From Pseudomonadota bacterium (GTDB lineage: Bacteria > Pseudomonadota > Gammaproteobacteria > Burkholderiales > JAKAFK01), in assembly GCA_021817985.1 (NCBI GenBank), contig JAKAFK010000038.1, forward strand, positions 1 through 35,288: a stretch of DNA of 35,288 nt, read 5' to 3'. The notes below the pieces were generated by a model that ran no database searches, had not been told where the DNA came from, and saw only the letters and a list, made by a program, of their open reading frames with translations. Positions 1 to 35,288 of this stretch are shown here, piece after piece; the first letter of the stretch is position 1; each line of letters opens with the position of its first letter. Position numbers and translations under genes: made by a program.

Positions 1-263
1 ATTTTGACCATTCTGTTTTTCTTGCCAGCAATGCGATTGATCCGTTGAGCATGCTGCCGCCTTGGCTACGACGCACGTCCTTCGGGCAACCCACTGTGCT
101 GCCGAGTCGATGCATTGCAAGCCTTCATGCCTGAGGGCGGGCATGGCGTCTAGGGCATCGGGAAGGACCTCAGGGTCTCGGTCGGGGTTTTTCTGCTGGT
201 CGTCGGGTTGGCGACCCGAATGTTTCCTACCTTCATCCGATAGCCAGTAAAGGGAGATAGCCC
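1..263. other. Left edge, no gene supported
   Basis: No convincing coding region was found on either strand; the short open frames here lack a ribosome binding site and recognisable protein character. The last 20 bases hold the ribosome binding site (AGGGAG) of the universal stress gene that follows, so its promoter probably lies in this stretch, but no clear -35/-10 pair stands out. Confidence 0.5.
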
Positions 264-695
264 ATGTTCAAGCACATCCTTGTTCCTGTGGATGGCAGCC
301 AGACCGCCGACAAGGCATTGGTGCTCGCCTGCGACCTGGCGAAGGCGCACGGTGCGGCCTTGCGCATTGTGCATGTGCTTGACGAAAGCGCGATCGGTTG
401 GCTACCCGACTACCCGGCCGTCCGGCATGCACAGCGCGAGGTCGGCGAGCGCCTGCTTGCACGCGCGAAGCAAGATGCGGAGATATTGGGCGTCATTGCG
501 CAGACCGCCTTGCTGGAGATGGCTGCCGGCCGGCTCGCCACAGCGATTTCCGAGGATGCCTCCCGCTCCGGCGCGGATCTTATCGTGATGGGAACGCACG
601 GACGCAGGGGAGCGGACCGCCTGTTGCTGGGCAGCGTCGCCGATGGCGTCGTGCGTATCGCGACGATCCCCGTCCTGCTTGCGCGCGGAGAATGA
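264..695 (+). CDS. Universal stress protein, UspA family
   Basis: This 143-residue protein has the usual single-domain Usp length. It opens with the typical first strand (ILVPVDGS, Asp10) and ends with the ATP-binding signature G-2x-G-9x-G-S: Gly110, Gly113, Gly123 and Ser124. Such proteins are cytoplasmic dimers that bind ATP and help survival under stress; the client is unknown. The ATG is preceded at normal spacing by AGGGAG. It stands alone: the next 400 bases hold no gene. The family call is firm, but the specific role cannot be read from the sequence. Confidence 0.93.
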   Translation: MFKHILVPVDGSQTADKALVLACDLAKAHGAALRIVHVLDESAIGWLPDYPAVRHAQREVGERLLARAKQDAEILGVIAQTALLEMAAGRLATAISEDASRSGADLIVMGTHGRRGADRLLLGSVADGVVRIATIPVLLARGE

Positions 696-1105
696 ACGAG
701 CGTTGGCATCCCCGCGGCGCAGTGCGCGGAGGATGGGCATAGGGACGGACGCACGGCGGGATTGAATGCGGGTCTTCGGTACTGGATCAAAACCTTTTCA
801 GCCCGTCCGGGTCTGGCTCGTGCCCCTTTCTCCGAGGCGTCGCGGGAGGAGGCGGGCTCCGCTCGGGCGAAAAGCCGCAAAATTCTCCCGGGGTCCAAAA
901 GGAAACGTCCTTTCAGGTGACCGGGAATCTGCGCGGGTCAGGGGCGAGCAGCTCTCGAACAATGGGGAAGCCGATGCGCAAGGATAGCCCAGGGGCGTGG
1001 TGGCCTGGGAGAGAGATACCAGCAGCTTGATGCCGTGGCAAGTACGGAAAGCTTGGCCTGTTCAGGTCGGATAGGGTAGGACGTCGCCTCTGTGGCGCTC
1101 CACGG
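696..1105. other. Gene-free stretch
   Basis: I see no supported gene. The open frames that cross this GC-rich stretch on both strands are arginine- and proline-rich and look like compositional shadows. Several short inverted repeats are present, but none resembles a known RNA family or a clear terminator. Confidence 0.4.
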
Positions 1106-1381
1106 TTAGTGGAGGACGTCCCCCTTGGGGCCAGGGACAGGCGTGCCGACCGGGTCGTCGACCCCGTGGGCCTTGTCATCCCGGGCGGGTTCGTTCCTGA
1201 CTGTGCGGGCAGGCGCCGGCGCGATACTCCAGTTCATCACAAGGCCGTTTTCGACCACGGCCGTGAGCACGAGACCCCGATGGTCGCACCGGTGCTGCAC
1301 GTAACCACTAGGCCGGTCCGCGCGCAATTCACCCTGAAAAGCTTCCAGACAACGAGGGCATAGACTAAGGATTTGGATCAT
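1106..1381 (-). CDS. Small Cys/His-rich protein, possible zinc ribbon
   Basis: A 91-residue protein read from the ATG at 1381. Its first 40 residues carry CPRC (Cys8, Cys11) and HRCDH (His30, Cys32, His34), a spacing that could hold one zinc ion. A hydrophobic strand-like stretch follows and the tail is polar. A run of seven G just before the ATG could act as a weak ribosome binding site. I do not recognise the family and assign no function. The ordered Cys/His pattern argues for a real gene, while the arginine-rich tail and isolated position argue for caution. A longer start at 1408 is possible but less likely. Confidence 0.45.
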   Translation of the reverse strand: MIQILSLCPRCLEAFQGELRADRPSGYVQHRCDHRGLVLTAVVENGLVMNWSIAPAPARTVRNEPARDDKAHGVDDPVGTPVPGPKGDVLH

Positions 1382-1510
1382 CGCCCCCCCCGAAAGCCAA
1401 GGCGGCATGCGGCCGTTCGTTCATTTTCCCTCCCGGATCGGAACCATGCCGCGCGTTGTTCGAGTAACGTCTTCTGAGCGGCAGGTTACAGTATGTTTTT
1501 ATGACATTTA

Positions 1511-1539
1511 TTGACAGCGTGTTACATTTGGACTATGTT
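1511..1539 (+). promoter_or_regulatory. Candidate sigma-70 promoter
   Basis: A perfect -35 (TTGACA, 1511-1516) is separated by 17 bp from TATGTT (1534-1539), which matches four of six bases of the -10 consensus. It would transcribe rightward into the PAS-sigma gene, leaving a leader of about 170 bases. The local sequence is clearly more AT-rich than its surroundings. Confidence 0.5.
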
Positions 1540-1715
1540 AAGCGACCGTTCGAGTAAATCACTCGATTCGCGGCGCTCCACATGGTGCCATGCACCTCGC
1601 GCCCGAATGGTGACGTCTTTCCGACACACAACAATAAGCCTCATTGTCGCATATCGGCGCAAAGCTGGCTGAAAAAAAAAGAACGACGTGCGGGGCCTAG
1701 GGGAGGGGAGGGGAG

Positions 1716-2660
1716 ATGACATTGCCAGTACCGACCTTTGATTTATTCTGCGCGGCGCTGGGCGATTCACCGAAGCCCAAGTTTGCCGTTTCCAGATCCC
1801 GTTTCGAATACCTGAACAAGGCGGCGTTGTCGTTGTTCGGGGCGAGCTCGGAAGAACAGTTGCTCGGGCGGCCCATAATCGAGCGCATCCACCCGATTGA
1901 CCGCAGTGCCGTCTCCGAATGGATCACGCACCTTCATGAGAGGCGGATCCTAATCCCGCATCGGCATCGATACCTTCGGCTCGACGGAACGGCTATCCAC
2001 GTTGAGGCCTCCGCGGTGCCGCTCCACTTTGGCAGCGAGCCTGGTGGCTTCGTCTGCGTGCGCGACCTCAAAAAAGATCAGTACGGCGAGAGAGGGCGAA
2101 AGCATCGCATTGTGCCCGATGATGGGGCCGACGTCGCACATCGCCTTTCGCTTGAAAGATATTTTCGCGCCGAGGAGGATGCGCTCGGACCTTGCGCCAT
2201 GGCTGCATCAAAAGATCATGAGCTTGCCCGATCTGCCGCGGCAGGTGACTTTGCAGCGGGGCGCCGGTTGCTTGCCAAGACCATGGGTCTCGTCGTGTGC
2301 ATCGCGAGGCGTTATGCCGAGTCTGGCCTGCCGCTGCGCGAGCTTATCGGATCGGGGAATACCGCGCTGATCCGGGCGCTGCAGACGTTTGATCCTGACC
2401 GCGCCATCGTATTTTCCGTCTATGCCGGATGGCAGGTGATTCAAGGCATCGAGTGGACGCAAGCGCAACGCCATTCTCCGGCTCGGTTGCTTGGCGAGAC
2501 GCTCAGAGAGACGAATGCCTGCCTCCGTGCCCGACGCTATCTGGCGGCGAACGGCTATCCGCAGCCCGAGGCGGAAGAGATCGCGTACCTCGTCCGAAGC
2601 CCTGTCGGTCGCGTGCGGCGGGTTCTGGACCTTGACGGCCGGTTGGCAGACATCGGCTGA
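1716..2660 (+). CDS. PAS domain fused to a sigma-70-like factor without region 4
   Basis: This 314-residue protein joins two modules. Residues about 25 to 118 form a PAS sensory domain (NKAALSLFGASSEEQLLGRP, then HPIDR and RYLRLDGT). Residues about 165 to 255 match sigma-70 regions 1.2 and 2: the VVCIARRYAESGLPLRELI core-binding helix, then FDPDRAIVFSVYAGW. Residues 260 to 306 look like region 3 (EAEEIAYLVRSPVGRVRRVL). The protein then ends, so region 4, which reads the -35 element, is missing. In the promoter-melting helix the usual paired Trp is W-Q (Trp239, Gln240). It may act as an alternative sigma or as a sensor that competes for core RNA polymerase. The ATG has a strong GGGGAG ribosome binding site. 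Domain calls are firm; the role is inference. Confidence 0.85.
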   Translation: MTLPVPTFDLFCAALGDSPKPKFAVSRSRFEYLNKAALSLFGASSEEQLLGRPIIERIHPIDRSAVSEWITHLHERRILIPHRHRYLRLDGTAIHVEASAVPLHFGSEPGGFVCVRDLKKDQYGERGRKHRIVPDDGADVAHRLSLERYFRAEEDALGPCAMAASKDHELARSAAAGDFAAGRRLLAKTMGLVVCIARRYAESGLPLRELIGSGNTALIRALQTFDPDRAIVFSVYAGWQVIQGIEWTQAQRHSPARLLGETLRETNACLRARRYLAANGYPQPEAEEIAYLVRSPVGRVRRVLDLDGRLADIG

Positions 2661-2708
2661 AGCCAGGCGATAACCCAGTCATTTGAGGCCTTTGGGTATC
2701 CGCGTCCT

Positions 2709-2722
2709 CGACCTGGACTCGA
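2709..2722. repeat. 14-bp direct repeat matching the tRNA-Asn fragment
   Basis: CGACCTGGACTCGA occurs here and again at 3788-3801 inside the tRNA-Asn remnant. The two copies bracket the NERD gene and the integrase remnant. It could be a decayed second attachment site, or chance. The rest of the interval 2661-2902 holds no gene beyond the AAGGAGG ribosome binding site of the NERD gene. Confidence 0.35.
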
Positions 2723-2902
2723 CCCAATGGAACTGTGCCTTTCCGTTGATGAGCGATAATTAACCGGCTACGCTCCGGGCGTGATTAAGACCCTTTGCGG
2801 CAAGGGCATGGAATGCTTCTATTGCACTGGCCGCATGGCGGGAATACAGCCGCGCCACACCGGATGGAATAGTCCCGAGAATATTAATAAGGAGGCAGCG
2901 CG

Positions 2903-3613
2903 ATGTCCCTGACATCCCTATTGAAGGGCTTCGTCGGCGAGGCGATGGGCAGCTTGGCGGGCAAGCTGTTCCTAGACAAGGAGACCTATCGCTCCCTGAA
3001 CAACGTCACGCTGAACACCAGCAACGGCACGACGCAAATTGACCACGTCATTGTCTCTCGCTTCGGCATCTTTGTGGTTGAGGCGAAGAATTACCAGGGG
3101 TGGATTTTCGGGGGCGAAAAGCAGGCCGAATGGACGCAATCCCTGCCCGGCGGTAAGAAGTTCAAGTTCCAGAATCCGTTGCGACAGAACTATCGACACA
3201 TCAAGGCCCTATCGGAGTTTCTGGGCCTGCCGGTGGATAAGTTCTACTCGGTAGTGATGTTCTGGGGCGAGAGCAAGTTCAAAACCGAAATGCCGTCGAA
3301 CGTGATGTCGAGCGGCTATGCGACCTACATCAAGGGCAAGACCGAGGTGCTGTTCTGCGACGAGGAAGTCGGGCAAATGGTCGAGGCCCTACAGACCGGA
3401 CGGTTGCCCACGGGCCTCTTTAAGGGCCTGGAGACACGGCGCCAACACCTGGACTCGTTGAAGGAGCGCCACGAGAGCACGACCCGCTGCCCGAAATGCG
3501 GGGCCGACCTGATGGAGCGACTGGTGAAGTCAGGGGAGCGGGCAGGCCAGAAATTTCTGGGGTGTTCTGCGTTTCCAAAATGTCGGTTTACCAAGCCCAT
3601 GAGCTCAGACTAG
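2903..3613 (+). CDS. NERD-domain protein with topoisomerase-type zinc ribbon
   Basis: A 236-residue protein. Residues about 25 to 135 form a NERD (nuclease-related) domain: the strand-turn-strand QIDHVIVSRFGIFVVEAK gives the expected Asp47, Glu60 and Lys62. Residues 196 to 231 form a four-Cys zinc ribbon like those at the C terminus of topoisomerase I (Cys196, Cys199, Cys221, Cys227). This suggests DNA binding and perhaps cleavage in the cytoplasm. NERD proteins are common on mobile elements and in defence regions, but substrate and role are unknown. AAGGAGG lies about 10 bases before the ATG. The last codons overlap the start of the integrase remnant in another frame, so the gene was probably joined to it by a past rearrangement. 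Confidence 0.88.
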   Translation: MSLTSLLKGFVGEAMGSLAGKLFLDKETYRSLNNVTLNTSNGTTQIDHVIVSRFGIFVVEAKNYQGWIFGGEKQAEWTQSLPGGKKFKFQNPLRQNYRHIKALSEFLGLPVDKFYSVVMFWGESKFKTEMPSNVMSSGYATYIKGKTEVLFCDEEVGQMVEALQTGRLPTGLFKGLETRRQHLDSLKERHESTTRCPKCGADLMERLVKSGERAGQKFLGCSAFPKCRFTKPMSSD

Positions 3614-3821
3614 CCAAGCTTCTCGGCCAAGCATGAAGTCGGTTGAGCGTTATGCACATCTCGCCCCGGATCATCTGGCGAACGCGGCGGCGCGGTTGGA
3701 AGTCGTGGTTTCTGGGTCCGATTTGGCTACGGACGGGGGAAATAGAAAAGGCCTGCATCGCTGCAAGCCTTTAGTTGTTTGGCTCCCCGACCTGGACTCG
3801 AACCAGGGACCTGCGGATTAA
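3601..3821 (+). pseudogene. 3' remnant of a tyrosine integrase, frameshifted
   Basis: Only the last part of the catalytic domain is left. From 3601 one frame reads ELRLAKLLGQA, the usual LGH-box region of tyrosine recombinases. A single-base shift near 3632 then moves to a frame reading SMKSVERYAHLAPDHLANAA, which holds the catalytic tyrosine (ERYAHL). The frame runs on through a hairpin into the tRNA-Asn fragment and stops inside it at 3819-3821, as often happens for integrases encoded next to their own attachment site. The N-terminal two thirds, including the first catalytic arginine, are gone. It belonged to an element older than the one whose integrase lies at 5905. Confidence 0.75.
3747..3772 (-). 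terminator. Hairpin terminator behind the tRNA-Asn fragment
   Basis: An 11-bp stem with one mismatch (AAAGGCCTGCA against TGCAAGCCTTT) and a four-base loop is followed on the minus strand by a T-rich run (TTTTCTATTT). It sits just past the tRNA 3' CCA end, where a tRNA terminator is expected. Confidence 0.6.
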
Positions 3822-3824
3822 CAG
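3780..3824 (-). other. 3' half of tRNA-Asn(GTT), candidate attachment site
   Basis: On the minus strand these 45 bases match the anticodon arm (CTGTTAATC, anticodon GTT), variable loop, T arm (GGTTCGAGTCC) and acceptor end with CCA of tRNA-Asn. The 5' half (acceptor 5' strand and D arm) is absent on the 3825 side, so this is not a working tRNA. A 3' tRNA fragment beside an integrase 3' end is the usual footprint of site-specific integration. Which side was chromosome and which element cannot be decided here, because an IS remnant replaces the flank. Confidence 0.82.
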
Positions 3825-4025
3825 GCCATTATAATAGGGCCTATAAAACAATATGCTAGCCCGTTTTCTGCTTCGCAATTCGGAAAAAACGGCACCTCTG
3901 GAAGCCAATAACGGCACGGCGGTGTTGCGGATTGCGGAGTGAAATGCGCAGTTGTTTCGCGCATTTTGTGCGCGCCAATAATCTCGATAGTTGGACGGAG
4001 CCGCTACGCGGAGGAGAACGACGCA

Positions 4026-4325
4026 GTGTGATAATGTCACGTTCCATGCGGGCTTCCGCCAACTCCTTGCGCAACCGGGCATTCTCAACTTCCAACTCCG
4101 CCGCCGAACGAGCCCCGGGAGCCGCAGCGCCTGCCTTCCCCTTGGCCGCCACCACCCAGTTCGCCAATGTCCCCTTGGAAATGGCCAGCCGCTTCGCTGC
4201 CTCCCCTTGCGACAACCCTTACTCCAACACCAATTTGACCGCCTCGGCACGAAACTCCGGCGTGTATTGCTGCAGCTTTCTCATGATTCCTCCTTCTCGG
4301 TTAGTGTACCAAGTTGGAGTGTCCA
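4026..4325 (-). mobile_element. IS3-type insertion sequence remnant (one end plus decayed orfA)
   Basis: On the minus strand the probable IS end begins with TGGACACTCCAACTTGG near 4325, followed by an orfA that starts at 4284. Codon 22 is a TAA stop (4219-4221), where relatives of this sequence have CAA. Reading then continues as SQGEAAKRLAISKGTLANWV, the OrfA helix-turn-helix, and through the leucine-zipper region to ARMERDII, where similarity breaks near 4029. orfB, which carries the DDE catalytic residues, and the second IS end are missing, so the element is dead. The stretch 3825-4025 to its left holds no recognisable gene. Confidence 0.8.
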
Positions 4326-4332
4326 TTTTTAT

Positions 4333-4627
4333 CAGGCTACCTCAAGCCGCGCTTCGATCATCCCCAGCTCCTGCAGGCCATACGAACGATCTGGTTGGCC
4401 AGCGACCAGATGTGCTCCAAGAAGCTGAAGGCTGCACTGCCACTCTGGATTCCCCACTATGAAGCCGAATACGGCCCTCTGGAGCCGGCCGTGAAGGCGC
4501 TGCTCGAGGAGATCTCAACCTCCACGCTGGATCGACTGCTCAAACCCATCCGGGTGGAGATGCCCGGTAAGGGCCTGTCAGGCACCAAGCCAGGAACATT
4601 GCTCAAGAACCAGATCCCCATTCGCAC
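4333..4627 (+). pseudogene. Transposase fragment, first part (interrupted gene)
   Basis: The frame reading GYLKPRFDHPQLLQAI, then CSKKLKAALPLWIPHYE and STSTLDRLLKPIR, resembles the region just before the catalytic core of large rve-type (DDE integrase fold) transposases. The start is missing because the IS3 remnant abuts it. The frame breaks at IPIRT (4627); its continuation is found 1.04 kb downstream at 5669. The two parts together still lack both ends of the protein. Confidence 0.7.
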
Positions 4628-4756
4628 ATGGCGGCTACGGGATCGAATACTTACCAGAACCATCGGGCGGGTTCCCGTCGATTCGGTGGTGGTATGCATA
4701 AAAATGTGCGCCGCTCCCCAGCCTGCCTCCGAAAATAACGATTATAATTGCGAACC

Positions 4757-5650
4757 ATGAGCACCACACACGTTCGCCTAACATACGATGGCTTGGCACT
4801 GGCGGGACACACGATGGATGTCCGCTCTCTTGCCCCAGCCCTCCTGGCTTTCGGCGACTTGTGCGAAGAAACAGGAAAGCTACTCTTCGGGCAAGATGTT
4901 GACACTCGCGTAGAGGTAAAGGCTAGCTTCCGTAGCGGCTCTTTTGGTATCGATCTATCCGTTGCCCCACAGCTAGTACAGCAGGTAATACAGTGGCTTT
5001 CCGGCAACGACGCCACCGCCGTTTCAAACGGTGCCGCAATTGTCGGCGCAATAGGCACATTTGGCGGAGGGCTTATTGCTGTTCTGCGCTGGCTAAAGAA
5101 TCGCCGCATCAAACGGGTTGAGGTCGTACCGGATGGTCGGCGCATCATTACTGAGGATGACGACAGCATTGTGGTGGAAGAGCGAATAATCTTCTTGCTC
5201 CAAAGCCGCACTGTCAGAACGTCTTTGCAACAGGTTGTCCGCCCCATCGAAAGCGATGGTATAGACACGGTAGCATTTGGCACCGACGAACACGTCGAAA
5301 CGGTAATTGCGCGACCAGAGGCCGCATGGTTCCATGTACCCCCACCGGAAGACGCATTGCTTGCCGACGACACGCGAATGATGTCGTTCTCAATTGTCAG
5401 CGTCTCCTTCAAAGAAGATAACAAATGGAGGCTATCTGACGGCCAGAACTCTCTTTATGTCACCATGGCCGACAACGAGTTTCTGGATAGGGTGAACCGG
5501 AATCTCGAACGGTTTGCCAAGGGCGATATATTGAAGGCGGAGACCCGCATTTCGCAGTGGCAGACCACAGAAGGTCTTAAGACAGAATATACAATTTTAC
5601 GCGTTATCGAACACCGCCCCGGGGTCCCGCAAATTCATTTGCCGATTTGA
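4757..5650 (+). CDS. Unknown protein with one membrane segment, nested in a transposase gene
   Basis: This 297-residue protein has an N-terminal domain (residues 5 to 75, with the pattern YDGLALAGHTMDVRSLAPAL) similar in style to conserved proteins often listed as domains of unknown function. A hydrophobic, glycine-rich helix spans about residues 92 to 112, followed by a basic NRRIKR stretch and a C-terminal beta-rich domain. I assign no function. It is the only gene on a 1.04 kb insert flanked by CGCAC. ATG 4757 is chosen over an upstream TTG at 4748; no good ribosome binding site is visible for either. The DNA is more AT-rich than its neighbours, which suggests transfer. Confidence 0.75.
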   Translation: MSTTHVRLTYDGLALAGHTMDVRSLAPALLAFGDLCEETGKLLFGQDVDTRVEVKASFRSGSFGIDLSVAPQLVQQVIQWLSGNDATAVSNGAAIVGAIGTFGGGLIAVLRWLKNRRIKRVEVVPDGRRIITEDDDSIVVEERIIFLLQSRTVRTSLQQVVRPIESDGIDTVAFGTDEHVETVIARPEAAWFHVPPPEDALLADDTRMMSFSIVSVSFKEDNKWRLSDGQNSLYVTMADNEFLDRVNRNLERFAKGDILKAETRISQWQTTEGLKTEYTILRVIEHRPGVPQIHLPI

Positions 5651-5668
5651 CGTACTCGCGCTGACTGG

Positions 5669-5818
5669 CGCACCGACAACTGGGACATCTCGCAGCCCGG
5701 CTTTGTTGAGGCGGACACGGTGGCCCATTGCGGCAACTCACTCGCCGCGCCCGGGTACGCCTGGGTGTCTTGCTTTTCGGGCTTCCTCGGCGCAGTCATT
5801 GGGATAACGCGGAGGGGC
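5669..5818 (+). pseudogene. Transposase fragment, second part
   Basis: The frame reads RTDNWDISQPGFVEADTVAHCG, which holds the first catalytic Asp region (FVEADTVAHCG) of the same rve-type transposase whose earlier part ends at 4627. Joining the two at the shared CGCAC restores IPIRTDNWD. The reading frame continues to about 5815 and then loses similarity, so the rest of the catalytic core is deleted, probably at the left border of the integrase-bearing element. Confidence 0.7.
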
Positions 5819-5850
5819 CGTAGAGCATGATTTCGGAAGTCCGCTACGGC
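5817..5850. repeat. Inverted repeat between transposase remnant and integrase
   Basis: GCCGTAG (5817-5823) and CTACGGC (5844-5850) form a perfect 7-bp inverted repeat spaced by 20 bases. It lies at the place where the left end of the integrase-bearing element is expected, just past the integrase stop side. It might be part of the attachment site or an arm-binding site. There is no T-run to make it a terminator. Confidence 0.3.
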
Positions 5851-5904
5851 GTCAGAGCATTGCGGGACCAGTCTGCACGGCCCGCCCCAGGCTAAATAAT
5901 TGGC

Positions 5905-6972
5905 CTATTTTGTGGGTTTTACCTTGTCGCCGAGACGCACATAATGCTCGGTCATGGTGACAGATCCGTGCCCGAGCTGGCGCCTTGCGTCGAGGATGCC
6001 GGCCGAATCCGCTTTGTCGGTCCCGGCTTTCGCGCGCAGGTCGCGAAATTGGAAGGCCTTGATGAGTGGCTTCAGGGTTTCGTCGGCATGCTCCGCCGCT
6101 GCGGCCCGCGCCTTTTCGAAGGCATTGTCGAGGGCGCAGTAGGTGAGCGACTGTCCATAGCTGTTTACGAGCAGCTTGAGAGTGCGAACTTTGAACTGGC
6201 GCTTTCGTTCGTTAATGCGGTCGATGAGCTTGCCCAGCTCGTTTTGCGTGCCGTCCTCGTTGAGGAGGGAGATCCGCAGGCGTGCGCCGGTCTTGTTCTG
6301 GGTGATCGCCAGTTCGTTTTCGCGGATATCCGTCTCCGACATCTTCACGACATCGGCCGGGCGTTGCCCGGTGAGATAGGCCAGATCCATTGCGTCGCGA
6401 ACGCTTGGATTTGCATAAGCGTAGACCGCACGGAACACCTGGTCATCGATATAGATGTCCCGCCGCCCGGTTTCCTTGAAGCCCTTCACTCCACGGCAAG
6501 GGTTGTCCCGTGCGGTCAACCCGCGTTCGCGGCTGAAGTTCCATATGGCCGAGAATAGCGCCTTCTCGCGGTTTGCGCGCACCTTGGCGGTTTTTCCGCG
6601 CCAGTCCATGTATTGGCGGATGTGGATTGGTTCGATCCGATCGAGGGGGGCGGGCGGGTTGTCGAAAAACTGGTACAGGTGCCCCAGCTCGGCCAGATTG
6701 TCCTTGCGGGTGCGGGCGGCTTTGCCGGGCAGCGCTTCCTTGACATAGCGCTCGGCCGCATACCGGAAGGTAATGATCTCGACATGTCGCGGCGCGGCAT
6801 CGATCTCAAGCTCGGCCCATTTCTTCACCGCCATCGGATAGTCATCGCCCAGCGGGATCTCATGCCGCGGTTTCTTGCCGGTGTCGTAATAGTAATAGAC
6901 CTTCCCGCTGCGCTGCTTTCTGGCGCGCAGCCCTTTGGGCAGGTTGTTGTTGACGCTGGGTTTCCGCCCCAT
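5905..6972 (-). CDS. int: Tyrosine-type integrase (site-specific recombinase)
   Basis: This 355-residue protein has the full tyrosine recombinase layout: a basic N-terminal arm-binding region, a SAM-like core-binding domain (residues about 65 to 155), and a catalytic domain with Arg204 (TGQRPAD), Lys227, Arg313 (FRDLRAKAGT), His335 (LGHGS) and Tyr344 (TEHYVR). The first His of the HxxR box is Arg310, as is common in this phage and island subgroup. It should integrate and excise the element that extends to its right. It is the last gene of the minus-strand operon starting at 9928 and begins 9 bases past the DUF4224 gene stop, so its level is probably set by the repressor-controlled promoter upstream. 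Complete, with no damage seen. Confidence 0.95.
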   Translation of the reverse strand: MGRKPSVNNNLPKGLRARKQRSGKVYYYYDTGKKPRHEIPLGDDYPMAVKKWAELEIDAAPRHVEIITFRYAAERYVKEALPGKAARTRKDNLAELGHLYQFFDNPPAPLDRIEPIHIRQYMDWRGKTAKVRANREKALFSAIWNFSRERGLTARDNPCRGVKGFKETGRRDIYIDDQVFRAVYAYANPSVRDAMDLAYLTGQRPADVVKMSETDIRENELAITQNKTGARLRISLLNEDGTQNELGKLIDRINERKRQFKVRTLKLLVNSYGQSLTYCALDNAFEKARAAAAEHADETLKPLIKAFQFRDLRAKAGTDKADSAGILDARRQLGHGSVTMTEHYVRLGDKVKPTK

Positions 6973-6981
6973 CTTTCTCTG

Positions 6982-7206
6982 TCATGCCCGCAGCACAGCC
7001 GGGCTCCATTCCCTGGGTTCCGTTTTGGATTCCGCTTGCCGCCCTTCGATTGCCGCTCGCGTGACTACCGGCCGGCCGGCGGCGTTGACGAAGAAGGGTA
7101 TCCCCATCTGGCGCAGCGCGTCAATCTGCCGTTGGCATCGGGTCTTCCCCTTCGCGCCCCCCTTGATTCCCGTGAGGGTGGCGAGGTCGTCGGCGGTTAG
7201 AAACAT
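6982..7206 (-). CDS. DUF4224-type small protein, likely integrase partner
   Basis: A 74-residue protein reading MFLTADDLATLTG, then RQIDALRQMGIPFFVNAAGRPVVTR. This is the pattern of DUF4224 proteins, which are typically encoded directly before a phage-type integrase. The fold looks like a small winged or helix-turn-helix DNA-binding unit, so a role as directionality factor or integrase regulator is plausible but inferred. ATG 7206 is preferred over the TTG at 7227 because it starts on the conserved MFLT and has AGGA upstream. Only 9 bases separate its stop from the integrase start, which implies co-translation. Confidence 0.8.
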   Translation of the reverse strand: MFLTADDLATLTGIKGGAKGKTRCQRQIDALRQMGIPFFVNAAGRPVVTRAAIEGRQAESKTEPREWSPAVLRA

Positions 7207-7228
7207 GGCGTGCGATCCTGCGTCCAAG

Positions 7229-7702
7229 TTACGCCTTTAACGCCGTCTTACCGATCTGCACGACGCCATCCGCCGTCTCGGTGTTCGGCATGGCAAACTC
7301 GGCATCGGAGCGCTTGAAAATCTTCCCGTTGATGGTCGCGCCTTCCGCGATGCGGATGCTCTTGTACGCGATTTCGCCATCGACCCTGGCGGTCGACGCC
7401 AATACAAGCGACCCGGCCGTCAGCTTGCCATTGATCCGGCCGGCGACATGCGCACGTCCCACCGTGACGGTACCTTCGACAAGCCCGCCCTCGGCGAGCA
7501 TGAAGAGGTGCTCATGCTCCTCCGGAATGGACAGATTGCCGATGAAGTGCCCATCGATCTTGACGCCCTCCTGGAGGATCAGGTTCCCTTCGAGACGTGC
7601 GCTTTTCGCAAGGAGGGACGTGATGCCTTCCTGGGTGGCCGTCTTGCCATGCGCATTAGCGCGTTGTTTGGCGAACGGGACAAGGCTTTTGGCGTCGCTC
7701 AT
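7229..7702 (-). CDS. Bactofilin-family polymer-forming protein
   Basis: A 157-residue protein whose middle (residues about 30 to 130) is a run of short beta-strand turns, with units such as LEGNLILQEGVKIDGHFIGNL and GRINGKLTAGSLVLASTARVDGEI, typical of the bactofilin (DUF583, CcmA) beta-helix. Flexible tails at both ends are also usual for the family. Bactofilins polymerise into cytoskeletal filaments that position cell-envelope enzymes or chromosome-segregation proteins. Its place inside an integrase operon is unusual; it might help place a conjugation or pilus machine or partition complexes, but that is a guess. The start overlaps the stop of the previous gene. Confidence 0.88.
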   Translation of the reverse strand: MSDAKSLVPFAKQRANAHGKTATQEGITSLLAKSARLEGNLILQEGVKIDGHFIGNLSIPEEHEHLFMLAEGGLVEGTVTVGRAHVAGRINGKLTAGSLVLASTARVDGEIAYKSIRIAEGATINGKIFKRSDAEFAMPNTETADGVVQIGKTALKA

Positions 7703-7884
7703 AGGTCTCCCCAGTAGGTCAGGTCTTCGTCGACAGCCTCTTCAGGCGACTCGTAATCGGCGAGGTCGACGACGTCGTACAGGTCGGCCGCGATGGCGGT
7801 GGCGATCGCGGGCTCGATCCTGGCTTTCTCGACATAGTGCGTGGCGGCGCGATCAAGCCATTCTTCTTTGGCGATAGGGGACAT
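7699..7884 (-). CDS. Small acidic protein of unknown function
   Basis: A 61-residue protein, helical and strongly acidic at its C terminus (YESPEEAVDEDLTYWGDL). Its stop overlaps the bactofilin start by 4 bases, so the two are translationally coupled. No family is recognised. Conserved spacing within the operon is the main support for it being real. Confidence 0.65.
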   Translation of the reverse strand: MSPIAKEEWLDRAATHYVEKARIEPAIATAIAADLYDVVDLADYESPEEAVDEDLTYWGDL

Positions 7885-7898
7885 GATGTCGCTCCCGA

Positions 7899-8690
7899 TC
7901 AGTTGGCTGCGAGATAGGTGGCGCGGTTCGTTGCGAATTCATGCGCTCGCGGGTTTGTGGCGCCAAGGCGCTCGTTCATTCCCGGGATGATCTGCCCCAC
8001 GAAGACTTCGCGGTCGTGCCCATGGAATCGCACGATGACGCTGTCGACCGTGATGGCCAGCACGCCGTGCGCGCTCAGATCGATGCGATGGACTGGCAGA
8101 ACCGCCGCGGCGGTGGCCGCCACGGGGCGCCTCGGCGATCGTTCGGTGGCACCTTCCGCCATCCGCGCCTTGAGCGTGGCGATAGCCTGCGTCAGTTGCG
8201 CGACCTTGGCCGCAAGCCGCGTGTCCTCGCCTTCGGCGGTTGCCGATGCGGGCGCCGTGATCGCCGGCGCCGTCTGGCCAGTTTGCGCGGAAGGATTGGT
8301 TGCTGTGGAGAGATCTTGGCTTGGCGCCACCATGGCGGGATTAACGATCGACGTGGATGCGGATGGCGCCGCGATTTCGTTGCTCGGTGCGGGCGGCGTC
8401 GGCTTTGGGGACGCGGCCTTGCCAGATTGCGGGGGCACGGAGAACGGCGGGCGCGCCATCGGCGCGGCCGGTAAGTCCCCGATTAGCGGGTGGCCGAGTC
8501 GACCGCTGGAGAGCGCCAGCCACCCTGCTCCGATGCTGCCTGCAGCGATGGTCAGGGCAGCGGCGAGCAGGATCTTTTTCCCGCGCCGTGGGCGCGTCAC
8601 CTTGAACTCGGCGTCTATGACCTTCTCGCCTAGACCAGTTTGGTTGATGATCTCGTCGTTTCGAATATGCGGGTGCGCGGAATCGTTCAT
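7899..8690 (-). CDS. Single-pass membrane protein with PilP/TraP-like C-terminal domain
   Basis: This 263-residue protein starts with a polar cytoplasmic stretch, crosses the membrane once at about residues 38 to 60 (ILLAAALTIAAGSIGAGWLAL), and continues with a long Pro/Ala/Thr-rich linker and a short predicted coiled coil (RLAAKVAQLTQAIATLKARM). It ends in a compact domain that reads like the C-terminal domain of PilP, GspC or TraP proteins (VIVRFHGHDREVFVGQIIPG). That layout fits a periplasmic connector of a secretion, conjugation or pilus machine. I call it TraP/PilP-like only tentatively. The ATG at 8690 overlaps the stop of the gene before it, which favours this start over longer ones. 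Confidence 0.7.
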   Translation of the reverse strand: MNDSAHPHIRNDEIINQTGLGEKVIDAEFKVTRPRRGKKILLAAALTIAAGSIGAGWLALSSGRLGHPLIGDLPAAPMARPPFSVPPQSGKAASPKPTPPAPSNEIAAPSASTSIVNPAMVAPSQDLSTATNPSAQTGQTAPAITAPASATAEGEDTRLAAKVAQLTQAIATLKARMAEGATERSPRRPVAATAAAVLPVHRIDLSAHGVLAITVDSVIVRFHGHDREVFVGQIIPGMNERLGATNPRAHEFATNRATYLAAN

Positions 8691-9019
8691 TGTCCGTGGT
8701 CTCTCTTCAAACAGTCCGGTAGGGCGATGCTCACGCGCCCCTGCGGGAAGACGCGAGGAGCGCGTGTGCGGTAGACGACCATCATTCCCAGGTACAGCGC
8801 ATTCGCGCAAACCACGACGAGTCCGCCATAGAAGCTCATTGGTTGGCGCAAGCTGGGATAGTAGTAGAGGTTCCAGAAGCCCCAGCTCACGAAAAAGCCG
8901 GTGCTTGCCACGGAGACGCCGCGCGTCTCCTTATGGGCATACAGAACGCGGCAATGATTGAGGACCATGAGTCCGGCGAGCGACTCGAAAGCGCCGTTAA
9001 TAAGATCAGGCACGCTCAC
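8687..9019 (-). CDS. Small multi-pass membrane protein, possibly PQ-loop/SemiSWEET-like
   Basis: A 110-residue protein with about three hydrophobic helices. The first ends in NHCRVLYAHKETRGVSVAST and is followed by FFVSWGFWNLYYYPSLRQ; this helix-loop-helix rhythm, with a charged KET/RGVS turn and a Trp-Tyr-rich second helix, resembles half-transporters of the PQ-loop (SemiSWEET) fold. The match is by eye and the canonical PQ dipeptide is absent, so transport activity is not claimed. It starts with GTG (9019) inside the end of the methyltransferase gene and its stop overlaps the next start by 4 bases. Confidence 0.6.
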   Translation of the reverse strand: MSVPDLINGAFESLAGLMVLNHCRVLYAHKETRGVSVASTGFFVSWGFWNLYYYPSLRQPMSFYGGLVVVCANALYLGMMVVYRTRAPRVFPQGRVSIALPDCLKRDHGQ

Positions 9020-9635
9020 GTTCGCACCCCAGAGGTTGCGTGGCCGCCGTTCTCATCGAGCACACCTCGCGATACCTGTCGAGGAGCGTGCCGATCTGGT
9101 CCAAGAGGTGGCGTCCGCGGTTCGCGATTCTGGGCACGTTTTCGAACACGATGAGTTCGGGGGGATCGTCAGCAAAGTCCTCCAGCATCAACCAAACGCC
9201 GCGCACCGTGAGACGGTTGAGCGCCTGATATTTGTCGGTCCGGCTGCGGTTCTCGGATAGCAGTCCGGAGAATCCCTTACACGGCGCCGACAGAAATACG
9301 ATGTGCGGCCGCTCGTTGCCAGCGGCGCGCTGAATGTTGGCCGGGGTGGCTTCGCGCCAACCATGGGGCGGCTCGTGGCCGTGGAAGTCGATGAACTGGC
9401 TGCGGTCGAACAGGTCCAGTACCGTGCCCGTGGTGCCAGTCAGGCGCTCGAAGTCTCGGATGGCCGGGGCGTTAACATCAACCCCGCCGATGCAGCGGAA
9501 CTTGCCGACCATGTTGCCAACCCGGACATTGGCCCGGTTGAACCCCTTGGCGCCGCCACCAAGGCCGCAAAACAGGTGGAAGTGGCGTATTTCGCGCGCG
9601 TCGTCGGGGGTAATGGTGAAGGCGTCGCGTTTCAT
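9006..9635 (-). CDS. Truncated DNA (cytosine-5) methyltransferase
   Basis: The 209 residues hold motif I (HLFCGLGGGAKGF, residues 20 to 32), the catalytic PC motif IV (SAPCKGFS, Cys119) and motif VI (FENVPR, Glu165). Similarity stops soon after HLLDQIGTLLDRY (about residue 188), so motifs VIII to X and the target recognition domain are missing; relatives of this phage-type family are much longer. As it stands it could bind AdoMet but should not recognise or modify DNA alone, unless a partner supplies the missing half. The start overlaps the preceding stop (ATGA) and the end overlaps the next start by 14 bases, so the shortened form is fixed in the operon. Confidence 0.82.
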   Translation of the reverse strand: MKRDAFTITPDDAREIRHFHLFCGLGGGAKGFNRANVRVGNMVGKFRCIGGVDVNAPAIRDFERLTGTTGTVLDLFDRSQFIDFHGHEPPHGWREATPANIQRAAGNERPHIVFLSAPCKGFSGLLSENRSRTDKYQALNRLTVRGVWLMLEDFADDPPELIVFENVPRIANRGRHLLDQIGTLLDRYREVCSMRTAATQPLGCERERA

Positions 9636-9928
9636 TCAGATTCTCCCCGCGTTGCCAGCCATTCCAATGCTTCGGCTTCCGCGTCGAAGTAGGCAACGCT
9701 TCGCAAGTACGCGGCCCACGCATCCGCAGGAACCGCGGAGTCGGCAACGGCCAGCCAATGCGCGCGCTCCTGCTCCTGTAGCCGACACAACCAGTCCACG
9801 CCCTGCTGCGGATTCCCATCCTCGACAGGGAATACGCCGCCGCCGATTTCCTCCCCATCCTCAAGCAACCGAAGACGCCAGCCGCCGCCAAGCTCAGTTG
9901 GGCGTGGATTAATTTCGTAGCTGTGCAT
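9632..9928 (-). CDS. Conserved phage-type small protein, first gene of the integrase operon
   Basis: A 98-residue acidic protein reading MHSYEINPRPTELGGGWRLRLLEDGEEIGGGVFP and ending DAEAEALEWLATRGESE. Proteins of this pattern are common in phages and islands of high-GC proteobacteria, but I know of no tested function. It is the promoter-proximal gene, beginning about 46 bases after the -10 box of the repressor-type promoter at 9974-10002. Its stop overlaps the methyltransferase start. Confidence 0.75.
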   Translation of the reverse strand: MHSYEINPRPTELGGGWRLRLLEDGEEIGGGVFPVEDGNPQQGVDWLCRLQEQERAHWLAVADSAVPADAWAAYLRSVAYFDAEAEALEWLATRGESE

Positions 9929-9973
9929 GCTGTGCTCTGTCCATGGTTTCGCATCTCCGTCAGCGTTGATGGA

Positions 9974-10015
9974 ACAATAGCAAGTGCTATCGTATTAGTC
10001 AATAGCACATGCTAA
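9974..10015 (-). promoter_or_regulatory. Repressor-controlled promoter of the integrase operon with two operators
   Basis: On the minus strand TTGACT (10002-9997), a 17-bp spacer and TATTGT (9979-9974) form a good promoter. Two palindromes, ATAGCAAGTGCTAT (9977-9990) and ATAGCACATGCTAA (10002-10015), lie 25 bp apart centre to centre and cover the -10 and -35 boxes. The whole arrangement repeats that of the cro-like promoter at 14885-14913, so the same CI-like repressor (and probably Cro) should bind here. Confidence 0.8.
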
Positions 10016-10033
10016 GGTATTGTCTGGCGGGAT

Positions 10034-10057
10034 CAAAAAAACCCGCTCAGGGGCGGG
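10034..10057 (-). terminator. Rho-independent terminator-like hairpin, minus strand
   Basis: On the minus strand CCCGC, a six-base loop, GCGGG and then TTTTTTT form a textbook short terminator. No minus-strand gene lies close upstream, so it may insulate the integrase operon from antisense transcription or be left over from a lost gene. Confidence 0.45.
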
Positions 10058-10282
10058 CTGCGGGCGTCAAAAAAATGCCGAGGCGGATTACGCTGCCAGG
10101 CTGGCCCTCGAGGAGGCGATGCGGGCTTGCACGAAGGCGTATATTCGGAATGATGAAGGGCGAGGGGAGGCGCTGGCTAAGGGATGGCGGAACGACGAAT
10201 CCGGTCTGTTGTGTCACGGATCTATGAGTGCAGGAATTGGGAGTTCTTGCGAATAGATCACAAAAGATATATTGTTCAAGTC

Positions 10283-10468
10283 ATGAATGGGAAAGAAGTC
10301 ATCAGGAAGCTAGAGAAAGAGGGGTGGGAAGTCCTGCGCCAGGAAGGAAGCCATGTGCGGATGGGCAATGGCTCAGGTAGGACGAGCATACCCGTTCATG
10401 GTAAACGTGATTTGAAGCCAGGAACGCTCGCAAGTATTGAGCGGCAGACCGGAGTAAAGTTGAGGTGA
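10283..10468 (+). CDS. hicA: HicA-family mRNA interferase toxin
   Basis: A 61-residue protein with the double-stranded-RNA-binding-like HicA fold: MNGKEVIRKLEKEGWEVLRQ, then GSHVRMG with the catalytic His24, and the C-terminal SIPVHGKRDLKPGTLASIERQTG. Full length for the family. HicA cleaves mRNA when free and is silenced by HicB, which follows 11 bases downstream. ATG 10283 is chosen because it begins the conserved domain. Confidence 0.93.
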   Translation: MNGKEVIRKLEKEGWEVLRQEGSHVRMGNGSGRTSIPVHGKRDLKPGTLASIERQTGVKLR

Positions 10469-10479
10469 GGAGAGCACGC

Positions 10480-10893
10480 ATGGATATCCGTTATCCGGTG
10501 ATTTGTGAGCCCGAGGAGGGCGGTTATCTCGTCAAGTTCGTCGATCTGGAGGAGGCGTTTACAGAAGGTGACACGATGGACGAGGCGCTATTCAATGCTG
10601 CGGAGGTGCTGACGCTGACGCTCGACGGACGTATGGAGGAGGGGCAAGAGGTCCCGCCGCCGTCCGTTGGTGTCGAAGGGGCGTTTTACATCTCCCCTGA
10701 TGCCAAGACGCAGGCCGCATTGCTGATGCGCCAAGCGCGTGGGGATCGCCCACTCGCGGACATCGCTCGCGCGCTGGAAACGTCGTGGCCCTCCGCGAAG
10801 AGACTGGAGGATCCTCATCATTGGCCCTCTCTCAAGCAGCTGGAGAAGGCGGCGGCAGCGCTCGGGAAGCGGCTGGTGTTGTCGTTCGAGTAG
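10480..10893 (+). CDS. hicB: HicB-family antitoxin
   Basis: A 137-residue protein. The N-terminal half is the HicB RNase-H-like domain (MDIRYPVICEPEEGGYLVKFVDLEEAFTEGDTMDEAL order), and the C-terminal part (residues about 75 to 137) is a DNA-binding segment ending in KQLEKAAAALGKRLVLSFE. It should neutralise HicA and repress the pair. The ATG lies 11 bases past the hicA stop with GAGGAGAG-like sequence upstream. Complete. Confidence 0.92.
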   Translation: MDIRYPVICEPEEGGYLVKFVDLEEAFTEGDTMDEALFNAAEVLTLTLDGRMEEGQEVPPPSVGVEGAFYISPDAKTQAALLMRQARGDRPLADIARALETSWPSAKRLEDPHHWPSLKQLEKAAAALGKRLVLSFE

Positions 10894-10910
10894 GCGCGTT
10901 GCTCGAGGCA

Positions 10911-10994
10911 TAGCGAAGCCTGCCAAACTGTCGGATCTGCTTCGTCTGGACGGCGACGGGGCCGGAGGGCGTTGAAATTGTCGATTACCACTAA
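10911..10994 (+). pseudogene. higB: 3' remnant of a HigB toxin gene
   Basis: In one frame the end reads RICFVWTATGPEGVEIVDYH followed by TAA at 10992-10994, which is the conserved C terminus of HigB ribosome-dependent RNases. Upstream only a few more codons match before an in-frame TAG, so about two thirds of the toxin is gone and hicB now abuts the remnant. It lies just before higA, in the usual toxin-first order. Confidence 0.75.
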
Positions 10995-11004
10995 GGAGGA
11001 CGAC

Positions 11005-11295
11005 ATGGAAAGATTGCAGAACGTTCACCCTGGCGAGGTTCTCCTTGAGGAGTTCCTGAAGCAGATGGACGTTAGTCAGAACAAGCTGGCACGGGCGATG
11101 GCGGTGCCCCCGCGGCGGGTAAACGAGATCGTGCTTGGGAAGCGCGCGATCACGGCGGACACGGCGCTGCGGCTCGCGCACGTTCTGGGTACGTCGGTGC
11201 AGTTCTGGATGGGGCTTCAGGACGAGTACGAACTACGTGAGGCAAGGGCGCAGCTCGCGGCTTCCAAGGTAGTGCTGTCGAAATTGGCGGCGTAG
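11005..11295 (+). CDS. higA: HigA-family antitoxin, toxin partner lost
   Basis: A 96-residue XRE-type helix-turn-helix protein (VHPGEVLLEEFLKQMDVSQN, then RRVNEIVLGKRAITADTALRL and FWMGLQDEYEL), the standard HigA/VapI pattern. AAGGAGG precedes the ATG. With higB reduced to a fragment this is an orphan antitoxin and may survive as a regulator, or as an anti-addiction factor against related HigB toxins elsewhere. The hicB and higA genes are close enough to share a transcript. Confidence 0.92.
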   Translation: MERLQNVHPGEVLLEEFLKQMDVSQNKLARAMAVPPRRVNEIVLGKRAITADTALRLAHVLGTSVQFWMGLQDEYELREARAQLAASKVVLSKLAA

Positions 11296-11300
11296 GTAAC

Positions 11301-11327
11301 GAAAAAGCCGTCGGGGCGGGTTTTTTT
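11301..11327 (+). terminator. Probable terminator after higA
   Basis: AAAAAGCC and GGGTTTTTTT can pair across a short GC-rich loop, and the T-run gives a plus-strand terminator. The A-run also gives weak termination for the convergent minus-strand operon ending at 11457. The interval 11296-11456 holds no gene. Confidence 0.5.
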
Positions 11328-11456
11328 GGGTATCCGGATTAGGTTGTGTTTTGGGGGTTGGCCGGAATGCGCACGTTGTGCATTGCCAGTTTGAGGTGCA
11401 GGGAGCGGCAGGGTGGTCGGGCCGACCCTGCAGACACCAAACAGGAGTAACAAAAG

Positions 11457-12401
11457 TCAGCGTCGCTCAATCAACCCCTGAAGCGTATATACGTATCGGG
11501 GAGGGCGGTTTCTCTCGGTGACTTCACGAATCTTCATTTTCGCGCGCCATACCTGGCCGACGAATCGCTCATCTGGCGATTCGATAAGTTCGAGCCACGT
11601 CATTGCAAGTGCCGGCAATACTGAACCTCTGATAATGTTGCCGGTGCCCACTAGTTTCATCTCGAACCGCCGCGCGCTTGGCAAGAGACCAAGCAGTTCG
11701 CCGATCACATCGTCGGCCTCGGTATCTTTGACTTCCGTCGCATCGACGCGGGTCCTGGCACGCCGAATAGCGTTTGTATCAAGGGACTCATCTCGTTCGT
11801 TTTCCACTATTCGAACCGAGGCGTTGCTCTCGTCGAGTGCCCGGAAGAATCCGCGAAGAGATATAAGCATCCGCGGGTCAAGTGTCTCGACGGTCGATTC
11901 GAACTCCTCGTCCGATCCGGCAGCAGCCTTTGTGATCACGGATGCCACGTCGCTGATCGCTTTTTTAACCGGTGTATCGATCATGCTCTCATTCGTCGCG
12001 GTCTCCTCCAGCACGAAACCCATAGAGCCGCGGACGAGATCACGAATTGAGAGAGTGGAGGTGGTCCGCTCTGGAACGCGACCGCGCGAACCAAGTGGAC
12101 CTAGATCTTCCGACGAGATTCTCTTCGTCACAAGGTCTTGAAACGATTTCAATACTTCGGCTGCAAAGTCGGCATGGATCGCCCGAGAGCCTTGAACGGG
12201 CGCTCCGGCGAACATCAGAGCGACACTGCCGGTAGCCTCGTGAAAATTTTCCAGGCGAGCGATGTCTTCTTCTATGGACGCAAGACGAGCCTCAAAGGAC
12301 AAACGCCCGACCGGGTCGGAATCAGGAATTTCTGCGAGCATGGTCTTGACCGATTCGCGATCGGCGGTCAATGCTTCAAGTTCAAGTGGCTTCATGGCCA
12401 T
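11457..12401 (-). CDS. Unknown 314-residue partner of the nucleotidyltransferase-like gene
   Basis: The N-terminal 60 residues are a charged coiled coil (DPVGRLSFEARLASIEEDIARLENF). The middle is acidic and helical, and the last 60 residues are beta-rich and may bind nucleic acid or protein (KMKIREVTERNRPPRYVYTL). No signal peptide or membrane segment is seen. I do not recognise a named family. The start overlaps the stop of the upstream nucleotidyltransferase-like gene by 10 bases, so the two are made together, which suggests a two-part system such as a toxin-antitoxin or defence pair. Its function is unassigned. Confidence 0.75.
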   Translation of the reverse strand: MAMKPLELEALTADRESVKTMLAEIPDSDPVGRLSFEARLASIEEDIARLENFHEATGSVALMFAGAPVQGSRAIHADFAAEVLKSFQDLVTKRISSEDLGPLGSRGRVPERTTSTLSIRDLVRGSMGFVLEETATNESMIDTPVKKAISDVASVITKAAAGSDEEFESTVETLDPRMLISLRGFFRALDESNASVRIVENERDESLDTNAIRRARTRVDATEVKDTEADDVIGELLGLLPSARRFEMKLVGTGNIIRGSVLPALAMTWLELIESPDERFVGQVWRAKMKIREVTERNRPPRYVYTLQGLIERR

Positions 12402-12958
12402 CGACTCGCTAAAAGTGCAAGAGCATCTGTGTCATTGGACACCAGCGGCACCCGAAGTATCCCTTTCCAAAGGTGCGAACTTCTCTGGTGTCCAAACAGG
12501 CCGTGCCAATATGTTACCTGCGAAATCATACTGGTTAATGCAGAACTGGCGTCGACGAAATATGCGTCGCACAAGAATGCGGCTTTCGTCCGCGAGGCAT
12601 CGAATAGCGCCGCATTAGCAGCAACAAATGCGCGCCACGCTGCGTCGTCGCGCACATGTGCGGGCCGAACGAAGAACGTAACTACATCAATGTCCACAGG
12701 GCTGCGACCTTGAGTGGTTTCTATATCCTCGCAGAAGCTCCCGGCGCACCATTGATACCCACCCGAAACCCCTATCTGGCGCAATCGATCTCGGAGGTCG
12801 ACGAGACCACGAAGTATGCGCGCCCGTTGATGCGTGGTGCCAAACGCATCTGCGATCTCCAGCAGGGATGCGTCGTAAGGGGACAATCCCGCACGGTCTG
12901 CTGGCGAGGAGCCAATATATGGCGGCAGAACGCCGGAAAGATTAAACGGTGGAATCAT
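12392..12958 (-). CDS. Nucleotidyltransferase-fold protein, DUF6932-like
   Basis: A 188-residue protein. After an N-terminal region with a helical bundle (residues 30 to 65) comes GYQWCAGSFCEDIE and then SPVDIDVVTFF: a G-S loop (Gly73, Ser74) followed by Asp89 and Asp91, the metal-binding pair of the polymerase-beta-like nucleotidyltransferase fold. This is the pattern of DUF6932 proteins. A third carboxylate may be Asp112 or Asp146. It would transfer a nucleotide to an RNA, protein or small molecule that cannot be named. It leads a two-gene operon and its DNA is more AT-rich than its surroundings, consistent with cargo. Confidence 0.75.
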   Translation of the reverse strand: MIPPFNLSGVLPPYIGSSPADRAGLSPYDASLLEIADAFGTTHQRARILRGLVDLRDRLRQIGVSGGYQWCAGSFCEDIETTQGRSPVDIDVVTFFVRPAHVRDDAAWRAFVAANAALFDASRTKAAFLCDAYFVDASSALTSMISQVTYWHGLFGHQRSSHLWKGILRVPLVSNDTDALALLASRWP

Positions 12959-13028
12959 TCTACTATAGCGGGAAAATTGCTGCCCTTACTTCCATTTATA
13001 AAATACTCAGCCGGACTGCGGGCCCACC

Positions 13029-13436
13029 TCAATAAATCTTCTTCCCAGCCCATACCCATACCACGCGGCCCAGCACCTCCACCTGGTGCGCCTCGTCGTG
13101 CGGCACTTTTTCCGGTTCGTAAACTGGATTATCCGATTTGATGGTCAACCCCCCGTCGCGCATGAGCTGGACGCGCTTCACCATGACTTCCGGTTCGGGC
13201 GTGTTGTTCCGGCGCAGGATGTAGATGCCGCTCACGTCGGCGTGATTAACGCCCGAGTCCACGACGAGGAGGTCGCCGCTGCCCATGGTTGGCTGCATGG
13301 AGTCGCCATAGGCCTCAATGACGCGCAGATTGTTCCTGTTGGTGATGCGCGGCAGTTCTCGACGGAGCCAATCCGCAGTTACCGAGATCGACCCGACAAC
13401 GTATTCGTGTAATGGCGCAAGTCCAAATTTGGCGCC
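13029..13436 (-). pseudogene. Truncated CI/LexA-type repressor, peptidase half only
   Basis: The frame gives the S24 (LexA-like) autoproteolysis domain with the serine in AYGDSMQPTM and the lysine in VMVKRVQ, then the usual IKSDNPVYEPE and the VLGRVVWVW end. The N-terminal helix-turn-helix and the cleavage-site region are missing. The frame runs upstream to an ATG at 13508, but those residues look like unrelated sequence overlapping the end of the secreted-protein gene. It is probably the relic of a replaced repressor. It lies just upstream of the nucleotidyltransferase operon. Confidence 0.7.
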
Positions 13437-13452
13437 AGCCTGAAAACACGCT

Positions 13453-14046
13453 TCAATAAGGCGACATAGCGCCCAGCATCCAGCCATCGCCCATATTACT
13501 GAAAACATACCCTACAGAATGGCATACTTGGCTGATATCACTGCAATAATTCACATAGAACTGAAAAGCATTAGCCGTTTGAAGCGCCCAGTTTGAAATC
13601 GAAACCACTTGAAGCGGCTGTGTTCTCGGTGTGTTTTGCATGTACCAAAAAACGCTCGAGTAAAATGGGCAATTAAAATTGCCAGGTCGAGCGTACCGTT
13701 GTTCCAAGCTGCACAAATTCGTCGTCGCGGTTGCCGCAAGCTCAACGGCCGGTTCAATCTGATCCGCTGCTTCCTTGATATCCTTTGCAAGGATCCCATG
13801 GTTGGCACGCAGAGTTTCCGCCAATTGGATTTTCTTCGCGATCGCAGCCTTGTCTTCATCGCTCATCACCAACGTGCTGGCTCCAAATCCATTTCCTGCG
13901 ACTGGTGATCCTGCGGCTCCCGCCCCACCGTTTGCTGCCCCTGCCAAGGCGTTATTCAGGCTCTTGAGCGCGCCAAGCAAATCGGCATGCGCCACCTGAC
14001 TTGCCGATAAACAACCAACCAACACAATTCCAGCCAAATGTTTCAT
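13453..14046 (-). CDS. Secreted protein of unknown function with signal peptide
   Basis: A 197-residue protein. MKHLAGIVLVGCLSASQVAHA is a clear Sec signal peptide with AHA before the cut. A glycine/alanine-rich stretch and a helical region (DEDKAAIAKKIQLAETLRAN) follow, then a Cys-containing C-terminal domain with about four cysteines that could form disulfides in the periplasm. AAGGAGA precedes the ATG at 14046 by good spacing, which makes it preferable to the upstream start at 14076. No family is recognised. Such proteins sometimes accompany conjugation or entry-exclusion genes, but nothing here proves that. Confidence 0.7.
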   Translation of the reverse strand: MKHLAGIVLVGCLSASQVAHADLLGALKSLNNALAGAANGGAGAAGSPVAGNGFGASTLVMSDEDKAAIAKKIQLAETLRANHGILAKDIKEAADQIEPAVELAATATTNLCSLEQRYARPGNFNCPFYSSVFWYMQNTPRTQPLQVVSISNWALQTANAFQFYVNYCSDISQVCHSVGYVFSNMGDGWMLGAMSPY

Positions 14047-14199
14047 TAACGTCTCCTTCAGCAAAAAACACGACATGCGGATACCCGCTTATTTTCGCGG
14101 GCATTCCTATCTGTGTTCGCAGTCCCAGGCCGCGACGAACGACATTATGGTTGGTGAGGTTCGTGCGGACTCGGTGGTGGCTTTTGGGTGGAAGGTCAA

Positions 14200-14850
14200 T
14201 CAGACATCCATTTCCATTTTTACAACAACGCCGCAAATCTGCGTTTCTTCGCGAAGCTCCATAATGGGATACCGTGGATTCAGCGGCTTTAGGTATTGCC
14301 GTGATCCGTCGATTTGAAGTTGTTTGAAGGTGGCCTCTGCGCTTCCTGATTCGAGTACCACAACGAATGACCCATGTCTGGCCTCGCGCGTCGGATCAAC
14401 AATAATCACGCACCCGTCAGGGAATTTAGTTTCCATGCTGTCGCCGTTAACGCGGAGCGCATAGGCATTTTGGCCGACCTTTGCTGTAGTCTGATAGAAC
14501 TCTTCAGCCTCGCTAAGCGGGATATTGTCGGTTACTGCACACCAGTCGCCTGCACGTACCCAAGAGATCAGCGGGACGCGGCCGTGAATCTCAGGACCTA
14601 GTGCAGTATTCGCCGCTTCATTGAAATATTGCTTCGGCAAACCCGCCCGCCTTGCCATATTGAGGGCTGCCTTTTCTCCGAATGTTCGATGCCCATTAAG
14701 TATTTGTGATACATAGGTTTCGTCGATTGGTTTATCAGCGTCTCTCTGAGAATATCTTTTTGCGAATGCCGCGGGGCCGCCGGCCTCATCGACAAGCCTT
14801 CGAAGTTTTGCAACGCGCGGGCTATCTATAGTCATCTTTGCTATTTTCAT
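14200..14850 (-). CDS. CI-like repressor with LexA-type self-cleavage domain
   Basis: A 216-residue protein with an N-terminal helix-turn-helix (residues about 12 to 70; DETYVSQILNGHRTFGEK holds the recognition helix) and a C-terminal S24 peptidase domain: cleavage site Ala100-Gly101 (WVRAGDW), Ser138 (NGDSMETKF) and Lys176 (ATFKQLQ). All residues for RecA-stimulated self-cleavage are present, so DNA damage should inactivate it. It diverges from the cro-like gene and should bind the ATAGCANNTGCTAT palindromes between them and those before the integrase operon, holding the element quiet. A second in-frame ATG at 14835 is possible. Confidence 0.9.
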   Translation of the reverse strand: MKIAKMTIDSPRVAKLRRLVDEAGGPAAFAKRYSQRDADKPIDETYVSQILNGHRTFGEKAALNMARRAGLPKQYFNEAANTALGPEIHGRVPLISWVRAGDWCAVTDNIPLSEAEEFYQTTAKVGQNAYALRVNGDSMETKFPDGCVIIVDPTREARHGSFVVVLESGSAEATFKQLQIDGSRQYLKPLNPRYPIMELREETQICGVVVKMEMDV

Positions 14851-14856
14851 CGAGTA

Positions 14857-14913
14857 ATAGCAAAACGTAAATTGACGAATGCTATTGACTCAGGCGATAG
14901 CGGTTGCTATTGT
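14857..14913 (+). promoter_or_regulatory. Divergent CI/Cro operator region and cro-like promoter
   Basis: TTGACT (14885-14890), 17 bp and TATTGT (14908-14913) form the rightward promoter, only 6 bases before the ATG at 14920. ATAGCGGTTGCTAT (14897-14910) sits over the spacer and -10. A half-palindrome ending in TGCTAT (14880-14885) sits against the -35, 25 bp away centre to centre, and a third half-site ATAGCA lies at 14857-14862 beside the repressor gene start. Three sites between divergent regulators is the usual phage switch layout. Confidence 0.78.
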
Positions 14914-14919
14914 TGGGCC

Positions 14920-15198
14920 ATGAATCTCGAAGCTTACTTATCCGCCGGAATCGAAACTGCGGCGAGTCTCGCGCGCAAGCTCGACATTTCCCCTGCTCTG
15001 ATCAGCCAATGGAGAACTGGTGTTCGCCCCATCCCCGTTAAGCGCTGCTCGGCCATCGAACTCGCAACCAAAGGAGCCATCCACCGCCGCGACCTACGTC
15101 CCGATGACTGGATGGACATCTGGCCCGAGTTGGCCGCAAACGACGGGTCGGCTGCAGACCGCCGCATTACCGCCGACCGCCGGAAGGACACCAAATGA
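14920..15198 (+). CDS. Cro/YdaS-like transcriptional regulator
   Basis: A 92-residue protein with a compact helix-turn-helix (SLARKLDISPALISQWRTG) followed by RPIPVKRCSAIELATKGAIHRRDLRPDDWMDIWPEL, the signature of YdaS-type Cro proteins. It lies opposite the CI-like gene and should compete for the same operators, favouring the active state. The ATG is very close to the predicted transcript start, so the leader is only a few bases. Its stop overlaps the next start (ATGA). Confidence 0.9.
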   Translation: MNLEAYLSAGIETAASLARKLDISPALISQWRTGVRPIPVKRCSAIELATKGAIHRRDLRPDDWMDIWPELAANDGSAADRRITADRRKDTK

Positions 15199-15497
15199 AC
15201 TCCCTTCCGCCTGCCTACTCCTCCAACGCCCTCCTTGAGCAGACGGATTTGGCCGCGCGTCGTGCCGGCCTTTTTTACACGCAACTGGCCCACGCCGGCA
15301 AAACAATAACGCGAAATGACGTTTTGGGGGAAGCGAAGCGGCCCGACATGGTGCGCCGAGGGAATACAGGATCTAGCCGAGGCGGTGGAGGGGGTGCAGG
15401 CGGCGCCGGCGTCGGTCAGGGCGTCGGAGGCATCTGCAGGAGGCGAAGTATCGAGCGGGCCGTTAGTCCGCCAGCATCACAAGGCAAGTCAAGTTAG
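15195..15497 (+). CDS. Possible small gene coupled to the cro-like gene
   Basis: A 100-residue frame whose ATG overlaps the cro-like stop. The first 60 residues look protein-like (LEQTDLAARRAGLFYTQLAHAGKTITRNDVLGEA), but after that it turns into a glycine/arginine-rich run. In the next frame from about 15325 the sequence reads EGIQDLAEAVEGVQAAP, which looks more natural, so a frameshift near the G-run at 15321-15330 may have split one gene. In phages this position often holds a CII-type activator; no helix-turn-helix can be confirmed here. Confidence 0.35.
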   Translation: MNSLPPAYSSNALLEQTDLAARRAGLFYTQLAHAGKTITRNDVLGEAKRPDMVRRGNTGSSRGGGGGAGGAGVGQGVGGICRRRSIERAVSPPASQGKSS

Positions 15498-15563
15498 ATC
15501 ACAATTTGCCAGAGAGGCGAGGGCGACGCTTGACCAACAAACGCAACAAGAAAGGGGAGAGTC

Positions 15564-15896
15564 ATGCCGGAAGATCGCGCCATGGGCGCGCCCAAATCAC
15601 CTGCCGCAGCAGCACACCCGAATCTCCTCCCTTCCGGGTCGCTGCGGTCTTTGGCCGATTCGTCTACAGCCGATCGGCCCTTTTTATTCGTCCTCGCCGG
15701 TTCGGGCAAAGACACCCCTGATTTTATGCATAGCCGCTGGTGGCCCAGCCCACAAGGCGGGGTGGGGCGAATCTGTTACCTGATCGGGCTCTACCGGCAT
15801 CTCGCGAGCCTGGCGCAGCCAGAGGCGGCGCGTGCCAGACTGAACGCGCTGGCCGATCGGCTGGTAAACAATAACAGCGCCGCGGGGAGGGGCTAA
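15564..15896 (+). CDS. Hypothetical small protein
   Basis: A 110-residue frame with AAGGGGAG before the ATG. The first half is Ser/Pro-rich; the second half (RICYLIGLYRHLASLAQPEAARARLNALADRL) is helical and more typical of a real protein. The next gene starts one base after its stop. No family is recognised. If only the C-terminal half is coding, a later start is possible. Confidence 0.45.
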   Translation: MPEDRAMGAPKSPAAAAHPNLLPSGSLRSLADSSTADRPFLFVLAGSGKDTPDFMHSRWWPSPQGGVGRICYLIGLYRHLASLAQPEAARARLNALADRLVNNNSAAGRG

Positions 15897-15897
15897 C

Positions 15898-16494
15898 GTG
15901 AATCAGAACGACGAAGGTGGTGCGATGGACGCGATCCGGTCTGCTCTGGCGCGGAATGCCCATTGCGCACCCGGGCTGCTCACCACACGCCGGGTGGTGG
16001 AAACGCCGCACGGCGTTTTGTCTCACGATCGGGATCGCGAGCTCATCGCGCTGGTGGCGATGGAGCGCGGCGCCACCGGCCTGCTGTACTGGTACGGGCA
16101 TGTGCTCAGGGTCAATCCCGTTGACCCGGCCAAGACGCCGCCTTGGGCGGCGGTGCTGGTGCAAAGCCTGCAGCTCATCGATGCGCCGGACGTCGACACC
16201 TTGTTCCGGCGGGTCGAGTATACCCTGAGCCGCATCGCACGCTATGAGCCTGCCTATGCTCAGGAGCGGGACGATCTCTACGCGCTACGCCCGGATTTCG
16301 ATGGGGCCTGCGCCGCCCTCGTGCATATGATCGACCGGTTCGATCCAGCTTTGCGCCAGGATCCTATCGAAGATCCCTATTCCGGAGAGCGCTGGGAGCA
16401 ACCGGAAGATTGGCACCTTGACCTGCGCATCATCGACGTTTACGGGCTGTGCTCGGAAGTGGACGAGAACGGCGTGTATCCGGATTACCCATGA
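15898..16494 (+). CDS. Hypothetical 198-residue cytoplasmic protein
   Basis: An acidic, mostly helical protein with no signal peptide, membrane segment or recognised domain. The GTG start at 15898 lies directly after the previous stop; ATG 15925 (MDAIRSALARNAHCAPGLL) is an equally good start and gives 189 residues. Phrases such as DRELIALVAMERGATGLLYWYGHVLRV and its position after the cro-like gene suggest a phage-like early gene. No function is assigned. Confidence 0.6.
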   Translation: MNQNDEGGAMDAIRSALARNAHCAPGLLTTRRVVETPHGVLSHDRDRELIALVAMERGATGLLYWYGHVLRVNPVDPAKTPPWAAVLVQSLQLIDAPDVDTLFRRVEYTLSRIARYEPAYAQERDDLYALRPDFDGACAALVHMIDRFDPALRQDPIEDPYSGERWEQPEDWHLDLRIIDVYGLCSEVDENGVYPDYP

Positions 16495-16572
16495 CGAGGC
16501 GCTCGACTGGCATGAACGCAACATTCACGAATCTTGCGAAGCAGGGCCTCGGAAATCCAGGATGTCTCGGCC

Positions 16573-17103
16573 CTAGTCGACAAAGGTTTTGACCGGTTTG
16601 TGGAGAACGATGCGAAGAGGGATTGGGCGGCGGTCGCTTTTTTCAAGATCGACCAGCGTTACCAGGACGTATGGAAGGAATTCGAGCGTGATCCCGCGAT
16701 AAGCCCAGATATTCTTGCGATCCGCAGCCCGGCACATTGCCAGAAATTCATCGCCGGTCAGCTTGCCGCATATCTTGCGGCACAGCGCATATCCGGCTTT
16801 TATGCTTTCCGGTTCGCAGAAGGCGGCGAACAATCGCTTGCCTTGTTCAAGATCCCAACTCGACGGCTTGAGGTGGGCGAATCGAGGGTCGGGGGTGGAA
16901 GAGAGCTCACAGACGCTGTGATTCGGATGATCGAAGCGGGACGTTACGTTCGGAGAATGCACGCCATACAGCGACAGCGCGGCGCCGCAGGCGGGGCACA
17001 GGGGGAGCAGCCCCTTCTCCCGATAGTCGGGTCCGGCCTGTTGGGCGAATTCCTCCGGCGTTACCAGTCGTCCAGTACGAGGATTGATGGCTTGTCCTGT
17101 CAT
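16573..17103 (-). CDS. Conserved mobile-element protein with CoiA-like zinc motif
   Basis: A 176-residue protein with CPACGAALSLYGVHSPNVTSRFDHPNHSVC, in which two Cys near residue 36 and the later FDHP and Cys fit a CoiA-type zinc ribbon. The remainder is helical and basic. Proteins of this type occur on plasmids and phages; some CoiA-like proteins act on DNA, but no active site is visible here. The stop is TAG; the same frame continues for about 15 protein-like residues (GRDILDFRGPASQ) to a TGA, so the stop may be a late mutation. It faces the plus-strand genes on either side. Confidence 0.65.
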   Translation of the reverse strand: MTGQAINPRTGRLVTPEEFAQQAGPDYREKGLLPLCPACGAALSLYGVHSPNVTSRFDHPNHSVCELSSTPDPRFAHLKPSSWDLEQGKRLFAAFCEPESIKAGYALCRKICGKLTGDEFLAMCRAADRKNIWAYRGITLEFLPYVLVTLVDLEKSDRRPIPLRIVLHKPVKTFVD

Positions 17104-17218
17104 GCGGCACCTCCTGTCAAGGGGGTTTTATCACAATTCGACAACTGGTGATATGGGGCGATATGTGGCGGATTGAAGCAGGTCAGAGTGCGCGGGCTTG
17201 GGCGAAAGGGGAATCGGC

Positions 17219-18118
17219 ATGAGCTTGGATGCGCTTTCCTGGGCCTTTAATCTTGATTTGCCGAGTTCCGGGGCCAAGTTGACGCTCTTGGCGCTCGCGA
17301 ACTTCGCGGACGAGCACGGCGAAGCGTATCCGAGCCAGAAAGCCATTTCCGTAAAAACCTGCCTGTGCGAGCGGGCGATTCGCGCGCATCTCGTGACCCT
17401 GGAAAACCTTGGCGTAATCACGCGGATATCCCGCAAGCGCGCGAATGGTTCCTTCACTTCCGACAGATTCAAAATCCACATCGGGGCTGTCTTGACCGGC
17501 GGGGGAGCGTGCCAGCGGCAGATTCTGCCGGAGGCCGAGAGCCTTAATAACCAGCGGCAGATTCTGCCAGCGGCACATTCTGCCGACGGCAGAAAACGAC
17601 CGCAGCCAGCGGCAGATTCTGCCGGACCAGAAACGTCACTAACTACAACCGTAAATACACTACTACACACTACTGAGTTAACTGGAACCACCGCGCGCGA
17701 AAGCGCGGATCCGGAAGAGCGTGTGTGTGTGGATTTGATTTTCCCATCCGTTCCCGAACACATCCGATCCGCGCTGATGCAGATCATGGAACCGTGCGAT
17801 CCCCTTGCCAAACAGCCTATCCTCGACGAGCTCAGCGGAGCGCTGTCGAGCGGCACCTGCAGAAACCCGGTGACGTTCACACGGTCACTGGTGAAGGCCG
17901 CGATGCACGGAGCGTTCTATCCATCGCTTGGGGTGGAGGTTGCGCGGAAACGGGCGCAGGCGGCGGCCCGCGAGAAGGCCATGGCCACGGCGCCGGCACC
18001 GTCGGACCCGGTGGCCCGCCGTAAAGGCCAGGAATTCATCGAGACCATCAGAGAACGCCGAAAGCGGGACCCGCGAAGCGGCGGTGAAGAAAAACCGGAA
18101 ATCCGCGCATCGGGGTAG
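17219..18118 (+). CDS. HTH replication-type protein containing an internal iteron array
   Basis: A 299-residue protein. The N-terminal domain (residues 1 to about 90; MSLDALSWAF, then FADEHGEAYPSQKAISVKTCLCERAI) is the winged helix-turn-helix found in plasmid and phage replication initiators such as lambda O. Residues 98 to 135 are a low-complexity linker made by DNA repeats, a polar stretch follows, and the C-terminal half is helical and basic with an ERRKRDPR tail. The gene carries four 18-bp palindromic iterons and then an AT-rich run, as lambda O carries its own origin. It should bind these iterons and recruit a host or element helicase loader. ATG 17219 starts on the conserved domain. 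Confidence 0.8.
   Translation: MSLDALSWAFNLDLPSSGAKLTLLALANFADEHGEAYPSQKAISVKTCLCERAIRAHLVTLENLGVITRISRKRANGSFTSDRFKIHIGAVLTGGGACQRQILPEAESLNNQRQILPAAHSADGRKRPQPAADSAGPETSLTTTVNTLLHTTELTGTTARESADPEERVCVDLIFPSVPEHIRSALMQIMEPCDPLAKQPILDELSGALSSGTCRNPVTFTRSLVKAAMHGAFYPSLGVEVARKRAQAAAREKAMATAPAPSDPVARRKGQEFIETIRERRKRDPRSGGEEKPEIRASG
17512..17690 (+). other. Candidate replication origin: four 18-bp iterons plus AT-rich stretch
   Basis: The 18-mer CCAGCGGCAGATTCTGCC occurs at 17512-17529, 17551-17568 and 17606-17623, with a one-base variant at 17567-17584. Each copy contains the palindrome GGCAGATTCTGCC. All lie inside the linker of the HTH gene. They are followed from about 17632 to 17690 by an AT-rich, ACTAC-repeating stretch that could be the unwinding element. 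Number, length, symmetry and order match the lambda origin plan; function is inferred. Confidence 0.65.
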
Positions 18119-18207
18119 AAAGCCGGATCACGAAGCGTGAACCGGCGTCAAAGCCTTACGGCGCTGTCAAGTTGAATCAATCGAAAAAACCGCAAAGGGG
18201 CAAGAGC

Positions 18208-19269
18208 ATGAATGCCAGTAGTGCATCACTCGATTTCGGCCGCGATGAACTGACGGAAACACGGATTCAGGAGGTGGCGGTCGACACCATCCGCCCGGAT
18301 CCGGATCAGCCACGGCGGTACTTTGACGAAGAAGCGATGTCGGAACTGTGCGCGAGCATGTCGCTGTATGGGCTGCTGCAGCCGGTGGGAGTGCGGAAAG
18401 CCGCTGATCGGGGGTGGGATCTGATTTTCGGTGAGCGCCGTCTGCGCGCCGCGATCGAACTCGGCTGGAAAACAATTTCCGCCCGCGTTTACCCAGTGGA
18501 CGCCCGAAAGATCAAGACCGTGCTGCAGCTTGGGGAGAATGCACACCGCGCCGATCTGTCGCTCCTCGAATACCTCGGGGGGATCGATCAGTTGCGGACA
18601 CTTGGCGTGCCGGCCGGGGCGATCGCCCGCATGCTGTGCAAACCCGAGGAGTGGGTTACGGCACTGCTCGATATCAGCAGGGACCCGCTGGCGCGGTCGC
18701 TGTATGAATCCGGCATCATGACGCACGTGGGGGCCTGGGAATCGTTCTGCCGTCTCCCCGAGCATCTGCGAAACGGGCTCCTGCAAAGCGGCGAACAGTT
18801 GACTCCCTTGCGCTGCAAGAGAGCCCTCGATGCGCACGAAGCACAAAAGCCGGCGCGTCAGCTGGGGCTGATTCCGGACGCGGAAGGGGACAACCGCGAG
18901 TCGGGGTCGCACGTTGACGCCGAAATCGTTTCTAGTCCGGAGATTCAGGGGGCCAACGAACCCGGGTTTGCGGTGGTGACCACCGATGCAGTGCCGGTGG
19001 GCAGTGCGGATCGAAGCGAACATGCTCCTGTCCCGTGCGGCGCGGGGTTTGCCCCGACCATCGCGCGCGCTGATACTGGCGCCGCCGACAGCGCGGGGCC
19101 GTCGCACGGCCCCGTCGGATGCGCCGCCTGGGATACTGCGGCGACCATCCGCGTGGAATTTCCGGTGGCGTTGGCACAGGCGCTGCTGCCTGGAAAAAAT
19201 CCGTTGGATGACGACATTGCTGAGGCCATGATTTGTGCCATCAGCGCGCTCCTGGAGGGACGGCCATGA
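18208..19269 (+). CDS. parB: ParB-family protein with long C-terminal extension
   Basis: A 353-residue protein. Residues about 15 to 110 are the ParB N-terminal (CTP-binding) domain: IRPDPDQPRRYFDEEAMSEL, then LQPVGVRK and GERRLRAAIELGW, followed by the NAHRADLS box and a helix-turn-helix (residues 115 to 200). After that comes a poorly conserved linker of about 90 residues and a short helical end. It could act in partition or, as some plasmid ParB proteins do, in transcription. The closest ParA is 2 kb away on the other strand beside its own ribbon-helix-helix partner, so this ParB may work alone. ATG 18208 is preferred over the upstream TTG at 18172. Confidence 0.87.
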   Translation: MNASSASLDFGRDELTETRIQEVAVDTIRPDPDQPRRYFDEEAMSELCASMSLYGLLQPVGVRKAADRGWDLIFGERRLRAAIELGWKTISARVYPVDARKIKTVLQLGENAHRADLSLLEYLGGIDQLRTLGVPAGAIARMLCKPEEWVTALLDISRDPLARSLYESGIMTHVGAWESFCRLPEHLRNGLLQSGEQLTPLRCKRALDAHEAQKPARQLGLIPDAEGDNRESGSHVDAEIVSSPEIQGANEPGFAVVTTDAVPVGSADRSEHAPVPCGAGFAPTIARADTGAADSAGPSHGPVGCAAWDTAATIRVEFPVALAQALLPGKNPLDDDIAEAMICAISALLEGRP

Positions 19270-19796
19270 GCACGAGGGACGCCTTGGCTCTTTACGGGTC
19301 GCTTGACCAGGAGGGGTTGTTGAAAGTCGCCAGGGCTGGAAAGACGGACCTCGAGGACGTGTGTCAGCAGGCGCTCATGATCTGCGTGGAGATCGCTGCC
19401 GGGGTAAGCACCGTCGATCCGTTGGTGGGGTCCCTGGATCAATTTGTCTTTGGCAGGCTCTGGGGCTTTGCCTCACGCGAAGCGCGGTTCAGGTCCGACA
19501 ACAGGGGCGATGACGACGAGCCGGATACGGGGCGGTACGTGGCTCGTGACGAAGGGGCCGACCCACTGAAGATTCTCATATCGCGCGAGGAGGACCGTGA
19601 GGAGGAACAGCGGCGCGCCGCCGTGGTCGCGGCGATCCGCCGCGTCGATCCTCACGTGGCTCTCGAGGTTTGCCTCGCCACCGGCGGAGCCGGGAATCAG
19701 AGTTCGCGGAAGATGGGGCGGCACCGTGCGACAGGCTGGCGCAAGCGCTGTGCGGCGCTGGATGTTGCTGCCCGATTGCTGGGGTTTACGCTGTAA
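19266..19796 (+). CDS. Sigma-like or regulatory small protein coupled to parB
   Basis: A 176-residue protein whose ATG overlaps the parB stop by 4 bases. Residues 25 to 75 (DLEDVCQQALMICVEIAAG, then SLDQFVFGRLWGFASREARF) resemble region 2 of small sigma-like factors, and the end (VCLATGGAGNQSSRKMGRHRATGWRKR) has a basic helix-turn-helix look like region 4. This gives a weak case for a phage- or plasmid-borne sigma-like regulator. The match is by eye. A strong hairpin terminator follows. Confidence 0.55.
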   Translation: MSTRDALALYGSLDQEGLLKVARAGKTDLEDVCQQALMICVEIAAGVSTVDPLVGSLDQFVFGRLWGFASREARFRSDNRGDDDEPDTGRYVARDEGADPLKILISREEDREEEQRRAAVVAAIRRVDPHVALEVCLATGGAGNQSSRKMGRHRATGWRKRCAALDVAARLLGFTL

Positions 19797-19837
19797 ACGG
19801 TATTGGAGGAGGTTCGGGATTTTGGAAGGCATTGCGA

Positions 19838-19870
19838 CGAATAAGATCGCGGCAAGCGCGATCTTATTCG
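19838..19870. terminator. Bidirectional hairpin terminator
   Basis: A perfect 14-bp inverted repeat (CGAATAAGATCGCG) with a five-base loop GCAAG lies between two convergent genes that end at 19796 and 19871. The outer part of the stem is AT-rich, giving a U-rich 3' arm on both strands. Confidence 0.75.
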
Positions 19871-20482
19871 TTATCGCCCCAAGTCATTCGGTTTGCGGCG
19901 TTTTTGTTTGAGCGTCGGGCGCGCATTTTCTGCGCATGCTTGTTCGGTTCGCGCGACATTTCGCTCAGCAAGTGATGGGGCTTGTGTGCGGTAAATTTCT
20001 ATGGCGCGCTCCAAGATCATACGATCGGCCACGTCTTTGTCTCGCACGGTCTGCTTGGTCAGCAGCAGCCCTTCCAGGTTGACCGTTTGGAGGGGGACGC
20101 CGTCGAGATCGATTGTCTCGGCGTACCGCTTCAACGAGTCATAGGTTTCGCCACAGGCATTGAACATCACATCAACAAGGAACTCGTCAACGACGCGGAT
20201 GGTTCCATGCTCTTCGCTTTCAGCATCGACAAACCACTGTGGGTCCACCTCGGCGGCCACCTTGTCAGGCAGCACCATGAGCGCCTTGATGACGCGCTCC
20301 CCGGATTCCCGCGTGGCAGGCACAAGAATGTCAATATCCGTCGTGGCACGTTCGTACCCGTGAGCGAACAAGGCGTAACCGCCTATCAACAAATAGTCAA
20401 CATGGTGTTCATTCAACGAACGCAACAACAGTTTCAGGTCTTCCTTGGTTGCGGCACGAGAGTATTTGTCCTGATCAGCCAC
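19871..20482 (-). CDS. Nucleotidyltransferase-fold protein (MNT/AbiEii-like family)
   Basis: A 203-residue protein with the signature LLIGGYALFAHGYERATTDIDILV: Gly34-Gly35 and the metal ligands Asp49 and Asp51. A third acidic residue lies in FLVDVMF. This is the minimal nucleotidyltransferase pattern of DUF6036/AbiEii-related proteins, found as the toxin or antitoxin in two-gene modules. The tail after residue 165 is charged and disordered. It overlaps the preceding gene by 8 bases, so both are co-expressed. Whether it is the harmful or the protective partner cannot be told. Confidence 0.85.
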   Translation of the reverse strand: MADQDKYSRAATKEDLKLLLRSLNEHHVDYLLIGGYALFAHGYERATTDIDILVPATRESGERVIKALMVLPDKVAAEVDPQWFVDAESEEHGTIRVVDEFLVDVMFNACGETYDSLKRYAETIDLDGVPLQTVNLEGLLLTKQTVRDKDVADRMILERAIEIYRTQAPSLAERNVARTEQACAENARPTLKQKRRKPNDLGR

Positions 20483-20708
20483 GGTCTGCGCCCATCGCTA
20501 AACGGGCCATCTTTTCCGCAATGCACTTGAGCTGGTGCTCGTTCGCCTCCTGATGCGACTTGAAATGGTAGACTCCTCGCTTCACACCGTTGTTCTGCGT
20601 GGAAAAGGTGCGATGTATTTCGTCATTAAAATCCACGCCCTTAACGAACAACTCCGTCGATGCGTGGAAGGTAAGCGGACGTTCAGTGCGGCAGCCTACT
20701 GTGCGCAT
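20475..20708 (-). CDS. Small partner of the nucleotidyltransferase
   Basis: A 77-residue protein reading RPLTFHASTELFVKGVDFND, then IHRTFSTQNNGVKRGVYHFKSHQEANEHQ. I have the impression that similar small proteins precede such nucleotidyltransferases on other mobile elements, but I cannot give a function. The first ten residues look unconserved, so translation may start later. Together with the downstream gene it forms a plausible toxin-antitoxin-like unit. Confidence 0.7.
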   Translation of the reverse strand: MRTVGCRTERPLTFHASTELFVKGVDFNDEIHRTFSTQNNGVKRGVYHFKSHQEANEHQLKCIAEKMARLAMGADRG

Positions 20709-20791
20709 GTGATTCCTCGATCTGGACAGCCGGCGGGCTCGCCGACTTTGCCTATCAAATCAATAGATGGTTTGCTTGTCAACCATGATAC

Positions 20792-20989
20792 TCATTTACT
20801 CAGATACGCCGATACGGCCTGTTCGATGAGTTCTGTCACGGTCATATCGCGCTCGATCGCGGCCTTCTTCCAGGTCTTGCGGGTGGACTCCGGTACGTTG
20901 ATGTTGATGCGGACCACGGCCCCTTTGGCCGCATCCTGCACCGGCACAGTCGGGCGAACCTGGTCCAGTTTCTTCGCTGTCAGAGCCAT
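20792..20989 (-). CDS. Ribbon-helix-helix partition or regulatory protein
   Basis: A 65-residue protein. The disordered, basic N terminus is followed by GAVVRININVPESTRKTWKKAAIERDMTVTELIEQAVSAYL, a classic ribbon-helix-helix fold like ParG or CopG. It is encoded right after parA with a 10-base overlap, the usual place for the centromere-binding partner of a short ParA. It should bind the repeated GTGTNCATACTC motifs upstream of parA, both as operator and as partition site. Confidence 0.85.
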   Translation of the reverse strand: MALTAKKLDQVRPTVPVQDAAKGAVVRININVPESTRKTWKKAAIERDMTVTELIEQAVSAYLSK

Positions 20990-21615
20990 GCCGCCTCCTC
21001 CAATTCCTTGACGATCAGATCGATCTCCGCCTTGGCCAGGCCGTCCCGCGTCTCGTAGACGCTCACGCCATCGGTTAGCGCCTGGGCGTAGCTGACACGG
21101 TTGGATACCGCCGTGTCCAGCATGTCTAGGCCGTATTCATTCCAGTCTCCGGCCAGAATGTCCCGCGAAAGATTCGTGCTGCTGGACACCCGTGTGGGCA
21201 GAAAGGCCGCATCGATGGTGCCGCCGATGTCGCGCTTGCCCTGAATAAGCTTTACGGCAGCCGCGGACGCCCAAACGTCTGCGCCCGACGGTTGCACGGG
21301 AATGATGGCGACATCGGCGATGCGCACCACATTGGCAGACATCTTCTCCGCTTTGGCGGGGGTGTCGATGACGATGATTTCGGCGACCAGGGTCTTGATG
21401 GAGGTCAGCAGCAACTCGGGTCGGTCCAAAACGATCACGGGCGGAAGGTCCGTTGCCGCCGGCGACGCCTCGCGCCAGTCGCGCGCCGTGCCTTGTGGAT
21501 CCGCGTCGATCAGGATGACTTGCCGACCGCTGCGGTGCAGCGCGCAGGCCAGGTTGATCGCGCACGTGCTCTTGCCCGACCCGCCTTTTTCGTTCAATAG
21601 GGCGATGATCTTCAT
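20980..21615 (-). CDS. parA: ParA-family partition ATPase (type Ib)
   Basis: A 211-residue protein with no N-terminal DNA-binding domain. The deviant Walker A is KGGSGKST (from Lys10), then LIDADPQGTARDW (Walker A'), and EIIVIDTPAK (Walker B). It forms ATP-dependent patterns on the nucleoid and moves the element to daughter cells together with the ribbon-helix-helix protein. ATG 21615 begins directly at the conserved MKIIALLNEKGG, so the longer upstream start is rejected. Confidence 0.93.
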   Translation of the reverse strand: MKIIALLNEKGGSGKSTCAINLACALHRSGRQVILIDADPQGTARDWREASPAATDLPPVIVLDRPELLLTSIKTLVAEIIVIDTPAKAEKMSANVVRIADVAIIPVQPSGADVWASAAAVKLIQGKRDIGGTIDAAFLPTRVSSSTNLSRDILAGDWNEYGLDMLDTAVSNRVSYAQALTDGVSVYETRDGLAKAEIDLIVKELEEAAWL

Positions 21616-21617
21616 AG

Positions 21618-21695
21618 GTGTACATACTCCCCGGAGTGGATGTGTAGATGAGTATACCACACGCGAGCGCATGGGTGTGCATACTCACATACTCC
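21618..21695. promoter_or_regulatory. Repeated operator/centromere-like motifs upstream of parA
   Basis: Copies of GTGTNCATACTC lie at 21618-21630 (GTGTACATACTCC), 21650-21662 (inverted, GAGTATACCACAC) and 21675-21686 (GTGTGCATACTC), with a partial copy CACATACTCC at 21686-21695. Such direct and inverted short repeats before a ParA gene with a ribbon-helix-helix partner normally form its operator and partition site. Confidence 0.65.
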
Positions 21696-21728
21696 GATGA
21701 GGAGACGTGCATGTCGCGCTCGCGGCTG

Positions 21729-22304
21729 TCACCAGCGCGCCGTGATGCCTCTTGCGCTTGGAGCCAGCGGGCTGGCCTGTGGTGTCCAAGTGATGACAGG
21801 GCGAATCGGTGGGAGGCGGGAGCCTGTTACCCACTGGGGCATTTTGCCGCCAGGAATCGCCGGGACGGCGACGTCGACCTGCGCATACACGCTGGCGGAA
21901 TAGCGCGCGCCCAGGATGCCGGTTGTCTTGCCCGTGTTGTAGGCCGATAAGGTGCCGCGGAGCGAGCCACCTGATTGCGACCAGGCGCGCAGCAATATGG
22001 TTTGCGCCGCGCGGAGGTTCGTGCATGGGTCAAAAATGTGATCGACGTCCGCCCCGATGGACGCCAGATTGGCGCTATTGATCTGCGCCAGCCCCATATC
22101 GACCGAATGTCCGCCTCGAATGAGTGTACGGGCAAGGCGCACTGCCGTGGACACGGTCTCGAAGTGATAGGTCCGTCCCGTGGTGTTGTCGTGAATGGTC
22201 AACGGATTGCCGCCGCTTTCCTGCTGGACGATGGCCGCCATCGTCAACGGCGCCACGCGCGGCGCGCAGTGCTCAAGAGTGGTCAGTGCGGCGACGGGTC
22301 CCAT
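21729..22304 (-). CDS. VirB1-like lytic transglycosylase
   Basis: A 191-residue protein whose SLT domain reads CAPRVAPLTMAAIVQQESGGNPLTIHDN, with the catalytic Glu29, and later SVDMGLAQINSANL and LSAYNTG. These proteins cut peptidoglycan so that a conjugation or pilus machine can cross the wall. ATG 22304 fits the domain start; the frame goes further back but has no clear signal peptide. It diverges from the pilus operon, sharing the 81-base gap at 22305-22385, which should hold both promoters. Confidence 0.85.
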   Translation of the reverse strand: MGPVAALTTLEHCAPRVAPLTMAAIVQQESGGNPLTIHDNTTGRTYHFETVSTAVRLARTLIRGGHSVDMGLAQINSANLASIGADVDHIFDPCTNLRAAQTILLRAWSQSGGSLRGTLSAYNTGKTTGILGARYSASVYAQVDVAVPAIPGGKMPQWVTGSRLPPIRPVITWTPQASPLAPSARGITARW

Positions 22305-22385
22305 GGGTTGGTTCACTGGCGCGTCGCGCCGGGCCCGTGCGACTTGCCACCGAATCTCAGTACGGCCATTCAAGGACGAGGGTTC

Positions 22386-23186
22386 ATGCAACATCCTCTG
22401 CTACGCGGTTTCGTAATGCTCTCCGCATTGATTTTCATCGGTCAGGTGGCTGCGGCCGCGGCATTGTCGGCCCAGCCGCAGTCCGCTCGCTTGCTGACGG
22501 CATTGGCGCTGATCGTGCCTCAGCCATACGAGATCAGCGTCGACAAAAGCATCCCGACGGACACGCAGGTGTCGTGGGCGCCCCAAGGCGATTGGGAGGA
22601 CCAGCTGCGCCAGGCGGCGGCGTCCGCGGGGTTGGGCGTCCGCTTCACCCCTCGGGCGGCCGCGGTGCTGATTTACCGCCTGCCCCAAATTCATCGAGTG
22701 GCGGTTGAATTTTCCGCCACCCAGCTGCCGGGTACCGCGCCAGACAGGTCGCGGGCGGCGGGGGTGCGACCGATGCGGCCAAACCAAGCGGTCGATTCCA
22801 TCCCGTTCTCTGGATCGTTTTCCGTGGATCCACGGCCTGAAACATCACTGGCTCGCGGGATCATGGACGCGAAGCCGGTAGACGGCGCGTCTGCGCCGAC
22901 GAATCAAGATCGTGTTTTCCCGGCCATCGCCGTCTTCACGTTTGCCGGGCATTCGGCAATGGTCGTCCCGCGCGACATCGTCCGACTCTCGGATTACATG
23001 GAGAAGGTGGGTCCGCATGCGATATTCGTGGTCAATGCGGGCACTAGCCCCCTTGATCGCAAACGGGGTTTCGCGATCCGGCACCAGATCCTTCGCCTCG
23101 GCGCTGCGATGCGGAGCGTCCGCATGCGTTTCAGCCCCCGCGTGGTTCCCAATCACGTCATCGTCTTTGGTGTCGCGGAAACATGA
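22386..23186 (+). CDS. PilL/TcpQ-like periplasmic pilus protein, first gene of pilus operon
   Basis: A 266-residue protein with a Sec signal peptide (MLSALIFIGQVAAAAALSA). A first domain (QPYEISVDKSIPTDTQVSWAP, then WEDQLRQAAASAGLGVRF) has the TcpQ/PilL secretin-assisting fold. A Pro/Arg-rich linker follows, and a second domain from about residue 180 (FTFAGHSAMVVPRDIVRLSD, then VNAGTSPLDRKRGFAIRHQIL) has an OmpA-like look that may bind peptidoglycan. It starts the plus-strand pilus operon. Its stop overlaps the next start by 4 bases. Confidence 0.72.
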   Translation: MQHPLLRGFVMLSALIFIGQVAAAAALSAQPQSARLLTALALIVPQPYEISVDKSIPTDTQVSWAPQGDWEDQLRQAAASAGLGVRFTPRAAAVLIYRLPQIHRVAVEFSATQLPGTAPDRSRAAGVRPMRPNQAVDSIPFSGSFSVDPRPETSLARGIMDAKPVDGASAPTNQDRVFPAIAVFTFAGHSAMVVPRDIVRLSDYMEKVGPHAIFVVNAGTSPLDRKRGFAIRHQILRLGAAMRSVRMRFSPRVVPNHVIVFGVAET

Positions 23187-23635
23187 TTAAAACGTGGCTT
23201 CGTCTGGTGCTTGTGGCGGCGATCGTCGGAGTGGCCCCGCTGGCGCATGCGTATATGTGCTTCGCCGAGGCGGGGGTGCGTTACCGCGTCTCGCCGATTC
23301 TACTCGAAGCCATCGCAGGCCACGAATCGGGGTTTCGACCGAGACTTGTTCATCGGAACAAGAATGGATCGGTGGATATCGGGCTGATGGGGATCAATTC
23401 ATCATGGTATCCCAGACTTGCGCGCTTCGGGATCACGCCCCGAGACCTTTTCCACGAATGCACGAACATCATGGTGGGGGCATGGATACTCGGGCTAGGC
23501 GTCCAGCGGTATGGGATGACTTGGAAAGCCGTGGGTGTCTACAACTCACCGGATTCGGCACGCTATCAGGGTCTGTATGCCCGTTACATTTACGCCGAAA
23601 TTCAGCACCTTCTGGAGGGGGGAAATGAACGGTAA
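23183..23635 (+). CDS. Lytic transglycosylase of the pilus operon
   Basis: A 150-residue SLT-family enzyme: signal peptide to AHA (residue 23), then CFAEAGVRYRVSPILLEAIAGHESGF with the catalytic Glu48, DIGLMGINSSW and VGVYNSP. It cuts peptidoglycan to make room for the pilus; in IncI1 plasmids the equivalent gene is called pilT, a name that elsewhere means a retraction ATPase, so I leave the symbol empty. It overlaps the genes on both sides. Confidence 0.88.
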   Translation: MIKTWLRLVLVAAIVGVAPLAHAYMCFAEAGVRYRVSPILLEAIAGHESGFRPRLVHRNKNGSVDIGLMGINSSWYPRLARFGITPRDLFHECTNIMVGAWILGLGVQRYGMTWKAVGVYNSPDSARYQGLYARYIYAEIQHLLEGGNER

Positions 23636-24353
23636 GAACATCGTCGTCGTGCTGTTCGCGACTATTGTGACGGGCGGATTGGCGGCAGCAGCCACCTGCG
23701 AGCCGGCCGCGCAATACCAGGTCCGCGACATGAATTTCGATCGTATCCCTCTGGGACAGGCGCTGGCGCAAGCCGTCGAGGGCACGCCATTGGGGATCGA
23801 CATGGAAAGCCATACCCCCCTGAAGATTGGGGCGCGACACGTGAGCGGCCCGCTTGATGTGGTCCTCAACAAAATGGCTGGCTTCGCTCATGTCACGTGG
23901 AGCCAGAGCGGATGCATCGTCCATGTCCGCCTGGACCCGTCCGACACACGCGGATCGGTGACCACACCAGCTTTGGCGAAACCAGTCCCGTCAACGCACA
24001 CGTCCCTCGCCCAGACGAATCCGCCCCACCAGAACACGAACGCATCGCACGTTTCGGACGCATCGCCGCAACACGTCCGCATCCGTCTCTGGCAGGTGAC
24101 CGCTGGGGCCTCGCTCAACCAGACGATCGCCGCCTGGGCGGCGAAGGCCGGCTGGACGCCTTACTGGGAGCTGCCGAAAGACAAGGTCTACACGGTGAGC
24201 AGCGACGCGACGTTCACGGGCAACTTCCGCGCGGCGGTAATGGGGTTGGTGGCCGCGCTCAATGCCCGCGGCGTGTGGCTGCACGCACATTTCTCGGGCG
24301 GCAACCGAGTCTTGGAGATCTGGGGCACGTCGATGCCGCAGGTTGGGGAGTGA
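23625..24353 (+). CDS. PilL/TcpQ-like pilus protein, second copy
   Basis: A 242-residue exported protein. The signal peptide runs to about residue 22 (VLFATIVTGGLAAAA). An N-terminal beta domain (MNFDRIPLGQALAQAVEGTPL) resembles the short STN-like domain of secretin helpers. After a Thr/Pro/His linker comes the TcpQ domain (WQVTAGASLNQTIAAWAAKAGW, then YTVSSDATFTGNFRAAVMGL). It should dock on the secretin PilN encoded next, 3 bases downstream. The ATG at 23625 has GGAGGGGGG upstream. Confidence 0.8.
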   Translation: MNGKNIVVVLFATIVTGGLAAAATCEPAAQYQVRDMNFDRIPLGQALAQAVEGTPLGIDMESHTPLKIGARHVSGPLDVVLNKMAGFAHVTWSQSGCIVHVRLDPSDTRGSVTTPALAKPVPSTHTSLAQTNPPHQNTNASHVSDASPQHVRIRLWQVTAGASLNQTIAAWAAKAGWTPYWELPKDKVYTVSSDATFTGNFRAAVMGLVAALNARGVWLHAHFSGGNRVLEIWGTSMPQVGE

Positions 24354-24356
24354 ATC

Positions 24357-26075
24357 GTGCAGCATAAGACCAAATTTCTTTGCGCGGCTGTCCTCGGGGC
24401 GATGCTCGCCTCATGCTCGACCGCATATGTCCGTCCAATCCGCCAGTCGGTGCACCGGACGCTGGCGCACGCCAACGGCGATGTCGCCCGTGGAATCGCG
24501 GCGAACAACCCGCAGTCGGCGGTGACCGTCGGCAACGATGTGTTCATGGCCGTGACGGCGAAGACCGTCCACAACATCGCCGCGTCGTGGCCGGCGGCGC
24601 TTAAGGCGACAGTGGCGATCCACCGGCACTTCGGCTCACTGTACGAAGCCGCGGCCTATATCACGAAAGTGACTGGCATCCCGTCCTATGTCGCACCGGA
24701 TGTCATGTCCGGCTTCTCGACGGGGGGGATGTCCGGGTTGAGCACCCCGGGCATCGGGATGCCGGCAGGCATGCCACCACCTATACCTGTGGTGGGCGGG
24801 CAGGCGCCACAAGGCATGCCGCCCGGCAGCGCATCTTCGTACACGGCGATGCTCTACGGCACGCCGTATGGGCCGTCGTCCATCGAATATGTAGGCCCCG
24901 CGTCCGGTGCGCTCGATGCCATCGCAGGACAGTACGGGATCAGCTGGCGGTACGGTGACGGCCGCATCCAGTTTTTCCGGTACGAGACCAAAACGTTCGT
25001 GCTGGACGCCATCCCCGGCAATTCGTCGCTGGAGAGCACCGTGTCGGATGCCGGGCAATCGTCCAATGCCACCGGGACGACCGGAACTGGCGGAACATCG
25101 GGCACGGGTGACTCCAACCAGACGACGATCACCGCGAAATCTTTGTCGGTTTGGGATGGGATCGACAAGTCCATCACCGCGATGCTTTCTCATGGCGGGA
25201 AAGTGGTCGTGTCGCCTGCTGTCGGCACGGTCACGGTCACTGACATTCCCATGGTCGTCGATCGCGTGGCCGCATACATCCGGCAGCAAAACGTGGCGCT
25301 CTCGCGACAAGTCGAGATCCGCGTCCACGTGTACCGCGTGACGCTCTCCCACGAGGACCAGTACGGGATCAACTGGGGCGTGGTCTACAAGTCCCTCGCG
25401 AAAAACGTCGGGTGGGCCTACTCGAACATCAACAGCCTCGTGACGAATCAGGCTGCGGCGGGCTTGACGCTGAACATCCTGCCCACGGCGGGAGCGAATA
25501 CCGGCGCCGACATCGGCGCCTGGACCGGGTCGCAGGCGCTCCTGCAGGCGCTCTCGACCCAAGGCGCCGTCGCCGTTCGAACGTCCGCCGACCAGCTGAC
25601 TCTCAATGACCAGCCTGTTCCCCTGGTGGACGGGCGCGACCAGGTCTATGTCTCGAACACCGAGACGACGCCTTCGACCACGGCGGGCGTGGCGCCGACG
25701 ACGACGATCCAGCAATCCACGCTGTCAACTGGCTTTTCGATGGTCATGCTCCCGCACATCCTGTCCGATCGCCTGCTGATGATGCAGTTCTCGCTTAAAA
25801 ATGCGGATCTGGTGGCCATGAACACCCAGGTGGAAAACGGCACGACTGTGCAGCAGCCGACAACCGACAAGCAAAAGACCATTCACCGGTTTCTGGTCGC
25901 TTCCGGCCAGACCCTGGTCCTTGCCGGATTCGACCAATACACCCAGTCCGCGAACACCCAAGGGATAGGCAACGCATCCAACGTGCTGGCCGGAGGGGGC
26001 GTGGACGGCCAGCGGCAGCATATGGTCCTGGTCATCGTGATCCAGCCCATCATCATCCCATCGCCGCAGGCGTGA
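24357..26075 (+). CDS. pilN: PilN-type secretin lipoprotein
   Basis: A 572-residue outer-membrane channel of the thin pilus. A lipoprotein signal with lipobox LASC puts the lipidated Cys at residue 20. Gly/Met/Pro-rich and Ser/Thr/Gly-rich linkers separate the periplasmic domains. The C-terminal secretin domain includes VEIRVHVYRVTLSHEDQYGINWG, GFSMVMLPHILSDRLLMMQF and FLVASGQTLVLAGF. It forms the ring through which the pilus leaves the cell. The start is GTG. Confidence 0.93.
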   Translation: MQHKTKFLCAAVLGAMLASCSTAYVRPIRQSVHRTLAHANGDVARGIAANNPQSAVTVGNDVFMAVTAKTVHNIAASWPAALKATVAIHRHFGSLYEAAAYITKVTGIPSYVAPDVMSGFSTGGMSGLSTPGIGMPAGMPPPIPVVGGQAPQGMPPGSASSYTAMLYGTPYGPSSIEYVGPASGALDAIAGQYGISWRYGDGRIQFFRYETKTFVLDAIPGNSSLESTVSDAGQSSNATGTTGTGGTSGTGDSNQTTITAKSLSVWDGIDKSITAMLSHGGKVVVSPAVGTVTVTDIPMVVDRVAAYIRQQNVALSRQVEIRVHVYRVTLSHEDQYGINWGVVYKSLAKNVGWAYSNINSLVTNQAAAGLTLNILPTAGANTGADIGAWTGSQALLQALSTQGAVAVRTSADQLTLNDQPVPLVDGRDQVYVSNTETTPSTTAGVAPTTTIQQSTLSTGFSMVMLPHILSDRLLMMQFSLKNADLVAMNTQVENGTTVQQPTTDKQKTIHRFLVASGQTLVLAGFDQYTQSANTQGIGNASNVLAGGGVDGQRQHMVLVIVIQPIIIPSPQA

Positions 26076-26086
26076 AGGAAGCATTT

Positions 26087-26548
26087 ATGAGACCACGGAT
26101 TCTGATCGCCGCCATCATGACGTTCGTTGCCGTGTCCGCATGGGCGGCCCCAACGGTTCCGCCGGCGCCGGCCACTGATACGCCGGCTCGACAGATGAGT
26201 CATCTGTCGACCGAAATCACCATCCTCAAGAAGGAACTGGAGGTCGCCAAGCTGAGGACGGAGATCGCGGCGGGCGGAGCACCGTCGTCATCTCTGCCTG
26301 CGCCAGGCGCGGCATTGCCCCTGCCGCCGGGCGGGCAGGGGGCGTTGCCTCCCGCTCCGTCCGCGCAAATCAAGGTGTGGTCGATCGCGCGCCGCGAAGG
26401 GCGATTCGTCGCCACGCTCTCCGTGGACGGACAGGCCGTCGACGTGCGGCAGGGGGACGCGGTCAACGGCGGATGGCGCGTCGCGACGATCACGACGAGG
26501 ACCGTCATCCTCAAGCGCGGCGGTTCCGTCAAAACTCTGCGAATCTAG
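26087..26548 (+). CDS. pilP: PilP-type pilus assembly protein
   Basis: A 153-residue protein with a signal peptide to AWA (residue 15), a short coiled coil (LSTEITILKKELEVAKLRTEI), a Pro/Gly linker and a C-terminal beta domain (FVATLSVDGQAVDVRQGDAV, then WRVATITTRTVILKRGG) like the GspC/PilP homology region. It should link the inner-membrane platform with the secretin. ATG 26087 has AAGGAAG upstream; the GTG at 26072 is rejected. Confidence 0.88.
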   Translation: MRPRILIAAIMTFVAVSAWAAPTVPPAPATDTPARQMSHLSTEITILKKELEVAKLRTEIAAGGAPSSSLPAPGAALPLPPGGQGALPPAPSAQIKVWSIARREGRFVATLSVDGQAVDVRQGDAVNGGWRVATITTRTVILKRGGSVKTLRI

Positions 26549-26556
26549 GTGAGCCC

Positions 26557-27603
26557 ATGAGCCTGCTGAACAAGATCATCACACAGATCCGGTCCGATGT
26601 GCCGTGGTCGGATTTGCACATCGAACAGGACGCGCCGGTGATGGCGATGGTGCCGGGCGGGTGGGCCGAAGTCGAAACGGACTATCAGCCCGGGAAGCCG
26701 GAAATGGAGGAGCTACTCGGCAAGCTCAACCATGAGTGGAAACGGATCATCGGTACCCAGTCCATCAAGAGAACGACGCACTTCGATGGATGGCGCGTGC
26801 GTCTCACCGCTTGCATGGCATCGGCCGGCACGAAATACGTCGTGTCCGTCCGCCGCATTCCCGTGGCCCCGCCGACTATCGAGAGCTATGGCCTCCCGGA
26901 AGTGTTGGAAGACATCGCGAGAAGCAAGAGCGGGATCTTCCTGGTGGGGGGGCCGACAAGATCGGGCAAATCGACGACGCTCGCCGCCATGATCGATTAC
27001 ATCAATGGCGGTTTCGCCAAGCACATCGTCACGATCGAGGACCCGATCGAATTCGCACACGAGCGCAAGCGGTCGATCATCACGCCGCGCGAAGTCGGGC
27101 TCGATGTCGAGTCTTTCCACAAAGGGGTGCTCGACGCCATGCGTCAAAGCCCGGACATCATTCTCGTGGGCGAGATCCGCGATCACGAGACGGCTGAGGC
27201 GGCTTTTCTCGCCGCGGAATCAGGGCACCTCGTGCTCGCCGGCACCCACGGGTCCACGATCCATCTCTCCATCCAGAAGCTCCTGAACCTCTTCCCCCCG
27301 GAAAAGAGGGAGGCCAAGGCGGGCGTGCTTGCGGCCCACTTGGTTGGGGCGATGAGCCAGCAGCTGCTTCCAAGGGCCGATCGGAAGGGCTGGGCGCTGG
27401 CGTCGGAGTGGATGTTCAACTACCAGCGGAGGTTCACGAAGAACGTGGCCGACGTGGAGCGTCTGGGGGAAATCATCGCGCGCGACGGGAACGACGGATG
27501 CGCGATGACGCTGCGAAAGTCCTTGTTGGCGTTGAACGGCACCGTGCGGCCGGAAGACATCGCCGCCGCGAGCGATATCAATCTCGGAGCGATCCGGGCT
27601 TAG
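26557..27603 (+). CDS. PilT-family pilus ATPase (retraction-type)
   Basis: A 348-residue ATPase: Walker A GGPTRSGKSTT (residues 131 to 141), the Asp-box TIEDPIEFAHE, Walker B PDIILVGEIRD, and the His-box GTHGSTIHLSI. Its length and the short N-terminal domain match PilT rather than the larger PilQ/PilB class. PilT-type motors pull pili back. IncI1 thin-pilus loci normally have a single ATPase, so this gene is an addition. It lies between pilP and pilO within the operon. Confidence 0.88.
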   Translation: MSLLNKIITQIRSDVPWSDLHIEQDAPVMAMVPGGWAEVETDYQPGKPEMEELLGKLNHEWKRIIGTQSIKRTTHFDGWRVRLTACMASAGTKYVVSVRRIPVAPPTIESYGLPEVLEDIARSKSGIFLVGGPTRSGKSTTLAAMIDYINGGFAKHIVTIEDPIEFAHERKRSIITPREVGLDVESFHKGVLDAMRQSPDIILVGEIRDHETAEAAFLAAESGHLVLAGTHGSTIHLSIQKLLNLFPPEKREAKAGVLAAHLVGAMSQQLLPRADRKGWALASEWMFNYQRRFTKNVADVERLGEIIARDGNDGCAMTLRKSLLALNGTVRPEDIAAASDINLGAIRA

Positions 27604-27615
27604 AGAAGAAGGCAG

Positions 27616-28884
27616 ATGGCACAACAGCAAACAGTCGCACGGATCGTCACGCTGCCCGGTATCAAGCACCGGTTCGCCGCGGGAATGTACTGGAACCACG
27701 AGGAACGCCGGCCAAGCGCGGCCACGCTTGCGAAGAACTCGAAGGAATTCGGGCGATGGGGGCTTGGCCGGCAAACACTGCTTAAAAGCTGGCAATCGGG
27801 CTACACCGCTCCCATCCCGGGAGTGAAGTCCACCGATGGAATCCTGTCGCTCGCGGCGGTCATCGCCGATGTCCGGCCTGAGCCGTGGCAGGGCATGTAT
27901 GAATTGGGCGATGGCGTGTACTGGCTGATCGCCGTCCGCGATAACCAGCAAATAATCCCCGGCGGTGACGCCATTGGAGGCTACGACGACATCGTGCGCC
28001 TGCAGGCGGAGATCGCGTCGATCACGTCGCACACGCAATGGGATTACCGGCACGGCAATGCGCAGGAGCTCGCGCAGATCATTCTGACCGATGGCGCGAA
28101 GTACCTCTCCTCCGCGAGAATTAAAGACCTACAGCACAAATCGTGGGTCGCGCCGATGATGACCGCCGCCGGCGTCGCCGTGGTGGGCGGTGTGGGGATG
28201 CATCTCTGGCATGCCCACGAGGCCCGGGTGGCCATCGAACGCGCGCAGGCGCTGGCGCGAGAGCGTGCCATTGAACGCGCGATGGCCCAGAAGGCCGCCG
28301 CTGCCGCGCAACATGTCGTGCCCTGGCAGCAGGTGCCTACCGTCGGGAATTTCCTTGGTGCTTGCGAGAGGGCATGGAATGCTCAATCCCTCGATATCGG
28401 GGGCTGGAATCTCGCCAGATGGGATTGCGTCCTCGAGGGGGCAGGCGTATCCATCCGGACGCGATGGACGAATGCGGGCGGAACGCCCTTCGAGGCGCCC
28501 GGTACGATTTCTCCAGACGGGATGACATCCCGTCTGGCGGGCACTGGTCCTCAAGTGGATCCGGTGAGCCCGCCGATCGTGGAGGACTTCGATGCCGCCG
28601 CACGGAGCCTTTTGGACATCCAGTCCATCGGGGCGGCCAAGATCGCGATCCGGCGCGATCAGGCGCAGCCGGGCCCGAACCCGGCGATGAATACGTCTCC
28701 CGCCCAACCTTGGGGCGTTGCGCAGGTGCATATCGAATCCGCCGCGCCGCTGTGGTCTCTGGATCTTGGTGATCGTCTTGACGCCATTCCGGGCTTGCGG
28801 CTCGAGGAAGCGTCATGGTCACGGGCCAACGGGGGTTGGATGTCGAGCGGAGACTTGTACGTCCGAAAAGGAGGCTTGCCATGA
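27616..28884 (+). CDS. pilO: PilO-type thin-pilus protein
   Basis: A 422-residue protein. A cytoplasmic N-terminal domain (WLIAVRDNQQIIPGGDAI, then WDYRHGNAQELAQIIL) is followed by one membrane segment (about residues 178 to 195, PMMTAAGVAVVGGVGMHLW), a charged coiled coil (HEARVAIERAQALARERAIERAM) and a periplasmic domain with conserved Trp and Cys residues. This is the PilO2/PilO layout of IncI1-type pili, a platform part between motor and secretin. Its stop overlaps the pilQ start. Confidence 0.88.
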   Translation: MAQQQTVARIVTLPGIKHRFAAGMYWNHEERRPSAATLAKNSKEFGRWGLGRQTLLKSWQSGYTAPIPGVKSTDGILSLAAVIADVRPEPWQGMYELGDGVYWLIAVRDNQQIIPGGDAIGGYDDIVRLQAEIASITSHTQWDYRHGNAQELAQIILTDGAKYLSSARIKDLQHKSWVAPMMTAAGVAVVGGVGMHLWHAHEARVAIERAQALARERAIERAMAQKAAAAAQHVVPWQQVPTVGNFLGACERAWNAQSLDIGGWNLARWDCVLEGAGVSIRTRWTNAGGTPFEAPGTISPDGMTSRLAGTGPQVDPVSPPIVEDFDAAARSLLDIQSIGAAKIAIRRDQAQPGPNPAMNTSPAQPWGVAQVHIESAAPLWSLDLGDRLDAIPGLRLEEASWSRANGGWMSSGDLYVRKGGLP

Positions 28885-30728
28885 TTCCGTCTCTCATAGG
28901 CTCAGTTGCCGAAGCGACTCGCAACGGTTTGAGCGACTCCGACCGTCGCCTCGGACAGATGTTGATCGCCAACGACATGATTACGCAGGAGGAGCTCGAC
29001 GAGGCCATCAAGCGCCAAACCCAATCGAGAGTGAAAGGGCGTATCGGAGCCATCCTTCTGGACATGGGCGTCGTCACCCAGGAGGAACTGGGCACCATCG
29101 CCTCCGAGCAGGCCGATAGCGTTGGCCTGCCCCCCATGCCCGACTCGGCCTCGAGCTATGCGGTCAGGATCGGGCATGTGGTCTATGTGATGGCGGGGCA
29201 AGAGGGAAGCTCGGCGCTCTTGTCATGGCGGCAGCATGTGCGGCACCGCGTGGGCGACTTGATCGAGGTGAAGACGTGCGATTCGGAGGAATGGGCCAGG
29301 CTCAAGCGCGAGGCGGCCACCGGAGAGCGCCGGAGCGATCTGGTCAAGCACAAGGCCGTGCGGCGCGCGAAGACGATGTTTCTCGACGCGGCGCGGCGGA
29401 ACGCGTCCGACATCCACCTCACATTGCAGAAGGACGACGATGGCGAGGGATCGGTGCTCGTGCAATATCGTCTCAACGGATCACTCATTCGCATGCCGGA
29501 CATGCCCCTGGCTCACGGCGAACCGATGTTCCGCGCCTTGTTCCAGTCGATGGCGACAGTCAAGGACGCCAACGTCATGGAGACGGATGACCAGCATGCG
29601 GTGATTTCGGACCACTCCCTTTTATCCGACAGCACGCGCGACAACCAGGTTTCCCTGGCGGGGATACGTCTGGCCAGGAGCCCGATCGTGCACGGCCAGT
29701 GCATGGCGCTGCGGTTGCTCTACAACCACAAGAGCGATGCGAAAGGCAACGATCGCCTGACGACGCTTGGCTATTCGCGGCGCCATTTGCGTACCTACGC
29801 CCATCTGGCTCGCCTGAAAATGGGGATCAACCTGCTGACCGGTCCTACCGGGTCAGGGAAATCCACCACCTTGTTTGCGCAGATCAACGCGATCGTCGAC
29901 ACGCGGGACGGGATCCGGGTCATTACGATGGAAGATCCGATCGAGCACGAATTCAACCACCCGCGCATCTGGCAATACAGGATGGCCAACGCCAACAGCG
30001 ACGAGGCCAAGGCGGCGCTTTTCGAGAAGAAGCTCAAGACCGCCCTGCGCGAGGATCCGGACCTCGTGATGGTAGGGGAAATCCGCGGACTCGAGGTCGC
30101 GCAGGAGGCGATCAACGCGTCCATCACAGGGCACCCTGTCTGGTCGACGCTACATGCGGCGGATCCGTTCATGATCGTGCCCCGGCTCGTGGGAATGGGG
30201 GTCGACCGTTTCATGTTGGGCGACCCGTCCGTGCTGTCCTCATTCACGGCGCAACGTCTCGTCAAAACGGTTTGCCCTCATTGCGAACAGGTCCTGATGG
30301 GAGACCCGCGCGCCATCTTGCCGGAGAATGAGGCGCGGGCACTGGAGGCATGGGCGGAATTGAGCACGTTCGGCTCGTTCTCCGGGGTGCGCCTTCGGGG
30401 CACGGGGCGAGTGACGGGCGTCGACGCGGGGCCCAATGGCGACAAGAACATCTGCCCTCATTGCAGGGGCACCGGCGAAGGACCGCGCACGGTGATCGCG
30501 CAAGTGCTTCTGACGGACGAGGAACTGCTCCGGGACGCGCTCGATGAGGGCGCCGCTGTGGCGCGGCGGAAATACATGGCGCGCGAGGATGCCGAGGTCG
30601 GCATGATGGCGCATGGCTGTCTCAAGGTGTTGTCCGGGCGCATCGACCCGAGAGACCTCGTGGAGGCATTGGGTCCGCTGACCGCGCCCCCGCAGGAACA
30701 CCGCAAACTGACCGAGGATGATCTGTGA
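28881..30728 (+). CDS. pilQ: PilQ/PilB-type pilus extension ATPase
   Basis: A 615-residue GspE-family motor. An N-terminal MshEN-like domain (SDRRLGQMLIANDMITQEELDEAI) is followed by the nucleotide-binding core: Walker A GPTGSGKST (from residue 321), MEDPIEHEF, Walker B DPDLVMVGEIRG and the His-box TLHAADP. Four cysteines in two CPHC motifs form the zinc-binding module typical of extension ATPases. It powers pilin assembly. AAGGAGG precedes the ATG. Confidence 0.95.
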   Translation: MIPSLIGSVAEATRNGLSDSDRRLGQMLIANDMITQEELDEAIKRQTQSRVKGRIGAILLDMGVVTQEELGTIASEQADSVGLPPMPDSASSYAVRIGHVVYVMAGQEGSSALLSWRQHVRHRVGDLIEVKTCDSEEWARLKREAATGERRSDLVKHKAVRRAKTMFLDAARRNASDIHLTLQKDDDGEGSVLVQYRLNGSLIRMPDMPLAHGEPMFRALFQSMATVKDANVMETDDQHAVISDHSLLSDSTRDNQVSLAGIRLARSPIVHGQCMALRLLYNHKSDAKGNDRLTTLGYSRRHLRTYAHLARLKMGINLLTGPTGSGKSTTLFAQINAIVDTRDGIRVITMEDPIEHEFNHPRIWQYRMANANSDEAKAALFEKKLKTALREDPDLVMVGEIRGLEVAQEAINASITGHPVWSTLHAADPFMIVPRLVGMGVDRFMLGDPSVLSSFTAQRLVKTVCPHCEQVLMGDPRAILPENEARALEAWAELSTFGSFSGVRLRGTGRVTGVDAGPNGDKNICPHCRGTGEGPRTVIAQVLLTDEELLRDALDEGAAVARRKYMAREDAEVGMMAHGCLKVLSGRIDPRDLVEALGPLTAPPQEHRKLTEDDL

Positions 30729-31864
30729 GCCTGCCCGCATTCCTTCAGTCCGTGCTGGACGCCATGCTGGATTGGCCCGGCGTCTCGACGCTCATCGAAT
30801 GGAACACGATCATCGAGCGCAAGATGTGGTCGGCAAAAAAACGCCAGGCATTCTACAGGCGGCTCGCGATGTACAACGAAAACGAGGTGGGACTGCGAGA
30901 CGCCATCATGGAGTTGCACAACCAAGCGAGCGCCATGGGACCGCAATGGATGCGTCGGTTCGACGTCAATCTCAAGGCGCTTGCCGAGATATCCGATCGC
31001 CTGACGGTCGCGCCGCTGGCGGACGCGCTCGACGGATGGGCGCCGCTGTCGGAGCGCGGAATCATCCGCGCCGGTGAGGCCTCGGGTGCCGTTGTGGATG
31101 CCCTTCGATCGGCGGCCGGGCAGCAGGGGATGATCTCGCGTCTTGTCTGGAAGATCGTGATGGCGAGCTTCGAGCCAGGGATCATGCTGGCTGGCGTGGT
31201 CTATCTGGTTCTCGTGATCGGGAAAAACATGGTGGGGCCATTTTCTGCGGAAGTCCCGACCAGCAAATGGACCGGCATGGCGAAACTGTTGATCCCGATG
31301 GGCGCCATTGCGACATCGCCTATGACGGTTTGGGTGATTGTGGGATTTGTCATGCTCGCCATCGCGAGTTTCGTGACGATGCCCGTCTTTACGGGTCCGC
31401 TCCGCAAGCATCTCGACAAACTGCCGCCCTGGTCGATCTACAAGGCGATGCAGGCGGCATCCTGGATGACCGGGTTCGCGGCCATGGTGGATGCGGGCAC
31501 CCCAGTCGCGCAGGCGTTGCGACAGCAGGAGCAGTGGTCGACGCCCTGGCTGCGAGAACGGCTGGAGGCCGCGCGCGATCGTGTCGAGGGAGGTATGGAG
31601 CTGGGGGCGGCCCTTCATGATGCGGGGCACGACTTTCCCGACCGCATCTTGATCGCGGATATCAGGGCGTTCTCGGGATCGAAGAGGTTTGCCGAGATGC
31701 TGGGCAACATTGGACGGGAATGGCTCGAGGAGTATGAGACCCGTCTCATGGGATTCATTACGATGGCGGGGATCGGCTCGATCGTTCTCGTCAACGGGGT
31801 GATGGTCGTCGTCGTCATCGGCATGATGTCGCTGGAGAGCATCATGACCGCATCCATTCATTGA
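30725..31864 (+). CDS. pilR: PilR/GspF-type inner-membrane platform protein
   Basis: A 379-residue protein with the GspF layout: two repeated cytoplasmic helical domains, each followed by membrane helices. Membrane segments are seen at about residues 150 to 175 (IMLAGVVYLVLVIGKNMV), 198 to 225 (TVWVIVGFVMLAIASFVTM) and 348 to 375 (GSIVLVNGVMVVVVIGMM). It couples the ATPase to pilin assembly. The start overlaps the pilQ stop (ATGA-type). Confidence 0.92.
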   Translation: MSLPAFLQSVLDAMLDWPGVSTLIEWNTIIERKMWSAKKRQAFYRRLAMYNENEVGLRDAIMELHNQASAMGPQWMRRFDVNLKALAEISDRLTVAPLADALDGWAPLSERGIIRAGEASGAVVDALRSAAGQQGMISRLVWKIVMASFEPGIMLAGVVYLVLVIGKNMVGPFSAEVPTSKWTGMAKLLIPMGAIATSPMTVWVIVGFVMLAIASFVTMPVFTGPLRKHLDKLPPWSIYKAMQAASWMTGFAAMVDAGTPVAQALRQQEQWSTPWLRERLEAARDRVEGGMELGAALHDAGHDFPDRILIADIRAFSGSKRFAEMLGNIGREWLEEYETRLMGFITMAGIGSIVLVNGVMVVVVIGMMSLESIMTASIH

Positions 31865-31884
31865 TGCTTGCAAGGGAGGAGAAA

Positions 31885-32397
31885 ATGGGACTTACCGTTT
31901 TGTTCGCAGTAATCGTTGTCGTCCTGATGGCCGGGGCGGCATGGAAGTTTGGTCACTCGCTTTTCGGGAAGAGCGACACCACCGCGGTCTCGCAGGAGAT
32001 CAAGGCGATCGCGTCGAATGTCCAGGGCCATTATGCACAACTGGGTAGCTTCGCCGGGATCACGACGGCCACGGAAATCGCGAATGGGGACATCGAGTCA
32101 TCCTATGTGACCGGCGGGGCCGTCGACACTTCGTATGGCGGGACCATCGTGGTGGGTGGTCCCGCCAGTCTTAACGGCGGAACTGACAATGCTTTTGGAC
32201 TGACGGTCAATAACATGTCGCAGCAAGATTGCATCGACCTCGCGACGACGCAGGCGGCCTATGGGATCAACAGCGGCACCACCGTCGGAGCGGGCGTGAA
32301 CACGGCGAATGATCCCGCGACGGATGCGGAAGCCGGGACCATCTGCACGGCGGCGAATGGCAACGAACTCACGTTCACCTACACGCTTTCGGACTAA
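31885..32397 (+). CDS. pilS: PilS-type major pilin
   Basis: A 170-residue type IVb pilin. The hydrophobic N-terminal helix (LTVLFAVIVVVLMAGAAWKF) continues as an amphipathic helix, then a Gly/Thr/Asn-rich globular domain with Cys116 and Cys154 placed for the C-terminal disulfide loop. AAGGGAGGAG is ideally spaced for ATG 31885, which leaves a leader of only Met-Gly before the helix. An earlier ATG at 31864 would add a charged leader (MLAREEKMG) more like usual prepilins. The pilin builds the thin pilus used in mating on liquid or for attachment. Confidence 0.88.
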   Translation: MGLTVLFAVIVVVLMAGAAWKFGHSLFGKSDTTAVSQEIKAIASNVQGHYAQLGSFAGITTATEIANGDIESSYVTGGAVDTSYGGTIVVGGPASLNGGTDNAFGLTVNNMSQQDCIDLATTQAAYGINSGTTVGAGVNTANDPATDAEAGTICTAANGNELTFTYTLSD

Positions 32398-32402
32398 TCC
32401 TG

Positions 32403-33314
32403 ATGTCGCTTTCAGATCTGCCATTCGTCGACCTGAGCCTGCATGCGAACCCCGATCAGTGCCGCGTGAAGGGGGCGGACGGGACGATGGAGTTGTCGCC
32501 AGTTCCGCGAGAGTTGTGGCCGGAGGTTCATTCCCTCTACAGCGACCTTTGTGCGAAGGGTGACCAGACATCCTTTCGCACGGAATGGTCTGGGATGACC
32601 TTGCGGGCCACGCGTCGCACAACCCCGGCCGGCATCGTGTTTGTCGTGCGCCGCGGCAACAAGACGGTCCGGACGCTTGAGGAGATGCGGATTTCCCCCG
32701 CGATCATCGCCAAGCTGGTCGACCCGAAGATCAGAGGCGGGGCGGTGCTGTTTTGCGGGCCGCCCGCATCCCGGAAGACCACGTTCGCATGTGCGACGCT
32801 CAAGGCGCGCATGGAGAGGCTGGGCGGGTTCTGCTGGACAGCCGAGAATCCTGTCGAGTATGACATGCAAGGGCCGCACGGGAAAGGATACTGTTGTCAG
32901 GAGGAAATTGCCTCCGACGACGAGATACTGCGGGTGATGTCGGACACCCTTCGATCGAGCGCCGACATGTTCTTCATCGGCGAGATCCGCGAGAAGGCGG
33001 GTGCCGAGGCCGCCGTGCTGGCGTCGGCGTCAGGGATGTTCGTGGCCTCGACCTTGCATGCCGAGAGCACCCAACAGGCCATTCAGAAGATGGGGGCACT
33101 TGTCGGGTGGGCGGCCCTTGCCCAAATGCTCAAGGCCGTCATCACCGTGCGGCTGGAACGTATGGGCAACGAAACGGTCATGGGGCTGCAGCCGCTCGTC
33201 CTGGACGGCGTCGACGGCGACGGCATCCGCGCGAAAATCCGCGACGGAAACGTCGGCCTGCTGGCTTCCGACATCGACAAGCAACGGTTCCAGGCGCTCA
33301 ATCACTCATCATGA
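32403..33314 (+). CDS. Third pilus-type ATPase, altered Walker A
   Basis: A 303-residue protein of the PilT/GspE fold. The P-loop is GPPASRKTT (residues 119 to 127): the Gly before the invariant Lys is Arg124. TAENPVEYDMQ replaces the usual EDPIE box, Walker B reads ADMFFIGEIRE, and a His-box is present (TLHAES). The protein is short for the family. The changes suggest weak or no ATP hydrolysis, so it may be a regulatory or hexamer-mixing partner of PilQ or the PilT-like ATPase. It lies 5 bases after pilS. Confidence 0.82.
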   Translation: MSLSDLPFVDLSLHANPDQCRVKGADGTMELSPVPRELWPEVHSLYSDLCAKGDQTSFRTEWSGMTLRATRRTTPAGIVFVVRRGNKTVRTLEEMRISPAIIAKLVDPKIRGGAVLFCGPPASRKTTFACATLKARMERLGGFCWTAENPVEYDMQGPHGKGYCCQEEIASDDEILRVMSDTLRSSADMFFIGEIREKAGAEAAVLASASGMFVASTLHAESTQQAIQKMGALVGWAALAQMLKAVITVRLERMGNETVMGLQPLVLDGVDGDGIRAKIRDGNVGLLASDIDKQRFQALNHSS

Positions 33315-33547
33315 ACGCGACCAACCGCTTCGACATCTGGCGAGTCGTCGACCTCCTGGTGGGGCTTGCCAGCTTGGCCTGGGCGTTTGCAGAAGCCATG
33401 CATGGCGGCGCTCGATGGTTGATCATCTTCAACGGGGTCTATGGCGCACAGTGCCTGCTGTCCGCCGCTTTCGGGTGGACCCGGCGCATCTTCGACAGGC
33501 TGCGACCCATGGTCCAGGTGCTGTTGGTTGCCGCATGGCTGCGGTGA
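33311..33547 (+). CDS. Small two- to three-helix membrane protein
   Basis: A 78-residue protein with hydrophobic helices at about residues 11 to 30 (VVDLLVGLASLAWAF) and 36 to 52 (WLIIFNGVYGAQCLLSA) and a third near the C terminus (VQVLLVAAWL). The ATG overlaps the ATPase stop by 4 bases. It lacks the aspartates of prepilin peptidases and is far too short for one. Function unknown; its place in the operon suggests a pilus accessory role. Confidence 0.6.
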   Translation: MNATNRFDIWRVVDLLVGLASLAWAFAEAMHGGARWLIIFNGVYGAQCLLSAAFGWTRRIFDRLRPMVQVLLVAAWLR

Positions 33548-33555
33548 GATAAATC

Positions 33556-34032
33556 ATGGCGTACGCGTTCATCATCTTGCTCATCGCCGCCATCACGGTG
33601 TTCGCGCACGTCGAGAACGATGCTGTGCCATCCCCGCGCGACAACATGCGAACCACTGAAGTCGAATGGCTCGTCACATACGGCGAAGCGGCGCAGCAGT
33701 TCCTGAACGCTAATCCGGGCTATTCCGGCACGATTACGGACGCCCAGATCTCGACGGGTCTCGCATCCTGGGGGAATCTTCCCACTGCCATGACGAACGC
33801 CGGCATCACCCACGGCGCGCTTGTGTCGTCCAATCGCGCGTATGCCTGGGGCGTGCTGCCGCTCTCCGAGTCGAGCGAAGCGTTGGGGATGCTGATCAAG
33901 CACGATCCGGATCTTGCCGGCAACGAAGCAGTGTACATGGACGTGAACGGTGTCCTGGTGAATCCGGCGATGGGCGGGAGCGCGCCCGCCCCGGCGGGCA
34001 TTCCCAACGACGCGATTGTCTACGCCCCTTGA
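33556..34032 (+). CDS. pilM: PilM-type pilus protein
   Basis: A 158-residue protein with a short N-terminal membrane anchor (YAFIILLIAAITVFAHV) and a periplasmic domain (WLVTYGEAAQQFLNANPGYSG, then LVSSNRAYAWGVLP). This matches the size and plan of PilM of IncI1-type thin-pilus loci, where it is needed for pilus formation but its biochemistry is not settled. It lies 8 bases after the small membrane gene and 14 before pilV. Confidence 0.72.
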   Translation: MAYAFIILLIAAITVFAHVENDAVPSPRDNMRTTEVEWLVTYGEAAQQFLNANPGYSGTITDAQISTGLASWGNLPTAMTNAGITHGALVSSNRAYAWGVLPLSESSEALGMLIKHDPDLAGNEAVYMDVNGVLVNPAMGGSAPAPAGIPNDAIVYAP

Positions 34033-34046
34033 GATAAGGACGACAC

Positions 34047-35288
34047 ATGGGCATCACAATGGTATTCGTGCTGGCGGCGCTGGCGCTTCTGTTCCCGATC
34101 ATGAACCATCTCGCGGAATCGGGCGGGCAGGCCATATCAGATGCCGCCACGGCCCACGAGCTGACCGTTATCGCGAATGCCGCGCAGCATTATGTCCTCG
34201 TGAATTCCGCGACCGTGCAGTCGACAGTCACCGCGAACGGATCAATGATCCTGTGCGTGCCGAACACCCCCGGCACTTGCCCGGGCACCGAGCCGGATCT
34301 CACGAACGGATACTTGCCGCAAGGCTTCCGCAACACGAATCCCTACCAGCAAACCTGGTCGATCATCGTCGGGAAGGATACCAACGGCAATCTCCAAGCC
34401 CTCGTCGAGTCGTCGGGCGGGGTGCCGATCGACGGAACGGACGCGGCCCGGATTGCCAGCGAAGTACACGAGATTGGCGGTGCGATCGGTGGCGGGTCCG
34501 GCGATCTCGCCGTGGCCGGATGCGCCGCTAACCAGGCCTGCGGCGCATACGCTGCCTGGGGCCCAATTACGGTGGGGGGCACGTACCCGAACCCAGGCCC
34601 TGGACACGTCGTCGCGCTGCTCGATTTCAACGGGGACGGGACGCTGAATGAGAGTTATCTCTATCGAGTTGCCGTCTCCGGGCATCCCGAGCTCAACACG
34701 ATGACGACGCCGTTGATCATGAATGCGACGGAAGCGATCGGCGGCGCATGCTCGACGACGGGTGCGATTGCGCAGGACGGAACGGGCGTGCTGCTGTCGT
34801 GCGAAAGCGGGTCGTGGCAGACGCAGGGGTCGATGTATTGGCAGAACCCGGTGGCGAACTTTGCCAGCCTCCCATCGTGTACCGGGTCGACTGCATGGGA
34901 GACGCGCGTGGTGGACACGCCGAGCGTCGGGACAGGGCCGCGGGCTTATACCTGCAACGGGACATCCTGGATCGCGCTCGCACTCGATGACGCCGGCGAT
35001 CTGACTGTGCCGGGGACGTTGACCGCAAACAACGCGACCGTGAGCGGCACCGCAACTGTGAACGCCCTCGCGGGCAATCTGCAGGTGACTCCCACGGCTA
35101 CAGTCGGCGCGGCTTGTTCCCCGAACGGGCGGATCGCCCAAGACGGGACAGGCGTAATACTTTCTTGCCAATCCGGCATCTGGGAATGGATTCGTCCGAA
35201 TTTTACTAATCAGACCCAATATGTTTCTGGGGGGAGTAATACAACGGTAACCCTAGGGGTTCACGCCCTCTGTGTTCTGTCTCGTGTA
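34047..35288 (+). CDS. pilV: PilV-type minor pilin/tip adhesin, runs off the right edge
   Basis: At least 414 residues; the stop lies outside the window. Residues 3 to 25 form a pilin-like hydrophobic helix (ITMVFVLAALALLFPIMNHL). The middle is Gly/Thr/Asn-rich. The motif CSTTGAIAQDGTGVLLSC with a downstream Trp (residues 235 to 254) recurs at 357 to 379 (CSPNGRIAQDGTGVILSC), as in shufflon-type PilV proteins. The second copy contains the crossover-like site at 35165-35183. After it (from residue 380) codons suddenly favour A or T in the third position, as expected for an exchangeable C-terminal segment that sets recipient recognition. The gene has a GGA-type ribosome binding site. Confidence 0.88.
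   Translation, partial: MGITMVFVLAALALLFPIMNHLAESGGQAISDAATAHELTVIANAAQHYVLVNSATVQSTVTANGSMILCVPNTPGTCPGTEPDLTNGYLPQGFRNTNPYQQTWSIIVGKDTNGNLQALVESSGGVPIDGTDAARIASEVHEIGGAIGGGSGDLAVAGCAANQACGAYAAWGPITVGGTYPNPGPGHVVALLDFNGDGTLNESYLYRVAVSGHPELNTMTTPLIMNATEAIGGACSTTGAIAQDGTGVLLSCESGSWQTQGSMYWQNPVANFASLPSCTGSTAWETRVVDTPSVGTGPRAYTCNGTSWIALALDDAGDLTVPGTLTANNATVSGTATVNALAGNLQVTPTATVGAACSPNGRIAQDGTGVILSCQSGIWEWIRPNFTNQTQYVSGGSNTTVTLGVHALCVLSRV
35165..35183 (+). promoter_or_regulatory. Candidate shufflon crossover site (sfx-like) in pilV
   Basis: TTGCCAATCCGGCATCTGG matches the 19-bp R64 sfx consensus GTGCCAATCCGGTNNGTGG at 14 of 17 defined bases, including the unbroken core TGCCAATCCGG. It is in frame and encodes CQSGIW, the same residues as in R64, and marks the border where codon usage changes. 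It would be the fixed recombination site for an Rci-type recombinase. Confidence 0.7.

Follow-up and report, generated by a model that had tools for sequence, protein, structure and literature searches.

The window analyzed here, a 35,288-nt stretch of DNA from a bacterium of the Pseudomonadota, contains a gene for a helix-turn-helix (HTH) protein with a cluster of palindromic repeats inside its coding sequence. The question raised by this locus is whether the repeats form a replication origin written into the gene of its own initiator, as a sequence-only reading had proposed by comparison with gene O of phage lambda, or whether they have another role or none at all as DNA. Our analysis favors the first answer: with a probability of approximately 0.87, we consider that the array serves an integrative element as its replication origin and that the enclosing gene encodes the initiator, which would bind the dyads, open the AT-rich tract and bring the helicase through its C-terminal domain. 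The coordinates of the relevant features are compiled in Table 1.

Table 1. Features of the putative origin, the initiator gene and the surrounding element in the window.
Feature	Position	Strand	Basis or remark
Tyrosine integrase	5905..6972	-	profile match
Second S24 CI-like repressor, beside the first	13029-13508	-	profile match
CI-like S24 repressor	14200..14850	-	profile matches
YdaS/P22-Cro-like regulator, divergent from the repressor	14920..15198	+	promoter-like site 14885-14913
O-like putative replication initiator gene containing the candidate origin	17219..18118	+	PF13730, phrog_1032, start of DNA similarity
N-terminal winged helix, residues 1-93	17219..17497	+	AlphaFold model
Recognition helix, residues 51-63, with R52, R55 and A56	17369-17407	+	AlphaFold model
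Two 55-bp higher-order units	17495-17549, 17550-17604	+	37/55 identical at offset 55
Low-confidence linker, residues 95-162	17501..17704	+	encoded by iterons and AT-rich tract
Iteron copy 1	17512..17529	+	translated QRQILP
Iteron copy 2	17551..17568	+	translated QRQILP
Iteron copy 3, one change	17567..17584	+	translated PAAHSA, other frame
Iteron copy 4	17606..17623	+	translated PAADSA, other frame
AT-rich tract, candidate unwinding element	17624..17690	+	composition and position
C-terminal helical domain, residues 165-283	17711..18067	+	pLDDT 76-89 (10-residue means, residues 171-280)
ParB-like gene, in the place of lambda P (next after the initiator)	18172..19269	+	profile match
ParA-like ATPase	20980..21672	-	profile match
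Type IV pilus operon	23535..34032	+	TcpQ, secretin, PilT-type ATPase, PilO, GspE/PilB-type ATPase, T2SSF, T2SSE, PilM

Most of the anatomy described by the sequence-only reading was confirmed. The four 18-bp repeats, which span 17512-17623, are three exact copies of CCAGCGGCAGATTCTGCC and one with a single change, in which the core reads GGCACATTCTGCC; the last 2 bp of copy 2 are also the first 2 bp of copy 3. The palindrome claimed for each repeat holds as a dyad but not as an uninterrupted one, the 13-bp core pairing around an unpaired central base. When up to two mismatches were allowed, the core GGCAGATTCTGCC gave eight strand-matches in the window, every one at the four copies, compared with a mean of 1.57 and a maximum of 6 in 100 shuffles of the window, and in the 3.97-Mb genome the degenerate core GGCARANTYTGCC was confined to the three exact copies of the array. 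The repeats lie, as had been stated, within the linker of an HTH initiator-like gene, behind the HTH_36 domain and inside the open reading frame (ORF) 17198-18118. The AT-rich run behind them was also verified: no 60-mer of the gene is poorer in GC than positions 17628-17687 (38% GC vs 60% for the gene), which rank approximately 240th lowest among the 35,228 60-mers of the window. The sequence CACTAACTACAACCGT in this tract is common to the viral relatives L012 and L010.

The four copies are spaced 39, 16 and 39 bp apart on a 16/16/23 lattice, which is completed within the 55-bp arrangement by iterons that have decayed (17501, 17533) and by the half-site GGCAGA at 17588. Copies 1 and 2 share one codon frame and copies 3 and 4 another, since the 55-bp unit is a degenerate tandem duplication and 55 is not divisible by three. 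Because translation of the copies uses two frames, the repeats are an origin-like iteron array and not a protein repeat.

The ORF opens at 17198; its probable start is the ATG at 17219, at which DNA similarity to L005, L010 and L012 begins, and the open reading frame is 299 aa long. A Pfam scan of the protein yielded HTH_36 (PF13730) alone, at 33.1 bits (curated cut-off, 25), and no RepA_N domain. The best PHROGs match was phrog_1032, annotated as 'replication initiation protein' (E 2.4e-20), which aligned residues 8-135 (counted from 17198) with profile positions 1-106 of 281 and left the C-terminal part of the profile unmatched. Likeness to the STY4528-family island replication protein was weak and confined to the C-terminal part of the initiator: NF040582 matched residues 151-234 (E 8.5e-5) at 22.7 bits, below the NCBIfam cut-off of 130, and the N-terminal part was unmatched. 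As a separate observation, the C-terminal part of phrog_1032 (approximately 156-265) matched ORFs approximately 180-210 aa long in several genomes belonging to one family, and E. coli gave a signal in the control; these ORFs may be DnaT, in which case phage initiators would be tied to primosome loading.

The AlphaFold model divides the protein into a confident winged helix (10-residue pLDDT means of 90-97 to residue 70, then 81 and 90 to residue 90), a linker of low confidence (35-58 over residues 91-170) and a helical C-terminal domain, which is presumed to be the helicase-recruiting part. A Foldseek search of the PDB gave no match at an E value of 0.001 or better. The structural neighbors of the winged helix were mostly transcription factors, which held the best rows; initiator domains (4pql, 4pt7, 5kbj, RctB 5ube and DnaD 2v79) were also among them, with scores no better than the rest. 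Two of these entries, 4pt7 and 5kbj, are titled as an initiator or a Rep-DNA complex, and both, like 4pql, are proteins that we take to be RepA_N members. A common fold alone is no proof of function.

The precedent for an origin within its initiator gene is lambda ori in gene O, with its counterparts in the related Stx phages (PMC7466680, PMC5043065). As in the window, iterons with dyad symmetry lie in the initiator gene with an AT-rich tract behind them and cI/cro upstream; the lambda iterons are annotated as four 18-bp sites and likewise occupy several codon frames, three in all. The lambda plan was thus matched in its N-terminal DNA-binding domain, the symmetric iterons in the linker, the AT-rich tract and the CI/Cro-type switch upstream, and the iterons are, as had been noted, unrelated to those of lambda at the base level. 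The window differs from lambda in that a ParB-like gene, not a P-like gene, comes next, so that the O-P module layout is not reproduced, and in the presence of a pilus operon. A profile of 30 HTH_36 domains gave no meaningful match to lambda O, a non-detection that is not evidence of independent origin, and the two may be related at the level of the fold. From these comparisons, the description as a lambda-style origin appears well supported.

The suggestion that the locus might be an isolated, independent example was not borne out. Palindrome pairs were found in 16 stretches of viral contigs with a strict word and in 46 with a looser word, and at 34 of the latter 46 loci the array lay within an ORF encoding an HTH_36-like domain and began 3-137 nt past the profile match; these 34 ORFs encode very different proteins, and all three frames are used. 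The palindrome pair alone was rejected as a diagnostic, since GGCARAWTYTGCC pairs occurred in 69 genome stretches, just 5 of which were inside an HTH gene; 4 more had an HTH within 1 kb, and 60 of the 69 (L027-L095) had no HTH_36-like domain within 1 kb, which points to another use of the same word. Fourteen of the 69 stretches came from Azospirillum. Pairs of the scrambled palindrome GGACRANTYGTCC failed as a negative control, as 11 of 30 viral loci were in HTH genes; the array was therefore treated as general and its word as variable, and flanking regions were taken as the control instead.

On this basis, we examined relatives for an array in the same place. The pool comprised 200 loci, including 20 named phages and 40 further stretches hand-picked from listings; 14 loci without an HTH by profile were dropped, leaving 186, and filtering at 70% identity kept 88, of which 3 were too short and 85, including the window, were testable. 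Of the 84 relatives, chosen blind to repeats and counted without the window's own copy, 50 had a palindromic array of significance in this same linker, compared with 1 of 160 flanking control regions run at the final detector settings. An array was called significant when no more than 2 of 200 dinucleotide shuffles were as good, and it had to lie within 255 nt behind the domain; after phages were seen to be missed, the detector had been revised to allow dyad spacers of up to 5 instead of 4 and to cover 255 instead of 300 nt. Arrays were found in 14/20 named phages, 9/11 phrog_1032 genome hits, 13/17 further genome hits, 8/11 viral relatives and 6/25 generic PF13730 genome hits. The 34 relatives with no significant array thus include 19 of the 25 generic hits and 6 of the 20 named phages (S1249, Sansa, LagS-V1, BDU-MI-1, EBPR podovirus 2 and Tonitrus), and such a result is not proof of absence because the detector, applied to the whole lambda O gene, returned a word other than the known iterons. 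Array-positive phages include SfV, AsXd-1, QHHSV-1, JBD68 and ZF40, whose words differ, those of SfV and AsXd-1 being nearly alike. In several records of the 20 named phages, the gene has cI/cro-type genes upstream of it or adjoins one for a DnaB-type helicase or a P-like loader. A second, higher-scoring HTH_36 gene of the same genome (G000:C73:3864-4028; L159, L253), on a 5.1-kb contig, has no significant array.

In the array genes, counted with that of the window, the 70 nt following the array had a lower GC content than the rest of the gene in 44/50 cases and than the HTH part in 36/50. Iteron spacing was 20-24 bp, or approximately two helical turns, in 69 of 126 cases; the window, with its 16/16/23 lattice, differs. 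More than one frame was used by 28 of the 45 relatives with at least three copies, and one palindrome was translated RQNLP, AESA or GRFC depending on the gene. Because the palindrome stays constant while the reading frame varies between genes and copies, it is the DNA rather than the peptide that is kept. These data bear on the possibility that the repeats are a low-complexity linker at the peptide level, or a product of slippage, without function as DNA. The visible 55-bp duplication and the free drift of linkers would fit such an explanation, which we nevertheless regard as highly improbable in view of the dyad symmetry, the palindrome preserved through frame changes among copies and genes, and a link to the recognition helix that was prospectively confirmed at one position.

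This link is as follows. The iteron word varies among the relatives and tracks the recognition helix. For the class table, 106 loci were reduced to 74 domains less than 80% alike; 5 with fewer than two copies were dropped, and 19 classed as 'other' were excluded from the test. Columns 37, 41 and 40 of 74 were tied most closely to iteron class among the 50 classified proteins, with z values of 7.5, 6.0 and 6.0 (next, 4.0) that are exploratory because the classes were assigned by hand after the table had been made, some rows falling in loose classes (e.g., L201). By position, these columns fall on R52, A56 and R55, which the model of the window protein places in the recognition helix. In this post hoc set, Arg at column 41 was present in 11/11 proteins with a GAC half-site vs 4/58 others.

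Since the Arg rule was post hoc, predictions were put down while the results of new scans were still unseen. The viral scan gave at least 120 stretches with new TGACA pairs; among the matches listed, 14 were in HTH ORFs, all 14 non-redundant, and 14/14 of these proteins had Arg at column 41. Their likeness to a training protein never exceeded 74%, and in 12 of the 14 cases the nearest training protein was not of the GAC type. New GTGCA pairs also occurred in at least 120 stretches, with 77 in HTH ORFs and 52 non-redundant among the matches listed, and Arg was found at column 41 in 0/52 (Fisher test among the matches listed, 14/14 vs 0/52: p 1.3e-14, with proteins treated as independent). Outside the helix, the GAC proteins compared were 26% alike to each other vs 27% to others, and their nearest non-GAC neighbors had Arg in 1/25 cases; the overall nearest neighbor was also of the GAC type for 11 of 25, so that relatedness is not wholly absent. 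Other predictions did worse. That for TCCGr was partly realized (column 37 S/T, 4/4; column 40 N, 3/4; column 41 D/E, 1/4), and that of Gln or Met at column 40 in most GTGCA proteins failed, these residues being found in 21/52 among the matches listed. A search of 398 genomes for TGACA pairs returned 6 stretches, none in an HTH ORF. Since the TCCGr and column-40 predictions did worse, we describe a marker at one position rather than a code: in the sequences compared, column 41 is a strong marker of the iteron word. Column 41 of the window protein is Ala, and the Arg rule therefore bears on this protein as a member of the family only. These results suggest that helix changes in the protein go together with changes of the site, and the comparative tests indicate that the N-terminal domain reads its own iterons.

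The same association would arise if the dyads were operators and the HTH protein regulated transcription of its own gene or of an internal promoter, since dyad binding alone yields a helix-iteron link; HTH_36 also occurs in proteins without an array, as in the generic PF13730 hits above. We consider a regulator of this kind quite unlikely, however. The best PHROG matches are to replication initiation, named relatives adjoin genes for DnaB-type helicases or a P-like loader, and the sites fall within the coding sequence and are followed by the AT-rich tract. Furthermore, promoter-like sites in 14700-18300 were limited to 14885 and, on the opposite strand, 17811, where 0.8 were expected by chance.

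The initiator reading also agrees with how the similarity to viral DNA is distributed. Seven viral contigs showed 65-67% protein identity to initiator residues 1-138 and nothing beyond, and DNA similarity to the viral relatives ran from the ATG and faded inside the AT-rich tract. None of the 33 other window proteins tried matched the examined parts of these seven contigs. The whole window protein found no relative in the viral contigs, and tblastn with it gave six weak relatives in phages and three in plasmids. A same-order relative (G034, L021) resembles both ends of the initiator (residues 7-143 and 189-285, 31% identical) and adjoins a gene with coupling-protein-like matches. Because the similarity covers the winged helix, the iterons and the start of the AT-rich tract and ends there, these parts resemble a single cassette combined with various C-terminal portions, and recombination may have moved the winged helix-iteron cassette.

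The term 'integrative element' used by the sequence-only reading was borne out by the tyrosine integrase. Because this integrase is accompanied by a CI/Cro-type switch, ParA/ParB genes and a type IV pilus operon, the element resembles an integrative and conjugative element (ICE) more than a phage, although its region for control and replication is lambda-like. SPI-7-type islands have a similar layout. Between the CI and Cro genes, inspection by eye suggested a GCTAT-type operator dyad, for which a search found no match, and a TraI_2 (PF07514) relaxase was not found in the assembly, in which the contig ends in this region. The window also holds several other genes of interest: a DUF6932 gene paired with a phrog_18731 gene (11457-12958, minus strand), both of which match PADLOC candidate defence models (PDC-M63A and, weakly, PDC-M32A/M63B); a 209-aa C5-methyltransferase-like ORF (9006-9635, minus strand; phrog_32684, E 8.9e-79), which is short for a methyltransferase; a bactofilin gene near the integrase (7229-7702, minus strand); a single ORF combining a PAS domain with sigma-70 region 2 (1716-2660, plus strand); and, near the latter, an ORF with NERD and topoisomerase zinc-ribbon domains (2903-3613).

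Whether the window copy itself still replicates is a separate matter, as the origin might be real in the phage relatives and a decaying relic here. Two lattice positions have decayed and one is a half-site, and no helicase or loader was recognized among the subset of window ORFs scanned. Three copies are perfect, however, the 299-aa frame is open, and the ParA/ParB, integrase and pilus genes are open frames as well; we therefore think it unlikely that self-replication has been lost.

For a functional origin, we infer the following course of events. The winged helix (residues 1-93) would bind the 13-bp dyads GGCAGA-T-TCTGCC, probably with two subunits per dyad; several occupied dyads in a row would form a nucleoprotein complex, upon which the adjacent AT-rich tract (17624-17690) would open, and the helical C-terminal domain would then recruit the replicative helicase. 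The linker joining the two domains looks disordered, so that an origin could be written into it. The upstream CI-type/Cro-type switch would set transcription, and replication would follow induction and excision.

Parts of this plan are known from other systems. In pSK41, four Rep boxes lie midway through the rep gene and are recognized by the N-terminal domain of Rep, and the origin-encoded stretch is a linker (PMC5703833); the plan is that of the window, but RepA_N is another Pfam family, and its antisense RNA control and C-terminal partner differ. In the PLE satellites, the origin type and the DNA-binding domain of RepA covary and act as a module; unlike in the window, the PLE origin lies in a noncoding region and has three semi-palindromic iterons of approximately 30 bp, and the initiator is named RepA_N (PMC8263062). 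The ICE PFGI-1 of strain Pf-5 has an integrase, ParA/B-like genes, a pil operon and a putative oriV that, like the window, combines palindromic direct repeats with an A+T-rich part, but this oriV lies upstream of a gene, extends over approximately 1,100 bp and has other repeats (PMC2647930). PICI origins are described as 3' to the initiator gene (PMC6092414). HTH_36 proteins are named in the replication units of Stx phages in a report (PMC8951638) whose count for 'iterons' in the full text was 0. The literature searched, which covered few subscription papers, contained no mention of iterons within the genes of HTH_36 initiators and none of a helix-iteron rule. The origin-in-initiator plan (lambda, pSK41) and initiator-origin modules (PLE) are already known; what appears new, with respect to that literature, is the family-wide placement in HTH_36 initiators together with the helix-iteron marker.

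For this element, our reading implies that, once excised, it would replicate autonomously from its own origin; the SXT/R391 ICEs, by contrast, are reported to replicate from oriT (PMC4489591). For the family, we hold with somewhat better than even confidence that, across phages and integrative elements, HTH_36 initiators carry the origin in their own linker, that the recognition helix tells the word (Arg at column 41 with GAC half-sites) and that the segment of winged helix, iterons and AT-rich tract moves as a single replicon-specificity cassette. The plan is that of textbook lambda, but here it recurs in numerous members of a large initiator family; the words are diverse, and the protein shows a matching change. 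If this is true, a single stretch of DNA holds the reading head of an initiator and its cognate origin, which together would amount to a natural library of specificities. With such a library, origins could be located and their compatibility guessed from the sequences of many phages and mobile islands; it would also provide a natural set for learning how winged-helix initiators choose their DNA.
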